From an uncultured Paracoccaceae bacterium (GTDB lineage Bacteria > Pseudomonadota > Alphaproteobacteria > Rhodobacterales > Rhodobacteraceae): a DNA stretch of 64,000 nucleotides. Location of the stretch: positions 186,001 through 250,000 of the forward strand of contig CANKYO010000008.1 in the NCBI GenBank assembly GCA_947488175.1, written 5' to 3'. The translations under genes were made by a program, and so were the position numbers. Each line of letters begins with the position of its first letter. The first letter of the stretch is position 1. The notes beneath the pieces are model-generated. The model did no database searches and was not told where the DNA came from. It saw nothing but the letters and a program-made list of their open reading frames with translations. Below, in pieces: positions 1 to 64,000 of the stretch.

Positions 1-539
1 AAACGCGCGAAAAAGATCGTTGCGACGTCGAATTCGCCCGCATCGAACCGCGCCAACACATCCTTGGCGATCCCCTGAGCGTCAGCGTAGCTAACCCGCT
101 TCACCTCTGTCAGGTCCACGTGATGTACGAAATGGTCGCTCAGGTCACGCTTGAGCGCATCTCGGCCTTTCTTGCCGACCGTTACGATTTTCACGGTCTT
201 GCCTTCGGCGATCAGCTTTTGCGCATGTGTACGCGCCAGCTTGGCGATATTGCCGTTGAAGCCGCCGCACAGACCACGTTCCGCCGTCATGACGATCAGC
301 AGCTGCACCTGATCACTGCCCGTTCCCGATAGCAATTTGGGTGCAGAGTCAGAGCCACCGACAGATGCAGCAAGCCCCGCCATCACGGCGTTGAACCGTT
401 CTGTGTAGGGGCGAGACGCCTCGGCAGCATCTTGGGCGCGGCGCAGTTTGGCTGCCGCGACCATTTGCATGGCCTTGGTAATCTTGCGGGTCGATTTGAC
501 CGACTCGATCCTGTTTTTCAGGTCCTTAAGACTGGGCAT
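1..539 (-). CDS. atpG: ATP synthase F1 gamma subunit (partial, runs off left edge)
   Basis: This is the central rotor stalk of F1-ATPase, which couples proton flow through Fo to ATP synthesis on the cytoplasmic face of the inner membrane. The N-terminus [19 protein letters not shown] is the family start, and a GLCGGFN motif follows at about residues 90-96. An AGGAGAG ribosome-binding site lies 5 nt before the ATG at 539. About 179 codons are present and the C-terminus is outside the window. The gene follows atpA by 22 bp on the same strand, so it is the third gene of this operon part. Identification is certain. Confidence 0.95.
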
Positions 540-561
540 AAGGCTCTCCTATGTCCAAGTA

Positions 562-2100
562 TCAGGCGAAATCTTTGGCGAAGGCTTCGACGGCTGCCTT
601 GATCTTGTCCTCGGCCTCGCCTTTGATCTTTGGATCTTCCTTGGTGATGTAGTCCAGCACGTCAGACGCATTCGTGCGCAGGTGTTTCAACAGGCCTGCT
701 TCGAACCGGCCAACATCCTTGACGGCGATCTTGTCGAGGTAACCCTTTGTACCCGCATAGATCACACAGACGATTTCTGCGTTGGTCAGTGGCGAATACT
801 GGGGTTGCTTCATCAGTTCCGTCAGACGCGCACCACGGTTCAACAGCTGCTGCGTGGATGCATCAAGGTCAGAACCGAACTGGGCGAACGCCGCCATTTC
901 GCGGTACTGCGCCAGTTCCAGCTTCACCGGACCGGCGACAGATTTCATCGCGTTGGTCTGAGCCGAAGAACCCACGCGAGACACCGACAGACCGGTGTTC
1001 ACGGCTGGGCGGATACCCTGATAGAACAGTTCAGTTTCAAGGAAGATCTGGCCGTCAGTAATCGAAATCACATTGGTCGGGATAAAGGCCGACACGTCAC
1101 CACCCTGGGTTTCGATGATCGGCAGCGCGGTCAGCGATCCCGCGCCGTTATCTTCGTTCAGCTTGGCCGAACGCTCCAGCAGACGCGAGTGCAGGTAGAA
1201 AACGTCACCAGGGTACGCTTCACGCCCGGGTGGGCGGCGCAGCAGCAGCGACATCTGGCGATAGGACACAGCCTGCTTGGACAGGTCATCATAGATGATC
1301 AGCGCGTGGCGGCCATTGTCGCGGAAATGCTCGGCCATTGCTGTCGCCGAATAAGGGGCAAGATACTGCATCGGTGCAGGCTCGGACGCGGTCGCGGCGA
1401 CAACGATGGAATACTCAATCGCGCCGGATTCTTCGAGACGCTTCACCAGCTGGGCAACTGTCGAACGTTTCTGTCCGACAGCAACGTAGATGCAGTAAAG
1501 CTTCTTCGATTCATCATCGCCAGCGGCATCGTTATAGGATTTCTGGTTCAGGATCGTATCCAGCGCCACCGCGGTCTTGCCGGTCTGACGGTCACCAATG
1601 ATCAGTTCGCGCTGGCCACGGCCGATAGGGATCATGGCGTCAACGGATTTCAGACCGGTCGCCATTGGCTCGTGCACAGATTTGCGGGGGATGATGCCGG
1701 GGGCTTTGACGTCGGCAACCAGACGCTTAGACGCGTTGATCGGGCCTTTGCCGTCCAGCGGGTTGCCCAGCGCGTCAACAACGCGACCCAGTAGTTCGTC
1801 ACCGGCGGGCACGTCCACGATGGATTTGGTGCGCTTGACGGTGTCGCCTTCTTTAATGTCGCGGTCTGAGCCGAAGATAACCACACCCACGTTGTCAGAT
1901 TCAAGGTTCAAGGCCATCCCGCGAATACCGCCCGGGAATTCGACCATTTCACCGGCCTGCACGTTGTCGAGGCCATATACACGGGCGATACCATCACCCA
2001 CGCTCAGTACCCGGCCAACCTCGGCCACTTCGGCTTCTTGACCGAAGTTCTTGATCTGGTCCTTCAGGATCGCAGAGATTTCAGACGCTTGGATCGCCAT
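562..2100 (-). CDS. atpA: ATP synthase F1 alpha subunit
   Basis: This is the regulatory nucleotide-binding subunit of the F1 hexamer. The 512 residues are full length for the family. The Walker A loop GDRQTGKTA is at about 169-177, preceded by the typical [13 protein letters not shown] stretch, and the [10 protein letters not shown] and signature-like [13 protein letters not shown] segments are present. Its ATG overlaps the atpH stop codon as TAATG, which implies translational coupling, and atpG follows 22 bp downstream. A long antisense open frame on the other strand is a codon-bias shadow. Confidence 0.98.
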
Positions 2101-2660
2101 TATCCGACCTCTTTCATAGTGTTCTGGAGTGCGTTGAGCTTGGAGGCGATCGACGTGTCGATCATCTTGGAGCCCACTTTAACGATAAGACCGCCAATGA
2201 TGCTTTCATCGACGGTTTCTTTGATGGTGACAGATTTACCCACTTGGGCCTTGAGTGTTTTCGCCAGCTTGTCGGACTGTGCCTTGGTCAGGGCCTTGGC
2301 TGTGGTGACTTCGGCTGTGACTTCGCCACGCTCTTCGGCCAGACGGTCCTGCAGGACGCGGACAAGGTGCGGCAGAATGAACAGACGGCGTTTCGCGGCC
2401 AAAAGACCGAGCACATTGCCCGTGGTGTCGGAGAGTTCCATTTTCTTGGCGATGGCAGCAACCGCGGCTGACTGTTCTTCCCGGCTGTAAAGCGGCGAGG
2501 TCAGCAAGGTGCGCAGATCGGCGCTTTCGTTCATTGCAGCTTCCAAAGCTGCGACATCTGATTCGAGAGCCTTGATCGCCTTGCCTTCTTTGGCCAAGTC
2601 AAACACGGCAGTTGCATAGCGGTTTGCGATGCCTGTCGAAATACCAGCAGTTTCGGACAC
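2100..2660 (-). CDS. atpH: ATP synthase F1 delta subunit
   Basis: This 186-residue subunit is the OSCP homologue that holds the F1 head to the peripheral stalk. It begins with a helical N-terminal domain ([19 protein letters not shown]) and ends with the conserved segment containing [20 protein letters not shown]. The start codon is GTG at 2660 with a GGAAGG ribosome-binding site 7 nt upstream. It is the first gene of the cluster visible here (atpH-atpA-atpG), with the rest of the operon beyond the left edge. Confidence 0.96.
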
Positions 2661-2902
2661 GTGTAGCCTTCCGATGTGTTAGGCCCGGCTTTATCAGACC
2701 CAGCGATGTGGGCAGCAAAGGGGCAGCTTGTTTGGCCCCCGTTTTCACGAAAGCAGCAAAATCCTGCGCGATGTAGCAGAGGTCCTATGGTGTCGCAAGC
2801 ACCCTGCGACAAGAATCCGCTTCTGTTCTGCCCATACGGGTAAAGGGGTCGGTATGACCAGTAGAATTATGATGTCGCGGCTGGTTTTCCGTGTGCTGAA
2901 AC
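2661..2902. promoter_or_regulatory. Upstream region of the atp operon
   Basis: The stretch between atpH and the terminator of the DUF2793 gene carries no convincing gene. The short open frames in it overlap each other and lack family features. It must hold the promoter for atpHAG, but I do not see an unambiguous -35/-10 pair. Confidence 0.5.
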
Positions 2903-2943
2903 GAAAAAACGCGCGAAACCTTTCGGCTTCGCGCGCTGTTTTC
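2903..2943 (-). terminator. Rho-independent terminator of the DUF2793 gene
   Basis: A GCGCGCGAA / TTCGCGCG stem with a short loop is followed, on the minus strand, by a run of six T residues. It sits about 30 nt past the stop codon of the minus-strand gene at 2973-3737 and insulates that gene from the atp promoter region. Confidence 0.8.
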
Positions 2944-2972
2944 TGCATTTTGACTGATAGTGCGAGTCGGTC

Positions 2973-3737
2973 CTAGAACAGGTCCTGCCAGATCGTTCCA
3001 TCGAAACATCGCAGCTTTGCGCTTGTCGCGTCAAAATAGATATCGCCAGCGGCGGCACTGGCGGGCGCAGCACCGGGATTCAATCGCAGCACCTCACCGA
3101 TCTGAACGTGACCGGTCGCCGCCGTGATCGTAATTGCGGTCGCCCAGGACGCGCCATCATCCGTCACCTTGATACTGAAATCGTCGTTTCCGGCGAGGCC
3201 CATCTCGGCCCGCCCCGAAAAACCGGTCTGATAAAGCAGTGACGCCGTGTCGCCAGCGCTGGCCTTATTGATCTTGACCTGATGCCCAGCGCCGTCGTTG
3301 TTCAACAATGTCGCGTCGCTGGATACGCTTAAACGATTTGTCGTGTCAGCCGTTGCGTTGATGCCCACGCCAGACAGATTGTCCAGTTCCGGTGAACCGC
3401 CTTTGGTGATCCATACGCCGCCAGAGAAAGCCTGCAACTCACCGATCCCGCGAACCCAAGCCAGCCAACCATCGCGCGGGGTCACGAATAACCAGCCGCC
3501 GCCGCGCCACGTGGCAATCATATTGCCCTGCCCTGTCCATGCGCCTGTCGGTGCGGTACCCAGCGCCCAGGCCTGTCCTTCATCTGCCAAACCCGGCGGC
3601 GTCGTGGCCCCGGTCTCTTCCAGTGTCAGTTGGACGATCATATCAAGCAACTCAATCGCTTCGTTATGCGTCACATGCTTTTGCGCTTGTGCAGGCAGAA
3701 TGAATGGCAAGGACAGGTTTGGTGTTTGATCTGGCAT
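2973..3737 (-). CDS. DUF2793 domain-containing protein
   Basis: The 254-residue protein starts MPDQTPNLSLPFILPAQAQKH, the hallmark N-terminus of DUF2793 proteins common in Rhodobacterales. The N-terminal half (about 1-115) carries the conserved ITWRGGGW-like and PRDGW segments. The C-terminal half has repeated short beta segments (ATDTTNRLSVSSDATLLNN) like those of phage tail-fibre or appendage proteins, and ends in a TIWQDLF tail. A GGAAGG ribosome-binding site precedes the ATG. The family is often found near prophage or gene-transfer-agent tail genes, but no phage genes are nearby here. The cellular role is unknown; a surface or particle-associated structural role is only a guess. Confidence 0.8.
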   Translation of the reverse strand: MPDQTPNLSLPFILPAQAQKHVTHNEAIELLDMIVQLTLEETGATTPPGLADEGQAWALGTAPTGAWTGQGNMIATWRGGGWLFVTPRDGWLAWVRGIGELQAFSGGVWITKGGSPELDNLSGVGINATADTTNRLSVSSDATLLNNDGAGHQVKINKASAGDTASLLYQTGFSGRAEMGLAGNDDFSIKVTDDGASWATAITITAATGHVQIGEVLRLNPGAAPASAAAGDIYFDATSAKLRCFDGTIWQDLF

Positions 3738-3904
3738 GGAAAATTGCGCCTTCCGGGACTGAATGAAATCGCGCGCAGTATCAGCGTGGCAAGGTAAACG
3801 ATCTCTTTCACGTCCGCCCGCCGTTAAGGCATTGCTTATCTAAACCATTTGTTAAGACCTGTCGGACACCAATGACCCGGGGCGGCAGTTTGGGACTATT
3901 CACC

Positions 3905-5023
3905 ATGAAACGCGCGTTGATAACCGGAATTACGGGCCAGGATGGTTCATATCTGGCAGAGCTTTTGCTTGAAAAAGGATATGAGGTGCATGGAATCAAA
4001 AGGCGCGCCTCACAGCTGAATACTGACCGGATTGATCACATTTATCAGGATCCGCAGACCGATGATGCACGCTTCATCCTGCATTATGGCGATTTGACTG
4101 ACAGTTCGAACCTGACACGGATCATAGCCGAGGTACGGCCAGATGAGGTCTATAATCTGGGCGCGCAATCCCATGTCGCCGTCAGTTTCGAGGCCCCGGA
4201 ATACACCGCTGATGTGGACGCAATGGGCACTCTGCGGTTGCTCGAGGCGATCAGGTTTCTGAAACTGGAGAACAAGACGCGGTTCTATCAGGCCTCAACG
4301 TCAGAGCTTTACGGTCTGGTCCAGCAGATCCCCCAGACCGAAACGACCCCCTTTCATCCGCGTAGCCCGTATGCTGTTGCCAAGCTTTACGCCTATTGGA
4401 CCTGCGTGAACTATCGTGAGGCTTACGGCATGTATGCCTGCAATGGGATCCTTTTTAACCACGAAAGCCCGCGCAGGGGCGAAACCTTTGTCACACGCAA
4501 AATAACAAGGGGCTTGGCGAATATCGCGATGGGACTTTCTGACTGCCTTTACATGGGAAACATAGATGCCTTGCGCGATTGGGGGCACGCGAAGGACTAT
4601 GTGCGGATGCAGTGGATGATGCTGCAACAGGATACGCCGCAGGACTATGTCATTGCGACGGGCGAACAGCATTCCGTGCGTGATTTCATCGTCTGGACGG
4701 CGGGAGAGCTTGGTTTGAAACTGGCATTCTCCGGCCACGGCGTTGATGAGATTGCCACCGTCAGCGCCGTAACCAGCGATATGGCCGCGCATGTGAGTGT
4801 TGGCGATGTCGTGATGCGTATTGATCCCCGATATTTCCGTCCCGCCGAGGTGGAGACACTGTTGGGTGATCCGTCCAAGGCAAAGGCACAGCTTGGTTGG
4901 ACACCGACAATTACAGCACGACAGATGTGTGCTGAAATGGTCGCCGAGGATTTGCTGACCGCACAGCGCCACGCGTTGCTGCGCCATCATGGGTTTGACA
5001 TGCCTTTGTCCGTCGTTGCCTGA
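3905..5023 (+). CDS. gmd: GDP-mannose 4,6-dehydratase
   Basis: Converts GDP-D-mannose to GDP-4-keto-6-deoxymannose, the first step to GDP-L-fucose and related deoxy sugars. The extended SDR fold is clear: the NAD(P)-binding [19 protein letters not shown] is at residues 6-24, and the catalytic YxxxK appears as YAVAK after STSELYG. The [16 protein letters not shown] segment is characteristic of Gmd. I chose the ATG at 3905 (372 residues) because it gives the normal MKRALITG start, not the upstream in-frame ATG at 3872. The fcl start codon lies 4 nt after the stop, so the two genes form one transcription unit. Confidence 0.95.
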
Positions 5024-5027
5024 CCAG

Positions 5028-5996
5028 ATGCGCATCTACATCGCCGGTCACAATGGGATGGTGGGGAGCGCAATACTCCGTCGCTTGCAGGCGGAAGGCC
5101 AGGATGACCTGATCGTCGCAGATCGTGATGCTCTTGATCTGACCAATCAGATCGCAGTGCGCCGCTTTTTTGCAAGAGAGCGTCCGGAATTGGTCATTCT
5201 GGCTGCAGCAAAAGTAGGCGGCATCATGGCCAACGACACTTATCCCGCCCAGTTCATCTATGAGAATCTGATGATCCAGGCGAACGTCATTCATCAGGCC
5301 TTTGCCGCCGGGGTATCGCGTTTGTTGCAATTGGGATCATCTTGCATCTACCCCCGCGATGCAGCTCAGCCCATGACGGAAAACAGTCTGCTGCAAGGCC
5401 CCCTTGAACCAACCAACGAACCCTATGCGATTGCCAAGATTGCCGGGATCAAACTGTGTGAAAGCTATAACAGGCAATATGGCACCGATTACCGGTCGAT
5501 CATGCCAACGAACCTGTACGGACCGGGGGATAATTTTCACCCCAAGAACTCTCATGTTCTGCCCGGGATGATCGCCCGATTTCACGAAGCTGCCCAACAG
5601 GGCGCTGAGGAGGTGCAAATCTGGGGCAGCGGTATGCCCCGCCGCGAGTTCTTGCACGTGGACGACATGGCGGCAGCCGCGTTGTTTGTGCTGAACCTTG
5701 ATCGGGATACCTATGAAGCCGAAACTCAACCAATGCTTAGCCACATCAATGTTGGAACAGGCACCGATATCTCTGTTCGGGACCTTGCAGAAATGGTGGC
5801 GGAAATTACAGGTTCTAAGGGCCAGATCATCTGCGACACGACCAAGCCGGACGGCACGCCACGCAAGCTGATGGATACCACACGGCTGACCCGATTGGGT
5901 TGGACTGCCGCAATCCCGTTGCGCGAAGGGATCGTTTCAACCTATGACTGGTACCGAAGCCAGCTTATTTCTGGCCAAGATCTGCGGCATAGGTAA
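5028..5996 (+). CDS. fcl: GDP-L-fucose synthase (epimerase/reductase)
   Basis: Epimerises and reduces the Gmd product to GDP-L-fucose. The 322 residues contain [10 protein letters not shown] at about 7-16, the [15 protein letters not shown] motif that includes the epimerase cysteine, and YAIAK as the SDR catalytic pair. The conserved [13 protein letters not shown] segment is also present. The start at 5028 gives the family N-terminus [13 protein letters not shown]. It follows gmd with 4 nt spacing and is followed by manC, so three genes from mannose-1-phosphate to GDP-fucose are linked. Confidence 0.95.
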
Positions 5997-6009
5997 GGAA
6001 ATCTTTGTT

Positions 6010-7422
6010 ATGATTACGCCCGTTTTGTTGTGTGGCGGCTCTGGCACGCGGCTCTGGCCGCTGTCACGCAAGAGCTATCCCAAGCAGTTTTCGCCGCTCA
6101 CCGGCGAGGAAAGTCTGTTTCAGGCCAGCGCCCGGCGACTCCAGGGCAGCCTTTACCGCGACCCGGTCGTGGTCACCGCCGATCCATTCCGCTTTATCGT
6201 CGTTCAGCAACTCGCTGCGACCGGAATCGCACCGCAGGCTGTCCTGATCGAACCGGAGGGGCGCGACACGGCCCCTGCAATTCTCGCCGCCGCGCTACAT
6301 GTTGCCAGTACTGATCCGACCGCGCTGATACTCGTCGCGCCCTCTGACCACGTGATCCCGGACCGCGACGCATTTGATCAAAGCGTCGCTGCTGCCATCC
6401 CCGCTGCCGAAGCCGGACAATTGGTGACCTTTGGTATCGCCCCCGATCGACCGGAAACCGGTTATGGTTATCTGGAGCTCGACGACGCTCCTGCGGAAGA
6501 TATCGTTCCAAAGCCGCTGCGATCTTTTGTAGAAAAGCCGGATGCAGCCGCAGCTGTCAAGATGCTGGCTGACGGTCGGTTTTTGTGGAATGCGGGCATT
6601 TTCCTGTTCAAGGCCGAAACGATCTTGAATGCGTTTCGGGACAATGTGCCGGATATGGTCACGGCCGTGCAGGCGGCGGCAAAGGGCGCAAAGGCGGACC
6701 TTGGTTTTTTGCGGCTGGCGCCCGATCCCTGGGCGCAGGCCGAAGCGATCTCCATTGACTACGCAGTGATGGAAAAGGCCGACAATCTTAGCGTGGTGCC
6801 CTACCGCGGCACATGGTCCGATCTAGGCGACTGGGCCGCGGTTTGGCGCGAAACCGAACGCGAAGGGCTTTCACTGTCCGACACCGCCACGGCAATCGAT
6901 TGCGAGAATACCCTTTTGCGTTCCGAAGTGGCTGAACAAGCCATCGTCGGTATCGGGCTGGAAGACATCGTTGCCGTCGCAATGCCTGATGCCGTTTTGA
7001 TCAGCCATAAAGATCGGACACAGGACGTTAAACAGGCGGTCGCCGTGCTGAAAACCAAGAATGCCCCTCAGGCTGAAGCATTTCCGAAGGATCATAGGCC
7101 ATGGGGTTGGTTCGAAAGCCTTGTCATTGGCGATCGCTTTCAGGTGAAGCGGATTGTCGTGCATCCCGGCGCAGCCCTTTCGCTGCAGTCACATCACCAC
7201 CGGGCCGAACATTGGATCGTGGTCGAGGGCACCGCAAAAGTTACCGTTGATGATGAGGTTCGCCTGGTCAGCGAAAATCAGTCAATCTATGTCCCGCTTG
7301 GCGCGGTGCACCGTATGGAAAACCCCGGCAAAGTGCCCATGGTGCTGATCGAAGTGCAGACAGGCAGCTATCTCGGCGAGGATGACATCATTCGTTACGA
7401 AGACGTTTATTCGCGGAACTAG
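6010..7422 (+). CDS. manC: Mannose-1-phosphate guanylyltransferase / mannose-6-phosphate isomerase
   Basis: Bifunctional enzyme that makes GDP-mannose, the substrate of Gmd. The N-terminal nucleotidyltransferase domain (about 1-330) has the GGSGTRLWPLSRKSYPKQF signature. The FVEKPD motif and the LWNAGIFLF segment follow. The C-terminal cupin domain (about 350-470) carries RPWGWFE and the metal-site SLQSHHHRAEHWIVVEGTA segment of type II phosphomannose isomerases. The start at 6010 (470 residues) is preceded by AGGTAAGGA and gives MITPVLLCGGSGTRLW. Identification is secure. Confidence 0.95.
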   Translation: MITPVLLCGGSGTRLWPLSRKSYPKQFSPLTGEESLFQASARRLQGSLYRDPVVVTADPFRFIVVQQLAATGIAPQAVLIEPEGRDTAPAILAAALHVASTDPTALILVAPSDHVIPDRDAFDQSVAAAIPAAEAGQLVTFGIAPDRPETGYGYLELDDAPAEDIVPKPLRSFVEKPDAAAAVKMLADGRFLWNAGIFLFKAETILNAFRDNVPDMVTAVQAAAKGAKADLGFLRLAPDPWAQAEAISIDYAVMEKADNLSVVPYRGTWSDLGDWAAVWRETEREGLSLSDTATAIDCENTLLRSEVAEQAIVGIGLEDIVAVAMPDAVLISHKDRTQDVKQAVAVLKTKNAPQAEAFPKDHRPWGWFESLVIGDRFQVKRIVVHPGAALSLQSHHHRAEHWIVVEGTAKVTVDDEVRLVSENQSIYVPLGAVHRMENPGKVPMVLIEVQTGSYLGEDDIIRYEDVYSRN

Positions 7423-7477
7423 TTGCCGCCGGTCTTATCCAAACCTACTAATACGCAACGCAAGAGGGGTTTGACAC

Positions 7478-8491
7478 ATGCGGGTCTTAGTCACTGGTGG
7501 TGCGGGCTATATTGGAAGCCACACGTTGCTCGAACTCATGGCCCAAGGGCATGAGGTTTGCGTGGTCGACAACTACTGCAATGCATCGCCAGAGGTTCTC
7601 GTGCGCATCCGCAGCCTGTCCAATGGCACCTTGGTCGACCACGTCGGTGACGTGCGCGACAGCGTCAAGCTCGATGATATCATGGATGGGTTTCAGCCGG
7701 AGGCGGTGATCCATTTTGCAGGGCACAAAGCCGTCGGCGAAAGTCAGGAACGCCCGCTGCACTACTACGATGTCAACGTCTCGGGCACACTTTGCCTGCT
7801 GCGGGCGATGGATCGGATCGGCTGCCGGAAGATTGTATTCTCATCATCTGCGACGGTTTACGGGGTCCCGAAATACCTGCCCTATGACGAGGCACATCCA
7901 ACCAACCCCACCTCCGTCTATGGCCGGTCGAAGCTGATGGTCGAACAGATATTAACCGATTGGACAGCTGCGCAGGACGATGCCACTGCGGTACTCTTGC
8001 GGTACTTCAACCCGGTGGGCGCGCATGCCTCTGGCCAAATTGGCGAGGATCCCAGCGACATTCCCAACAACCTGATGCCCTATATCGCGCAGGTCGCCAT
8101 CGGCAAGCGTGACGCACTGACTGTCTTTGGCGATAACTATGATACCGCTGACGGGACGGGGCTGCGGGATTACATCCATGTTGTCGACCTCGCACGCGCC
8201 CATGTGGCCGCGCTTGGCTATGCTGACAAGGCGACCGGCGCGCGGGCTTTTAATGTCGGAACCGGCCAGAGCTATAGCGTGCTGGATATGGTCGCCGCCT
8301 TTGAACGGACCAGCGGCAAGACGATACCCACTAAAGTCGCGGCGCGTCGGGATGGTGACATTGCCGCCATGCAGGCCGATGCCACACGCGCAAAGCATGA
8401 ACTGAAATGGGTCGCGGAACACAATCTGGATGACATGACATCCAGCACCTGGGTCTGGCAATCAGGCAACCCGAATGGGTACAAATCCTGA
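7478..8491 (+). CDS. galE: UDP-glucose 4-epimerase
   Basis: Interconverts UDP-glucose and UDP-galactose for surface polysaccharide synthesis. The 337 residues start with the NAD-binding VTGGAGYIGSHTLLEL. HFAGHKAVGES and SSSATVYG follow, with the YGRSK catalytic tyrosine-lysine pair, LRYFNPVGAH and the GTGLRDYIHVVDLA segment typical of GalE. A GAGGGG ribosome-binding site precedes the ATG. The gene is 55 bp after manC on the same strand and converges on the phosphohexomutase with a 1-nt gap. Confidence 0.94.
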   Translation: MRVLVTGGAGYIGSHTLLELMAQGHEVCVVDNYCNASPEVLVRIRSLSNGTLVDHVGDVRDSVKLDDIMDGFQPEAVIHFAGHKAVGESQERPLHYYDVNVSGTLCLLRAMDRIGCRKIVFSSSATVYGVPKYLPYDEAHPTNPTSVYGRSKLMVEQILTDWTAAQDDATAVLLRYFNPVGAHASGQIGEDPSDIPNNLMPYIAQVAIGKRDALTVFGDNYDTADGTGLRDYIHVVDLARAHVAALGYADKATGARAFNVGTGQSYSVLDMVAAFERTSGKTIPTKVAARRDGDIAAMQADATRAKHELKWVAEHNLDDMTSSTWVWQSGNPNGYKS

Positions 8492-8492
8492 A

Positions 8493-9875
8493 TTAGAGGG
8501 CGTCCGCAGTGGCCGGTCGCAACAGTGCCAACCCGTCGTCCAGTGTCTTGGCAGCACGCTCGGTTGTGTCGGCCTCTACATAAAGACGTAGTTCGGGCGC
8601 ATTACCGGAAGGTCGAAGATGCACGATGCGCCCGTCATTCAATATCATTCGCAACCCATCCAAGGTTGAATGATCCGCCTCGCTCCCTGAAAGCTCTTTC
8701 AAAAAATCCGCGCGCTTCTCTGCATCATTCGCCAGCGCATTCACCAGCGCAGCGGAACGTTCGGTAGGGATGTCCTGTAACCGGTCCGCTGCCGTAAACC
8801 GCGGTGGTTCTTGCGAAACGACAGCTGACACGCCTTTCCCGCGCGAGGCTGCAAGACAGCACAGCATCGGCAATATCGCATCGCGGGTGATTAGCTTGGG
8901 TAGCGAGCCGCACGGACCCATTGCATCATGACCAAGTAAAAACCCCCCGTTTGCTTCATAGCCGACGACACGTGACGTGGTCTTGGCCATCTCGGCAATG
9001 ACATAAGGCGATCCAATCTTGGTGCGGATCACTTTTTCAAACTTGCCACCAACATCGACGCCTGAGTTGGACGAAATCGGTGTGACCACAACCTCTGCCT
9101 TTAGCATCGCGGCCGCGATCTGGCCCAGTATGTCGCCTGGCACGATCTGGCCACGCGCATCCGTCACAAGCGGGCGGTCACCATCGGCATCGGTCGAGAC
9201 AATTGCGTCAAACTCCGCAGAGCTGGCCCAGTCTTTGAGTTGCTGGCGCACATCTGGCGCGACAGCTTCGGTGTCAACGGGAATAAAAACATCAGAAGAG
9301 CCAAGCACGCTCACCTCGGCGCCCAATCTCGTTAGCAACTCTGCCATCATGTCCCGACCGACGGCACTATGAGCGTAAAGGCCGATTTTCATACCGTCGA
9401 GGGTGGCACCAAATGCGGTCAGATACCTGTTCGTGTAGGCATCGGCGACTGTATCATTTGCGACAACCGCCGGACCATCAACAGCAGTACTTTCTGCACC
9501 CAGATGGGCGAGTATGGCGCTTTCGTCGGCCTTCGTGATCTCGCCGTCCGGCGTATAGAATTTCAACCCGTTACGATCGGCCGGTATATGGCTGCCGGTG
9601 ACCATAACGGCTCCGGCACCAGCGCTCATGGCCGCAAGGGCCAGTGCCGGGGTGGGCACTGCGCCGCACTGGGTCACGGCAATGCCTTGCCGCAGGGCCG
9701 CAGTGGCAACCATTCCGGCAATATCCGGAGACGAATCGCGCAGGTCATGGCCAAGATACAAACCAGTCCCGACATTACATGATGCAATGAAGGCCGCGAT
9801 GTGATCGTTCACGCATTGCGCCGTCAGCTCTGTCACGAGGCCCCGCAATCCACTGGTTCCGAATTTCGGCGGCAT
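8493..9875 (-). CDS. manB: Phosphomannomutase / phosphoglucomutase-type phosphohexomutase
   Basis: Moves phosphate between C6 and C1 of hexose phosphates and so supplies mannose-1-phosphate to ManC. The 460 residues carry FGTSGLRG at the N-terminus. The active-site serine loop is VTGSHIPADRNGLKFY, the metal-binding loop is STDADGDRP, the sugar-recognition loop appears as EANGGFLLG, and the phosphate-binding segment is RPSGNAPELRLYVEA. The start at 9875 (MPPKFGTSG) is chosen over the ORF start at 9926 because it gives the family N-terminus. Substrate preference is inferred from the neighbouring mannose pathway. Confidence 0.87.
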   Translation of the reverse strand: MPPKFGTSGLRGLVTELTAQCVNDHIAAFIASCNVGTGLYLGHDLRDSSPDIAGMVATAALRQGIAVTQCGAVPTPALALAAMSAGAGAVMVTGSHIPADRNGLKFYTPDGEITKADESAILAHLGAESTAVDGPAVVANDTVADAYTNRYLTAFGATLDGMKIGLYAHSAVGRDMMAELLTRLGAEVSVLGSSDVFIPVDTEAVAPDVRQQLKDWASSAEFDAIVSTDADGDRPLVTDARGQIVPGDILGQIAAAMLKAEVVVTPISSNSGVDVGGKFEKVIRTKIGSPYVIAEMAKTTSRVVGYEANGGFLLGHDAMGPCGSLPKLITRDAILPMLCCLAASRGKGVSAVVSQEPPRFTAADRLQDIPTERSAALVNALANDAEKRADFLKELSGSEADHSTLDGLRMILNDGRIVHLRPSGNAPELRLYVEADTTERAAKTLDDGLALLRPATADAL

Positions 9876-10092
9876 CGCACGCTCCTGTCTGTTGGATGCA
9901 TGTCGTTCTAGCCTGCACGATGACACAGCTTCAACGTCGAAACTTCTACGTTCGACTAAAATACACGATGTTATTGAGCCAATTGCCGGTCAAGGTTCAC
10001 GCCTGCGCCCCAATTCGGACATCGGCAGGTCGCCCCCAAAAGACATCCTGACATCAAGCCATATTGGTTGTCGGTCCTGGGGGGGACCATCC
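9876..10092. promoter_or_regulatory. Divergent promoter region between manB and the RTX gene
   Basis: The two genes are transcribed away from each other, so promoters for both must lie here. Just before the RTX start, GGTCC (10073-10077) and GGACC (10084-10088) form a small hairpin whose loop is the G-rich ribosome-binding site. It could limit translation, but this is inference. Confidence 0.4.
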
Positions 10093-12279
10093 ATGTCATC
10101 ATTCTATCTTGTAAACTATACGACCGCCGAGATTGATCTGGAAAGATCCCGGATCACCGAACTAGAAATCGTCGAAAACAACGGCAATCCGGTTCTTTTG
10201 AGCACCACACGCTATGATGGGGTCCTGCAAAGCTGGCAAATGGATACCGATTCTATCGCGCTGATCGACACGTTGAACTTTGACGGCGGCGACAGGCCGG
10301 GCGGGACCAGCACGCTGACAGCGTTTGGCCTGGGCGGTGCGACTGCTATGCTCACCGGTGGTGGAACCGAAGGATTTCTGCAGACGCTCACTCTACAATC
10401 TGATGGTTCATTCGCGGTCCGTGATACATTGGACACGTTGCCCGTCATTTTTGGCGGTTTTCAGTATGGCGTAACGATCAATTTGGCGAGCGGTGATCAG
10501 GCCGTTTTTGGAGCATTGGCAGGCAATGCGGGCATCGCGCAACTCACTTTCGACAGCGCTGGGACGCTGACTGATCACGCCATCATCGTGACCCCCGATA
10601 CCGGGCATGCGGGCAATATCGCCGCAGTGGCAAAGGCCGATATTGGTGGCACAAACTACCTGTTTACGGCCAACCCGCTCCAAAACGCAGTGACCAGCTG
10701 GGCTGTGGCACCCGACGGTTCGGTCAGCACCAGCGACCATATCAATGCCGATGAGGGTCTGTGGATCAGTGCACCGAGCGTCATGCAGACTGCGATGGTC
10801 GGCGGTAGCACCTATCTGTTGCTGGGTGCTGCGGGTAGCAGCACCATCAGCGTCATGCAGGTCGGAATTGATGGCAGTCTGACCATGCGCGATCATCTGC
10901 TCGACAGCCTGAATTCCAGGTTTGCCGGAATCACAGCACTGGAGGTCGTCAACCATAGCGGCCAGACTTACGTCATCGCCGCCGGGGCAGATGACGGTGT
11001 TTCCATCTTTGTCCTACTGGAGGGGGGATACCTGTTGTCCCGCGCCCATATTGAGGACAGGGTCGATATGGGATTGGATAATATCAGCGCCATTGCCGCG
11101 CGCAGTCGCGATGACGGTTTGGACATCTTTGTCGCCAGCAGCAGCGAAACCGGGATAACGCAACTGCGTTATGACAGCGGACCAACGGGCGTGACAACAA
11201 CAGCGGTTCTGGCTGGCGGGCTTTTGTCAGGAACAAAAGGCAATGACATTCTACAGGGCCACGATGGCGATGATCTGATTAAGGCAGATCAAGGCGACGA
11301 CATTCTGCGCGATGGCAATGGCAGTGACACTCTGACCGGCGGCGCCGACGCGGATGTGTTTGTTCTGTCGCGCGATGGCGTGGTCGACACAATCACAGAC
11401 TTCACCTTGGGTGAAGACAAGCTCGATCTGTCTCAGTGGTCATTGCTGCGCGATATCAGTCAATTGACCTTCACCATTCAATCCTATGGCATGGACATCG
11501 CCTATGGGGATGAATTGCTTATCGTGCGCAGCGCTGACGGGTCTTTCATCGACTACAGAGAACTGACAACTGCCGATGTAATCGGGGATGGCATGCGGTT
11601 CTCGACAACTATCGAGCCGGGATATCCCGGCCCTGCAACACCGACCCCCGATACCAATCCGATAGGCCCTGACGGTCCTGCCAAAGAACCGGGTGGTTCA
11701 ATGGATGACGGGGGTGTGATCGCCGTGGTCAAGGCAACCAGTCTTTCGGGCTTGCGGGATGCACTGACGGGTGGTTCGGGTTTGGCGCCCTTCAATGCGG
11801 CGCTGATTGAAGGAAGCGCTAGCAACGACGATCTGATCGGCGGTGACGGCATGGATATCATCATTGCCGGCGCCGGTGATGATAATGCTGCCGGTGGTGG
11901 CGGTGCCGACGTTCTGCTGGGTCGTACCGGATCGGATCTGCTACGGGGCGGGGCTGGGGATGACCGGCTTTACGGTGGTGCGGGCGATGACCGACTAGAG
12001 GGTGATGCGGGCGACGACTTGCTAGCCGGTGGCGCGGGTGCCGACACGTTTGTATTCAACGGGGGAACCGATACGATCACTGATTTCACACAAGGGCTGG
12101 ATCAGATCACACTTGATGCATCTTTATGGACCGGGTTGACCTCTGCGCAGGATGTGCTGGCGGTCTATGGCTCGTTTGACGGTACTCGTGCCACGATTGA
12201 TCTAAACGATGGCAATGTACTGCATATCGATGGGGTCACGAATTACAGCACACTCGCGCTGGATATCGATCTGTTCTAA
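10093..12279 (+). CDS. RTX calcium-binding repeat protein with N-terminal propeller-like domain
   Basis: The 728-residue protein has no Sec signal peptide. Residues about 1-375 are a run of 45-55-residue beta repeats (for example LVNYTTAEIDLERSRITELEIVENN and similar blocks), resembling a beta-propeller. Two blocks of GGxGxDxxx calcium-binding nonapeptides follow, at about 380-420 and 575-655. Each ends in the DTITDFTxGxDxxxL motif found before type I secretion signals. Such proteins are exported by type I ABC systems; no such transporter is in the window. The gene sits between the sugar-nucleotide genes and a Wza-type export gene, so a role at the cell surface or in matrix is likely. The substrate is unknown. 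Confidence 0.85.
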   Translation: MSSFYLVNYTTAEIDLERSRITELEIVENNGNPVLLSTTRYDGVLQSWQMDTDSIALIDTLNFDGGDRPGGTSTLTAFGLGGATAMLTGGGTEGFLQTLTLQSDGSFAVRDTLDTLPVIFGGFQYGVTINLASGDQAVFGALAGNAGIAQLTFDSAGTLTDHAIIVTPDTGHAGNIAAVAKADIGGTNYLFTANPLQNAVTSWAVAPDGSVSTSDHINADEGLWISAPSVMQTAMVGGSTYLLLGAAGSSTISVMQVGIDGSLTMRDHLLDSLNSRFAGITALEVVNHSGQTYVIAAGADDGVSIFVLLEGGYLLSRAHIEDRVDMGLDNISAIAARSRDDGLDIFVASSSETGITQLRYDSGPTGVTTTAVLAGGLLSGTKGNDILQGHDGDDLIKADQGDDILRDGNGSDTLTGGADADVFVLSRDGVVDTITDFTLGEDKLDLSQWSLLRDISQLTFTIQSYGMDIAYGDELLIVRSADGSFIDYRELTTADVIGDGMRFSTTIEPGYPGPATPTPDTNPIGPDGPAKEPGGSMDDGGVIAVVKATSLSGLRDALTGGSGLAPFNAALIEGSASNDDLIGGDGMDIIIAGAGDDNAAGGGGADVLLGRTGSDLLRGGAGDDRLYGGAGDDRLEGDAGDDLLAGGAGADTFVFNGGTDTITDFTQGLDQITLDASLWTGLTSAQDVLAVYGSFDGTRATIDLNDGNVLHIDGVTNYSTLALDIDLF

Positions 12280-12283
12280 TGAC

Positions 12284-13402
12284 CTAGTTCGATATCGTTG
12301 TTATCGTCCGGAACACGTTCACCAGCGTAAACGCAGGGCCGAGCGCACTTTCGGTACCATAGACAAGATCATTGGGCTGGATTGCAAATTGCGCTGCCGA
12401 AAACAGTCCATCAGCGGATGTCAGATCAAGGGTAAAAACAACACGCTCCTGCGGTGGTCCGGCCCCGTCAGTGCGCACATCGCTGACATCATATTCACGT
12501 AGAACCAAAATGCCCTGCGGGTTAGCGCGGCCCGGGTTCACGCCGCCAACAATGGCCAATGCATCAAGAGCCGTCACATGATCCTTGGGAAATGGGTGAA
12601 TGGCTTGCGTGCCGGTAGCTCCCAATGACAGGAAACTGCGATCTTCTTGTTCAACATATACCCGATCGCCACCGCGAATGGTCGTATCAAGGCGTGGATC
12701 CTCCAGCAGCCGCTCATAGGCGATTCCATAGACGGTGTTGCCCCGCGCAAGGCGAACCTGCGGGTTGATCGTATCAGGTGGAACGCCACCAGCTAGCGAA
12801 AGAAGGTCCAGCAAGCGGGTATTGCGGTACTCCAGCGGATAGATACCCGGGGCACCGACACCGCTGACAACATTTGCCGTATTGGTGCGTCCTGGGGTCA
12901 CGATCAGCTGAACCTGCGCGGATGGAATGGTCTGCGTCAGCTGTTCTTCGATCCGTGCACGGGCGGTCGTGGGCGACATGCCAGAGACCTTCAATTCGCC
13001 GATATAGGGCACAAAGATCTGACCGCTTGAACTGACTTCAATATCCTGCAGCGGGGTCACGCGCTGCCCGGTTCCGGACAGTAAAGAGTTTTCCGATGCA
13101 TCCCAGACAGTCAACTGCATCTTGTCGCCAGGTGCGATGATCAGGGACGTCGCCGACTGATTGTCCGGTACCCAACGATAACGCCGCGCATCTTTGTCCG
13201 GCCATGACTGCAGGGTTGGTAACGTTTCGCGGGTAACTTCGAAAACGGCAAAGTCGCGAACCTGCTCAACGCCATTCTCAGTTTGCTGGACAGACGATGC
13301 CGCCAATACCTCTGACTGGAAACCTGCGCCACGCGGGATGCCGCAACCAGCAAGGCTGAAACAAAGCAAGGCGGTCAGGACATATCGAGAAGTTTGCAGC
13401 AT
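12284..13402 (-). CDS. Polysaccharide export outer-membrane lipoprotein (Wza/BexD type)
   Basis: Outer-membrane auxiliary (OPX) protein that forms the exit channel for capsule or exopolysaccharide. The start at 13402 (MLQTSRYVLTALLCFSLAGC) gives a lipoprotein signal with a lipobox LAGC at residues 17-20. A Poly_export domain (about 80-165, APGDKMQLTVWDA and SGQIFVPYIGELKVSGMSPTTARARIE) is followed by two SLBB-like domains (VSGVGAPGIYPLE and ALDALAIVGGVNPGRANPQG). It converges on the RTX gene with a 4-bp gap. It fits the gmd/fcl/manC/galE set as the export step; the polymerase and glycosyltransferases are not in the window. Confidence 0.9.
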   Translation of the reverse strand: MLQTSRYVLTALLCFSLAGCGIPRGAGFQSEVLAASSVQQTENGVEQVRDFAVFEVTRETLPTLQSWPDKDARRYRWVPDNQSATSLIIAPGDKMQLTVWDASENSLLSGTGQRVTPLQDIEVSSSGQIFVPYIGELKVSGMSPTTARARIEEQLTQTIPSAQVQLIVTPGRTNTANVVSGVGAPGIYPLEYRNTRLLDLLSLAGGVPPDTINPQVRLARGNTVYGIAYERLLEDPRLDTTIRGGDRVYVEQEDRSFLSLGATGTQAIHPFPKDHVTALDALAIVGGVNPGRANPQGILVLREYDVSDVRTDGAGPPQERVVFTLDLTSADGLFSAAQFAIQPNDLVYGTESALGPAFTLVNVFRTITTISN

Positions 13403-13513
13403 GATTCCCCCGTTATCGTCGAAAAACCATATCAGGTGGTTACAACGCACAACACCGATATTCCTAGTGTGTGGTCTGCTGGCTAGGCAAGAGGATTTGA
13501 ATCGCGCACCCGA

Positions 13514-14620
13514 TTAACCAATGATCCCGCGCACCCCACCCGTCTGGCCACGATCCAGCAGCAGATGATCAAGAATGACACAGGCCATCATCGCCTCGCC
13601 CACCGGCACCGCTCTGATGCCCACACAAGGATCATGGCGGCCCTTAGTAATGACCTCCGTCGGTGATCCGTCCATACGAATGGATTTGCGTGGCGAAAGA
13701 ATGGAAGAGGTCGGCTTGACGGCAAAGCGCACGACGATGTCTTGCCCGGTGCTGATACCGCCCAGAATGCCGCCTGCATGGTTGGACGCATAGGCGGGCT
13801 GACCGTCATTCCCCATATAGATCTCATCGGCATTGTCGCGACCTGTCAGGGCGGCGGCGGCCATACCTTCGCCAATCTCCACACCCTTGACGGCGTTGAT
13901 CGACATCATGGCAGCGGCCAGATCCGTGTCCAGCTTGGCATAGATCGGAGCGCCGATGCCCGCGGGCACCCCACGCGCGACAACTTCGATAATGGCTCCA
14001 ACCGAATTGTGGTCATCCTTGCGCAACCAAGCCAGATAATCGTTCCACTCAGCTGCCGCGGCCGCGTCCGGGCAAAAGAAATCATTTTGGTCAATCTGGT
14101 CCCAGTCCATGCGATCGCGATCGATCTGCTTGGTGCCCATCTGGGTCATGTACCCCTTGATCTGAACCTCAGGAGTAATTGATTTAATGGCTTCGCGGGC
14201 CACACCGCCCGCTGCCACGCGTGATGCGGTCTCGCGCGCGCTCGACCGGCCACCGCCCCGATAATCGCGCAACCCGTATTTCTGGTGATAGGTGATATCC
14301 GCATGGCCGGGGCGGAACGTATTGGCGATATCGCCATAGTCCTTCGACCGCTGATCAGTATTGCGGATCATCAACTGGATGGGTGTGCCGGTTGTACGTC
14401 CCTCAAACACACCGGACAGGATTTCAACCGCATCGGGTTCATTTCGCTGGGTCGTGTTCTTGTTCAGGCCAGGGCGGCGCTTGTCCAACCATTGCTGGAT
14501 CATCGCGGGTTCCAGCGGCACGCCGGGCGGGCATCCATCAACTGTCGCCCCCAATGCCGGTCCATGGCTTTCACCCCAGGTAGTGAACCGGAACAGATGA
14601 CCGAAACTGTTGATCGACAT
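13514..14620 (-). CDS. aroC: Chorismate synthase
   Basis: Converts 5-enolpyruvylshikimate-3-phosphate to chorismate, the last shared step of aromatic amino-acid synthesis, using reduced FMN. The family N-terminus [24 protein letters not shown] is at residues 8-31. The [23 protein letters not shown] and [13 protein letters not shown] segments follow. The 368-residue length from the start at 14620 ([10 protein letters not shown]) is normal; the longer frame from 14674 adds an unconserved leader. It is transcribed away from the thi operon. Confidence 0.96.
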
Positions 14621-14715
14621 CGGATACCCCTTTGCTGTCCGCACGGGTCTAGCGGGCGCGACAATCAGGCTCAAGAGGTTTCCCTTGTCACCGACGCTGA
14701 TCCAGCCTAGCTAGG

Positions 14716-14800
14716 GCACACCTCGGGGGGCCAGAGATGGCTGAGATGCGTAAGCGGACCCGTTGAACCTGAACCGGTTAAGACCGGCGGAGGGAAGGTA
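14716..14800 (+). promoter_or_regulatory. TPP (THI-box) riboswitch
   Basis: The conserved elements of the thiamine pyrophosphate aptamer are all present: GGGGGGCC in the P1/P2 strand, GGCTGAGAT in the pyrimidine-binding arm, ACCCGTTGAACCTGA in the pyrophosphate arm, and CCGGCGGAGGGA closing P1. It directly precedes thiBPQ on the same strand, which supports thiamine-dependent repression of the transporter. Confidence 0.95.
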
Positions 14801-14815
14801 TGGCACTCGCGCTTA

Positions 14816-14844
14816 CCCCCAAATCCGCCCGTCGCATTTGGAGG
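14816..14844 (+). promoter_or_regulatory. Predicted SD-sequestering hairpin of the TPP riboswitch
   Basis: CCCCCAAAT (14816-14824) can pair with ATTTGGAGG (14836-14844) at 8 of 9 positions. The 3' strand contains the GGAGG ribosome-binding site of thiB, whose ATG is at 14850. This is the arrangement expected of a translational OFF switch downstream of the aptamer. The pairing is read directly; the switching role is inferred. Confidence 0.7.
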
Positions 14845-14849
14845 ATAAG

Positions 14850-15839
14850 ATGCACAAGACCACCTATCTGCCAGCTGTTGCGGGACTCGCCCTTTGTGCT
14901 TCTGGCGCATTGGCCGAGACCCCGGTGCTGCAGGTCCTGACCTATGACAGTTTTACCAGCGAATGGGGGCCGGGTCCGGCAATTGAAACTGCGTTCGAAG
15001 AGGTATGCGGTTGCGACCTGCAATTTGTGGGCGCAGGCGACGGTGCTGCGCTGCTCGCCCGGCTGCAATTGGAAGGGCCAAGGACCGACGCCGATATCAT
15101 TCTGGGGCTTGATACCAATCTGACTGCCGCTGCAAGGGACACAGGGCTTTTCGCACCACATGGCGTCGCGGCGGAACTGAGCCTGCCGATTGCATGGGAA
15201 GATCCTGACTTTCTGCCATTTGACTGGGGCTACTTCGCATTCGTGGGCAATGCAGGCGAACCCGCACCGACATCACTGCGGGCGCTGGCCGACAGCGACA
15301 TCAGCATCGTGATTCAGGACCCGCGGTCATCGACGCCCGGGCTTGGGCTGCTGATGTGGGTCAAAACTGCCTATGGCGATGAAGCCCAGAGCATTTGGGC
15401 CGATCTGGCCGACAATATTGTGACAGTGACACCCGGCTGGTCAGAGGCCTACGGTCTGTTTCTGGATGGCGAGGCGGACGCCGTATTATCCTATACCACA
15501 TCACCCGCCTATCATCTGATCGCCGAAGAAGATGCCAGCAAGGTCGCTTGGGGCTTTGACGAAGGGCACTATCTGCAAGTGGAGGTTGCCGGAAAACTGG
15601 CGAGTACTGACCAGCCCGAATTGGCGGACCAGTTTATGGCCTTCATGGTCACGGATGCATTCCAAAGCGTGATCCCAACCACAAACTGGATGTATCCAGC
15701 AGCGACCCCGGCTGACGGACTGCCTGGTGGTTTTGATACGCTGCTCACCCCGACGAAAGCACTGCTGTTGTCGCCGGAAGAAGCGGCAGCCGCCCGTGAC
15801 GCGGCATTGGATGAATGGCGCTCCGCCCTTTCTCAATAG
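14850..15839 (+). CDS. thiB: Thiamine ABC transporter, periplasmic binding protein
   Basis: Captures thiamine, TMP or TPP in the periplasm and delivers it to ThiP. The 329-residue protein has a Sec signal peptide ending at about residue 22 (SGALA before ETPV). The mature protein starts VLQVLTYDSFTSEWGPGPAIETAFEEVCGC, typical of ThiB. The ATG at 14850 is preceded by GGAGG, which the riboswitch hairpin can hide. Its 3' end overlaps thiP by 25 nt. The riboswitch and the permease and ATPase genes downstream make the assignment firm. Confidence 0.93.
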   Translation: MHKTTYLPAVAGLALCASGALAETPVLQVLTYDSFTSEWGPGPAIETAFEEVCGCDLQFVGAGDGAALLARLQLEGPRTDADIILGLDTNLTAAARDTGLFAPHGVAAELSLPIAWEDPDFLPFDWGYFAFVGNAGEPAPTSLRALADSDISIVIQDPRSSTPGLGLLMWVKTAYGDEAQSIWADLADNIVTVTPGWSEAYGLFLDGEADAVLSYTTSPAYHLIAEEDASKVAWGFDEGHYLQVEVAGKLASTDQPELADQFMAFMVTDAFQSVIPTTNWMYPAATPADGLPGGFDTLLTPTKALLLSPEEAAAARDAALDEWRSALSQ

Positions 15840-17344
15840 CACCGCGGTGGCCCGGAGTTGCTGCGTCAGCGTTCGTCATCGCGCTGACGCTTGGCACTCT
15901 GGCCGCCGTGGCGTGGCGGGCAGAGTGGGACGATGGGATATCGGTCGCTGATTGGGCTGCAATCCGTTTCACTGTGTTGCAGGCATTGGCGTCGGCCGCG
16001 TTCAGCACGGTTCTGGCCATTCCAGTGGCCCGTGCGCTGGCCAGGCGACAATTTGCCGGGCGCGGTTTGCTGATCACGCTTCTGGGCGCACCCTTCCTGC
16101 TGCCAGTGATCGTGGCGGTCATGGCGCTGCTGACCATCTTTGGGCGGAGTGGCGTGCTGAATACCGCGCTGGGCGTGATCGGGCTGCCCACATTCTCGAT
16201 CTACGGCTTCCATGGCGTCGTGTTGGCGCATGTCTTTTTCAACCTACCGCTTGCCACACGTCTGATCTTACAGGGCTGGCTGGCGATACCCGCAGAGCGG
16301 TTCCGGCTGGCGGCCACATTGAATGCCCCGGTCTGGCAGCTACTTGAACGGCCCATGTTACGATCGGTCGTGCCAGGGACATTTCTGGTCATATTCCTGA
16401 TCTGCCTGACCAGCTTTGCCGTCGCACTGACACTGGGCGGCGGTCCAAAGGCCACAACCGTTGAGCTGGCGATCTATCAGGCGTTGCGATTTGACTTTGA
16501 CCTCGGGCGTGCGGCCCTTCTGGCAAGCGTGCAGTTTGCCCTGTGTGCCGCCGCGGCACTGCTGGTCTGGCAGGTCAGCCAGCAAGATCAGCTCAGCGGT
16601 GGGCTGGATCGGACTGTGCAACGCTGGAACCTGCCCGCCCCGTTTACAGACGGTATTGTAATCTCTCTGGCGGCCCTATTCCTGTTGCTACCGCTTGGAA
16701 TGATCATCGTCCGGGGGATCCCCGGCCTATTCGACATGCCAATATCAATCTGGTGGGCTGCCTTACGATCAATGGCAGTGGCGAGCATGTCCGCTATTCT
16801 TTGCACCGCAATGGCTATTGCGCTGGGACTATCGGCCAACCGGACCATCACAATAATTGGCGCCTTGCCACTTGCAGCTTCTGGACTTGTAGTCGGCACA
16901 GGCGGGTTTCTGCTGGTCTATCCGTATGTTAACCCGGCCAAGGCCGCCTTGATCGTGACCGCGCTGGCCAATGCAACACTCGCGCTGCCCTTTGCATTGC
17001 GGTCAATTGCGCCTGCGATTGCCAGTGTGAGGCAGGATTTTGAACGGCTTGGTGCCACACTTGGGCTGGGGCCTTGGGCGTGGCTTTGGATTGTGGTTCT
17101 GCCGCGCATTCGCCGCCCACTGGGTTTTGGGGCGGGCATTGCAGCAGCGCTCTCAATGGGTGATCTCGGCGTCATCGCTCTGTTCGCCAGCGAAACGCAA
17201 GAGACGTTGCCCCTCGCCATGTACCGGCTGATGGGCGCCTACCGGATGGAGGCGGCGGCGAGCGCGGGGCTTCTCTTGCTGGCGCTCAGCCTGCTGGCGT
17301 TCTGGCTGTGTGATCGAGGGGGCCGCGCAAATGCTCAGCTGTGA
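15815..17344 (+). CDS. thiP: Thiamine ABC transporter, permease
   Basis: Inner-membrane channel of the thiamine importer. The 509 residues hold about twelve hydrophobic segments in two homologous halves, as in ThiP, which is a fused permease. EAA-type loops are seen as ERFRLAATLNAPVWQLLERP in the first half and QDFERLGATLGLGPWAWLWIV in the second. The start overlaps the end of thiB by 25 nt and its last 14 nt overlap thiQ, indicating a coupled three-gene operon. Confidence 0.93.
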   Translation: MALRPFSIAPRWPGVAASAFVIALTLGTLAAVAWRAEWDDGISVADWAAIRFTVLQALASAAFSTVLAIPVARALARRQFAGRGLLITLLGAPFLLPVIVAVMALLTIFGRSGVLNTALGVIGLPTFSIYGFHGVVLAHVFFNLPLATRLILQGWLAIPAERFRLAATLNAPVWQLLERPMLRSVVPGTFLVIFLICLTSFAVALTLGGGPKATTVELAIYQALRFDFDLGRAALLASVQFALCAAAALLVWQVSQQDQLSGGLDRTVQRWNLPAPFTDGIVISLAALFLLLPLGMIIVRGIPGLFDMPISIWWAALRSMAVASMSAILCTAMAIALGLSANRTITIIGALPLAASGLVVGTGGFLLVYPYVNPAKAALIVTALANATLALPFALRSIAPAIASVRQDFERLGATLGLGPWAWLWIVVLPRIRRPLGFGAGIAAALSMGDLGVIALFASETQETLPLAMYRLMGAYRMEAAASAGLLLLALSLLAFWLCDRGGRANAQL

Positions 17345-18032
17345 AAACGTCCAGATCAGACAGGGGGACTTTGTACTGCGCGCAGACCTTGCCTTCACCA
17401 AGGAAACGATCACCGCGCTAATCGGTCCATCCGGTGCGGGAAAGTCAACATTGCTGTCTGTGCTTGCCGGATTTCTTGCGCCCTCGGCAGGGCGCATATT
17501 GTATGAGGGCGCCGACATCACTGATTTGTCACCAAGTAAGCGGCCAATCAGCATTCTCTTTCAGGACAACAATCTGTTCCCGCATCTGACTGTTGCGCAA
17601 AATGCTGGTCTTGCCTTGCAACCGCGCCTCAAGCTGTCGGCGAAAGAGCAGACCAAGGTCATGCAGGTTCTTGATCAGGTCGGTCTGAATGGGATGGCCG
17701 ACCGCCGGCCGGCGGCACTTTCAGGTGGCCAGCAAAGCCGGGCCGCCCTGGCGCGTGTTTTGCTGGCCGATCGCCCCGTCGTCCTTCTGGACGAACCTTT
17801 TGCGGCGCTTGGCCCTGGCTTGAAAGACGAAATGCTCGACCTGGTGCAGCAGACGCTGCTGAAGGCAGGCCGGACTGTTATCATGGTGACGCATGATCCG
17901 GCAGACGCCAAACAGGTGGCTGGCGAAACGGTGCTTGTCGCTGATGGCATTGCCGCCGCGCCAGTCCCAACGACAGAACTGTTTGCATCACCGCCGCCCG
18001 CCTTGGCCAGCTACTTGGGGCAATCAGGTTGA
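17331..18032 (+). CDS. thiQ: Thiamine ABC transporter, ATP-binding protein
   Basis: ATPase that powers the ThiBPQ importer. The 233 residues contain Walker A GPSGAGKST at about 32-40, the Q-loop FQDNN, the ABC signature LSGGQQSRAALAR, Walker B VVLLDEPF and the switch histidine in VTHDPADA. I chose the ATG at 17331 (MLSCENVQI) over 17310 because it gives the usual start and overlaps thiP by 14 nt. Confidence 0.93.
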   Translation: MLSCENVQIRQGDFVLRADLAFTKETITALIGPSGAGKSTLLSVLAGFLAPSAGRILYEGADITDLSPSKRPISILFQDNNLFPHLTVAQNAGLALQPRLKLSAKEQTKVMQVLDQVGLNGMADRRPAALSGGQQSRAALARVLLADRPVVLLDEPFAALGPGLKDEMLDLVQQTLLKAGRTVIMVTHDPADAKQVAGETVLVADGIAAAPVPTTELFASPPPALASYLGQSG

Positions 18033-18045
18033 CCCCGCAACGAAA

Positions 18046-18072
18046 AAGGCCCGCCAATTAGCGGGCCTTTGC
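18046..18072. terminator. Bidirectional terminator between thiQ and petC
   Basis: GGCCCGC / GCGGGCC forms a perfect 7-bp stem with a 6-nt loop. It is flanked by A-rich sequence on the left and TTT on the right, so it can end transcripts from both converging genes. Confidence 0.8.
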
Positions 18073-18091
18073 ATTCTTGAGCAAATACAGC

Positions 18092-18949
18092 TCAGTCTTT
18101 TTTCTTATGCGGTGCCCAAAGACGCTTGTTCGTCAGATACAGGAGCACTGAAAGGACAGTGAGGAAGATAACACCGGTCAGACCAGCCTGCTTGCGCGCC
18201 ATCATCTTCGGCTCGGCCGTCCACATGAGAAATGCCGATACATCCTCGGCGACGTGGTGCAGGTCAGTCGCATGGCCGTCGGCATATACAACATCGTCAC
18301 CATAAAGCGGCGGTGCCATGGCAATCCAGCTGCCCGGAACCTTGTGCTTGCCGTTTTCATCCTTGCAACTGTCAGGGAAACCACCGGCGGCAAAGGCAAC
18401 GTTGTAATAGCCGTCCATCGGGTCGCCTTCCAGCGCGCATTCAGGTTCGTCCTCATAGCCCGTCAGCAGCGACGCAATATATTCAGCGCCACCCATACCC
18501 TTAACCAACTGATTGATCCCCGTACCCGCAGGACCATGGAAACCGGCCCGCGCCTTGGCCATCAGGCTAAGGTCCGGGGCGTTGGACAAGCTGGAGGACG
18601 GGAACTTGTCGGCTGGTGTTGCCGGGCGGAAGTCACCTTCGCCATCAAACAGGCTCTGATCAAAGATCTCATAGAATTCGGCATAGGCCCGCATCTGATC
18701 TTCAGGCAAGCCGGGGCCACCTTCGTCAGACAGGTTGCGGAATGCGACGTATTCCAGCCCATGGCAGGCCGCGCAGATCTCGGTATAGACCTGCAGACCG
18801 CGCTGAAGCTGCATCTGATCAAAGCTGCCAAACGGGCCTTCGAACGAAAACGCAAAGTCTTCGATATGCGTTTCGACTTCTGCTGCCATGGCCTGCCCTG
18901 AAATCAGGGCAAGGGCCGTTGCAGCTGTCAATGTGAGTTTGCGGAACAT
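18092..18949 (-). CDS. petC: Cytochrome c1 of the bc1 complex
   Basis: Haem-c subunit that passes electrons from the Rieske protein to soluble cytochrome c. The 285-residue precursor has a signal peptide ([22 protein letters not shown]), one CAACHG haem-attachment site at about residue 56, and a C-terminal membrane anchor ([21 protein letters not shown]). The start at 18949 is preceded by GAAAGGATCC, supporting it over the upstream ATG at 18970. The gene follows petB closely in the petABC operon. Confidence 0.95.
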
Positions 18950-18966
18950 CAGTCTTGGATCCTTTC

Positions 18967-20310
18967 TCACTCGGCCGGCTTGACCAGGGTTGTTGTGCCC
19001 CCGGTTTTCGGCGCGTAGTGCGCGTTGAAGTCGTCTTCGATAGTTGCTGGCGGCGTCAGCGGCTTCTCAATCACACCAAGCAGCGGCAGGATGATCAGGA
19101 AGTAGGCGAACCAGTAGGTGGACGCGATCAGCGAGATCCAGTCATACGGGAACTCTGCCGGGCGGGCGCCAACCCACATCAGCACGATGAAGTCGACAAC
19201 CAGCAGCCAGAACCACCATTTGAACATCGGACGATACCGACCGGATCGCACGGTTGATGTATCCAGCCATGGGGCCAGCGCCATCACGGCGATGGCACCG
19301 AACATGGCCAGCACCCCAAAGAATTTGGCGTCGATGATGCCAAAGCTCAGGAACTGGACAATCTGCACGACCCACACATCCGCAGTAAACGCACGCAGAA
19401 TGGCGTAGAATGGCAGGAAATACCATTCAGGCACGATATGGGCCGGTGTGGCCAGCGGGTTGGCAGGGATATAGTTGTCGGGGTGGCCAAGGTAGTTCGG
19501 CATGAACCCGACGACCGCCATGAATATGGCCAAAATAACCGCCAAGGCAAATAGATCCTTGATCACGAAATAGGGCCAGAACGGCAGCGTATCTTTCTGG
19601 GCATCTTCCTTGCTGGTGCGACGCACCTCGACACCCGTCGGGTTGTTGTTACCGGTAGTGTGGAACGCCCAAACATGGACGATCGTTAGACCTAGCAAAA
19701 CGAATGGCAGCAGATAGTGCAGCGAGAAGAAGCGGTTCAGCGCAGGCTGACCCACGGCAGATGCGCCCAGCAACCATGTCTGCACAGACTCCCCCACAAA
19801 CGGGATGGCGCCGAACAGACCTGTGATCACAGCCGTCCCGTGGAACGACATCTGACCCCAGGGCAGCACATAACCCATGAACGCTGTGCCCATCATCAGC
19901 AGATACATCAGCATCCCGATGATCCACGTTACCTCGCGCGGAGCCTTGTAGGACCCGTAATAAAGCGACCGGAACATGTGGGCGTAAACCGCAACAAAGA
20001 ACAGCGATGCACCATTCTGGTGGAAATAGCGGATCATATGGCCGCCATTCACGTCGCGCATGATATGTTCGACCGATGCGAACGCCATATCGACATGCGG
20101 CACGTAATGCATGACCAGAACCACGCCGGTAGCGATCTGTAAAACAAGCGTGAAAACCAGAACGATACCCCAGATCCACATCCAGTTCAGGTTCTTGGGC
20201 GTGGGGATCATCAGTGTATCATACAGCAACCCGACAATCGGCAGACGCGAGTGAAGCCACTTTTCGCCCTTTGATGTTGGTTCGTAATGGTCGTGAGGAA
20301 TACCAGCCAT
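18967..20310 (-). CDS. petB: Cytochrome b of the bc1 complex
   Basis: Integral membrane subunit with the quinol-oxidising and quinone-reducing sites. The 447 residues begin [18 protein letters not shown]. The b-haem histidine segments lie in [22 protein letters not shown] and [20 protein letters not shown], and the conserved [14 protein letters not shown] (PEWY) motif of the Qo site is present. Eight transmembrane segments are visible. Full length for Rhodobacterales. Confidence 0.97.
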
Positions 20311-20322
20311 GGCGCTCTCTCC

Positions 20323-20880
20323 TTAACCGAGTTGAATTGTTGTTTCGTCCACGAAGGACGCTACAGGAATGGGAAGATTGCGGGGCGCCGGGCCTCTGCG
20401 GATACGACCGGACGTATCATAATGCGATCCATGACAAGGGCAGAACCAACCGCCGAAATCGCCATCTTCGCCCAATGGCACACAGCCCAGATGCGTACAA
20501 ACACCCATCTGAACCAGCCACACGCCATCTTCAGACAATGCACGGTTTTCGTCCGTTGCCGGCACTTCACCCAGATTCTCATTGTAAGCATCGGGATCAG
20601 GAAGCGAGTCGACATCGACGGCCCGCGCCTCGGCAATCTCATCTTCCGTGCGCGCCCGAATGAAAACCGGCTTGCCCTGCCACAGCACCGTGATCTGCGT
20701 GCCGGGCTGAACAGCGCTGATATCAACACGGATTGAGGCCAGTGCCAGCACGTCCGCAGACGGGTTCATCTGGTTGACAAGGGGCCAAACCGCAGCACCT
20801 GCAACAACTGTCACGGCACCTGCAGTTGCATAGTATAGGAAATCCCGGCGTGTGCCCGAGTGTTCATCTGTATGTGACAC
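20323..20880 (-). CDS. petA: Rieske iron-sulfur subunit of the bc1 complex
   Basis: Carries the [2Fe-2S] cluster that takes electrons from quinol. The cluster-binding motifs CTHLGC and CPCHGSHYD are intact. The N-terminus has a twin-arginine motif ([12 protein letters not shown]) and a membrane anchor. I place the start at the GTG at 20880, which is preceded by GGAG and gives the usual N-terminus [14 protein letters not shown] and 185 residues. The longer frame up to 21057 has no matching N-terminus. First gene of petABC. Confidence 0.95.
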
Positions 20881-21302
20881 GGGGTGATTCTCCGATATTT
20901 TTAGGGCGATTGCCCCCACAAGACAAAAGACCGACACAGCAGGCGGCCCATTCCGGCGCTGTTTAGCCATCAAAACATGATCAGTCCAGCGGACATTAGC
21001 GCGCATCCGTGGATGGTCCATACCAATGACCGAAATCCACGAAGACATCGTAAACAAATGCGATCACTCCAAATCGGCGATTCTGAGCTGTTGTCAAAGA
21101 ATCATGCGCAAGCGATTGGCGCATAAGTCGTGTCTATGAGCCAATTTTTGCCGGTTTGGTGCCGAATTTCGTGTTTTGGGGCTGGATTCGTGTCAGGGCT
21201 GACACAAGCGGTTCGTAAAGCTTAGCGATCACTTAATGTTTTGTTGTCAGACTGGGCACTCGGACCTAACTCTTATTTCAAGACCACTCACGTCGGGAAA
21301 CG
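20881..21302. promoter_or_regulatory. Divergent intergenic region upstream of petA and the OMP gene
   Basis: No gene is visible in these 422 bases. The region is AT-richer than its neighbours and must contain the petABC promoter (minus) and the promoter of the barrel gene (plus). At 21190-21205, GTGTCAG and CTGACAC form a 7-bp inverted repeat with a 2-bp spacer, a possible operator or hairpin. Confidence 0.45.
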
Positions 21303-21953
21303 TTGATGATCCGCGCAATTGCTGCCAGCATATGCCTAATCGCCGCACCAGCCGCTGCTACCGCAGAGGTTGAGTTGAGCTTTTATGGCGGAATCCAGTC
21401 TGCACCCTCCTCTGACATTGCGATTCGCGGTGACGACGTGATTGCTGACGACAATTTTTCTCAAGCCTGGGAGGGGCGGTCGTCCAGCGCACCGCCATAT
21501 TACGGTATCCGCGCGACGCGCTGGCAGTCGGATACATTTGGCTATGGTTTGGACTTTACGCATAACAAGGTCTACCCCAAGAATGACGAGTTGCCGGCTG
21601 GCTATGAGGTATTGGAATTCACCGACGGTCTGAACACCCTCACGGTTAATGCCTACCGGCGCTGGTCCGGTGCGTTTGGCGAGGTAACCCCTTATGTTGG
21701 TGGTGGACTGGGTGTTTCGCTGCCCCATGTCGAGGTGACAAGTGGCGCGTCCGAGACATTTGGATATCAGTTGACCGGTCCCGCGGCGACCTGGATTGCG
21801 GGTGCCACCTACCCGATCAACGACCAATGGTCGGTTTTTGGCGAATACAAGGGTACTTTTTCGTCAAACACAGCCGATCTTGATACCGGTGGCACGCTGG
21901 AAACCGACATCATTACCAACGCCGTTAACCTCGGCGTCAGCTTTAACTTCTAA
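21303..21953 (+). CDS. Small outer-membrane beta-barrel protein
   Basis: The 216-residue protein has a Sec signal peptide (about 1-21, ending ATA before EVELSF). It then shows alternating-hydrophobicity strands with turns such as FYGGIQSAPSSD, YVGGGLGV and WSVFGEYKGTF. It ends in the canonical C-terminal phenylalanine (LGVSFNF) recognised by the BAM machinery. The size fits an eight-stranded OmpA/OmpW-like barrel. No periplasmic domain follows. Function unknown. Its end overlaps the converging GST gene by 4 nt. Confidence 0.75.
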   Translation: MMIRAIAASICLIAAPAAATAEVELSFYGGIQSAPSSDIAIRGDDVIADDNFSQAWEGRSSSAPPYYGIRATRWQSDTFGYGLDFTHNKVYPKNDELPAGYEVLEFTDGLNTLTVNAYRRWSGAFGEVTPYVGGGLGVSLPHVEVTSGASETFGYQLTGPAATWIAGATYPINDQWSVFGEYKGTFSSNTADLDTGGTLETDIITNAVNLGVSFNF

Positions 21954-22555
21954 ACCTCGGGCTTTGTCGTTACCATGCTGTCGCGCGTGCTGAATTCTGC
22001 ATGCCAATCCGCAAGTGCCGTGTTGTCAGATCGCCAACCACGCGCATCATGGCGCTGATCTAGATACGACAGTGCGCAAGCCATCCCAATCTGGCCGATA
22101 TTCAGTTTGCCGGACAAATGGCTCATCCAGCGGTCGTTCACCGCAGCAACGCCGCGTTCGACCTTACCCCACTGCGCCTCTATCCAATCAGGCGATTGCT
22201 GCCCTTCGGACCGCAGCCTGACCTCGTAGGCCATGCTGACGGCGGCGTCCATGATTGCGTCGGCGGTCGCCTCAAGCGTCAGGATTTCCCATAGACCGCT
22301 TTTCGGATAAAGCCCGGCACCCGCGCGATCATCAAGAAACCGGGTGATCACCCGGCTGTCATATATCGCAGGGCCGTCATCACGGATCAATGCCGGTATC
22401 TTGCCCAAAGGGTTGGCCGCGATAACCTTTGGGTCGCTGGCCATTGGTGTTGTCGATACATCGACCTCTTCCACTTGCGATAGCAAATCAGTCTCGCGGA
22501 TCAGAACGCGCACCTTGCGCACAAATGGGGAAGCGGGCGAGATCAGCAATTGCAT
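21950..22555 (-). CDS. Glutathione S-transferase family protein
   Basis: The 201-residue protein has a thioredoxin-like N-terminal half (QLLISPASPFVRKVRVLIRET at 2-22, then NPLGKIPAL with the cis-proline, then IYDSRVITRFLDD). An all-helical C-terminal half of the YibF-like type follows. The N-terminal serine in SPF is the likely glutathione-activating residue. It is the second of two adjacent GST-fold genes on this strand. Substrate unknown. Confidence 0.85.
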   Translation of the reverse strand: MQLLISPASPFVRKVRVLIRETDLLSQVEEVDVSTTPMASDPKVIAANPLGKIPALIRDDGPAIYDSRVITRFLDDRAGAGLYPKSGLWEILTLEATADAIMDAAVSMAYEVRLRSEGQQSPDWIEAQWGKVERGVAAVNDRWMSHLSGKLNIGQIGMACALSYLDQRHDARGWRSDNTALADWHAEFSTRDSMVTTKPEV

Positions 22556-22576
22556 TGGTCAGTTCCTTTTCCGGTG

Positions 22577-23212
22577 TTACGCAGGAAACAAGACCCCATC
22601 CTGCCCCTCTTGCCAAGGCGGGTATTTGCGCATGATGGCCGCAAAAGCATCCGATTCCAGAAAATCGTCGAGCCAGGCCGTCAGAGGGCCAAGCCCGCAG
22701 CCGTCAAACCAGACACGATCCGTATTCGCAAACTGCCGCACAAACGGAAGGATCGCCATGTCGGCAAGTGTGCGACGCGGGCCCATCAAAAAGCGCGTAT
22801 CGCTCAGACGATCATTCAGCGTCCGAAGGAAGATCATCGCTTTTTCCCGTTCCTCCGCTTCATCAAGGTCAGGAAAGCGGACCGCATACTTGGTGTGATC
22901 CAATGCCGTTTTGAAAGGGCCGTCGCAAATATCAATCAGGGTGTGACCCTCGGGCGGCATGTCCAGCCAGCCGTCAGGATCACTGCGGGACAAGGCCCAG
23001 ATCATGATATCGCGGCTTTCTTCCAGAACCTCGTGGTCTGTATCGAGCACAGGCACTGTCGCCTTTGGCGATGTTGCAAGAAACCGGGCTGGTTTATCCC
23101 GCAGCAGGATTTCCCGAAGGGCCACCTGTGTCCTACTGGATCGGATGGCAAGGCGCGCCCGCATGGCATAGGGGCAACGCCGGAACGACCACAGGATCGG
23201 GAGGTCCGTCAT
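22577..23212 (-). CDS. Glutathione S-transferase fold protein with CPY motif
   Basis: The 211 residues start with a thioredoxin fold bearing FRRCPYAMRARLAI at about 10-23. This puts a cysteine at the active site, as in omega-class or glutaredoxin-2-like transferases. KATVPVL supplies the cis-proline and LEESRDIMIWAL the glutathione-binding serine. A helical domain follows. Genes on both sides run the same way with gaps of 2 to 21 bp, suggesting one transcript with mtaB and dapF upstream. Confidence 0.83.
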   Translation of the reverse strand: MTDLPILWSFRRCPYAMRARLAIRSSRTQVALREILLRDKPARFLATSPKATVPVLDTDHEVLEESRDIMIWALSRSDPDGWLDMPPEGHTLIDICDGPFKTALDHTKYAVRFPDLDEAEEREKAMIFLRTLNDRLSDTRFLMGPRRTLADMAILPFVRQFANTDRVWFDGCGLGPLTAWLDDFLESDAFAAIMRKYPPWQEGQDGVLFPA

Positions 23213-23214
23213 GT

Positions 23215-24474
23215 TCAGGCCATCAATTGCTGGCCCGCAACGCCCGTGATCGTCGCGCGCACAATCTGACTTTCCGGTTGATCACTGGCAAAGCTTACTT
23301 CGGCAAATTGTGCCGTCCGTCCCATCTGGGGGCTTTCCATCAAAACCTCATGAACCTTGCCAATCTGAGCTTTCAGATGCGTGGCAACCCGGGCATCACC
23401 GGCACCGCGCAGCGCAGCGGCGCGCGCTTTGATTGTCTTGCCATTTACTTGCGGCATTCGGGCCGCTGGCGTGCCGGGACGGGGTGAATAGGGAAAGACG
23501 TGAAGCCATGTCAGATGGCAATTATCGACCAATGCAAGCGAATTCGCGAACATCTCATCCGTCTCGGTCGGGAAACCCGCGATGATGTCAGCGCCAAAGG
23601 TCATATCAGGGCGCAGCCTGCGCGCATCCTCGCAAAACCGGATCGCGTCATCGCGCAGATGGCGGCGCTTCATCCGCTTCAGGATCAGGTCATCTCCATG
23701 TTGCAGCGACAGGTGCAAATGCGGCATCAGCCGGGGTTCGGTCGCAATCGCCTGCATGAGGTTGTCATCAACTTCGATGCTGTCGATGGAGCTGATGCGC
23801 AGCCGCGGCAAATCCGGCACCAAGCGCAAAATGCGCATCACCAGATCACCCAGCTTGGGCGCGGCGGGCAGATCAGCCCCCCAACTTGTCAGGTCGACAC
23901 CGGTCAGCACAACCTCTTTGTATCCACGGTCGACCAATCGCTTGATCTGGTCCACGACAACACCCGCAGGGACAGACCGGGAATTGCCCCGCCCATACGG
24001 AATGATACAAAACGTGCAGCGATGATCACAGCCGTTCTGGACCTGCACATAAGCGCGGCTGCGCGTTCCGAACCCGTCAATCAGGTGTCCAGCCGTTTCG
24101 GTGACCGACATGATGTCATCCAGCTGCACCGGTTCGGTCTGGCCGATCAGATCAGGGGCCATACCCCGCCAAGTGGCCGGGTCCATCTTTTCGGTATTGC
24201 CCAGAACAACATCAACCTCGGCCATAGTGGCAAAAGTGTCTGGTTCTGTCTGGGCCGCGCAACCGGTGACAATCAGCTTGGCATGCGGATTATCGCGGCG
24301 CAGCTTGCGGATATCCTGCCGGGCCTTGCGCACGGCCTCTGCAGTCACAGCGCAAGTATTCACGATCACCGCATTCTCAACACCGGAGGCAGTGGCGAGT
24401 TCTTTCATCGCCTCAGTTTCATAGGCATTCAACCGGCAGCCATGATTGGAAAAAAGAGGGGCTTTGCGATCCAT
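23215..24474 (-). CDS. mtaB: tRNA t6A37 methylthiotransferase MtaB
   Basis: Radical-SAM enzyme that converts t6A37 to ms2t6A37 in ANN-decoding tRNAs. It has the N-terminal MTTase cysteines (NHGCRLN, VNTCAV, VTGCAAQ), the radical-SAM CxxxCxxC in NGCDHRCTFCIIPYGRG, and a C-terminal TRAM-like segment. The ATG at 24474 overlaps the dapF stop as TGATG, so I prefer it to 24486; this gives 419 residues. The related RimO and MiaB differ in the segment after the radical-SAM motif. Confidence 0.9.
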   Translation of the reverse strand: MDRKAPLFSNHGCRLNAYETEAMKELATASGVENAVIVNTCAVTAEAVRKARQDIRKLRRDNPHAKLIVTGCAAQTEPDTFATMAEVDVVLGNTEKMDPATWRGMAPDLIGQTEPVQLDDIMSVTETAGHLIDGFGTRSRAYVQVQNGCDHRCTFCIIPYGRGNSRSVPAGVVVDQIKRLVDRGYKEVVLTGVDLTSWGADLPAAPKLGDLVMRILRLVPDLPRLRISSIDSIEVDDNLMQAIATEPRLMPHLHLSLQHGDDLILKRMKRRHLRDDAIRFCEDARRLRPDMTFGADIIAGFPTETDEMFANSLALVDNCHLTWLHVFPYSPRPGTPAARMPQVNGKTIKARAAALRGAGDARVATHLKAQIGKVHEVLMESPQMGRTAQFAEVSFASDQPESQIVRATITGVAGQQLMA

Positions 24475-25298
24475 CAGAGCCGCCATTGGCCGTCAAATAC
24501 ATGGGCAGTGGGGCCGGTCATCCAGACACCATCATCGCGCCAACTGATCTGCAAATCACCACCATCCAGCGTGATCGTCACATCCCGCCCGGTCAGACCA
24601 CGCCGGGCCGCAGCGACAGCCGTCGCACAGGAAGAAGAGCCAGAGGCAAGTGTGACACCAACACCACGCTCCCAGACACGCATCCGCAGGTGATTATCTG
24701 CAAGCAGGCTGGCGAATTGCACATTGGTGCGCTGGGGAAACAGGGGGTGATGCTCCATCGCGGCACCACGGGTAGTCAGATCAATGGCCTCCGCGTCTTC
24801 AACGAAGAAGGTGCAGTGCGGATTACCCATGCCAGTGGCCGTTGGCGCGCCGTCTATCGGCAATTCGAGAGTATCCAACGCGCGCTCCAGCGGCACCGCA
24901 TCCCACGTCAGCTGCGGCTGGCCCATATTGACGGAAGTGTGCCCATTCTCGGTGCTGCGCGCCTCCAGAATGCCGCGCGCAGTGGCTATCCGCAAACTGT
25001 CCTTGCCGCCGTTCTCCATCAGGTAGTTTGCGATGCAACGGGTGGCGTTGCCGCAGGCGGCTGATTGCGACCCATCGCTGTTCCAGAATGTCAGATGAAC
25101 ATCGGTATCGTCAGCATCCGACATAACGGCCAGCTGGTCAAAACCCACACCACGATGCCGGTCGGCCATCGCCAGTGCAACGGACGCGTCGACGCGCGGA
25201 GCGATTCCCCGTTCGTCCACAACAACAAAGTCATTGCCGAGCCCATGCATCTTCATGAAGGGCAGATATGTCGCGTCATCAATGACCATAGCGGGCAT
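24474..25298 (-). CDS. dapF: Diaminopimelate epimerase
   Basis: Interconverts LL- and meso-diaminopimelate for lysine and peptidoglycan synthesis. [15 protein letters not shown] marks the N-terminus. The two catalytic cysteines are in [10 protein letters not shown] and [14 protein letters not shown] place the start at 25298, where AAGG lies about 10 nt upstream; 25289 is also possible, and the longer frame to 25382 would run into the tRNA promoter. It is coupled to mtaB by a TGATG overlap. Confidence 0.93.
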
Positions 25299-25384
25299 AT
25301 AGACAAAGCCTTGGGACTTATCCAGAGATCGGGGCATTTGGGGGTTGACCGGAACGCAACGGCTTTCTAAGTAGCCCCTCACGT

Positions 25385-25460
25385 GGGCCGTTAGCTCAGT
25401 TGGTAGAGCAACTGACTTTTAATCAGTAGGTCGATGGTTCGAACCCATCACGGCTCACCA
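25385..25460 (+). tRNA. tRNA-Lys (anticodon UUU), CCA encoded
   Basis: The 76 nt fold as a complete cloverleaf. The 7-bp acceptor stem is GGGCCGT with ACGGCTC. The D arm contains AGCTCAGTTGGTAGAGC, the anticodon loop is CTTTTAA with UUU, the T arm is GGTTCGAACCC, and a genomic CCA closes the gene. Its 3' 47 bp are repeated exactly at 52897-52943, so the gene is the insertion site of the island to its right and also serves as attL. Confidence 0.97.
25414..25460 (+). repeat. attL: 47-bp direct repeat inside tRNA-Lys
   Basis: These 47 bases, from the anticodon stem to the encoded CCA, are identical to 52897-52943. Flanking bases differ on both sides, so the match is exactly 47 bp. It marks the left junction of the integrated island. 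Confidence 0.93.
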
Positions 25461-25508
25461 TTTAATTCAACAACTTAGCAGGATATTGGATGTTTGAGCC
25501 TGTATCCA

Positions 25509-25527
25509 GGTAAGCGCAGGGTAAGCA
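25509..25527 (+). repeat. Left paired GGTAAGC repeats (putative integrase arm site)
   Basis: GGTAAGC occurs at 25509-25515 and 25520-25526, spaced 11 bp, as GGTAAGCGCAGGGTAAGCA. The same arrangement, differing at two spacer bases, lies at the other end of the island. It is placed where arm-type sites of a tyrosine recombinase would be expected. Confidence 0.55.
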
Positions 25528-25597
25528 TTGCGTTCAAATTTCCTTTGCATTTTGTGTTGGTCTGTTTCAGCCTGATTGTGATTTTTGGGAGGCGTTT

Positions 25598-26377
25598 ATG
25601 GGCCATATAAGGCTCGGGACACTGCAGCAGTCAAAGAAGTGGCGCGACGTCATTGGTTTGCTGGATGCTGGTGCAGATATTGAGAGCATTGCAGATGCAG
25701 CGGCACGTGCGTCCGAGCTGGATTTGCGGCGGGCTTCAGACGATCCTCTTTTTCAAAATGTGACACAGCTTCTTGTGCGTTTGCCGTTGTTGGCGCGTGC
25801 GCCAGGGTTCGCGGACGAGATGGCCAAGCTGGGCCTATCAACTGAGTCGCTGTCATCAGTGACCGGCTTGCTGTCGGGCCTAAATGACGTGATCAGCCAG
25901 CAGGCATTTGAACAAGGGCGCTCATCTGATGCAGGGGAACTGGCAAGGACCGCCCTGCTGGAAAGCCTGTCGGTGCAATTGAGAGACAAGCTGCCAACCC
26001 TCTTTGAGCCAACGTCACAAGAAGTGCGTGCGGCGCTAGCCTCGTTTTCCAGTGGGCAGGCATTTTCGCTTCTGGCCCGGGATTTCTTTGCCCGGCTAAC
26101 CTACCGGTCGCTCGACTATTATCTCAGCCGCGAGTTGGCCAACCATATAGGCAAAGGTCAGAGGTTTGGCGACGACGGCGACCGCATCGCATTTGAGTCA
26201 GCCCTGCGCCAGCACACATTTGAGGCGTCCAAAATAGTCGAGACATTCGCAGGCGGCTGGTACGGCAAGACGGTTTGGAAGGAGCAAACCCTCAGCCAAG
26301 ACAAGATTAACGACTTCACGCGATACGCCTTCAAAAAACTGAGGTCCGAGCTTGGTCGCCGTCGCACCGCAGCTTGA
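25598..26377 (+). CDS. Uncharacterised protein encoded beside a QueC-like enzyme
   Basis: The 259 residues match no family I recognise. The protein is mostly helical by composition, without signal peptide, membrane span or cysteine motif. It starts Met-Gly-His, so methionine removal would expose an N-terminal glycine. A GGGAGG ribosome-binding site lies 5 nt before the ATG. Its end overlaps the start of the QueC-like gene by 26 nt, so the two are translationally linked and very likely act together. In Qat and type IV CBASS defence, QueC-like enzymes act on a partner protein; this protein could be that partner, which is inference from arrangement. First cargo gene of the island. Confidence 0.75.
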   Translation: MGHIRLGTLQQSKKWRDVIGLLDAGADIESIADAAARASELDLRRASDDPLFQNVTQLLVRLPLLARAPGFADEMAKLGLSTESLSSVTGLLSGLNDVISQQAFEQGRSSDAGELARTALLESLSVQLRDKLPTLFEPTSQEVRAALASFSSGQAFSLLARDFFARLTYRSLDYYLSRELANHIGKGQRFGDDGDRIAFESALRQHTFEASKIVETFAGGWYGKTVWKEQTLSQDKINDFTRYAFKKLRSELGRRRTAA

Positions 26378-28199
26378 GCACACCGTTATTTGCTTGCCGC
26401 CCAAAGCCGACGGGCGTGGCGACGAACAACTTCACTTTGAGATCGACGGCAAGCCAAAGGCTGTTTCGCTCTGTATTGGCCGCATTCGCAAAGATCTTGT
26501 TTTGGGGCTTCCCGAGGTCGCCCTCGACCTGATCGAAATTGCCGCCTTCGTTTACGCGATCGATTCCAGTGTCAGCCGGGGTGGCCAAACTGATCAACAG
26601 ATGGGCACAAAGTGGCACAGGCGCTTTCACGTCTCTCTCCCAGTCCGCAACTTGGCGCTTTGGTCTGCCCCAGAACTGCAGCAAACGCTAGAAGAGACAT
26701 TGATGTTCCTTTCCGGTGATCGTTTCACTTTTGACTTTTCACAGATGGAACCCTCGGTATCTGTGGCTGAACAGTATTTTGATTTTGGCCAAGAGACAGC
26801 ATGGCAACCCGATTCCGTCTTGATGTTTTCAGGTGGCCTTGATTCTTTCGCGGGCGCACTTGAAGAGATCATCGACCATAAACACAAGGTGGCATTGATC
26901 AGCCATTTCTCGGCGACCAAAATTGCGCCAATCCAGCGCGATCTTCAAAAACATATGGCCGCAAAACTGGGACCGCAGATGCTCATGCATTTTCCCATGC
27001 GCGTGCAACTCAAACGCGGGACAAATGTAGAGGGCACGCATCGCACCCGATCTTTTCTGTTTGCGGCACTTGGCATGGCAACGGCAATCGCCTTTGGTCA
27101 ACAGCGCGTCTCTTTCTATGAAAATGGCGTTGTCAGCCTGAATTTACCACCTGTGGGCAACGTCCTTGGTACCCGCGCCACGCGGACGACCCATCCGCAA
27201 ACGCTGCAACGCTTTGAAGCATTATTCAGCTTGATTTTCCGGAGGGCACTGCGTGTCGACAATCCCTTCTTCTGGCGCACGAAAACGGACGTCGTGCAGA
27301 CCATTGCGCGCCTCGGTATGGCTGACCAGATCGCCTTTACCCGCAGCTGTGCTGACGTTCACAATCAGACTAAGCAACATCCCCATTGCGGCCGGTGTTC
27401 GCAGTGTATTGACCGGCGCTTTGCAATACTTGCAGCGGGGCTTGCGGCGCATGATCCTGAAGAGGCGTATCGTCTTGATCTCATGACGAGCCCCAGAGAG
27501 CGGGTTCAGGACAAGGAAGTAGCGTTGTCTTACGTGCGCAGTGCGTTTGCCTATGAAGCCTTAAACGCAGCTGACTTGATCTCTCAATATCCAGCCATTC
27601 TGAATGCTGTGGATAGCCTTGGCGAACCTCCCGATACTGCCTCGAAGCGAATTGCTGAACTTCTCAGACGGCACGGTACATATGTAGCATCCGCATTTCG
27701 CAACGCGCTGTCTGCTCAGCGGGCAATCGCGTTTGCTGCAAATAGCCTGCCAGACCTCTATGGCTCAATCCAGCGTGAACAGTTGTTCTTGTCGCACACC
27801 CCAGTTTCAGAAGCACAAATCAAAGAGGCAGAAGTCGTTGACCTTGTTATCGATAAGAGGCGAGCGAAGCTAACTATCAATGGCGCTGTCCAGATCAAAG
27901 GTGCTGCGTTTGCGTTACTCGATATCCTCGCAACTGAATTTCTGAAGGGCGTGGGGCAAGGACTTGATCCGCTTGATTACCCACCTCTTGCCGCCGAAAA
28001 ACTGGCCGGGCTTTTGAATGCAGAAAGCCCAGCTTCCGTGCGCCAAAACATCAATCGAACCCGCACTCAGATCGGCAAGAAGTTCATATCGGCTGGACTA
28101 GATCCTGAAACCGGCCAGGAAATCATCGAAAACTTGCCCTGGAAAGGGTACCGGCTTCGCCCTGACCGGGTGCGAGTCCGCTATTCGTCCGAGAAATGA
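26352..28199 (+). CDS. QueC-like (QatC/Cap9-type) PP-loop enzyme with C-terminal winged-helix-like domain
   Basis: The 615-residue protein has an N-terminal domain like that of QatC (WHRRFHVSLPVRN, then LSGDRFTFDF). An ATP-pyrophosphatase PP-loop SGGLDS follows at 160-165. The zinc-binding cysteines of QueC are in HCGRCSQC (C346, C349, C352), with one more upstream. QueC makes preQ0, but housekeeping QueC is about 230 residues. This long form resembles the QueC-like proteins of Qat and type IV CBASS defence loci. Residues about 495-600 look like a winged-helix domain (SPASVRQNINRTRTQIGKKF), an unusual addition. The start codon appears to be TTG at 26352, inside the upstream gene. No QatA, QatB, QatD or CD-NTase gene is nearby. 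Confidence 0.82.
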   Translation: MVAVAPQLEHTVICLPPKADGRGDEQLHFEIDGKPKAVSLCIGRIRKDLVLGLPEVALDLIEIAAFVYAIDSSVSRGGQTDQQMGTKWHRRFHVSLPVRNLALWSAPELQQTLEETLMFLSGDRFTFDFSQMEPSVSVAEQYFDFGQETAWQPDSVLMFSGGLDSFAGALEEIIDHKHKVALISHFSATKIAPIQRDLQKHMAAKLGPQMLMHFPMRVQLKRGTNVEGTHRTRSFLFAALGMATAIAFGQQRVSFYENGVVSLNLPPVGNVLGTRATRTTHPQTLQRFEALFSLIFRRALRVDNPFFWRTKTDVVQTIARLGMADQIAFTRSCADVHNQTKQHPHCGRCSQCIDRRFAILAAGLAAHDPEEAYRLDLMTSPRERVQDKEVALSYVRSAFAYEALNAADLISQYPAILNAVDSLGEPPDTASKRIAELLRRHGTYVASAFRNALSAQRAIAFAANSLPDLYGSIQREQLFLSHTPVSEAQIKEAEVVDLVIDKRRAKLTINGAVQIKGAAFALLDILATEFLKGVGQGLDPLDYPPLAAEKLAGLLNAESPASVRQNINRTRTQIGKKFISAGLDPETGQEIIENLPWKGYRLRPDRVRVRYSSEK

Positions 28200-28201
28200 A
28201 A

Positions 28202-29272
28202 TCATTCAATGACATCAAAGTCGCCATCATTAGTATCTTGCAATGGCCCACGCTTACGAAACCGCGCCATGAGATCTACCTGCCGACCGGTTGCGACAGA
28301 ACCATAGGACCTGAATGTCGTCAGAACGTCCTCATGTCCCATGTTCTGCGACCACGCCTTGAAGTCTTCAGGGGTCCGACAATGATACTTGGCCAGTTCC
28401 GCCACGGTATCCCGTACCCGGTGTGGCGAGAACGGTGGAAGACCAGCATTCGCAAAGGCATGCTTGAAGATCTTTGCAGCAGATGATGGCGACGACCAAG
28501 GCGCACGATCAATCCCAAGTGCGGCAAACCTGCGTTCAGGACCTATGCCAACGCGAGTCTTTGGAAAGAGCGGGTCGCTATCCGAGAATTGATGATCCTG
28601 ACGCAACTCTTCAACCCATTTGCGGACAACGCCCTCACATGGCGATGGCATCGGAAAAAACGCCGTTGTGAATGTCTTTCCAAATTTCGTGTCCACTGAG
28701 CGTCCGTCAAAGTGCACGCAAGCATTCGCGAGGTCCACGTGTCTAAGGCGAATAGTGATCGCGGCACCCTCTCTTGAACTCGTAAGAAACAGGAAGGCGA
28801 CGAGAGCTCGGTCCCGACGGTGCAAGGCTGTGTGAGTCGGCAACCCCTCCAACACCTTGGACACCTGCGCAGGCGATGGATGCGGCTTCCAGCAAGACTT
28901 GCGTCGGGCGGTCTCAGACCTTCGGTCCGGAGAAAGATAGGCGATGTCTGATCGCGTGATCTTCGACTTGTACCCCGGCTGATCTGTCAACCAATTCAAA
29001 AAGGCGCTGATTTCGCGCAAGGTGCCATTGATCACACTTACCGACAGCTTGCTGCCGTTACACCGATTATGCAGAGAAGTAAGATGGCGTTTGAAACTGC
29101 GGGCGCGCTCTGAGTGAAAGCTGCGAAAATCCTTGCCGTTGATAAAGGCCTCATAGACAGCGATTGCCGCCGCTGACTTGTCAACTGACGCATCAGACAG
29201 GCCTTGTGAGTCCTTTCGCCATACAAGGTATTTCCGCTTGATCCGCAGGTTATCCGAATTGCGTTTTGCCAT
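28202..29272 (-). CDS. Tyrosine recombinase (phage-type integrase) of an inner mobile module
   Basis: The protein of about 356 residues has a SAM-like N-terminal domain and a catalytic domain. The arginine is in TSSREGAAI, the lysine in DTKFGK, the HxxR box is HRVRD and the last box is GHEDVLTTFRSYG, which ends with the nucleophilic tyrosine. All catalytic residues are present. It overlaps the end of the upstream DNA-binding gene and forms with it and an AlpA-like gene a three-gene module. It ends 3 bp from the end of the converging QueC-like gene. It is unlike the P4-type integrase at the right end of the island. Confidence 0.9.
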   Translation of the reverse strand: MAKRNSDNLRIKRKYLVWRKDSQGLSDASVDKSAAAIAVYEAFINGKDFRSFHSERARSFKRHLTSLHNRCNGSKLSVSVINGTLREISAFLNWLTDQPGYKSKITRSDIAYLSPDRRSETARRKSCWKPHPSPAQVSKVLEGLPTHTALHRRDRALVAFLFLTSSREGAAITIRLRHVDLANACVHFDGRSVDTKFGKTFTTAFFPMPSPCEGVVRKWVEELRQDHQFSDSDPLFPKTRVGIGPERRFAALGIDRAPWSSPSSAAKIFKHAFANAGLPPFSPHRVRDTVAELAKYHCRTPEDFKAWSQNMGHEDVLTTFRSYGSVATGRQVDLMARFRKRGPLQDTNDGDFDVIE

Positions 29273-29756
29273 TGGTCTGCCCATCCTTTCCTGATGTATC
29301 ATTCGAGCGGGGTTCAGGCAGAGACACTAATCTTGGGTTGGCCTGTTGAACTGTCACTTCAATTCTTGCCCGAATGGCCTCCAGGTCGGCCCTGCGAACG
29401 ACCTTGTTGATGATGTTCCCGCAGGCCGGACATAGCCCTTTGAGCATGCCTGTCGTTGGTGTGACCTGCGTATATTCGGTAAACTTGCCGTCGGGCTCCT
29501 TGGGTGCCTTGCAGCCCAAACAATAGAGGTGATGCAGTGCCAGTTTGGTTTTTGATTTGGCGCGTCGATAGCCAAGGAAATCCTTGAGGTCCCTGCCCTC
29601 GATCAGCCATGGCACTTTGCTGCGATCTGCGATCAGACCATTTTCCTTAATCCAGCGGATAACAGTCTGCCGGTGGCGACCGAGCGCCTGCGCGGCCTCC
29701 CAAACCGTGTAGACATAATGCGTCTTGATCCGGGTCGGAGATGGCAGGCGCGGCAT
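29250..29756 (-). CDS. Helix-turn-helix protein with zinc-ribbon cysteines
   Basis: The 168-residue protein starts with a MerR/excisionase-like helix-turn-helix (YTVWEAAQALGRHRQTVIRWIKENG at about 16-40). It then has two CxxC pairs (YCLGCKAP and GLCPACGN) that could bind zinc, and a charged tail. Its ATG overlaps the stop of the AlpA-like gene as TGATG, and its end overlaps the integrase start. Such three-gene sets are seen beside recombinases in mobile elements; a role in directing recombination or its own transcription is likely but not shown. Confidence 0.75.
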   Translation of the reverse strand: MPRLPSPTRIKTHYVYTVWEAAQALGRHRQTVIRWIKENGLIADRSKVPWLIEGRDLKDFLGYRRAKSKTKLALHHLYCLGCKAPKEPDGKFTEYTQVTPTTGMLKGLCPACGNIINKVVRRADLEAIRARIEVTVQQANPRLVSLPEPRSNDTSGKDGQTNGKTQFG

Positions 29757-29959
29757 CAGACACCCTCCGGCGGCAATGGCCCAGATGTGTTCTGGCAAAT
29801 CTGCGCCGCCTCCCAAGTCGAGATATCCTCTTCGCGATAAAGCACCCGCGCACCGATCTTGAGGAACTTGGGCCCCTTTCCCAACCACCGCCACTGCTCA
29901 AGCGTTCTGGGCGACAAATGCCATCGCGCCGCCAGTTCTTCCTGTGTAATCTTGTTCAT
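29756..29959 (-). CDS. AlpA/excisionase-like DNA-binding protein
   Basis: A 67-residue protein made almost wholly of a winged helix-turn-helix: EELAARWHLSPRTLEQWRWLGKGPKFLKIGARVLYREEDISTWE. This is the AlpA/Xis pattern found next to integrases. It heads the three-gene minus-strand module with the zinc-ribbon protein and the tyrosine recombinase, coupled by TGATG. Confidence 0.85.
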   Translation of the reverse strand: MNKITQEELAARWHLSPRTLEQWRWLGKGPKFLKIGARVLYREEDISTWEAAQICQNTSGPLPPEGV

Positions 29960-30388
29960 GAGACCTCTCTCAGCTTCATCACCGATCGAGTACGTTCGAC
30001 CGACTTGTGCTAAGAAAGGTGTACTTCTGGCGCAGAAAAATCTGTGGTCAGCGATTTAAAAGGTGTGACATGGTGACTGCTTAAGTTATTGTTTTATAAT
30101 GAACCAACGCACTGGTGTATTGTCAAAACCCAAGAAGGCGTGACGAGATCCGTCTGGGCACACATTCCCACCGTCCTGGAGGCGCGTCGATGCTGGCTGA
30201 CAGTCCACCCTCGACGCCTGAGCGGTGATTCCGTCAACCTGAAGTTTCATCCCGATTTGCACTTGCGCGGTGTTGATTGCGGCCGCTAGCCGTTGCCGAG
30301 CGCCTGAAATCCCGTCTAAGGTCCAATAACAAAGGATTTATTCGATTTGCTGCTCTTGTGGCGTTTCGCGTAGTCGGGAAACATCTCA
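29960..30388. other. Intergenic region between the integrase module and hsdR
   Basis: These 429 bases separate divergent genes and must carry promoters for both. I see no convincing gene: the one open frame above 60 codons (30089-30289, plus) has no recognisable feature. The sequence is AT-richer than the core genome. It may contain a recombination site of the inner integrase, but no repeated copy is visible in the window. Confidence 0.4.
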
Positions 30389-32851
30389 ATGGACAAACGG
30401 TCACTGAGTGAGCGTGATATTTGCACGAAGTACATAACACCGGCACTTCGCCGGGCGGGTTGGGATGAATTAAACCAAATCCGGGAAGAGGTAAGCTTTA
30501 CCAAGGGTAGAATAATTGTCCGTGGGAAGTTGGTGAGTCGCGGTAAGGGAAAACGCGCTGATTACGTCCTTTCCGTTAAGCCGAATATTCCAATCGCGAT
30601 AATTGAGGCTAAGGAAAATACTCAAGCTATTGGCGCTGGTTTGCAACAGGGCCTGGAATACGCAGAGACGCTGGGAATTCCGTTTGTATTTTCTTCCAAT
30701 GGCGACGGCTTTGTCCTTCATGACCGCACTGGCATGAGCCCCACTCCTGAAGTCACGCTGTCGCTGGACCAGTTTCCATCGCCTGCCGAACTCTGGGCAC
30801 GGTATCGCCAGTGGAAAGGCTTGTCTGACGATGCGTCGACCGTTGCCCTACAGGATTACTTTGACGACGGCAGCAGTAAGACTCCGCGTTATTATCAAGT
30901 AAACGCTGTGAACTCTGCGATAGAGGTAATCGCAAAGGGGCAGGATCGCGTTCTGTTGGTGATGGCCACCGGTACCGGCAAGACATACACGGCCTTTCAG
31001 ATCATCTGGCGGCTTTGGAAAGCGGGCCAGAAGAAGCGCATCCTGTTTTTGGCCGATCGCAATGTGCTGATCGACCAAACGATGGTGAACGACTTCCGGC
31101 CTTTCGCAGGCAATATGGCCAAACTATCGACGCAGGCGAAAACCATTGAACGCGTGGATGGTACGTCAACTGATTTGACGTTGGCTTTGGACAAGCGTCG
31201 CCGAGTCGACACCTCATACGAAATCTATCTCGGTTTGTACCAAGCAATTACTGGCCCGGATGAAAGTCAAAAGCTCTATAAGGAGTTCTCACACGATTTC
31301 TTTGATCTGATCGTGATCGATGAGTGTCACCGCGGCAGTGCGGCCGACGACTCCGCCTGGCGGGAAATCCTCAACCATTTCACCTCGGCGACCCAGATTG
31401 GCCTGACCGCCACACCGAAAGAGACTGAGTATGCCTCCAACATCGATTATTTTGGCGCGCCCGTTTACAGCTATTCGCTGAAGCAGGGCATCCGCGACGG
31501 CTTCTTGGCGCCCTATAAGGTGATCAAGGTTCACATCGACCGCGACGTTCAGGGCTATCGACCTGTGCAAGGGCAACTCGACCGTGACGGCGAAGAGGTC
31601 GAGGATCGCATTTACAACACCAAGGATTTCGACCGCAGACTGGTTTTGGACGATCGCACCAAGCTGGTCGCCCAGAAGGTTTCGGAGTTTCTGAAGCAGA
31701 GCGGCGATCGGATGGCCAAGACGATTGTCTTTTGTGTGGATCAGGAACACGCGGCGCGGATGCGGCAGGCGCTGATCAACGAAAACGCTGATCTGGTGGC
31801 GCAAAACCATCGCTACGTCATGCGTATCACTGGGAATGACAAAGAAGGTCTTGATCAACTCGGCAACTTCATCGACCCCGAGGCTGCATATCCCGTCATC
31901 GTAACAACGTCGCGGCTTCTCTCCACTGGAGTCGATGCGCAGACGTGCCGCTTGATCGTATTGGACCGCGAGGTTGGGTCTATGACCGAGTTCAAGCAAA
32001 TTGTTGGTCGCGGCACCCGTGTGCATGAGGATACCCAAAAGCTGTTCTTCACAGTCATGGATTTCCGGGGCTCAACGAGCCATTTCGCCGACCCGGAATT
32101 CGATGGGGAGCCGGTTCAAATTTACCAACCCGGCCCAGATGATCCGATCACGCCACCAGAAGATGCCACCCAGACTGACGATGAAGGCGCGCCTCTCTCA
32201 CAGGAACCGGGCGATGATGAAACCGTTCTGATTGATCCGATCAATCCACTCGACCCTCTTGGTGGCAACACAGGCGGCGGCCCGATCCGCAAGGTTTACG
32301 TCGACGGGGTCGGCGCAGTCATTGTGGCTCAACGTGTTGAATACCTCGACGAGAACGGCAAGTTGGTCACAGAGTCTTTGCGCGATTACACCCGCAAGGC
32401 CCTGAAACGGCAGTACGCCAGCCTTGATGATTTTCTCAAGCGCTGGAAGGGTGAAGGCCGCAAGCAGGCCGTGTTCGAGGAATTGGCAGCCGAAGGCTTG
32501 CCGCTTGATGTCATAGCTGCGGAGCTTGGCAAGGATCTCGATCCCTTCGACCTGATCTGCCACATTGCCTTTGACGCAAAACCTCTCACCCGACGTGAGC
32601 GGGCTGAAAGCGTGAAAAAGCGCGATGTATTCACCAAATACGGCCCCCAGGCAAAGGCCGTTCTCGAAGCCCTGCTCGAAAAATACGCCGATGAGGGCGT
32701 CATGAACCTCGACGATCTTGGCGTCCTGAAGATCGCGCCGTTCAGCGGTATGGGAAGTGTTCTTGAACTCGTCCGTGCTTTCGGTGGAAAGCCAGGGTTC
32801 GAACAGGCCGTCCACGACCTGCAATCTGCTATTTACGAAGAAAGCGCATAA
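30389..32851 (+). CDS. hsdR: Type I restriction enzyme, R (endonuclease/translocase) subunit
   Basis: Motor and nuclease of a type I restriction-modification complex. The N-terminal nuclease core has D58, E73 and K75 (IIEAK). An SF2 helicase follows with Walker A ATGTGKT at about 193-199, a DECH box at about 310-313, TATP motif III and the GRGTRVHEDT motif VI. The C-terminal half binds the M and S subunits. The 820-residue length is normal for the EcoEI-like group. hsdM begins 3 bp after its stop. The first 500 bp are AT-richer than the rest. Confidence 0.94.
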   Translation: MDKRSLSERDICTKYITPALRRAGWDELNQIREEVSFTKGRIIVRGKLVSRGKGKRADYVLSVKPNIPIAIIEAKENTQAIGAGLQQGLEYAETLGIPFVFSSNGDGFVLHDRTGMSPTPEVTLSLDQFPSPAELWARYRQWKGLSDDASTVALQDYFDDGSSKTPRYYQVNAVNSAIEVIAKGQDRVLLVMATGTGKTYTAFQIIWRLWKAGQKKRILFLADRNVLIDQTMVNDFRPFAGNMAKLSTQAKTIERVDGTSTDLTLALDKRRRVDTSYEIYLGLYQAITGPDESQKLYKEFSHDFFDLIVIDECHRGSAADDSAWREILNHFTSATQIGLTATPKETEYASNIDYFGAPVYSYSLKQGIRDGFLAPYKVIKVHIDRDVQGYRPVQGQLDRDGEEVEDRIYNTKDFDRRLVLDDRTKLVAQKVSEFLKQSGDRMAKTIVFCVDQEHAARMRQALINENADLVAQNHRYVMRITGNDKEGLDQLGNFIDPEAAYPVIVTTSRLLSTGVDAQTCRLIVLDREVGSMTEFKQIVGRGTRVHEDTQKLFFTVMDFRGSTSHFADPEFDGEPVQIYQPGPDDPITPPEDATQTDDEGAPLSQEPGDDETVLIDPINPLDPLGGNTGGGPIRKVYVDGVGAVIVAQRVEYLDENGKLVTESLRDYTRKALKRQYASLDDFLKRWKGEGRKQAVFEELAAEGLPLDVIAAELGKDLDPFDLICHIAFDAKPLTRRERAESVKKRDVFTKYGPQAKAVLEALLEKYADEGVMNLDDLGVLKIAPFSGMGSVLELVRAFGGKPGFEQAVHDLQSAIYEESA

Positions 32852-32854
32852 TCA

Positions 32855-34303
32855 ATGTCCGTCCGTACCCTCGTCAAATCCATCCAAGACATCATGCGCA
32901 AAGACACCGGCGTGGATGGTGATGCCCAGCGCATCAGCCAACTCTGCTGGATGTTCTTCCTCAAGATCATCGACGATCAGGATCAGGAATTCGAACTCAC
33001 CAAGGACGATTACAAATCACCCATTCCGTCTGAACTGCAATGGCGAGCCTGGGCGGCGGACCCAGAAGGGATCACCGGTGACACCCTTCTGGAATTCGTG
33101 AACAACACTCTGTTCCCCGAACTCAAGACGCTGCCTGTCAATGCAGGTCCTCGCGCCAAGGTCGTCCGGGATGTGTTCGAAGACGCCTACAACTTTATGA
33201 AATCCGGCCAGCTGATGCGGCAGATGATCAACAAGATCAACGAGGTCGACTTCAATAATCTGACCGAACGCCAGCACTTCGGCGACATCTACGAGCAAAT
33301 CCTGAACGACCTGCAAAACGCGGGCAACGCGGGCGAATACTACACGCCGCGCGCCGTCACCGCCTTCATGGTGCAGCAGATCGATCCTACCCCCGGGGAG
33401 GTCATGTTCGACCCCGCTTGCGGCACCGGCGGCTTTTTGACCTGCGCCATGCGGCACATGCGCGACAATTACGTCAAACGGCCCGAGCATGAGGCGCTGA
33501 TGCAAGGCGCCCTGCGCGCTGTGGAAAAGAAGCCACTGCCCCACATGCTCTGCGTCACCAACATGCTGCTCAACGGGGTCGAAGAACCCGACTTCGTGCG
33601 CCACGACAACACCCTCGCGCGCCCTCTGGTCAGCTGGACCCGTGATGAACGCGTCGATATCGTTCTGACCAACCCGCCCTTCGGCGGCAAGGAGGAGGAC
33701 GGGATCGAGAGCAACTTCCCGACATTCAAGACCCGCGAGACCGCCGATCTCTTCCTTGCCCTGATCATCCGCCTGCTGAAACCCGGTGGCCGTGCAGCTG
33801 TGGTCCTGCCCGATGGGTCGCTATTCGGCGAAGGGATCAAGACCCGCCTCAAGGAACACTTGATGGAGGACTGCAACCTGCACACCATCGTGCGGCTGCC
33901 CAACTCGGTCTTCAAACCCTATGCCTCCATCGGCACCAACCTGCTGTTCTTTGAAAAGGGCACGCCGACACAGGACATCTGGTATTGGGAACACAAGGTG
34001 CCCGAGACGCAGAAAGCCTATTCCATGACCAAGCCGATCCGGCTGGAGCATCTGGACGACTGTGCCGCATGGTGGGGCGGGGCCGCGCGCGAGGGGCGCG
34101 TTGAGGGCCCGCAGGCGTGGAAGGTCACGGCGGAAGAGATCAAGGCGCGTGGCTATAACCTTGACGTCAAGAACCCCCATACGGTTTCCGAGGATCATGG
34201 CGACCCCGAAACCCTGCTGGCCGATTTGACAGCGGCAGAGGCCGAGACAGTCGCCCTGCGCGATCAGTTGAAAGCGATCCTGACCGAGGCGCTGACCCGA
34301 TGA
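32855..34303 (+). CDS. hsdM: Type I restriction enzyme, M (adenine-N6 methyltransferase) subunit
   Basis: Methylates adenine in the recognition site to protect host DNA. The 482 residues have the HsdM helical N-terminal domain (1-140), the AdoMet motif DPACGTGGFL at about 186-195 and the catalytic NPPF at about 272-275. The gene overlaps hsdS by ATGA. Enzyme appears intact. Confidence 0.96.
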   Translation: MSVRTLVKSIQDIMRKDTGVDGDAQRISQLCWMFFLKIIDDQDQEFELTKDDYKSPIPSELQWRAWAADPEGITGDTLLEFVNNTLFPELKTLPVNAGPRAKVVRDVFEDAYNFMKSGQLMRQMINKINEVDFNNLTERQHFGDIYEQILNDLQNAGNAGEYYTPRAVTAFMVQQIDPTPGEVMFDPACGTGGFLTCAMRHMRDNYVKRPEHEALMQGALRAVEKKPLPHMLCVTNMLLNGVEEPDFVRHDNTLARPLVSWTRDERVDIVLTNPPFGGKEEDGIESNFPTFKTRETADLFLALIIRLLKPGGRAAVVLPDGSLFGEGIKTRLKEHLMEDCNLHTIVRLPNSVFKPYASIGTNLLFFEKGTPTQDIWYWEHKVPETQKAYSMTKPIRLEHLDDCAAWWGGAAREGRVEGPQAWKVTAEEIKARGYNLDVKNPHTVSEDHGDPETLLADLTAAEAETVALRDQLKAILTEALTR

Positions 34304-36006
34304 AGGACGCCACGTTTTCCTCTGCCCGCCTGCTGGCGCTTTACGAGCGTATCTCTGACGCCGAAGACGCCATACCCCGCCTGCGCCGCTTCGTGCTGGA
34401 TTTGGCCGTGCGCGGAAAGCTAGTGGAGCAAGATGCGGGCGATGAACCGGCGGCGGAGTTGTTGAAGCGGATCGCGCAGGAGAAGGCGCGGCTTGGAATC
34501 AAGCGTCCCTCACAAGGCTATGACGCAACTGATCTTCCATTTGCGTTGCCTCATGGCTGGGCATTGACCTCTATTGGTGAGGTCTGCTCCAAGACGGGTT
34601 CAGGAAGCACCCCACGGGGCGGAAAAGAGGTCTACTCAGACAACGGTATCCCCTTCTTGCGGTCGCAAAATGTCTACGATGACGGCCTGCGCCTCGATGA
34701 TGTTGCTCTTATCGCCGAAGAAATACATGAACGGATGTCCGGCACGGCAGTAAAGCCTGCTGACTTGCTTCTGAACATTACGGGCGGCTCAATGGGGCGC
34801 TGCTGCCGTATTCCGGATGACTTTAACGAGGCCAACGTAAGCCAGCACGTCGCGATCATTCGTGCAGCATTGACCGGCATGGCCGACTTTTTGCACCGCT
34901 TGGTGCTTTCCCCATACTTTCAGGCCTTCATCTTTGGCGAGCAGACGGGCGCTGGGCGCGGCGGGCTACCTAAGAACCGCATGGATCGAATTGCGGTCGC
35001 ACTCCCACCCCTCGCCGAGCAGCACCGGATCGTGGCCAAGGTCGATGAACTCATGGCGCTGTGTGATCAGTTGGAACAGGCCCGCGCGGGGCGCGAAGCG
35101 GTGCGGGATCGGCTGACCACCGCCAGCCTCGCCCGCCTGACCACCCCCGATACCGACGCGGAAACCTTCCAATCGCACGCCCACTTTGCCCTGCAATCCC
35201 TCACCACCCTCACCACCCGCCCCGACCAAATCAAAACCCTCCGCCAGACTTTTCTGAACCTCGCCGTGCAGGGTAAGCTGGTAGCGCAAGACGGGGCCGA
35301 TGAGCCTGCAGAGGAGCTGCTTAAACAGATTAAACTCCATATAAAAAAACGGTCGGATTGCCCGAAGTCTGATGACAAGCATGCCCTTCCACACGGGTGG
35401 GCATGGGCGACGATTGACGAATTATCCGATGTGGGAACAGGAGTAACTCCGTCAAAGTCTGAGCCCGCATATCACAGTAACGGAACTGTTCCGTGGGTTA
35501 ACAGTGCTGCGACCAATTCTCCAACTATTGCTTCTGTTGAAACCTTCGTTACTGAACGAGCGGTAAAAGAATGTCGTCTAAAAATCTATCCTCAAGGAAG
35601 CTTGGTGATCGCCCTTTATGGACAGGGTAAGACACGAGGTCAGGTAGCTGAATTGCGCATTGCCGCGACAGTGAATCAGGCGTGCGCTGTGATTGTCTTG
35701 CCTGAGGGCTTTCAGGGTTTGCGGTCATACATTCATCTGAGCTTGAAAAAACAGTACGTGGAGATGCGTAGTTTGGCAGAGGGTGGAGCGCAGCCCAATT
35801 TGAATTTGGGGAAGATCAAGTCACTTCCAATCCCTCTCCCGCCCTTCGCCGAACAACAGCGCATTGTGGCAAAGGTCGATGCCTTGATGACCCTCTGCGA
35901 TCAACTGGAGGCCAGCCTCACCACCGCCGACTCCACCCGCAGCAAACTTCTCAACGCCCTCATACACAAGGCGCTGGAGCCTGCTGCAGAAACAGCCGAC
36001 GCATGA
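34300..36006 (+). CDS. hsdS: Type I restriction enzyme, S (specificity) subunit
   Basis: Determines the bipartite DNA target. The 568 residues contain two target-recognition domains (about 80-235 and 360-515). Each is followed by a conserved helical spacer: LAEQHRIVAKVDELM at about 237 and FAEQQRIVAKVDALM at about 514. The halves are clearly repeats, down to the LPHGW lead-in before each domain. The stretch around the second domain is AT-richer, which fits recent domain exchange. It overlaps both hsdM and the following MBL gene by ATGA. Confidence 0.94.
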   Translation: MKDATFSSARLLALYERISDAEDAIPRLRRFVLDLAVRGKLVEQDAGDEPAAELLKRIAQEKARLGIKRPSQGYDATDLPFALPHGWALTSIGEVCSKTGSGSTPRGGKEVYSDNGIPFLRSQNVYDDGLRLDDVALIAEEIHERMSGTAVKPADLLLNITGGSMGRCCRIPDDFNEANVSQHVAIIRAALTGMADFLHRLVLSPYFQAFIFGEQTGAGRGGLPKNRMDRIAVALPPLAEQHRIVAKVDELMALCDQLEQARAGREAVRDRLTTASLARLTTPDTDAETFQSHAHFALQSLTTLTTRPDQIKTLRQTFLNLAVQGKLVAQDGADEPAEELLKQIKLHIKKRSDCPKSDDKHALPHGWAWATIDELSDVGTGVTPSKSEPAYHSNGTVPWVNSAATNSPTIASVETFVTERAVKECRLKIYPQGSLVIALYGQGKTRGQVAELRIAATVNQACAVIVLPEGFQGLRSYIHLSLKKQYVEMRSLAEGGAQPNLNLGKIKSLPIPLPPFAEQQRIVAKVDALMTLCDQLEASLTTADSTRSKLLNALIHKALEPAAETADA

Positions 36007-37289
36007 CCGAAATCCGCGCCATCCATAGGTTCTTCCCTGTAGGTCAGGGTTTGTTCGCCTCCGGTTCAGTCGAATTCTGGCCACCTCAGCCGAAGCCACG
36101 CCGGAACATCAGAATTTCCGGCCAGACCAAACCCGCTCCAATCGGACCATACCGCTGGGTTTATGACTGTGGCTCCAGTTCTGGAAAACATCTGGTCACC
36201 AACGCGATCGCCGATCTGGAACTTACCAGCAATGGCGACAAGATTGATCTGCTGGCGCTCTCCCACTTCCACAACGACCACATCAATGCTGTTGTGGAAC
36301 TGCTCAAAAAGATTGGTGCCAAGACGGTCATGCTGCCATGGGCCCCGCTGTGGAGGCGATTGCTGATTGGGTTTGAACAAGGTTTGCGGGCAAGTGACCC
36401 TGAGATGTTGTTCTACGTCGATCCGGTGCAGTATTTTGCGCAGGAGGCGGTAGACAGGTTTGAACAGATCTTGTTCGTCTTGCCGTCAGATGGTGAAGGG
36501 CCACCATTTTTGAGTGACCCGCCTGAAATCCCTGAACCTCCTGAAGATCGCGGTGATCGTGAAAAGCCATCCGACTTAGGTGACCCTATTTCGCATGGCG
36601 ATTTGGAAGGACCATATGGTGACTTGGACCGTCGCGTAAGGATACTTCGTCCTGGCAAATCAATTCCCGTCAACGGAGTCTGGGAATTTGTGCCCTACAA
36701 TGATCCAGCCACAGAACCAGATGATCCCTTCGGTTTTGCGACAAAGGTGAAATCTCATTATGGCCTGCTGCTGACAGGAAGAATACAAGAAAGGCAGGCC
36801 ACGCTCAAAGATCTGCGGGCACTTTATGAGGCCACTTTCGGTCATGGGGCCGCAATGAACAATGTCAGCCTAATGTTGTATGGTGGCGCGGTTGGTACAT
36901 GGAAGGGGCGGAGCGCTAACGACTATTTTTATCACGGTCATACGCGAAATGGTCGTTTTTTTAGAACATATGAAACAAGAGGGGCGATCCTCTTAACTGG
37001 TGATGGGAACCTGAAAGATGCCGCAAAATGGGACAGTTTGAAGAGATATCTTGATCCCCGCCGTGCGATGCGAACCAGCGTGTTTCAGGTGCCTCACCAC
37101 GGTGCGCGTGCAAATTGGCACTTGGGTCTGGCATCCGCGGCGTCGCCAGAGATCAGCATCTTTAGTTCTGATCCCAATCACAGCTACGGCCACCCGCACG
37201 CGGAGGTGTTACGCGAATTTTGGGCCCATCACCCCGTACAAGTCGACCAACATTCCGGGTTTTCAGTCCATATGGTTTTGGAGCGATAA
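36003..37289 (+). CDS. MBL-fold metallohydrolase attached to the type I R-M operon
   Basis: The 428-residue protein has a beta-lactamase-fold metal site: HxHxDH as HFHNDH (H88, H90, D92, H93), later an LTGDG aspartate, and VPHHG with a further histidine. The late SSDPNHSYGHPH segment resembles ComEC/Rec2-like MBL proteins. There is no signal peptide or membrane span. An acidic, proline-rich insert lies at about 165-205. ATGA overlap with hsdS places it in the same operon. Known hsd operons need no MBL protein, so it is probably an accessory nuclease or hydrolase of unknown target. Confidence 0.85.
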   Translation: MTEIRAIHRFFPVGQGLFASGSVEFWPPQPKPRRNIRISGQTKPAPIGPYRWVYDCGSSSGKHLVTNAIADLELTSNGDKIDLLALSHFHNDHINAVVELLKKIGAKTVMLPWAPLWRRLLIGFEQGLRASDPEMLFYVDPVQYFAQEAVDRFEQILFVLPSDGEGPPFLSDPPEIPEPPEDRGDREKPSDLGDPISHGDLEGPYGDLDRRVRILRPGKSIPVNGVWEFVPYNDPATEPDDPFGFATKVKSHYGLLLTGRIQERQATLKDLRALYEATFGHGAAMNNVSLMLYGGAVGTWKGRSANDYFYHGHTRNGRFFRTYETRGAILLTGDGNLKDAAKWDSLKRYLDPRRAMRTSVFQVPHHGARANWHLGLASAASPEISIFSSDPNHSYGHPHAEVLREFWAHHPVQVDQHSGFSVHMVLER

Positions 37290-37334
37290 CGGAAGTGGTG
37301 GTGAAATCGTGAGAGAGGGGATTAAGAGGCAAAC

Positions 37335-37586
37335 GTGAGTGATTTGAAGCGCGCAAGTTCGATCCGTGAAACGGACGAAACGGCGGACACGGCCGAGAAA
37401 TGGCTCCCCGATGACGAGTCGGCAGTTATCTCGCATCGTCACTTTGTAGAGGTCACCGCCATGAACCCGCGCGACACGCAAGTTTGTGCTTTGAACTCCA
37501 CAACAGGCCCAGTTGCTGCCGTCCGCGGAGCTGGTCTAGACGGCCCGATGTATCCTGCTGCAAATGAATTGGTTACCCCACTATGA
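37335..37586 (+). CDS. Small uncharacterised protein downstream of the MBL gene
   Basis: An 83-residue frame with a GTG start and AAGAGG about 8 nt upstream. Its end overlaps the start of the next frame by ATGA. The sequence is acidic in the first third and has no motif I recognise. Spacing and overlap support it as a real member of the hsd-MBL operon. Confidence 0.5.
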   Translation: MSDLKRASSIRETDETADTAEKWLPDDESAVISHRHFVEVTAMNPRDTQVCALNSTTGPVAAVRGAGLDGPMYPAANELVTPL

Positions 37587-37828
37587 CAACGCGGCTTGTC
37601 GATTCAGGGTGGCTGCATGAGATTGATCATGCCGTTGGTGAGGATTCAAATGAACTGCGCATCATCTCACCGTTCATCAAGGCTGGCGCCTTAGCCCGAC
37701 TGCTGACGCACAGTCCCAAGACCGTTTTGTCCATCACGCGATTCAATCTTTACGATTTCGCGGAAGGCGTCAGCGATATATCAGCCCTACGCCTCTTGCT
37801 TGTTCACGGTGCCAAAGTGCGAGGCTAA
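37583..37828 (+). pseudogene. Truncated phospholipase D-like protein (N-terminal fragment)
   Basis: The 81 residues (NELRIISPFIKAGALARLL, then TVLSITRFNLYDFAEGVSDISALRLLLVHGAKVRG) match the N-terminal repeat of PLD-like nucleases, just before where the HxK motif would be. The frame then stops and unrelated non-coding sequence begins, so the catalytic parts are lost. Intact relatives are several hundred residues. The start overlaps the previous gene by ATGA, so this was once part of the operon. Confidence 0.65.
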
Positions 37829-38165
37829 GCAGTCATCAGCACAGTCGCAGTGGATCTGCAATCTGAGACGTTGTACAACATCAGAATTAGCACCCGAAGC
37901 GAACGGCTGCTTTGACGGGCCGCGCTGCAGCATCGGGCTACCGCACCCAATGGCCGGTTAGGGCCGTCCGTGGAATGGACGGACGGATCAGTCGGGCGAC
38001 ATGCTGCGGTTGATCTAATGACCGCAACGAGCCACAGTGACCGATGCTGCGAAGTTAATGAAAGTCCAAGTTTTAGAGGTTGGTGGGCAGAAGACATGCA
38101 AGGGTTTATGCGTCTTTTGGCAAAACCATACAGCGTTTGCACAATGGAAATCGCTTCGGCACAAG
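37829..38165. other. Non-coding junction after the broken PLD gene
   Basis: These 337 bases contain no gene I can support. They look like degraded mobile-element sequence that replaced the 3' part of the PLD gene. The converging RelA/SpoT-domain gene ends at its right edge. Confidence 0.4.
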
Positions 38166-39242
38166 TTAATGTGGCCTCTTTTGCTCCGGAATTAGTGCGA
38201 GCCCCACCCCGTGCTGCCGCAACAAGTCCTCTATATCAGTCCTAGGATTAGTATCCTTTACCAACTTTAACAGACGTCCAGAAAGCGCCCGAAAGTTTCC
38301 AGAGAAAACATTTTCGAAGTATCGCTTTGGATCGTCGGACATTAACAGATAGATGCCCATGCCTCGCAAACGAATTGGTTTACGCTCTTGCAACGCTGCT
38401 TTGAGTCTGGTCTTGTCGGCCCGGTCGATAAGTTCGCGTAGATCGCTCAGTTCGGTAATCCCAAAGTCTCTGAAGTCTTGGACAATGTTTTGAACGGTTG
38501 TTGGTTTCGGCTCCTCTACCTTCATGTGACTGAGACCCATGTCCTTGAGTAGCTCGATAAGCAGAGCACGGGTTGCTAGATAATTTACTTCGTCTCTCGG
38601 ATACTTGGCATCTTGGCCGACTACGGCTTTGGAGTAATCGGAAGCATATCGAACAATGTCCCCAAACGCCTGATCGACCATCTCCAACCCTGCGGCTGCC
38701 AAATAGAGGCGCCGCTGCAGGAAGTCAGGCAGCGATCCCGGCTTCTTGTAGCTAAGTTTGTGCTCTAACTCAGCCCAAGCATGTTGTAGAGCAGTCCTAA
38801 TCTGCACCTCAAATCGGAATATCGAGTCATCTGTGTCGCCCATTGCATTATTTGTCGTAAGGGAGCCGACTAGGTGCAAGGATCGATAACCCATAATCGA
38901 GGGCTCTTCGGCGACAAGATAGTTTGGGCTCTTTTCGGTATCAATGTTGAGAACTTTGCGAACTGCCGTCTCTGCGTTTTCCAGATCGTATTCAGAATTA
39001 AGAACAATGCGAATACCTAGCAGGTCAGTGACCTGCACAGCAGGTGATGCGTATTCTTTCCTTATACATTTCTCTACGAAGCTCTCCTCATCCTTTATGC
39101 GTGATACGACCAACATTGCATCAACGCTGTGCTGTCTGAGTGCGTTTTTGATGAGCGGAATAGCTTCTGAACAAACTTTCTCGGCAATCATCCGTCGCGC
39201 AGCGTAGGTTTCCTTAATTCTTACCTCTTTGCTTTCATCCAC
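38166..39242 (-). CDS. RelA/SpoT-domain protein (alarmone-synthetase-like)
   Basis: The 358-residue protein has the RelA/SpoT nucleotidyltransferase core: VTDLLGIRIVL with the metal-site aspartate, GYRSLHLVG, and FEVQIRTALQHAWAELEHKLSYK with the catalytic glutamate. There is no hydrolase (HD), TGS or ACT domain, so it is not the housekeeping Rel. The helical C-terminal half (about 180-358) is unlike the short tails of RelQ/RelP. The start is GTG at 39242 with GAGG upstream. Such island-borne proteins can be (p)ppGpp/(p)ppApp-type toxins or phage sensors; which one cannot be told. No clear antitoxin gene is adjacent. Confidence 0.8.
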   Translation of the reverse strand: MDESKEVRIKETYAARRMIAEKVCSEAIPLIKNALRQHSVDAMLVVSRIKDEESFVEKCIRKEYASPAVQVTDLLGIRIVLNSEYDLENAETAVRKVLNIDTEKSPNYLVAEEPSIMGYRSLHLVGSLTTNNAMGDTDDSIFRFEVQIRTALQHAWAELEHKLSYKKPGSLPDFLQRRLYLAAAGLEMVDQAFGDIVRYASDYSKAVVGQDAKYPRDEVNYLATRALLIELLKDMGLSHMKVEEPKPTTVQNIVQDFRDFGITELSDLRELIDRADKTRLKAALQERKPIRLRGMGIYLLMSDDPKRYFENVFSGNFRALSGRLLKLVKDTNPRTDIEDLLRQHGVGLALIPEQKRPH

Positions 39243-39638
39243 ATCACATCCTCACAGGCTTAGTTCTACCAACAACGCATCGCGGTGCACTGCCTACTGG
39301 TTAGACGATTGACATGCCTTTGGGTAGGCATGGGCAGGAATGACCTAGAGCCGCCATTGGTGCGAACGCAGCGAATGTCCGAAACGTCCGCCTTGCTGCC
39401 GTCCATGTGCAATGCAGCTAAGGTCTAAGGCGAGCCCATACCGGAAATCTCTAAATCATGCTGCGCGCGCTCGCAGCAGGAAAATCACTGCACCTGCTCG
39501 GTTTTTGGCGCTGCGCGGCGGCGGAGATACCTATCATTCAGCCATGCTGCAGCGAAGATTTAGACGGCAAGGATCAGAACGCGGACAAAGCCACCTCTCG
39601 ACCGAAACTCGCCAAAGTCTCCTTACCAAGAAATCATC
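39243..39638. other. Non-coding stretch holding dispersed repeat copy 1
   Basis: No gene is supported in these 396 bases. Most of it (about 39432-39600) is a diverged repeat that recurs at 44122-44290. GCAGCGAATGTCCG at 39368-39381 belongs to a short motif seen several times in the accessory DNA. Confidence 0.5.
39432..39600 (+). repeat. Dispersed repeat, copy 1
   Basis: Shares GAGCCCATACCGGAA, CTCGCAGCA, AAAATC-CTGCA, CTGCTCG/TTGCTCG, GGC-GCTGCG, GCTGCAGCG and GGACAAAG in the same order and orientation with 44122-44290. Neither copy carries a conserved open frame. Confidence 0.6.
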
Positions 39639-40481
39639 TCAGTTGCTCATGGATCGCACGAAAGACTTTTGAGCTTTCCAACCATGCCTTTTAGCCGCCT
39701 CCGCATTTATGACAGCGTGCCTGTTTAAGAGGTGTGCAACTGGCCCAATCAATTCCGCTATCTCCATGACGTCACCGTGTTTCAAAACCACACCGGGACC
39801 AGCCAACTTAGCCGCCGCTTCACCTACCTCGTCGAGTGTGACGACTCCTTCCTCGGATGCGTTGAACACCTGTCCTTGAGGTGGGTGCATCAGGAAATAG
39901 GCGATAAGCGCTGCGAGATCGTCCACGTGGACAACGGACCATCGCCAGTTATCCTTTGGAATTGGCACTTCTCCTGCCTTGAGGCCATGCGCCGCCAATC
40001 GCCCGATGATCCCTCCGCCGCGACCATACACAAGGCCTGCCCGGATTATTATCGGCGAAAGTCGAGACGCAGACAAAAGTAGATTTTCTGAACGGGCTTT
40101 CGCGTTTTCTACAACTGGTTGATCTTCAGTCGCAGGTTTCGACGAAGACTGCCCATAGACCGAACAGCCGCTCAGGTAGATCAGCGGAGACCCCTCTGAC
40201 AGTCCTTGCGACAAAACCGCGAGCGCAGTCATCTCAATACTCTCGGCGTCCGAACTGCGCGGGCCAGCAGCATAAATCGCAGCGTCACATTGACGTGCCG
40301 CTGTGAGAATTTCTTCTTTGTTGGAAAGGTCTGCGTCAACGTAATCTGATGTAAGCTTGTGCAGCCCGGCGTTGCGGCTTGCCGACCTTGAAAGTCCCAA
40401 TACCGCCATACCGTTCCGTACGAGATGCTCAACAACAGAAAGGCCAACATAGCCGGTGGCTCCGAGTACCAGCACTTTCAC
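39639..40481 (-). CDS. NAD(P)-dependent epimerase/reductase-like protein (atypical SDR)
   Basis: The 280 residues begin with the dinucleotide-binding motif VLGATGYVGLSVVEHL at 4-19. SGCSVYGQSS follows, and a YGRGGG segment sits where extended SDRs have the catalytic tyrosine region. The start is a GTG that overlaps the stop of the NTF2-like gene (GTGA). With that gene and the Rrf2 regulator it forms a minus-strand set of three. Substrate unknown. Confidence 0.8.
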   Translation of the reverse strand: MKVLVLGATGYVGLSVVEHLVRNGMAVLGLSRSASRNAGLHKLTSDYVDADLSNKEEILTAARQCDAAIYAAGPRSSDAESIEMTALAVLSQGLSEGSPLIYLSGCSVYGQSSSKPATEDQPVVENAKARSENLLLSASRLSPIIIRAGLVYGRGGGIIGRLAAHGLKAGEVPIPKDNWRWSVVHVDDLAALIAYFLMHPPQGQVFNASEEGVVTLDEVGEAAAKLAGPGVVLKHGDVMEIAELIGPVAHLLNRHAVINAEAAKRHGWKAQKSFVRSMSN

Positions 40482-41050
40482 TGAAGAGCCTCACACCCGG
40501 ACATATCAGCTTCTCGCGATTCATCGGTTAGCTGCGCGACAAGTCTTTCCGCAGGAAAGACGTCCCAGTGTTCAGCCAGCTTTCCGTCTTCAATCCGAAA
40601 GATATCGACCACCTGGATTTCGAATGACCGCCCTTCCGCTTCGATACCGAAATACGATCCGCATTGGGTTCCAGTGGCCATGTGCAAAACCCAGACACGA
40701 TCCCCTTCAACGGCAATTTGATCGATTTCCGACCTGTAGTTAGGGAAAGCACTCCTGAATTCGGCCAGTGCGTCGATGAAGCCATCTCGGCCGGAGGGAA
40801 CGAACGGATTATGCTGGACGTATGCCTCAGTCATCGTTTCAGATAGGTTTGTGACATCTCCTGAATTAAGAACTTGATCAAAGAAGGCACGGACGAGAGC
40901 AGCATTTTCATGTTCCGCCTCCTGCGCTGCGCTTGGGGTAAGGGACAGGAGCAACATCAGGACGCTTAAAACAGACGCTTTAGAATTTGCGGCGCTGCGA
41001 AGACTGCGATTACGGACATTTGTGTCTGCTGTAGATACATTTTTGAGCAC
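40478..41050 (-). CDS. Exported SnoaL/NTF2-like protein
   Basis: The 190-residue protein has an N-terminal hydrophobic segment ending in PSAAQEAE (about 28-45), a likely signal peptide with a long basic lead. A SnoaL/ester-cyclase-like fold follows: VRAFFDQVLNSGDVTNLSETM, YVQHNPFVPSGRDGF, and VVDIFRIEDGKLAEHWDVF near the end. Similar proteins are annotated as ester-cyclase or NTF2-like. Coupled to the downstream reductase gene. Confidence 0.75.
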   Translation of the reverse strand: MLKNVSTADTNVRNRSLRSAANSKASVLSVLMLLLSLTPSAAQEAEHENAALVRAFFDQVLNSGDVTNLSETMTEAYVQHNPFVPSGRDGFIDALAEFRSAFPNYRSEIDQIAVEGDRVWVLHMATGTQCGSYFGIEAEGRSFEIQVVDIFRIEDGKLAEHWDVFPAERLVAQLTDESREADMSGCEALQ

Positions 41051-41091
41051 AATGAGTTCCTTTCGGGTGATTGCTGAGTGGAGGTCGGTCC

Positions 41092-41541
41092 TTACGCGCG
41101 CGTCTTTGCGGGTCTCACCACTTGTTCCCGGCTGTGAATCCTTGTCGCGAGCGCGCCAATAGTCGTTTCGTTTAATCGTTCGACCAACGCGTCTTCAGCG
41201 TCTGCAAAGATGTCCCGAACAATCGGGGATATGCTGCCGCCGACAGGACATTCAGGGTTCGGGACAGCGGACGCCGTTCGAAGAATTGGCGATTTGCGAA
41301 GTGCGCAATAGACAGAGCCCAATGTGATTTGATCTGCGGGCCGTGCGAGTCGGATACCACCGCTCGCACCTTTCTCAGAGGTCACAACACCTGCAACCCG
41401 TAAGGCTCCGAGCACCCTTCTTACGAAGGCGTCAGACGTTCGTATGCTACCTGCAAGATTGCTTGAGGTGACGCGGATGTCGCCGGAAAGCGCCAAGGCT
41501 GCCAAAGTATGGATTGCAACGGCAAAATGGGTATCTGACAT
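41092..41541 (-). CDS. Rrf2-family transcriptional regulator
   Basis: The protein of about 149 residues has the Rrf2 winged helix (FAVAIHTLAALAL, then [43 protein letters not shown]). Only two cysteines lie in the region that binds iron-sulfur in IscR, so it is more like the cluster-free YwnA group. The ATG at 41541 gives the family start MSDTHFAVAI. It is upstream of the NTF2-like and reductase genes and probably controls them. Confidence 0.85.
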   Translation of the reverse strand: MSDTHFAVAIHTLAALALSGDIRVTSSNLAGSIRTSDAFVRRVLGALRVAGVVTSEKGASGGIRLARPADQITLGSVYCALRKSPILRTASAVPNPECPVGGSISPIVRDIFADAEDALVERLNETTIGALATRIHSREQVVRPAKTRA

Positions 41542-41939
41542 TTCGTATCTATAGCGGACACATTTAATAGTCGCAACCACAAAAACTCTTGGTTTACTTC
41601 GTCAAGCAGCCAAACGGCACTTTATGCTGCTGCCAAAACTTGAATTCTGCCCAAAAGCAGACATTCACTCCGTCCGCAGCATTGGTCAAAATGGGCTCAT
41701 TGCGGCCTTTCACCAACCGGTCAAGATGCTGCGGCGCGACCTGCCGTTCGCTGCAAGCGCAAAATTTCCGGGTTAACCAAATCACACTGTGCGGGACGAA
41801 ATGAGCTTTCGCAGCAATTGCACCAACTTCTGCTAAGGACAACTTTGGGTCGATCAGATGATCGCCATAGCGGCAATGTCCCGCTGATAGACAGTACAGC
41901 GTTCAAATCCTAAGCTGGAGAAACAGATGGGAGAGCAGC
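41542..41939. other. Non-coding region between the Rrf2 gene and the membrane hydrolase gene
   Basis: No gene is visible. The region between the divergent genes holds promoters and one degenerate copy (about 41726-41770, with CAAGATGCTGCGG and CGTTCGCTGCA) of a short motif also seen near 56320 and 59810. Confidence 0.4.
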
Positions 41940-43589
41940 ATGCTCAAACGGTTGACGGGATCGTTTTCGGTGTTCGGTTTGTTCGTAGGTTTTCTCTTTT
42001 TGTGCGCTTCGCTCACACCTTCATTGCTGCCGCGTCTGCCAATCACCCAAGGTGCACTAAGTGGGGTCGCTTTCGCCGCGGGGTACGGCACTGGCAAGGG
42101 CTTCTACTTTCTATGGCTATGGTTGGATGGACCAAATTTCCCACCGCCCCGCCAGAAGATGGTGAACTGGGTCTTGAGCCTGATCAGTATCATGCTCGCA
42201 ATGGCAACATTTAGCCGCATCGCGACGTGGCAGAACTCTATTCGGTCTTTGATGGAAATGCCGGATGTGGACACGGGCTATCCATGGATGGTGGCCGGTA
42301 TCGCGTTGGGTATCGCATTGGTTTTGATCCTTGCTGCCCGCGGCATCATTTGGCTGGCGCAAAAGATCATCGGATGGCTTGGACGCGTCTTGCCGCGAAA
42401 CCTGTCCATCGGATTGGGGGCCGTACTTGCGGTATTTTTGGTTTTTTCTGTGGTGAATAACTTTGTCGTGCAGACAGCATTGCGCTTTGCTGATACAGTC
42501 TTTGCGGCCACTGATCGGCAAACTGCAGAAGGGGTGACTCCGCCGACTCATGGGCTTGCCTCTGGCGGCGCAAACTCGGTTGTGACCTGGGATGATGTTG
42601 GCACCAACGGTAAGGATTTTTTGGTCACTGGCCCATCGCAGGCTGACATCGCAGCATTCACAGGGCGTGACGCACTGGAACCTGTCCGGGTTTTTGCAGG
42701 CTTCGGATCAGGTGACGATTTCGAAGAGCGTGCACAGGCGGCGCTCGAAGATCTAATCAATTTTGGCGGATTTGACCGATCCGTGTTGATCGTTGCCACA
42801 CCAACCGGGACTGGCTGGCTCGACCCCGCTGCGGTTGAGCCAGTGACCTATATGCATGGTGGCGACATCGCGATCGTGTCGACGCAGTATACCTATGTGC
42901 CAAGTTGGCTATCGATCATGGTCGAGCCTGACAGGTCCCGCCTTGCAGCTCGCGCGTTATTCTTTGAGGTCTACAATTATTGGACCAATCTGCCAGAAGG
43001 CGCGCGACCTAAACTCTACCTTTTTGGGCTGAGCCTCGGGGCGCTTGGGTCCGAAGCATCCGCAGATCTTGTCACTCTTTTTTCTGATCCGATTGATGGC
43101 GCCTTGTGGAGCGGCCCGCCGTTTGCCAGCACCGTTTGGGCAAGCACGACTGCGGGCCGGAATGCAGACAGTCCTGCGTGGTTGCCTGAGTTTCGTGATG
43201 GGGCGCTTGTCCGCTTCATGAATCAAGACGGGATCGCGGTGCCGGAAGGCAGTGAATGGGGCGAGATGCGCTTGCTTTATCTGCAATATGCCAGCGACCC
43301 GATGGTTTTCTTTTCAACAAGGCTTGCATTTCGCCGCCCTGATTGGTTGGGCGAAAGCCGTGGCAGAGATGTGTCACCATTCTTTAACTGGTACCCAATC
43401 GTGACGTTCTTGCAGGTCGGCTTTGACGTGCCAATGGCCACATCAACTCCGTCCGGATACGGGCACACCTACGATGCACTTGATTACATCGAAGGCTGGC
43501 TGTCGGTCACCGATCCGCCGAACTGGACTATAAGCGATACCGAGCGCTTAAACGCGCTCTATACTGGTTTCGTCGCATCCCCGATCTAG
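41940..43589 (+). CDS. Membrane-anchored alpha/beta hydrolase (Abhydrolase_9 type)
   Basis: The 549 residues start with four or five hydrophobic segments (about 10-190) that form the N-terminal membrane domain of this family. A soluble C-terminal hydrolase domain follows, with the nucleophile elbow GLSLGALGSEAS at about 362-373 and a final histidine in GYGHTYDALDYIEGWL. The function of the family is unknown; lipase or esterase activity is the usual guess. It stands alone between mobile-element debris. Confidence 0.85.
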   Translation: MLKRLTGSFSVFGLFVGFLFLCASLTPSLLPRLPITQGALSGVAFAAGYGTGKGFYFLWLWLDGPNFPPPRQKMVNWVLSLISIMLAMATFSRIATWQNSIRSLMEMPDVDTGYPWMVAGIALGIALVLILAARGIIWLAQKIIGWLGRVLPRNLSIGLGAVLAVFLVFSVVNNFVVQTALRFADTVFAATDRQTAEGVTPPTHGLASGGANSVVTWDDVGTNGKDFLVTGPSQADIAAFTGRDALEPVRVFAGFGSGDDFEERAQAALEDLINFGGFDRSVLIVATPTGTGWLDPAAVEPVTYMHGGDIAIVSTQYTYVPSWLSIMVEPDRSRLAARALFFEVYNYWTNLPEGARPKLYLFGLSLGALGSEASADLVTLFSDPIDGALWSGPPFASTVWASTTAGRNADSPAWLPEFRDGALVRFMNQDGIAVPEGSEWGEMRLLYLQYASDPMVFFSTRLAFRRPDWLGESRGRDVSPFFNWYPIVTFLQVGFDVPMATSTPSGYGHTYDALDYIEGWLSVTDPPNWTISDTERLNALYTGFVASPI

Positions 43590-43769
43590 GACTAAGAAGT
43601 CAGCAGGGAGCAGATTGCATTCTCCTTAGGTGCAGGTGGCGCGATCGGCGTGGCTAACATCCCATGACGGCCCTTCAGCAGGACGAAGCGTGTGTATTCG
43701 GGCTGACCAAGTAGCTGGGTCAGGTTCTCGATATATTTGCAGCGGTTGCTGCAATATGAGGAGAACGAA

Positions 43770-43965
43770 ATGGATTACTTTGTGAGTTTGGAAGTGTTGC
43801 TGCGGTCAGTCGCTGTTTGCGTGATTGATGCCGACGGCAAGCAGGTCTTTGGACGGCAAGCAGGTCTTTGAGCGTGCTGTCGCTTACGAGATTGAGGATA
43901 TCGTGGCCTGCCTGGGCGATATGCTGTCCCGGCAGTGCCGGATCGGTTTGGCTGATACTCGCTGA
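43770..43965 (+). pseudogene. IS110-family transposase fragment
   Basis: After a GAGGAG ribosome-binding site, MDYFVSLEVLLRSVAVCVID matches the N-terminus of IS110 DEDD transposases. The frame is broken by an exact 19-bp tandem duplication (43833-43851 and 43852-43870). Reading through one copy continues as VFERAVAYEIEDIVACL and CRIGLADTR. About 60 of some 340 codons remain. Confidence 0.7.
43833..43870 (+). repeat. 19-bp tandem duplication inside the IS110 fragment
   Basis: Two exact, adjacent 19-bp copies (GACGGCAAGCAGGTCTTTG). Nineteen is not a multiple of three, so the duplication itself shifts the transposase frame. Confidence 0.9.
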
Positions 43966-44121
43966 TGTGAACAACACCTGACCGGGCAAACCGCGAACCA
44001 TCCTCCGCAGAATGACCAGATCAGTCAAAAGTCAGACGTTTGTGTCACTGGCGGAGTAGACCGTTTTTGCCGCCTTGATCTCATTCCTGCCGTTCATCAT
44101 CTCGCGGCGAAAGCTCCCAAA

Positions 44122-44290
44122 GAGCCCATACCGGAAGTCTTCATTTCTTGTTGCATGCACTCGCAGCACAAAAATCGCTGCAGTTGCTCGATTTTGGCCG
44201 CTGCGATGCTACAGCGAATCCGGTCATTGGTCACTGCTGCAGCGCAAATAGTTTGTTTAAAGATCAAGTCGTGGACAAAGGTGCTTCTCA
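44122..44290 (+). repeat. Dispersed repeat, copy 2
   Basis: Counterpart of 39432-39600 in the same orientation, with the same ordered blocks and several small indels. No conserved open frame. Confidence 0.6.
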
Positions 44291-44869
44291 ACCGTCATCT
44301 CCTGAGCACCTCTCCAAGGTGTAAAAGTCTTCACGCCGTCCCAACTTTCTCCAAGCGAACGTCTCAAATAGCTGCCGCGCTCTATGCCGAGCGCGCCGGT
44401 ACATTGGTGGTGGTTCTTGACCGTTGCCGCGTGAACGCCATCAGCTTGCACGTCCAACTTTTCCATTGGGACTTCGATGAAAAGTCGCACGCCGCTTACA
44501 GCTTCGCACCCTGCCGCTCTAGCAAGCGTTAGTTGCTCCATGGCAAAGCCTTGAGGGCGAGGTCGGCACCGACTTCGGTATTAAATGCACCAGCGGCATG
44601 GTGGTTGGAGAAAAGATCCAAGATACTATCCGACGATACAGAACTCCGGCTTACACCGATTAGACGTGAATCCCTGCATTCAATTATTACTGAGCAAAAT
44701 TGACAACGGTCGGCGCCGACGCTTTTCTTTCAGCAGGCGCTTTGAACCAAAAGTAATTCGCTATGATCGATCCTAAGGACGCCTCGCTTGGGCGAAGGCA
44801 TTGTCGCCTCCCAAGATCGAAACGACCCCAAGAAGACCCACAAACCGAATTAGAACGGAGAATTCGCAA

Positions 44870-46783
44870 ATGAGATTGATTGAAAGATTGCGGGCCGACG
44901 TTGACGAACACTCGTTCGACAAGGCCATCGAAGTTGCCGGGGCAAAACTGCGCGAAGAATCGCAAAGCGGGGGCCTGGAAAGCGCCGCCGCGCCGACCGC
45001 GGATATAGATGCCACACAAGAAATGATCCGCACGGGCAAGGGGCTCGAAGGCGGCCCCGGCCCCGTCCAAAGCGGGCTTGAGGCGATCATTCTCGGCGAA
45101 CTGCGCCCGGCCTGGTTTATTCGCGACGACAAGATCGTCGTCGCCGGCGATTTCGACCGCTTAGCAGAATTTGAAAGCAACCGGATTGCGCTTGAAGCCA
45201 TCGCCAAGACTGTCGGCCGCGTCGATCTTCTCAACCACGCGACGCAGGCCTATGTCGGCACCGGCTGGCTGGTCGATAAGGACATTGTGGTCACCAACCG
45301 CCACGTCGCCGAGACCTTCACGCGCCCGGCCTGGCCCAGCGGATGGGACTTTGCGACCGGTACCTTCGGCCGCCCGCTGCGAGTCGAGATCAACACCGTG
45401 CAGCAGTTGGACACTGACCCGTCGCTGCGCCGCCCAATGACGGTCACCGAGGTTCTGTATGTCGCGGGTCAGCGCGAACCCGACATCGCCTTTCTTCGTG
45501 TCCTGCCCGACCCGGCAATAGACCCGATCCCCCTCGCCGCCACCCTTCCGGCCGAGAAAACAGCCGTGGCAGCCATCGGTTATCCGGCCTCGGATGCCAC
45601 GCGCAACGATCCTGATCTGATGCGGCAGATCTTTGGCATCGACTATGACGTTAAGCGGTTCAGTCCGGGCCTCGCCAACGATTATATCGAAGACGGCGCC
45701 TTGATGCTGACGGATTACACGACGCTTGGCGGAAACTCCGGCTCGGCAGTGGTGGCGTTGGAAACGGGCAAAGCGGTCGGGCTACATTTCGCCGGCTTGT
45801 TTGGCGAAACTAACTATGCCGTGTCGGGCGACATTCTCGCCGCAACCTTGCGCTCTATGAAATCCAGCATCAGCCTTTCGGGCTTCGACGCCTTGCCCGA
45901 TCATGCCGAACGCCGCAAACCCAGTCATTTCGACGGGCGGCAAGGCTATGACCCAGCGTTTCTAGGCGACGGCGCGTTGCGCGTCGACTTCCCCGATCTC
46001 GGCGGGCGCGCCGACGACGTCGCCCCAGTGGAAGCCGCCGCCGACGGCATCCTGCGCTACACCCATTTCTCGGTCATTCAGTCGAAATCGCGGCGCCTAC
46101 CGATGCTGGCGGCGGTCAATATCGACGGTGCTAAAGCCTTCGCGCTCAAACGAAAAGGAAGCTGGCACACCGACGGACGGATCGACGAAGCCCATCAAGT
46201 CGACAACGTGCTGTACAAGCATAACCCGCTCGACCGCGGGCACATGGTTCGGCGCAAGGACCCCGGTTGGGGCGACAGCGAGGCTGAGGCGAAGCAAGGC
46301 GAAATAGACACGTTTATGTACACCAACTGCGCGCCGCAACACGAGGATCTGAACCAGAAGGATTGGGTGGGGCTTGAGGATTACATCCTCGAGGCGGCCG
46401 ACACCAAAGATTTCAAGGTCTCGGTGATGACGGGTCCGATCTTCCGCGACAGTGACCGGCGGCTGAAGTCACAACCGGGTGCCGAAGATGTGCAGATCCC
46501 CGAAGCCTATTGGAAACTTGCGGTCATGGTGAACGAGGCCACTGGGACGCTGAGCGCGACCGCCTATCTCTTGACCCACGGCGATTTGATCCGCGACCTG
46601 ACCGAAGCGGCCTTCGTCTTCGGCGAATACAAGACCTATCAAATCAAGGTGTCGAAACTCAGCGCGCTTACAGGGTTCGATTTCAGCGCCATGTCCGCCT
46701 ATGACCCGTTGGCGCCGGAACCAGAAGGACTGTTCGGACGCGCCGCGCGCCAACTCGACGGGGCCGACAGCCTCACGCTTTGA
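44870..46783 (+). CDS. Trypsin-like serine protease fused to a DNA/RNA non-specific endonuclease
   Basis: The 637-residue protein has three parts. Residues 1-120 are an uncharacterised, charged region. Residues 125-335 are a trypsin/HtrA-like protease with H145 (VVTNRHVAE), D205 (REPDIAFLRV) and S290 (LGGNSGSAV). Residues 400-600 are a betabetaalpha-metal NUC endonuclease with H458 in DRGHMVRR, the metal asparagine in FMYTNCAPQ and the glutamate in VGLEDYI. All catalytic residues are present in both enzymes. There is no signal peptide or membrane span, so it is probably cytoplasmic. The ATG at 44870 is preceded by GGAGA; the upstream ATG at 44801 is less likely. A related gene follows 226 bp downstream. 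Confidence 0.9.
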   Translation: MRLIERLRADVDEHSFDKAIEVAGAKLREESQSGGLESAAAPTADIDATQEMIRTGKGLEGGPGPVQSGLEAIILGELRPAWFIRDDKIVVAGDFDRLAEFESNRIALEAIAKTVGRVDLLNHATQAYVGTGWLVDKDIVVTNRHVAETFTRPAWPSGWDFATGTFGRPLRVEINTVQQLDTDPSLRRPMTVTEVLYVAGQREPDIAFLRVLPDPAIDPIPLAATLPAEKTAVAAIGYPASDATRNDPDLMRQIFGIDYDVKRFSPGLANDYIEDGALMLTDYTTLGGNSGSAVVALETGKAVGLHFAGLFGETNYAVSGDILAATLRSMKSSISLSGFDALPDHAERRKPSHFDGRQGYDPAFLGDGALRVDFPDLGGRADDVAPVEAAADGILRYTHFSVIQSKSRRLPMLAAVNIDGAKAFALKRKGSWHTDGRIDEAHQVDNVLYKHNPLDRGHMVRRKDPGWGDSEAEAKQGEIDTFMYTNCAPQHEDLNQKDWVGLEDYILEAADTKDFKVSVMTGPIFRDSDRRLKSQPGAEDVQIPEAYWKLAVMVNEATGTLSATAYLLTHGDLIRDLTEAAFVFGEYKTYQIKVSKLSALTGFDFSAMSAYDPLAPEPEGLFGRAARQLDGADSLTL

Positions 46784-47009
46784 CGTGCGGCATCCGAATA
46801 CAACACTGCGGGGCCTGGCCGGCTAAGACGGCCTGGCCCGCCACTACGGTTGCGAACCCCACGCGAAATTCGCCTTGAGCGCCGCCTTAGTCGGGCCGCA
46901 CTGAATGGACTAAGTTCAACCCATGTTCTAGGGTCCTCCCAATAGTTCGTTTTTGAATTGAGCGGCAGACGCACGCCGCGGTCGAGGCCAGGACATTCGG
47001 CGGAAGGCA
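46784..47009. other. Spacer between the two protease-nuclease genes
   Basis: These 226 bases hold no gene. At about 46810-46840 imperfect GC-rich arms (GCGGGGCCTGGCCG and CGGCCTGGCCCGC) can form a hairpin without a T run, possibly an attenuator. The second gene may have its own promoter here. Confidence 0.35.
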
Positions 47010-49490
47010 ATGGACAGCGATAAGGACACCACCGGCGCCTCGGGGCTTGAAAAGATGGGTGGCCTTGAAAAGAACATCGGCCTGGGCAGTTCCATCGTCG
47101 ACAGCCAGATTGCGAATGTCGTCAACCAGTTTGGCGACTTCGTGTGCCAAGTTCTGCATGCCACGCCCAGCGGCTTTACCGCTGTCGGCACAGGGTTTCT
47201 CATCGGTCCCCGCCATGTCCTAACCAATTTCCATGTGGTCGAAGGGGTCGACGTGAAGAATCTGCGCTGCCGGTTCGACGTCGTCAGCTCGGTCCTTTCC
47301 GAATTCGAAGCCGGTCCGCTGCTCTCTGTCGAAAAGATCCTCGCCCAAAGCCGCTACGCCGAGATCGAGGCAAACGGTAAATACACGCCAACTTCCGACC
47401 AACATCCCGGGGCGGAAGAGCTTGACTATGCCTTGCTGGAAATCGACTCAGCCGTCCAAAATCTGGCGGCAAAGGATGGCTCTGGCAAACGCAGACGCGG
47501 ATGGCTGCCGCTGCCAGACAAGCCGCAAAAGCTTTCGAATGGTACGCCGATTATCATTCTGCAGCACCCCGATGGCGCCACGCTAAAGGTGGCCTCGGAC
47601 GCTATCGCACAGCGCCAGCCGCCAAACGGATCGCGCCTGCGGTATCTGGCTGACACTGATCGTGGATCGTCTGGCTCGCCCTGCTTCGCTTATGTGGACG
47701 GGCCAGACGGCAAGCCGCAGCTGGCGCTTGTCGCGTTGCACAATTTCGGCGATCCCGGCACGAAGCTTCGCAGTCCAGAGTTCAACCATGGCATTCCCGT
47801 CGACCTCATTTTCAAGTCGCTCGTCAACGCGGGTGTTCCAAAATCGGCCTTCTCCAGACCGGTACCAGCGGGGTGGCGACCGCCCTGGGTCGCACTGGCC
47901 TGCGGACTGGCCGCGGTTGTCGCACTGGTCGTTGTCATAGTGCTCCCGCGCGGCAACGATCCGATCATTGTTCCAGACCCACCCGATCCGCCGACCGGCG
48001 ACGAATACAGCCTCGCCGCGCCCATCCCCTACGATCCGGATTTTTTGGGGAAGGTTAGAGTCCCTCTGCCGACTCTGATCTCTGCCGCGGCCGCAGGCGA
48101 TGTTCTTGATGGGCAAGTGCTTGATTACGTTCACTACTCACTCGTCATGGACGAACGCCGGGGCATGCCGCTGTATGTGGCCTACAACACCGACCGCCAG
48201 AATTGGATTGGGGTGAGACGCGAAGGCGAGTGGCGGAAGGACGCGCGTATCGATGAGGATCTGCAGAAGGGCGGCGGGGTCTACCGCTCGAACGACTGGG
48301 ACCGCGGGCACATGGCCAGGCGGACGGCCTTGACATGGGGTGACACTGAAACGGCACGCCTCGCCGGATTGTCTTCATTCTATTATACGAATTCGGTGCC
48401 ACAGCATCGAAACTTTAACCAAGGAATCTGGCTCGACCTAGAAGACTATGTGTTCGAAGGCTTCAGCCCGTCGTCGCCGCGAGTTTCTGTCTTTACCGGC
48501 CCAGTACACCGCTGGGACGACCCGGAATATCGGGGCGCACGCATCCCTCGGTCGTTCTGGAAAATCGTCGTCGCATCGGACCCCAAGAACCCCCGGAACA
48601 TTTTCACAGCCGGCTTCCTGCTCGATCAGTTCGAGATCATGGATGGAGAACCGACGCCATTTCCGATAAACATGGCGCTGGATCCGGCAGCGGCTCAAGT
48701 CGCCATTGCCGAGATCGAAGAACTCACCCCGCTCAGGTTTGGGATTCTGAAGGATTTCGAGGTCGAGCTTAGCCCCGCCAACCCCGGCAGCCGCGAACTT
48801 CTCGACACCTACCCGGCCGAAAAATCCGCGATCAACGTCCTGGCTCTCAGCTGGCAGCCTGCCTTCTGCGAACGGCGGCCCGACAAGCCAGAGTGCATCG
48901 CCCTCAACAACGGCGAAACCGCGCATGCCGAAGGACAATTCTCGATCCACGGCCTATGGCCGCAGCCGATCGGCAACTTTTACTGTGGGGTCCCCGAACG
49001 TATTCAAATGTCTGACCGTTCTGGCATCTGGGACGGCGTCCCTGACGTCCTGCTGAAATTCGAGACCTACGACCAGCTTGTGCATCTGATGCCCGGCACC
49101 GAGAGCGGGCTATACCGACACGAGTGGATCAAACACGGCACCTGCTATGGCGGGACCGGCGGCGCCGAAGAATACTTCGCCGACACGATTTGGGCGACCC
49201 AGGAAATCAACGGTTCGGCCGTCAAGACATTGTTTGCCGACAACATTGGTCAAACCCTGACAGAGCAGGAAATCCGGGGTGCCTTCGACAATGCGTTCGG
49301 CGCAAACGCGGGCGAGCGGGTTGCGATCCTGTGCCAGGGCGACGGCACACGCGCCCTGATCAGCGAGCTCCGCATTCATCTTGGCGCGGTCATCGACCAG
49401 GAAACACCGATGTCAGATCTGCTCGCCAGCCACGAGCCGGTTCAGACCCGGTGCCAAGCTGGGATCGTCGATCCCGCTGGGTTGCAGTAG
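47010..49490 (+). CDS. Trypsin-like protease - transmembrane helix - NUC endonuclease - RNase T2 fusion
   Basis: The 826-residue protein joins four modules. A trypsin-like protease (about 40-260) has H75 (TNFHVVEG), D139 (ELDYALLEI) and S221 (DRGSSGSP). One hydrophobic helix at about 293-312 (WVALACGLAAVVALVVVIVL) follows. A NUC endonuclease (about 350-600) has H434 in DRGHMARR, then FYYTNSVPQ and LDLEDYV. A C-terminal RNase T2 (about 610-826) has CAS I FSIHGLWP (H647) and CAS II HEWIKHGTC (H704, E705, H709). All active sites are intact. With an arginine before the helix and no signal peptide, an N-in topology would put the protease in the cytoplasm and both nucleases in the periplasm; the cysteine-rich RNase domain fits that. 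Paralogue of the preceding gene. Confidence 0.92.
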   Translation: MDSDKDTTGASGLEKMGGLEKNIGLGSSIVDSQIANVVNQFGDFVCQVLHATPSGFTAVGTGFLIGPRHVLTNFHVVEGVDVKNLRCRFDVVSSVLSEFEAGPLLSVEKILAQSRYAEIEANGKYTPTSDQHPGAEELDYALLEIDSAVQNLAAKDGSGKRRRGWLPLPDKPQKLSNGTPIIILQHPDGATLKVASDAIAQRQPPNGSRLRYLADTDRGSSGSPCFAYVDGPDGKPQLALVALHNFGDPGTKLRSPEFNHGIPVDLIFKSLVNAGVPKSAFSRPVPAGWRPPWVALACGLAAVVALVVVIVLPRGNDPIIVPDPPDPPTGDEYSLAAPIPYDPDFLGKVRVPLPTLISAAAAGDVLDGQVLDYVHYSLVMDERRGMPLYVAYNTDRQNWIGVRREGEWRKDARIDEDLQKGGGVYRSNDWDRGHMARRTALTWGDTETARLAGLSSFYYTNSVPQHRNFNQGIWLDLEDYVFEGFSPSSPRVSVFTGPVHRWDDPEYRGARIPRSFWKIVVASDPKNPRNIFTAGFLLDQFEIMDGEPTPFPINMALDPAAAQVAIAEIEELTPLRFGILKDFEVELSPANPGSRELLDTYPAEKSAINVLALSWQPAFCERRPDKPECIALNNGETAHAEGQFSIHGLWPQPIGNFYCGVPERIQMSDRSGIWDGVPDVLLKFETYDQLVHLMPGTESGLYRHEWIKHGTCYGGTGGAEEYFADTIWATQEINGSAVKTLFADNIGQTLTEQEIRGAFDNAFGANAGERVAILCQGDGTRALISELRIHLGAVIDQETPMSDLLASHEPVQTRCQAGIVDPAGLQ

Positions 49491-49753
49491 CGCCTGCGCA
49501 CGGCAATACCAGCGTTTCGTTGGATAAGCGGTGACGTGCCGGCGCAATATTTGGGCCACGGGCAGGCGGCCGCACGGCAGGAACAATCCGCCAAATTTGC
49601 GTTGCAGATATAGTATATCCATCGGCGTTGGCGGCGGTAGATAGCCCGCCTCGGCCATGGCCATTTCATGCTCTTCATCCGCAGGTACTGGTTGCGGTCA
49701 GTGAAATCGAACTTTTTCGCTTTCTGAACAGCCTTAAAGGCTGTTGTAATCAT
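49413..49753 (-). pseudogene. Decayed C-terminal fragment resembling AarF/UbiB kinase family
   Basis: Across a frameshift, the minus strand reads AFKAVQKAKKFDFT and then MAEAGYLPPPTPMDILYLQRKFGGLFL with LPVAQILRRH. This resembles the C-terminal part of ABC1/AarF-family proteins. No start, kinase motifs or continuous frame remain, and it overlaps the end of the protease-nuclease gene. Family assignment is tentative. Confidence 0.4.
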
Positions 49754-50064
49754 GTGAAGGATAGGCTCCGTCCCCTACTTAGTTGTCGGCCCCTATTCCG
49801 GCGAAAACCTGGATTGGGTTTCGCTCTCCAGATTGGGTTTTTATGACTGCTCTGACGACACATACTGCAAACAGGCATCCTCGGTGCCGCACATGCGAAC
49901 AGATGCTGCGTGAGCGAAACGCTGAAACTGGAAGTCCGCTTAGTCCCGCATTGTGTGAGTTCGTCGGTCGACCGATTGCGCGTTTGCAGCGAATGTCCGG
50001 ATCAAGAGGGACACGGCAGCGTCGCCACTTGCCAGACAGCGGCAAGCAACCGAACCAGCGGACA
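49491..50064. other. Degraded region right of the protease-nuclease genes
   Basis: Apart from the AarF-like fragment no gene is visible. GCAGCGAATGTCCGG at 49986-50000 is another copy of the short dispersed motif found at 39368-39381. Confidence 0.45.
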
Positions 50065-50730
50065 CTAGATCGAAGTCCCAGAACCGTCTTGCGGCGTGCC
50101 GCGTGCCACAATCTGCAACAGCCCATCTGCAAGCGGCTTCTGTAACGACAGCGCCTCATCCGCATCGGCGCGCAGCCACGTGTTCACCTCGCCCATTGAA
50201 GTCAGAACAACTGGCATCGCCTTTGGATGGATCGCGCCAACATCTGCATTTGCCTCGGTCGTCAGAAAACCAAACAAGTTGTCCGTGGTCTCACCATCTT
50301 TCAGCTTTCGAACAGACGTCCACTCGGTCCAGATGCCGGCGAAGAACGCGATTGGTCTGTCTTCAGAGAGGGCGAACCATACGGGCTCTGATGGTTTTCC
50401 GACCTGATTGTGCGGCTCTGAAAACGACGTAAACGGGACAACGCAGCGGTGCTTCACACCGAACCATCTGCGCCAGTGCGGAGACTGCGTATTGCGGATG
50501 TTTGTCACGCCTCGGTCCGTCTTCTTGCCTTTCAACGCAAAAGCCGGTGACGGCATCCCCCACCGCATCATCGACAGCACAGGTCCTGATTCTTCGTTGC
50601 TAATGACTGGTGCCTGATAATCCGGATATATGCCTGTCAGCGGCGGCAGGTTGCCCGTTTGATCTTCAAGGCCATCAAACAGCGCGCGTATCGCGTCCTG
50701 GCCCTTCGTCATCGAATAAAGATTGCACAC
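50065..50730 (-). CDS. SOS response-associated peptidase / abasic-site protein (YedK, HMCES family)
   Basis: YedK/HMCES proteins crosslink to abasic sites in single-stranded DNA through an N-terminal cysteine exposed after methionine removal. A GTG at 50730 followed by CNLYSM gives that N-terminus and a 221-residue protein, the normal length. Further motifs are RWGMPSPA, TNIRNT, RCVVPFTSFSEP and HPKAMPVVL. The open frame continues in phase 109 codons upstream without a stop. Starting there would bury the catalytic cysteine, so I prefer the internal GTG. Confidence 0.88.
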   Translation of the reverse strand: MCNLYSMTKGQDAIRALFDGLEDQTGNLPPLTGIYPDYQAPVISNEESGPVLSMMRWGMPSPAFALKGKKTDRGVTNIRNTQSPHWRRWFGVKHRCVVPFTSFSEPHNQVGKPSEPVWFALSEDRPIAFFAGIWTEWTSVRKLKDGETTDNLFGFLTTEANADVGAIHPKAMPVVLTSMGEVNTWLRADADEALSLQKPLADGLLQIVARGTPQDGSGTSI

Positions 50731-51057
50731 ACCCAATAACTCATCACTGCGCCACGCACCGTCGTGGACGGGGGAAGTATAGGCGCGGCATTCGGTCCCG
50801 TCAGCAAGTATCAGGTCTGGGAAAGTGGCAATCAGCGCAAGCGCACTTTCGATGTCTCGCAGATAGACTCCTAATGCGTCGGTCGCGAGACCCCTTGATG
50901 AATACACAGCGTAGAAACCCGTCCCAACTTCCGTGCTGAGCCAGGCATGTATTGCGTCCAGGCGCATGCCAAACCCACGCTCGGGCACCGCAAACCTAAC
51001 CCTGACCGGAAAGGCCAACTCATCAATCTTCTTTTGCGGGGTGGAGCGTCGGACCAT
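50731..51057 (-). CDS. In-frame 109-codon upstream segment of the yedK frame (separate or fused)
   Basis: From the ATG at 51057 the frame encodes a basic start (MVRRSTPQKKIDELAFPVRVRFAVPERGFG) and a compact domain of about 105 residues. It then runs straight into the YedK sequence with no stop. A GAGAG sequence precedes the ATG. It looks like an independent small protein whose stop codon is missing, leaving a possible read-through fusion. I do not recognise its function. Confidence 0.5.
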
Positions 51058-51162
51058 CGCATACTCTCTACATCAAACCGCAGAGAGAACATTAAGTGAA
51101 CATACAAGTCAAGCACCGGCGAGATTGGAAGTGTTAGGTAATCGTCATCCGCTCCCATACAT

Positions 51163-51560
51163 TTGATGGAAGGTCTCAGCATGAGAAATCGAATGACGGG
51201 CTACCGGCACCAATTGCCGGGTCGTGGTGGGCAGCTTGTTCTTCCGCAGATGTATGGCACAGCAAGGCCCTCGGAGATGAGAATGCGACCAACGTCGGTG
51301 CCATTCACTTCCAGTATTCCGCACTGTCGGCCAAAGTTGCAACGGCTCGTGCCTTCGGTGCCCGGTTGGCATGCACAACGCACACGCTCCAATTCGATGC
51401 TTTGGGCATTGCTGACGAGCGCATTCCATCCATCTTGCGGTCGTCGGTTTCGAATCTTGAACCTGATCGGCGACTTCGGCCGAAAAGACCTAGATGCTGT
51501 AGTTGACGCATCTCTGTCATACGTTTGCGTCGCGTGTGAACTGAATAGGATCGTCAAGAT
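51163..51560 (-). pseudogene. Frameshifted thermonuclease (SNase)-like gene
   Basis: In one minus-strand frame the C-terminus LEVNGTDVGRILISEGLAVPYICGRTSCPPRPGNWC is typical of small SNase-like proteins. The preceding part (ANRAPKARAVATLAD) is in another frame. No complete reading frame joins them. Confidence 0.5.
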
Positions 51561-51569
51561 GCATGGTTA

Positions 51570-52727
51570 TCAACCTTTGTTCATCTTCCCGGCCATGACT
51601 TCAGCCGCAGCACGGAGTGGTTCATCGGCAAGATGAGCATACCGCTGTGTTGTGAGTGGATTCGTATGACCCAGAAGCCGCCCGACAACGGCGAGGCTCA
51701 TGCCGCTGGAAACTAGTTGCGATGCATGCGTGTGGCGATTGTCATGGATCCGATAGTTTTGAATCTCAGCATCAACGAGAACAGATCTCCAGAATTTTTT
51801 AAGATCGACAATATGTTTGGTCTTCGATCTCCCAGGGAATACGAACAATGATCCATTGCCTTGCGCGTCCTGAATACTTTTGATCAATGCGACTGCGGAC
51901 TTAGCCAAGGGCAAGTGCTCAGTGCGTTTCTGCTTAGTGTGATGCGAAGGCTTGATCCATACCCCGCGATCAAGATCGAAATCGGACCATTGAGATGAAA
52001 GGACCTCTCCAATCCGTGAGCCTGTCAATAATTGAAGCCGTATCGCGTTCGCAGCCTTTTGATTTGGGTGTCTATCCAGAGCCGCACCGAGACGGTTTAG
52101 CTCTTCAACGGAAAGCCAGCGGTGCCGCTTCTCTTCGTGAAATCTCTCAATGCCTTTGGCTGGATTGTCGTGCCGCATTCCCCAATTGATTGATAACTCA
52201 AACATCTTCGAAAGTAGCGATAGGACTCTGTTAGCCTGATAGGGCGTCGCCTTTAATGAATTATGGAATGTCTGAATGGCACGATGATCTATATCAACGA
52301 CCTTTAGCTTGCCAAACCGAGGCAAGATGAGACGATCCAGCATGGAGCGATCGTTCGCCACGCTTTTCTGTCGCTTCTTGGGAAGTGCGTGGATCTCATA
52401 GTATTGCTTTGCTAGATCAGCTAACGTTGGAGCTCGCCTAATTGCTGTTGCGTCAGCGACGGGATCGCCTCCGCGCATAACGTCCGACAGCAAACCAGTG
52501 GCTAGCGCTTTGGCCTGATTGAACGACATCAGTGGCCCGTGTTGGCCAAGCGTCTTGCGTCTTGATCTACCAGTTGCGCGCGTCCGATACTGAATAACAT
52601 AGGATTTTGTGCCGTTGGGTTTCAGCCGCAAACCGAAGCCGGGTAAAGCCTCGTCCCAATAGACAGTTTCGGACTTGGGATCGGGCATTTTGTCGACAGC
52701 TGATTTTGAAAGGCGGAGTTTTGGCAT
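51570..52727 (-). CDS. Tyrosine recombinase, P4-type integrase of the tRNA-Lys island
   Basis: The 385-residue integrase has the N-terminal DUF4102 arm-binding domain (YWDEALPGFGLRLKPNGTKSYVIQYR), a core-binding domain and a complete catalytic domain. The arginine is in TGSRIGEVLSSQW, the lysine in HHTKQKRTEHLPL, the HxxR box is HDNRHTHAS, and LGHTNPLTTQRYAHL holds the last histidine and tyrosine. Such integrases use tRNA 3' ends. It lies 170 bp inside the 47-bp tRNA-Lys repeat, so it is the likely enzyme that inserted the island. Confidence 0.94.
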   Translation of the reverse strand: MPKLRLSKSAVDKMPDPKSETVYWDEALPGFGLRLKPNGTKSYVIQYRTRATGRSRRKTLGQHGPLMSFNQAKALATGLLSDVMRGGDPVADATAIRRAPTLADLAKQYYEIHALPKKRQKSVANDRSMLDRLILPRFGKLKVVDIDHRAIQTFHNSLKATPYQANRVLSLLSKMFELSINWGMRHDNPAKGIERFHEEKRHRWLSVEELNRLGAALDRHPNQKAANAIRLQLLTGSRIGEVLSSQWSDFDLDRGVWIKPSHHTKQKRTEHLPLAKSAVALIKSIQDAQGNGSLFVFPGRSKTKHIVDLKKFWRSVLVDAEIQNYRIHDNRHTHASQLVSSGMSLAVVGRLLGHTNPLTTQRYAHLADEPLRAAAEVMAGKMNKG

Positions 52728-52749
52728 TGCTGGTTCAGTTACCTAGTTT

Positions 52750-52768
52750 GGGTAAGCATAGGGTAAGC
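52750..52768 (+). repeat. Right paired GGTAAGC repeats (putative integrase arm site)
   Basis: GGTAAGC at 52751-52757 and 52762-52768, 11 bp apart, reads GGTAAGCATAGGGTAAGCA. It matches the left-end pair at 25509-25527 except at two spacer bases and has the same orientation. It lies just upstream of the integrase gene, so it could also control integrase expression. Confidence 0.55.
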
Positions 52769-52896
52769 AGAAGTACGTGAACTTGAAAGTAGTAAAGTGA
52801 ATGGAATGGAAGTTGTGATAGCCAAAGTGTTTATAAAATTGGAAAATCGCGTTCTGTTTCGTTTTGGAGAGAACTAGCGCGAAAGTAAGACCGTAA

Positions 52897-52943
52897 GACT
52901 TTTAATCAGTAGGTCGATGGTTCGAACCCATCACGGCTCACCA
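52897..52943 (+). repeat. attR: 47-bp copy of the tRNA-Lys 3' end
   Basis: Exact copy of 25414-25460. It lacks the 5' half of the tRNA and is therefore not a functional gene. It marks the right end of an island of about 27.5 kb. Confidence 0.93.
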
Positions 52944-53055
52944 ATTAAATCAAACACTTAGCTGAGGCATCCGTTTTAGGACGGCACGATAGGACGGGTT
53001 TTAGGACGGTTGAGCACTGGCTTGCTGAACGGAAACGTCCTATTCCGGCTTTAGT

Positions 53056-53080
53056 GAGGTGGATGCAGGGCACCCACCTC
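53056..53080 (-). terminator. Hairpin terminator after the 38-residue basic protein gene
   Basis: GAGGTGG and CCACCTC form a perfect 7-bp stem with an 11-nt loop, directly after the stop of the minus-strand gene ending at 53088. No strong T run, so termination is probable rather than certain. Confidence 0.5.
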
Positions 53081-53087
53081 TTCAACA

Positions 53088-53204
53088 TCACTTGCGTTTC
53101 ATGGTCTCCACAATGTGCGTTGACTTCTGTGTCTTTGCTTTGCGGACCGTTGTAAAGCGACCAGTCTTTGCGCTTCGACCTACTTTGAACGTCTTTCTAG
53201 CCAT
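53088..53204 (-). CDS. Small basic protein, 38 residues
   Basis: The frame MARKTFKVGRSAKTGRFTTV and onward is preceded by GAGAAAGGAAA, a strong ribosome-binding site 4-5 nt from the ATG. A third of the residues are Arg or Lys. The KVGRSAKTGRF pattern recalls short conserved proteins of unknown function seen in many proteobacteria. Real by its start signal and downstream hairpin; function unknown. Confidence 0.65.
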   Translation of the reverse strand: MARKTFKVGRSAKTGRFTTVRKAKTQKSTHIVETMKRK

Positions 53205-53272
53205 GGGTATTTCCTTTCTCTGGCGATTTAGACGGGCCGGACAGTGCGCCCGACCCTCATTCGTGTGTTGAC

Positions 53273-53410
53273 CTACTCGGGAACCAAGATCGGCCAAGCT
53301 TTCAGCCCAAACGCTTTCGCGTAGAGCCGATTTCCGGTCCGTGGACACGTGCGCCAAGGGCGAAACACGTATCGAAAACCGGGCGGAGGCGGGACGTGAC
53401 GTCTAGTCAT
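53273..53410 (-). CDS. Small proline/aromatic-rich protein, 45 residues
   Basis: The 45 residues start MTRRHVPPPPGFRYVFRPWR and end YAKAFGLKAWPILVPE, a pattern I associate with short conserved hypothetical proteins. A GGAG ribosome-binding site lies 7 nt before the ATG at 53410. A longer upstream frame exists but lacks a start signal. It is the gene before the 38-residue one on the same strand, 68 bp apart. Confidence 0.6.
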   Translation of the reverse strand: MTRRHVPPPPGFRYVFRPWRTCPRTGNRLYAKAFGLKAWPILVPE

Positions 53411-53573
53411 GCCGCAATCTCCTTCGGGGCGTATCTTGCCATTTGACCCGAAAAACGCTAAATCGCTCTTGCTACGGAGGATGATTTGCGTCTCGGGAGG
53501 CTCTGCATCGTCAAGCCCTTGATGCACGATTCAGAATTCATTTGGAGGCTCGGGGACAATCCTGAGCCTTCAC

Positions 53574-54116
53574 TTAACTGCCTGTTTTGATCCTCCGTAC
53601 TGATTTCAATCGATTGTTTGCTGCATCCCAAGAAACCCCAAAGCGGTCGATCAGGTCTTGCTCTGTGTCCGAGGCCAAGATGAAAGACCGAGGCATTAAG
53701 AACTGCGCTGCAAACTGGTTGGCCTGCGGCTCAGCGAGGCAATATGGTTTTGTTCCGTCGCCTCGCTTCGCACGTGCCAAAGGTATGTTCGTATGCATCT
53801 CCCAATGCCCAAGTTCGTGCGCCGCTGTAAAGCGGGCGCGGCCTTCTCCCGCGCACACTTTTTCGTAAACATCTTCTCTGAGCATTATGAAATCACCGGT
53901 TGGACACGTGTATCCCTCCGCACGACCCATCTCTTTGTGCGATCCCACTTCGAAACGGACCAAGTTCAATTGGTAATCTAACACTTGCTCTATCAGCTCT
54001 ATCACCGGAACTTTGGGTGACTTGTGCAAACCAAATTGCGCACGGAATCGATCCGCCTTTGCTCCGATGGTTGGCCAGCTAAGAGGCGGAACTTTGAAGT
54101 CTTCCCCGGAACTCAT
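53574..54116 (-). CDS. ImmA/IrrE-family metallopeptidase
   Basis: The 180-residue protein has the zinc-protease motif HELGH at residues 100-104 in the ImmA/IrrE context (RARFTAAHELGHWEMH), followed by EPQANQFAAQFLMP with the third ligand. Such proteases cleave a partner repressor, often an XRE protein encoded next door. Its ATG overlaps the stop of the XRE gene (ATGA), so the two form a regulatory pair. Confidence 0.92.
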   Translation of the reverse strand: MSSGEDFKVPPLSWPTIGAKADRFRAQFGLHKSPKVPVIELIEQVLDYQLNLVRFEVGSHKEMGRAEGYTCPTGDFIMLREDVYEKVCAGEGRARFTAAHELGHWEMHTNIPLARAKRGDGTKPYCLAEPQANQFAAQFLMPRSFILASDTEQDLIDRFGVSWDAANNRLKSVRRIKTGS

Positions 54117-54469
54117 TTTTCATCCCTCTTGCTGAGAATTTGAAAGATGCTGTTAAGTTCATCCTCTGACAGGCTGTCCATTCGGCGAGCCATCAAACCG
54201 GCGGTGTCTCGTGCCAGTGGGCTGCCTGCTTCAATTGTGAATGCCTTACGTGATCGGTCTGCAGCTCTCCGCATAATTTCTGCAGCATCGCCGACTAGCC
54301 GGTAGGTCTTGATAACAGCTTCTTCGAAGCCCGAAGGTGGGCTCTTTGTGCCGCGTTCAACAGCGGAAATGAATGCCGAGGATTTCTCAAGCCGCCGCGA
54401 CATGTCGAGCAAGCGCTCGTCCTCGTCAATTCGCAATTTCCGCAGTTCCTTCCCAAGTTCTGTGGTCAT
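54113..54469 (-). CDS. XRE-family helix-turn-helix regulator paired with ImmA
   Basis: The 118-residue protein begins with an HTH (LGKELRKLRIDEDERLLDMSRRLEKSSAFISAVERGTKSPPSGFEEAVIKTYRLV). The C-terminal part is helical. AAGGAGA precedes the ATG at 54469, so I use that start and not 54523. It is probably the repressor cleaved by the ImmA-like protease, as in ICE and prophage induction circuits. Confidence 0.88.
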   Translation of the reverse strand: MTTELGKELRKLRIDEDERLLDMSRRLEKSSAFISAVERGTKSPPSGFEEAVIKTYRLVGDAAEIMRRAADRSRKAFTIEAGSPLARDTAGLMARRMDSLSEDELNSIFQILSKRDEK

Positions 54470-54834
54470 AGGTTGGTCTCCTTGCGATATGCCCCGAGGT
54501 CCAAGTTGCACATAGGGGCTCACGGAGTCAACCGACTTGGTTAATTTTTTCTTAGCTACGGTGAAGTGACGGAGCCCGTCGGGTTGTCAAAACATCAATC
54601 CATGCCATGGGTCCACCAAAGATCATTATTGACACTGGCAATTGGAGATGTTTCGCTACAACAGCTTTTTGGCGGCGGCAGATTAACATGTCTGTCGCCG
54701 TAAGTGGTTCCTTCCAAAGTGCTGAGAACTCGCCGACAAGTCTAACGCAACCACGGTTGCGCTGGCTGTCGGCTTGATGTGCGTCCGTGTGACCCGAACC
54801 GACTGTCAGCGCTCCAGAACAAAGGAGTGCTCAA
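54470..54834. other. Intergenic region upstream of the XRE-ImmA pair
   Basis: No gene is visible in these 365 bases. The promoter of the XRE-ImmA pair lies at the left edge. Confidence 0.35.
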
Positions 54835-55302
54835 ATGAGCAACCATAAAGATTTTGACACCTCAACTGCGAGGCTGATCAAGATGCGGGTGGGAGGAAGT
54901 CCACACCTTGCCTTTAGTGATGACGCGGGATGCATAAGCATGGTTTGCCGCTCTGACAGAGCTGAGCGCGGCGTAGCCGTGAGCCAGGCTGGCATCGAAT
55001 GGCTGAAGGCGCAGAATGCGACTGCGCTTTTCATCCGGGTTTGGGTGTGTCTTAGAGTATTTAGGCGTCCGGGGGTTTTAGAACCGCTAGTCTTAGTCAG
55101 AACGGTGACGGTCCTGACTCCCGACCGTGGCTATTGGATCAGAACTCATACTAGCCTGCAGTCCTCTCGCATTCTTCTCCCGTTAATTCTCCGGCTACAT
55201 GTGCTCAACCGCGAAGCTAGGTCAGATCCGATGATCTTTAGGCGTGCTGTGTTCGACCAAAGCAACTGTATCTTCGATCGCTATTCCAAGAGCTCGTGTT
55301 AG
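54835..55302 (+). CDS. Uncertain ORF, possibly a truncated gene
   Basis: A strong AAGGAG ribosome-binding site precedes the ATG, and the first 65 residues (SNHKDFDTSTARLIKMRVGG onward) look protein-like. The remainder is rich in R, L and S, with no motif, and its end runs antisense over the HTH gene at 55222-55479. A gene fragment whose 3' end was replaced is the most likely reading. Confidence 0.3.
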   Translation: MSNHKDFDTSTARLIKMRVGGSPHLAFSDDAGCISMVCRSDRAERGVAVSQAGIEWLKAQNATALFIRVWVCLRVFRRPGVLEPLVLVRTVTVLTPDRGYWIRTHTSLQSSRILLPLILRLHVLNREARSDPMIFRRAVFDQSNCIFDRYSKSSC

Positions 55303-55479
55303 AACAATAAGTTCAACGACATCGATCCGGCGCTCCCCGCTTTCGATGCGCGCAACGAAGGACTGATGGCAACGCAAACGGTCTGCCAACTCTGCTTGCG
55401 TCAATCCGGCTGATTTTCTGGCTTCAATGAGCGCTTGGCACAGCGTTTCATGGCCTTTGCTTCTAATGGTCTTAGCCAA
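55222..55479 (-). CDS. XRE-family helix-turn-helix regulator, 85 residues
   Basis: The protein is a single lambda-repressor-like HTH: LCQALIEARKSAGLTQAELADRLRCHQSFVARIESGERRIDVVELIVLTRALG. It stands alone and divergent from the ParA-like gene 166 bp away, which it may control. Confidence 0.88.
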   Translation of the reverse strand: MAKTIRSKGHETLCQALIEARKSAGLTQAELADRLRCHQSFVARIESGERRIDVVELIVLTRALGIAIEDTVALVEHSTPKDHRI

Positions 55480-55645
55480 TCGCCGCGATCTCCTTCGCGA
55501 CGAGCGTTAATCTACTTGTCAGATTATCTAAAAAATAGATATATTTCCTTTATCGAAGATATATAAGCGCTTCAAACCAGGACAAAGAGCCTCCTAGGCG
55601 AAGAGAACTGCATGCAAGTCATCGCCACTAGAGGAACGAATTGAA

Positions 55646-56362
55646 ATGGAGCCAAACCTGCACATTATTTCGTGCCTCGGTTTCAAGGGTGGAACTGGTC
55701 GGACAACCACCTCTGCTGCGCTTGCGTTCGGACTGGCCTCAATCGGCCAGCGCGTTGCTCTCGTTGATGCAGGATATGCGGTTCCACTTGAGGAACGACT
55801 CGTGTCGACAGGACATGGTGCTGTGCCAGACCACAGCATTCTTGGTCGATGGGCCGAGACAATGCAGGCTGGATCAATTTGCGAGGGGGATATTCAGTAC
55901 ATTCGCGCAACAACTGCTCCCTACCTCAAAGCTGTTCTCAATCAGCTAAGGCGGGAAAATTGGACACACGTAGTCATCGACACTCCGGCTCACCAGACAG
56001 CCTCGGTCTTCGAGGCGGCAGGGAGATCCTCGCTTCTGATAATTCCAGCGCGGAACGCCCCCGACGCCAAAGAAGTTAAAGACCTTCTACCAGACGAGCT
56101 CTTAATCCGACAAGACAGGCTCAGATGTTTGGTGGCAGGTTCAGAGCAGTCGCAGAGTGTTCGCGCCGCTTTCTCGCCACTGCTGGTGTTAACATCGGAA
56201 CTGCCCTTCGATCCAAGTTTCACGGGGGTCATTCCACATCAGAATTCCAACACAGATCAAAGTACACCGGAAGGCAGTTGGCAGCGGTGGTGTAGCCGAC
56301 ATTGGCCACCTAATTTGGATGCTGCAGTCGCAGCCCGCAAAGCGGACACTCGCGACTGCTAG
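55646..56362 (+). CDS. ParA/MinD-like ATPase, solitary
   Basis: The 238-residue protein has a deviant Walker A motif KGGTGRTTTS at about 14-23, where the usual lysine near the end is arginine. VALVDAGY (switch I) and VVIDTPAH (Walker B) follow. It resembles VirC1/ParA-like proteins of plasmids and integrative elements. No parB follows. The last 15-20 codons run through a copy of the short dispersed motif (CGCAGCCCGCAAAGCGGACA), so the native C-terminus was probably lost. Confidence 0.75.
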   Translation: MEPNLHIISCLGFKGGTGRTTTSAALAFGLASIGQRVALVDAGYAVPLEERLVSTGHGAVPDHSILGRWAETMQAGSICEGDIQYIRATTAPYLKAVLNQLRRENWTHVVIDTPAHQTASVFEAAGRSSLLIIPARNAPDAKEVKDLLPDELLIRQDRLRCLVAGSEQSQSVRAAFSPLLVLTSELPFDPSFTGVIPHQNSNTDQSTPEGSWQRWCSRHWPPNLDAAVAARKADTRDC

Positions 56363-56404
56363 ATTTCCAACGAGTCGGGCATACTGTCGGAGTGTATTTG
56401 GATC

Positions 56405-56980
56405 CTACGGTTCCAAAGCTTCAATTATTGCACGTGATTGACGACACTCTGCCAAACCAGGTCTGGTCACGAAATACAGAGGTGCCGTGATTCCATTTAA
56501 GGAAATGGCACGCTCTGAAAGGGAGCCATGTCGTGTTTTGGCGGCAAGCAGCAGCGCATCAAGGTCGTTAGACCAGATCAGTTCGACGTCATCCGTTGTC
56601 CGCGTCTCCCGGACATAGGGCTCAAGCTCTTTTGAATGCCGGGGCCATCCGTTTGGCAAACGGTCGGCGACAAGGGGATCCACGCCTATGCTCAATTTGC
56701 GACCGTTGAGCGCAGGAGCAACCGCTTCGGTCGCGTCTGTCAAAACGTCGAAAGCGCGCGAAACATCGGGGAGATAAGCCGCGCCCTCTCGCGTCAACAG
56801 CAATCCCTGTGGCAACCGCCGGAAGAGCGAAATGCCAAGGGACATCTCCAATCGCTTCACTTGTTGACTGACGGCACCCGCCGTAACCCCAAGCTCGGCT
56901 GCTGCCGCCTTGAAACTCAGATGCCGCGCGGCCGCCTCAAACGCCTTGAGGCCGTTCAGGGACGGAATTCGATAGGTCAT
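56405..56980 (-). CDS. Short LysR-family regulator (GcvA-like)
   Basis: The 191-residue protein has an intact N-terminal winged helix (LNGLKAFEAAARHLSFKAAAAELGVTAGAVSQQVKRLEMSLGISLFRR). Its effector domain is only about half of the usual 300-residue LysR length. The end (PLYFVTRPGLAE, then EALEP) resembles the normal GcvA-type C-terminus, so an internal deletion is likely. It is divergent from the ridA-VOC pair and may have regulated it. Confidence 0.8.
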   Translation of the reverse strand: MTYRIPSLNGLKAFEAAARHLSFKAAAAELGVTAGAVSQQVKRLEMSLGISLFRRLPQGLLLTREGAAYLPDVSRAFDVLTDATEAVAPALNGRKLSIGVDPLVADRLPNGWPRHSKELEPYVRETRTTDDVELIWSNDLDALLLAAKTRHGSLSERAISLNGITAPLYFVTRPGLAECRQSRAIIEALEP

Positions 56981-57107
56981 GGCGCTTCCTAGCACAGGCG
57001 CCCGGCGCAGTAGACCGAGATTTTCTAAGCCTCGCGCTCAATTTCTATCGTTTGAACAAAGCAGGCCCATCCACTCAAATCCTCTCAACAAACAGAAAGG
57101 GGGTCCT

Positions 57108-57530
57108 ATGACGATCAGATACAATCCTCCCACCGGATGGCCGCAACTCGGGCGCCCCTTCCATCATGGCGTGGTCGAACCGAAAGGCCGCGTCCTTCAC
57201 ATGACGGGGCAAGTCGCCTGGGACCAGAATGGGACTGTCATCGGAAAAGGCGACTGTGAAACGCAGGCCCGGCAATGCTTCGACAATGTCGAAAACATCC
57301 TGAAGGCGGTGGGCGGGAGTTTGGACGACATCGTGTCGTTGACCGTCTTTTACCTCGATCCGGCAGACATGCCCGCCATTCAGAAAGTCCGCGCCGAACG
57401 CCTGCAATTGGCGCACGGCCCCGTCAGCATTCTCATCCAAGCCGCCGGGCTGATCACACCCGACCTTCTTGTGGAAGTCGCCCCCATTGCCGTGATCCCC
57501 GACGATCGCTTTCACGAACCAAAATACTGA
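57108..57530 (+). CDS. RidA-family protein (reactive intermediate/imine deaminase fold)
   Basis: The 140 residues show the YjgF/RidA pattern: PFHHGVVEPKGRVLHMTGQVAWDQNG, ETQARQCFDNVENILKAVGGSLDDIVSLTVFYLD, and a C-terminal LLVEVAPIAVIP, where canonical RidA has the catalytic arginine followed by VE. The arginine is replaced by leucine here, so imine hydrolysis is doubtful. GAAAGGGGG precedes the ATG at 57108. The VOC gene follows after 12 bp. Confidence 0.87.
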   Translation: MTIRYNPPTGWPQLGRPFHHGVVEPKGRVLHMTGQVAWDQNGTVIGKGDCETQARQCFDNVENILKAVGGSLDDIVSLTVFYLDPADMPAIQKVRAERLQLAHGPVSILIQAAGLITPDLLVEVAPIAVIPDDRFHEPKY

Positions 57531-57542
57531 GGGTGGATAGCC

Positions 57543-57992
57543 ATGAACAAACATGAAGGTTTCAAAGCCATTCGCAGTTTGGACTACGTGATCCTTCTTT
57601 GCGATGACCTCGCGAAGATGAAAGCGTTCTACGAGCGGCTGTTCGAGTTCCAAGTCGAGGAGGAATTTCCGGACCGGATGATTTTCTTTCGGGTCGGCAC
57701 GTTGTTTCTTGGTCTAAGAAAACGCGGTCGCCCCTACGACGGGCCAAGCCTCCCGGCGCCGTCCGCATCCATTCAGATCAGCTTTCGCGTACCGCCAGCC
57801 GATGTCGATCTCGCCTATGACAGGCTGGTCGCAGACAGCATCGACGTGATCGAGCCTCCGACAAACCAGGACTGGCCCCACAGGACGGTGTTTTTCCGCG
57901 ACCCGGAGCATAACATCATTGAAATCTTCGCCGACATTCACCCGAGTGAAACATTGGCTGAGCCTTCCGGCGTTCATCAGGTAGTCGACTGA
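57543..57992 (+). CDS. VOC-family (glyoxalase/dioxygenase fold) protein
   Basis: The 149-residue protein is one VOC unit of two beta-alpha-beta-beta-beta modules: LDYVILLCDDLAKMKAFYERLFEFQVEEEF, then DWPHRTVFFRDPEHNIIEIFAD with the terminal metal glutamate. No first-position histidine is seen in LDYVIL, so the metal site may be incomplete. Likely co-transcribed with the RidA gene. Substrate unknown. Confidence 0.85.
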   Translation: MNKHEGFKAIRSLDYVILLCDDLAKMKAFYERLFEFQVEEEFPDRMIFFRVGTLFLGLRKRGRPYDGPSLPAPSASIQISFRVPPADVDLAYDRLVADSIDVIEPPTNQDWPHRTVFFRDPEHNIIEIFADIHPSETLAEPSGVHQVVD

Positions 57993-58047
57993 TGGCGGTT
58001 GCAGGGAATGGCACCCGCTTTCGTGGGCAGTCTCGCCGTCGCTGCGG

Positions 58048-58755
58048 TCAAAGGATGCGATCAACCTCACTGTCCGCAAACCCGAACGCTGTCATCAATC
58101 GTCGATGCTTAGCACCGCCGATGAACGTGTTCAGAACCTGATCTACACGGTTTCGAAGGTCATTGGCGGAAAGCCCGAAGGCGAAACACCCGAACGCCGG
58201 CGCCCTTTCCTTAAACGGAACGTTCACGACGGCGAGGTCAGCGGCATTGTTCGTTCGAAGAAAGCCTTCGTGGGCGCGAGTAACACTGGCAAAGGCACTG
58301 ACCGTCCGATCCTGCACCGCCCGTGCAGCATCCACGTAGGTCTCAAACACGCGGATCTGGCTGGGCATCACGCCGAGTTCAAGGGCCGTCACATGCTGTA
58401 CCTGGTCTCGTATGACAGCAAGTTTCAGATCACCCGTAACGGCAAGGTTCCGATATCCAGCCAAGCGCTGCGCATCCTCTGCCCGGACAAGTAATCCATC
58501 CGGCAAGGCCCAGATCGGCCTGCTGAACGAAGCAACGCGCTGCCGTTTAGGGGATGCAAAAAGACCTGTGGTCATCTGCCAGTCGCCTTGGGCCAGACCG
58601 GGCAGAAGCTGGGCGAACTCGGTTTCGACAAACTCAACGTCACCAATACCGAGTTGATCAACGACGTACCGCGCCAACTCAACCTCGCATCCGGTCACGG
58701 CTCCTGCATCGTTCACATAGTTGAACGGCGGCTCGATAAGATAAGCGACCCTCAC
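58048..58755 (-). CDS. Solute-binding family 3 domain protein lacking a signal peptide
   Basis: The 235 residues have the family 3 (amino-acid) binding fold: VRVAYLIEPPFNYVNDAGAVTGCEVELARYVVDQLG, then LLPGLAQGDWQMTTGLFASPKRQRVASFSRP. The GTG at 58755 overlaps the SDR stop (GTGA), so it is the probable start. No export signal is present, which is unusual for a binding protein. Either the signal was lost or the protein senses a ligand in the cytoplasm. No permease or ATPase gene is adjacent. Confidence 0.8.
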   Translation of the reverse strand: MRVAYLIEPPFNYVNDAGAVTGCEVELARYVVDQLGIGDVEFVETEFAQLLPGLAQGDWQMTTGLFASPKRQRVASFSRPIWALPDGLLVRAEDAQRLAGYRNLAVTGDLKLAVIRDQVQHVTALELGVMPSQIRVFETYVDAARAVQDRTVSAFASVTRAHEGFLRTNNAADLAVVNVPFKERAPAFGCFAFGLSANDLRNRVDQVLNTFIGGAKHRRLMTAFGFADSEVDRIL

Positions 58756-59351
58756 GCCACAATCACCACTTGACCAGTGATCGCCCCCTCGACGCATTTG
58801 GCAAACGCTCGTCCAACCCGCTCCGACGGCACCCTCTCATGGCCCGGAAACAGGGTGCCATAGCGGCGCTCGGACACGTCGAGCAGGCCGGGGCTCACCA
58901 CGTTGATCCGCACCCCCGGGGGCATCTCGATCGCGGCGCTTTTCACGAAGCCCGCAAGCGCACCGTTTGCCAACGCTGCTCCAGTACCTGCAACAACCGG
59001 GTCGCGGTCAAGAACACCACTGGTCAATGTAAAGGAGCCTTTGCCCGCGAGCCACCTCATCCCCGCCAGAACAAGGTTGATTTGCCCCATCACTTTGGCC
59101 TCAAGCCCTAGCTTCAGCGACGCATTCGTCTGCTCCGCAAGCAGGGCGAAATGAACATGACCAGTGGCTGAGACGAGCGCATCGAAGGTCCCGACTTCTT
59201 CATACATCGCCTCGATAGAGCCAAGGTCAGAGATATCGGCGCGCACGTCCCCGGAGTTTCGACCAACGCGAATAATGTCGTGACGCTGCGAAAGCTCGGC
59301 AAAGGCGGCCCGCCCGACATCGCCTGAGGCACCGACGAGGATGATTTTCAT
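58752..59351 (-). CDS. Short-chain dehydrogenase/reductase
   Basis: The 199 residues start IILVGASGDVGRAAFAEL (dinucleotide binding). The NAG region is replaced by SATGHVHF, and the serine in TSGVLD and a tyrosine-less ALANGALAGFVKSAAIEM segment follow. The usual catalytic tyrosine of the YxxxK motif appears to be absent (alanine region), so activity is uncertain. Similar to small SDRs annotated YbbO/short-chain. ATGA overlap with merR upstream. Confidence 0.83.
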   Translation of the reverse strand: MKIILVGASGDVGRAAFAELSQRHDIIRVGRNSGDVRADISDLGSIEAMYEEVGTFDALVSATGHVHFALLAEQTNASLKLGLEAKVMGQINLVLAGMRWLAGKGSFTLTSGVLDRDPVVAGTGAALANGALAGFVKSAAIEMPPGVRINVVSPGLLDVSERRYGTLFPGHERVPSERVGRAFAKCVEGAITGQVVIVA

Positions 59352-59701
59352 CGCAGATACTCCTCATAGATTTCGAGCTTTCTGGCGAGAATCTCGTCAC
59401 ACCGATCAAGATCGTCGCGGCGTTTGGCCAAAAGCCGGGAGTGATCGAGCAGGATGCTCTTGCGATCTGGGATGGTCGCATCCCCTTGCGCATAAAGCGC
59501 CGCAAACCGCTGCATCACCTTCATCGGCATACCGGTTTCGCGAAGCCAGTAAAGCAGTGTCAGCCAGTCGACATTCTCTTGCGAAAACCGCCGCTGCCCG
59601 TCAGAACTGCGCGTTATATTCGGGACGAGCCCCTCTGCCTCGTAAAATCGGATTGTATCAACCTTGAGCCCCGACCGGGCCGCAGCTTCAGAGATGCGCA
59701 T
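59348..59701 (-). CDS. MerR-family transcriptional regulator
   Basis: The 117 residues have the MerR winged helix (MRISEAAARSGLKVDTIRFYEAEGLVPNITRSSDGQRRFSQENVDWLTLLYWLRETGMPMKVM) and a coiled-coil (LLDHSRLLAKRRDDLDRCDEILARKLEIYEEYL). It resembles the short regulators found with SDR or aldo-keto reductase genes. First gene of a three-gene minus-strand operon with the SDR and binding protein. Confidence 0.9.
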   Translation of the reverse strand: MRISEAAARSGLKVDTIRFYEAEGLVPNITRSSDGQRRFSQENVDWLTLLYWLRETGMPMKVMQRFAALYAQGDATIPDRKSILLDHSRLLAKRRDDLDRCDEILARKLEIYEEYLR

Positions 59702-60036
59702 CACGAAAGACCTCCAGTGCCTATGCTGATACCGGCCTTGAGTAACTCCAGGTCAAGAACAAATCTGGAAAAGTGTCGGCCCGTTGGGGACTCTCAGCAC
59801 GATGTCAAGATGCTGCGGTTGCAGCCCGCAAAGCTGCCATTCGCTGCAGTCAGTCGGGTATCGCGATGACAAATCTCGGGACGACGAATAAAAGCGGCCC
59901 TTGGTTCTCTTGGCCCGGATGTCCGATTTTCATGCTGTTTAGTATGTTCGCATGATGTCGGGCTTTGATAAACATCAATCGGATCGGAAGGATCATCACT
60001 ACATGACTAGGAATTGGGTCCCTTTGTGGAGACGAA
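59702..60036. other. Divergent intergenic region, merR to hydrolase
   Basis: No gene is visible. It contains the merR promoter on the left, a copy of the short dispersed motif at about 59807-59850 (CAAGATGCTGCGGTTGCAGC and CCATTCGCTGCA), and the hydrolase promoter on the right. Confidence 0.4.
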
Positions 60037-61029
60037 GTGTTGTCTATTTCAAGGCGAAGTTTGATGACTGGACTGGCCGCTGTATCTGCCGCCGCGCTAT
60101 TTGGTAGCGGCTATGCAGTTGCATCCTACCGGGAGACAGTTGCAGCTGCTCATGCGCGAGTTGCTCAGAGAAGCAGGCTAACAGAAACTCGTTTTGGCGC
60201 TCTCGAATACGCCGTCCAAGGCCACGGAGAGCCATTCTTGATGATACATGGAACAGGAGGCGGCTTTGATCACGGTCTGCGCTTTGCCGGAGGAATAATA
60301 TCCAACGGATTTCAGGTCATTGCGCCCTCACGCTTTGGATATCTTCGCAGCAGTTTCCCAACTGATCCATCGCCTCAAAACCAAGCGGATGCATTTGTGG
60401 ACCTGTTGGACGCATTGAACATTGACCGAATTCCTATTGCGGGTGGCTCAGCTGGTGCGCTGTCAGCAGCTTACTTTGCCCTTTGTCACCCCGACCGTTG
60501 TTCACACCTGATTCTTATTGTTCCCGCCATGAATCTGACTAATCGTGATCCTGTCGAATTCACCCGCACGCAGCAATTCTTTGTGAAAAGGCTCCTTTTA
60601 TCGGATCGCTGGTTCTGGGCTGCTCTGAAGTTAGCACCAAACCAGCTGATCGGCACTTTGTTGGCGACTGACCCAAAACTCTTGGAGACGGTGTCTGCTT
60701 CCGAGCGTGAAAGGGCCAACCTCGTGTTGAATGAATTGATGCCAGTCAGTTTGCGCGCCAAGGGGATGGCCAATGATGGCAGGTATGCGGGACAACCAAC
60801 GGATATCGACTTTTCACAAGTGGAAACGCCAACGCTCATCATTTCCGCCGACGATGATCGCTTCGGAACAGCACAGACAGCGCAAATCGTTTCGGACAGG
60901 ATGCCGGAGGCGCAACTGCAGATTTTTCCTACAGGTGGCCATCTCTGGCTTGGGCACGACAAAGCAGTGTCGGACAAGATCGCAGAGTTTGTCCGGCTTC
61001 ACACAGGCGGTCAGATTCAGGCTAACTAG
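60037..61029 (+). CDS. Exported alpha/beta hydrolase
   Basis: The 330-residue protein begins with a basic, hydrophobic signal-like segment containing SRRSLMTG (possible Tat motif) and reading LAAVSAAALFGSGYAVA. The hydrolase fold has the oxyanion-hole HGTGGG, the nucleophile elbow GGSAGALSA at about 137-145, the acid in ISADDDRFG and the histidine in GGHLWLGHD. The start appears to be GTG at 60037. Substrate unknown. Lower GC than its neighbours, in keeping with transfer. Confidence 0.82.
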   Translation: MLSISRRSLMTGLAAVSAAALFGSGYAVASYRETVAAAHARVAQRSRLTETRFGALEYAVQGHGEPFLMIHGTGGGFDHGLRFAGGIISNGFQVIAPSRFGYLRSSFPTDPSPQNQADAFVDLLDALNIDRIPIAGGSAGALSAAYFALCHPDRCSHLILIVPAMNLTNRDPVEFTRTQQFFVKRLLLSDRWFWAALKLAPNQLIGTLLATDPKLLETVSASERERANLVLNELMPVSLRAKGMANDGRYAGQPTDIDFSQVETPTLIISADDDRFGTAQTAQIVSDRMPEAQLQIFPTGGHLWLGHDKAVSDKIAEFVRLHTGGQIQAN

Positions 61030-61574
61030 TGCTGAAGCGCGACGAGCCTCCATTCCAGACTTTCGCTGCGTTGCCTCGGTGAAGTAACATTGGGCTCGCT
61101 GCTGAATTCGGAGGCCGCGCGGCATTGGCCGCGGTGAGAACAACAGCCCGGCCATGGACGACTCAATGCGGACACTTGTTCATCCCAACGATACTGTTGT
61201 CGCTGTGCTCTAATTAATCAGAATCTCAGTTGAAATTTTCGTTTGTTATCAGCGGCAAACTGTACCCTTAGTTGCCAGACAGTCAGATCTCTGGACAGCT
61301 CTCCACGGCTTTGGTGTACCGTTCAAGAGATCGCCCTTTCAGAAAGCGATGGGCGTCGAGGTAAGACCTGAAACGCAGTTTATGGGCATATTGGAACTAA
61401 GAGTACAAAATGCCCGGGAATCCGCGAGGATCCGCAGAATCTGATTAATTAGGGTGCAGTGGCACCTCAGAATAGAGGATCACGCGGCGCGGTTATTGAT
61501 TTTGATCAATGCCCCACTGCGGCAGCGCAGAAATACTCGCCCCTGTTCACGCCACTACCTTGGGGGAGCACCGC
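61030..61574. other. Intergenic region with an inverted-repeat remnant
   Basis: No complete gene is visible in these 545 bases. The centre is bounded by two diverged inverted repeats (61210-61277 and 61393-61452). A short minus-strand stretch between them (SYLDAHRFLKGRSLERYTKA) may be a transposase remnant. Confidence 0.4.
61210..61452. repeat. Inverted repeats bounding a 243-bp element
   Basis: CTAATTAATCAGAATCT at 61210-61226 is matched on the other strand by CTAATTAATCAGATTCT at 61452-61436. Further in, TGTACCCTTAGTTGCCA (61261) is matched by TGTACTCTTAGTTCCAA (reverse of 61391-61407). The two-part match in inverted order suggests the ends of a small mobile element. Confidence 0.55.
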
Positions 61575-62282
61575 GTGCCTGAAATCGTTTTCCGCACCGA
61601 AGGCATCACCAAGGTCTATCAGACCGGTGAGGTGAAGGTCTTTGCCCTCGCCGGTGTCGACCTGTCGCTTTACGCCGGTGAAATGGCGGTGCTGCTGGGG
61701 CCGTCGGGCAGCGGGAAATCGACCTTGCTCAATATCCTGGGCGGGCTGGATCGGGCTACCACGGGCCGCGTCTGGTTTCGCGGGAAGGAGTTGACGGACC
61801 TGCCCGACCGCGGCCTCACGCGCTACCGGCGCGATCATGTGGGCTTTGTCTTCCAGTTCTACAACCTCGTCCCGAGCCTGACGGCGCGCGAGAACGTGCA
61901 GCTGGTCACAGATGTCTCTCACGATCCGATGCCGGCGGAAGAGGCACTCGCGATGGTCGATCTCGCCGACCGGTTGGATCATTTCCCCTCAGAGATGTCG
62001 GGCGGCGAACAACAGCGCGTGGCCATCGCCCGCGCCATCGCGAAACGGCCCGAAATCCTGCTGTGTGATGAACCCACAGGCGCGCTCGACAGCAAGACCG
62101 GCATTCAGGTGCTGCAGGTGCTGGAAGAGATCAACCGCCGCTTTGGCACCACCACCGTCATCATCACGCACAACGCCGATATCCAGCGCATGGCGCACCG
62201 GGTGATCCAATTTCAGGACGGCAAGATCAGCAGCGTGCACACCAACGACACCCGCATGTCGGCAGAGGAGCTTGTTTGGTGA
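61575..62282 (+). CDS. ABC exporter ATP-binding protein (LolD/MacB type)
   Basis: The 235 residues have Walker [10 protein letters not shown] at about 44-52, Q-loop [13 protein letters not shown], the signature [15 protein letters not shown], Walker [17 protein letters not shown] and the switch histidine in [14 protein letters not shown]. The LDS-x-TG segment after Walker B is typical of LolD/MacB. I prefer the GTG at 61575 with GGGGGAG upstream; an ATG at 61509 is the alternative. The permease follows with a TGATG overlap. Confidence 0.9.
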
Positions 62283-64000
62283 TGCAGGCGCTCGACCGTA
62301 AATTATTGCGTGATTTCGGGCGGTTGTGGAAACAGGCGCTAGCCATCGCCATGGTACTCGCCTGCGGTGTAACCACGCTTCTGGGCGGCCTTGGGACCTA
62401 CAATTCGCTCAGCGACACCCGCGATACCTATTATGAACGCAACCGCTTTGCCGATGTTTTCACCACGGTAAAGCGTGCTCCCGACCGGCTGGCGGCGGAA
62501 CTGGCCGAGCTCGATGGTGTCTGGGCGGTGGAGACGCGCACCACGGGCTATGCGGTGCTGGATGTGCCGGGCAGCTCCGTTAGCGTGACGGGGCAGATCA
62601 TCTCGCTGCCTGACGATGGCGCGCCGCGGCTGAACGTACCGATCATCAACTCCGGCCGCCTGCCCCATCCGGATGCCACGGGTGGGGTCATGGTCAATAC
62701 AAACTTCGCCGAGGCCAACGCACTGCGCATCGGCGATCATTTCTTTGCCAATCTCAACGGTCAGAAACGGCGGCTGACCATCACCGGCACCGCGCAATCG
62801 CCAGAGTTTATCTATACCATCGGGCCGGGTGCCCTGCTGCCCAACAACGCAACCTTCGGGATCCTGTGGATGCCGCAGGCGGCGGTGAACGCGGCCTTTG
62901 ATATGACGGGTGCCTTCAACGATGTGACGCTGAAACTCGCCGCCAGCGCGCAAGAGGCCGACGTGATCGACTCTGTCGACCGCTTGCTTGACCCCTACGG
63001 CTCGCTTGGCGCCGTGGGCCGGGAATTCCAGATCTCGGACGCCTTCATCTCATCCGAGATCACGCAGCAGCGCGTCATGGCCTCGATCCTGCCGCCGATC
63101 TTTTTCGGCATCTCGGCCTTTCTCGTCAGCATGGTCATGGGGCGGATCATCGCGCTGGAACGCAGCCAGATTGGCCTACTGAAGGCGGTCGGCTACTCCG
63201 ATCTCGAGATTTGTCTGCATTACCTTCTTCTGGCCGCGCTGATCGCCGTGGGGGGCATTCTGATCGGTTGGGCTGGCGGGACGTGGTTGGCGCGCGACAT
63301 GGCCAGGCAGTACGCGCAGTACTTCGACTTTCCCTTCCTGATCTTCAGCACCTCTGGTTGGGCCTACGGTGCTTCGGCGATCGCGGCCTTGCTGACCACG
63401 ACGCTGGGTGCGGCGAACGCGGCAGTCAGGGCTGCGCGGCTCGCGCCCGCCATCGCAATGCAGCCCCCTGCCCCCCCGAACTTCAAACGTTCCCTCATCG
63501 ACCGGGCTATGGCGGCCATGCGGCTTTCACAGCCCACGGTGATGATCCTGCGCAGCCTTCTGCGCTGGCCCCTTCGCAGCGGTCTGACGCTTCTGGGGAT
63601 TGCGCTTGCGGTCTCGACCATCGTCTCGCCCTCGTTCTTCCAGCCCTCGCTCGACAAGATCATCGACAGCGCCTTCTACGAAAGCAACCGGCAGGATGGC
63701 ATGCTGGTCATGTCGCATGACATGCCCCTCAGCGTGACAGAGGCCGCGGTGGACCTGCCAGCAGTATTGTCCTCAGAAGGGCAGCAGTTTCACCCCGTCG
63801 TGCTGCGCAACGGCATCCATGAAAAGCGCACCAGCATTCAGGCCAACCCGCCCGGCACGGACCTCAGCCGGGTGATCGACAGCACCGGCGCGCAAGTCGA
63901 CGTGCCCCCTGGCGGCGTCGTGCTGACGGATGGTCTGGCCGCGCATCTGGATGTCGGCCCTGGTGACACGGTCGAGGCCACGTTCCTTGGCGACAGGAAA
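62282..64000 (+). CDS. FtsX-type ABC permease (partial, runs off right edge)
   Basis: At least 573 codons of an open frame starting [19 protein letters not shown] first membrane helix lies at about 18-42 (LAIAMVLACGVTTLLGGLG), followed by a periplasmic domain. Helices at about 268-290, 312-335 and 360-380 form the first FtsX domain. Another begins at about 435 (LTLLGIALAVSTIVSPSFF) before a second periplasmic domain. This two-FtsX-domain layout matches large LolCE/YtrF-like exporter permeases. It is coupled to the ATPase gene by TGATG. Cargo unknown. Confidence 0.88.
   Translation, partial: MQALDRKLLRDFGRLWKQALAIAMVLACGVTTLLGGLGTYNSLSDTRDTYYERNRFADVFTTVKRAPDRLAAELAELDGVWAVETRTTGYAVLDVPGSSVSVTGQIISLPDDGAPRLNVPIINSGRLPHPDATGGVMVNTNFAEANALRIGDHFFANLNGQKRRLTITGTAQSPEFIYTIGPGALLPNNATFGILWMPQAAVNAAFDMTGAFNDVTLKLAASAQEADVIDSVDRLLDPYGSLGAVGREFQISDAFISSEITQQRVMASILPPIFFGISAFLVSMVMGRIIALERSQIGLLKAVGYSDLEICLHYLLLAALIAVGGILIGWAGGTWLARDMARQYAQYFDFPFLIFSTSGWAYGASAIAALLTTTLGAANAAVRAARLAPAIAMQPPAPPNFKRSLIDRAMAAMRLSQPTVMILRSLLRWPLRSGLTLLGIALAVSTIVSPSFFQPSLDKIIDSAFYESNRQDGMLVMSHDMPLSVTEAAVDLPAVLSSEGQQFHPVVLRNGIHEKRTSIQANPPGTDLSRVIDSTGAQVDVPPGGVVLTDGLAAHLDVGPGDTVEATFLGDRK

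Follow-up and report, generated by a model that had tools for sequence, protein, structure and literature searches.

A tRNA-Lys element carries paired protease-nuclease genes, one predicted to be membrane-anchored and fused to RNase T2: a probable two-compartment NucA-trypsin module

A mobile element at a tRNA-Lys gene, within 64,000 nucleotides of DNA from an uncultured Paracoccaceae bacterium (the window), carries two neighbouring genes, ORF1 and ORF2, each of which joins a protease to an Endonuclease_NS nuclease. To judge by its domains and relatives, the pair is probably an island-borne member of the NucA-trypsin (LypC) family that works in two compartments: ORF1 would be cytoplasmic, ORF2 would sit in the inner membrane with its nuclease (of a group termed NUC2 here) and its RNase T2 domain in the periplasm, and the module would be switched by its proteases. 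The features of the pair are:

44870..46783, + strand: ORF1, 637 aa, predicted soluble protease plus NUC1 nuclease, LypC-like
45257..45784, + strand: ORF1 protease domain, chymotrypsin fold (aa 130-305; H145, D205, S290)
46043..46687, + strand: ORF1 Endonuclease_NS domain (aa 392-606; DRGH 455-458, N495, E503)
46691..46780, + strand: conserved C-terminal tail of ORF1 with an SLxL-like end (aa 608-637)
47010..49490, + strand: ORF2, 826 aa, protease, transmembrane helix, NUC2 nuclease, RNase T2
47187..47690, + strand: ORF2 protease domain (aa 60-227; H75, D139, S221)
47889..47945, + strand: predicted single transmembrane helix of ORF2 (aa 294-312)
48111..48740, + strand: ORF2 Endonuclease_NS domain, NUC2 group (aa 368-577; DRGH 431-434)
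48837..49382, + strand: ORF2 RNase T2 domain, lacking a signal peptide of its own (aa 610-791; H647, H704, E705, H709)

Pfam assigns Trypsin_2 (130-305, 4.5e-16) and Endonuclease_NS (392-606, 5.8e-45) to ORF1, and Trypsin_2 (60-227, 9.3e-15), Endonuclease_NS (368-577, 9e-38) and Ribonuclease_T2 (610-791, 5.2e-16) to ORF2. These are the domains that a sequence-only reading of the window had proposed, and all the residues it had named as catalytic (both protease triads, both DRGH motifs and the four T2 residues) are present. Its term ‘trypsin-like’ for both proteases is best taken as a fold-level name. ORF2 is one open frame with no internal stop, and its codon-position GC is similar throughout, the T2 part included. 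The two genes are co-directional and 226 bp apart; scanning their surroundings for promoters and terminators gave nothing above shuffled sequences.

ORF1 belongs to a large family, with 2939 matching proteins (its own included) among the 8000 best candidates scored; named close relatives include Arenibacterium, Roseibium, Alisedimentitalea and Sagittula. In the best 120 of these 2939 matches, the window copy among them, S290, D455, G457, H458, N495 and E503 are kept without exception, H145 and D205 in 119 (the remaining one has a gap), N486 in 115 and R456 in 114, a retention that exceeds chance by far. The tail at 46691-46780 ends in L635 and L637, each conserved at 90% or above across 46 aligned rows; a docking or inhibitory role is possible for this tail of the family. 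A search for an export signal in ORF1 found no 19-residue segment with hydropathy of at least 1.8. Among 99 related genomes ORF1 has any match at 1e-3 in 14, and near-full-length matches occur in the window's own genome and otherwise only in G032 (46% and 40% identity). The best PADLOC match of ORF1 is to the model ‘nacht’ (1.3e-16), but the stretch matched (aa 211-329) belongs to the protease, and ORF1 has no NTPase domain by Pfam; a NACHT identity was rejected.

The nucleases of the two genes belong to different groups. In a tree of 74 nuclease domains out of 181 extracted, rooted for drawing only, ORF1 and ORF2 fall in separate supported groups: 20 ORF1-like rows make up one side of a branch (support 100/98), as do eight NUC2 rows (100/98), and a wider NUC1 side of 37 rows (99/96) takes in ORF1, LypC-like proteins and other protease fusions. 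The NUC2 group consists of ORF2, the proteins P0002-P0006, a Telluribacter protein (L027) and a Fibrella protein (L028). A Planctomycetales protein (L033) joins it at 98/89 on a long branch, both nucleases of the L033 locus being long-branched. The earlier description of ORF1 and ORF2 as adjacent paralogues holds insofar as they are neighbours whose nucleases share 32% identity over 262 aa; these are the only parts that BLASTP aligns at an E-value of 1e-3. A recent tandem duplication was rejected, since the proteases do not align and the nucleases lie in different groups.

A predicted helix ahead of the nuclease separates the groups further. ORF2 has a single strong hydrophobic stretch, and its best 19-mer (294-312) agrees with the helix proposed earlier at 293-312. 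A helix of hydropathy at least 1.8 is present in 8/8 NUC2 proteins vs 0/124 NUC1 proteins, at a cut chosen after the values had been seen; at 1.6 one of the 124 NUC1 proteins passes, and at 1.9 seven of the eight NUC2 proteins do. P0004-P0006 and the Telluribacter protein carry a TIR domain in the protease's place before the helix (the TIR score of P0004 lies slightly below the Pfam cut-off), as would be expected if the N-terminal side is cytosolic, and P0004 has an additional Ig-like domain on the presumed periplasmic side. The T2 part of ORF2 contains six cysteines (aa 620-815) and its NUC2 domain none, which suits periplasmic folding behind the helix; the NUC2 domain is free of cysteine in seven of the eight proteins, but so are 45 of the 124 NUC1 domains, and this lack speaks only weakly for a periplasmic location. 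Lysine and arginine around the helix show a weak bias, two before and one after in ORF2, two and two in P0003. Taken together, the single helix, the TIR relatives and the T2 cysteines favour the topology that had been suggested, with the protease inside and the nucleases outside. In P0003 an extra region of no Pfam match lies between helix and nuclease (about aa 385-545); on inspection it looks like a degenerate protease.

NUC2 proteins are rare. ORF2 has 19 matching proteins, itself included, among the 7998 best word-sharing candidates scored, and among those 19 only P0002 and P0003 have a protease, a helix and a NUC2 nuclease as ORF2 does. The sequence-only reading had proposed a search for homologues with the full three-domain order: the order protease, helix, NUC2 nuclease recurs in these two, with the ORF2 protease triad kept in both, and the RNase T2 domain is found in neither. 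The ORF2 alignment has six rows, and every one of them keeps the nuclease residues. Searches of 385 genomes of the class, 390 of the order and 398 of the phylum, which are overlapping samples searched at differing E-value limits, gave nothing near the ORF2 nuclease besides the window. The only order match and the three phylum matches fit the NUC1 HMM far better than the NUC2 HMM; the class matches outside the genus (L068, L069, L071, L072 and L074) are placed by their 36-41% identity alone, outside the tree. A phage origin was also considered and rejected: a scan of viral contigs yielded 11 loci, all with short nucleases of 30-41% identity over part of the domain, and so no phage home is seen for the protease-nuclease family. 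The division into a soluble NUC1 clade and a rare, apparently membrane-anchored NUC2 clade looks new.

The two groups tend to occur together. A NUC1-side gene is present at five of the six NUC2 loci that could be judged, namely the window, the contigs of P0002 and P0003, L027, L028 and L033; P0004-P0006 were left out of the count, their contigs being 2487, 1843 and 5153 bp. From identical contig sizes we infer that P0002 shares a contig with P0033 (8555 bp) and P0003 with P0034 (10959 bp), so that ORF1-like and ORF2-like genes would occur together on two other contigs, the co-occurrence that had been proposed for checking. The sixth locus, L028, has no NUC1 within the 18.8 kb covered; its neighbours are CHAT and TPR-S genes. 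At L027 the gene order is NUC1, protease-hydrolase, TIR-TM-NUC2, TIR-WD40, TPR-S and TIR, and at L033 it is NUC1, protease, an unassigned gene, protease-protease-NUC2 and protease-lipase. By their predicted gene content all three neighbourhoods appear to be of conflict type. Among relatives on plasmids, 10 of 13 loci, which were hand-picked from two top-20 lists and whose gene tables are incomplete, have another protease or a conflict-type gene nearby, and three (L024, L025 and L076) have no obvious conflict partner. The recurrent co-occurrence of NUC1 and NUC2 looks new.

Some of the loci inspected have unusual arrangements of their own. The Bradyrhizobium plasmid pB41S5 (L023) carries a protease-nuclease gene with two more protease genes, with a phospholipase D-like gene on one side of them and a Dpd 7-deazaguanine cluster on the other. 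In G032 (L063, C2:3784000-3803000, positions 6705-16834) one protein of 976 aa combines Lipase_3, protease and nuclease and adjoins genes that match RdrB (4e-26) and, weakly, RdrA (3e-5), which gives it a RADAR-like neighbourhood. At L110 (9302-12211, - strand) a 969-aa protein, with an N-terminal region of about 430 aa followed by a protease and a NUC1-type nuclease, appears to be another three-part fusion.

The element that carries the pair has these features:

25385..25460, + strand: tRNA-Lys(ttt), the integration site, whose 3' end (25414-25460) is one att copy
26352..28199, + strand: QatC-like gene (PADLOC 2.5e-58), element cargo near the tRNA gene
30389..36006, + strand: type I restriction-modification genes hsdR, hsdM and hsdS, element cargo
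51570..52727, - strand: tyrosine integrase of the element
52897..52943, + strand: second att copy, a 47-bp exact repeat of the tRNA 3' end, at the right edge of the element

The repeat of the tRNA end and the adjoining integrase gene define an element of about 27.5 kb, and the pair does lie, as first described, in a tRNA-Lys island with a type I restriction-modification (R-M) system. Further cargo includes a RelA/SpoT-domain gene and an MBL-like gene (36003-37289) that directly follows hsdS and has weak LmuA (6e-11) and Avs1a (1.2e-5) matches. Our scan of the element covered 17 of its 22 ORFs of at least 100 aa, the pair included, and left out five short ones. Among the 15 other ORFs scanned there is no STAND NTPase, EAD, trypsin-like, caspase, LypA or LypB gene, nor any match to other Qat parts; with no STAND NTPase or sensor gene there, the trigger of the pair is either missing or elsewhere. 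Heavy decay on both sides had been claimed, and with it selection to keep the pair. Decay is not borne out: the flanking ORFs scanned (HsdR, HsdM, HsdS, Abhydrolase_9, SRAP and integrase) each span most of the profile of their family. The gaps at 43590-44869 and 49491-50064 hold short ORFs only.

The tRNA-Lys end is an integration hotspot in the genus. The left flank is common to eight stretches from eight genomes of the genus; in two genomes (L102 in G014, L103 in G003) a duplicate of the tRNA-Lys end stands next to a related integrase (35-37% identity), and further nearby copies of the tRNA end occur in G004, G024 and G035. An empty site, with the window's right flank joined to the tRNA gene, was not found in the same-genus stretches. 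Elsewhere in the window a TPP riboswitch (14714-14812) lies just upstream of ORFs at 14763-18032.

The RNase T2 part of ORF2 is its most singular feature. The conserved active-site motifs of RNase T2 are present in it. The domain aligns with RNase I (2ea1) over residues 15-223 of 245, and its match to the RNase I model begins at position 37 of 268, which indicates that the signal peptide is absent; export of this part would then depend on the upstream helix. A T2-only search, confined to 768 candidates of 454-1445 aa that have exact words in common with the query, returned ORF2 and one other, a 458-aa protein with T2 as its only listed domain, and within the searches made the protease-nuclease-RNase T2 fusion is unique to ORF2. 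The nearest relatives of ORF2, P0002 and P0003, lack the domain, so that RNase T2 does not belong to the system generally; it was probably added to the periplasmic end once and recently. Its acquisition from the host's own T2 gene is unsupported: that gene (209 aa, contig C5) is 27% identical to the ORF2 domain, vs 42-45% for T2 proteins of Sinorhizobium plasmids.

With such a domain, ORF2 might be thought to scavenge extracellular nucleic acids from its membrane anchor, much as periplasmic RNase I does, its protease serving for processing only. The T2 part is RNase I-like, its plasmid relatives are ribonucleases or hypothetical proteins where they are named, and both NUC2 and T2 are probably periplasmic. 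The genome already has a separate T2 gene, however, the pair is borne on an island with R-M, and the relatives of the NUC2 nuclease are joined to TIR or protease domains, those of L027 and L028 amid TIR, TPR-S, CHAT and hydrolase genes. We therefore hold scavenging to be very unlikely, and a conflict module the likelier reading because most family contexts inspected are of conflict type, the island carries R-M and the pairing recurs elsewhere. To that extent the immune or toxin role suggested earlier finds support; the novelty claimed for the system does not.

A relative of the pair is resident in the same genome. On contig C3 (L062, C3:449000-467000, positions 1295-9851) lie genes for an S8 protease, a LypA-like protease, an NTPase of 1064 aa and a LypC-like protease-nuclease, the last being 37.5% identical to ORF1 over 576 aa. 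The order of the last three genes is matched in G032 (L064) and on two plasmids (L078 and L079), and their products align over most of their length except for the NTPase of L078 (620 columns only). Judged by domain order and length, not by LypA or LypB sequence, the locus appears to have the LypABC layout. The genome also carries a GTA_TIM gene.

The one tested relative gives a counterpoint to the view of the nucleases as effectors. Caulobacter LypC serves lysis in gene transfer agent (GTA) release through its protease: the S296A mutant abolishes GTA lysis and the nuclease mutants H471A and N505A do not, and the C. endophyticus homologue has no nuclease (Banks et al. 2026, PMC13236601). The proteases may thus be the working part of the pair as well, ORF1 and ORF2 being orphan LypC-like signalling or lysis proteases whose nuclease domains mainly stabilise them or play a minor role, and the GTA_TIM gene and LypABC-like locus of the host genome would suit this. 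We regard it as unlikely, since the nuclease residues D455, G457, H458, N495 and E503 are kept in every one of the 120 listed ORF1 relatives, and since ORF2 has acquired one more nuclease domain, itself intact, an acquisition that idle nucleases would hardly account for.

We favour the two-compartment, protease-switched module, which would work as follows. ORF1 would be a cytoplasmic protease-nuclease. ORF2 would span the inner membrane, its protease domain facing the cytoplasm and its NUC2 and T2 domains facing the periplasm. When the cell is disturbed, most likely by the activity of a phage or a mobile element, the protease domains would start proteolysis. By analogy with the cascade proposed by Kaur et al. 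and with the essential protease of LypC, proteolysis might then unleash the cytosolic nuclease, lysis or both. The periplasmic DNA/RNA nuclease and RNase would be kept harmless by the membrane. They could attack nucleic acids that enter through it or are exposed at its failure. Periplasmic RNase I reaches cell RNA upon membrane damage.

The periplasmic nucleases could instead form a standing barrier of the element, cutting incoming phage or conjugative DNA and so protecting the host without suicide. Membrane-tethered nucleases in the periplasm, if correctly predicted, and a mobile element setting are what such a barrier would show, but it has no need for a cytosolic protease or TIR side or for a soluble partner, and we consider it highly improbable. 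As no trigger gene was found among the scanned element ORFs, we also propose a link to the resident LypAB-like genes, by which ORF1 and ORF2 would act as one two-compartment, proteolysis-switched effector that plugs into the CARD-NLR machine of LypAB type as its nuclease executioners. This link is a speculative one, distinctly unlikely as matters stand; were it real, the pair could also act during gene-transfer-agent release.

On this speculative reading, NUC1 plus NUC2 would amount to a general design not recognised so far: either sensor, protease or TIR, could stand before the helix, and further domains would gather at the periplasmic end, such as RNase T2 in ORF2 and the Ig-like domain in P0004. 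Since TIR takes the place of the protease before this helix in some relatives, the signal input is open to test, and the T2 fusion is a natural gain-of-domain case for asking whether the nuclease side, dispensable in LypC, matters in ORF2. Protease-gated nucleases are a predicted and little-tested arm of bacterial immunity, and the recurring pairing of a soluble with a membrane-anchored nuclease suggests that such systems may cover two compartments. Parallels of these systems to animal cell death are drawn in the papers cited here (PMC7159879, PMC8195603, PMC13236601).

The closest described systems are the NucA-trypsin conflict systems (‘System 3’) of Kaur et al. 2020 (PMC7159879), mentioned again in Kaur et al. 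2021 (PMC8195603). They are mostly alphaproteobacterial and comprise Endonuclease_NS/trypsin-like fusions, some with TM segments and in multiple copies side by side; related loci have an S8 protease and a STAND NTPase, and the proteolytic cascade deploying the nuclease is a prediction there, not a demonstration. Our pair shares the NucA/Endonuclease_NS domain in both ORFs, the trypsin-like peptidase fused to each, a TM segment (the one helix of ORF2) and two copies side by side. It differs in having no adjacent STAND NTPase, S8 or EAD1 gene among the scanned element ORFs; an RNase T2 fusion and the pairing of a soluble with a membrane group are not mentioned in the section of the 2020 paper on these systems. 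From LypABC, a CARD-NLR-like system of Caulobacter in which LypA is a CARD-protease and LypB an NLR-like ATPase (PMC13236601), the pair differs in that ORF1 has no adjacent LypA or LypB among the 15 other element ORFs scanned and ORF2 has no counterpart; the order of the two domains in ORF1 is that of LypC and its length similar, the Caulobacter LypC sequence itself being outside the comparison. The ORF1 protease is also weakly similar to Avs1b of Avs1 (AVAST type 1) at 3.3e-4, but no STAND partner was found, the NCBIfam Avs1b score of ORF1 is 11.7 bits against a curated cut-off of 1500, and the MBL-like gene with the Avs1a match lies 7.6 kb from the pair. The TIR-TM-Endonuclease_NS proteins (P0004-P0006 and Telluribacter L027) share the NUC2 group and the single pre-nuclease helix with ORF2, and have TIR instead of the protease and no RNase T2. 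The T2 part resembles RNase T2/RNase I (PF00445) in its active-site motifs, near full-length domain and six cysteines, and differs from RNase I in lacking a signal peptide and in being fused behind protease, helix and nuclease. The open literature, judged by titles and abstract openings, yielded no paper that treats a fusion of protease, nuclease and RNase T2 or the pairing of NUC1 with NUC2. According to these sources, then, the kind of system that had first been put forward as a new candidate is already described, its architecture predicted in 2020 (PMC7159879) and its relative LypC studied genetically (PMC13236601). The pair is less novel than first supposed, and what looks new in it is the triple fusion, seen nowhere else in the searches made, and the proposed recurring two-compartment design.
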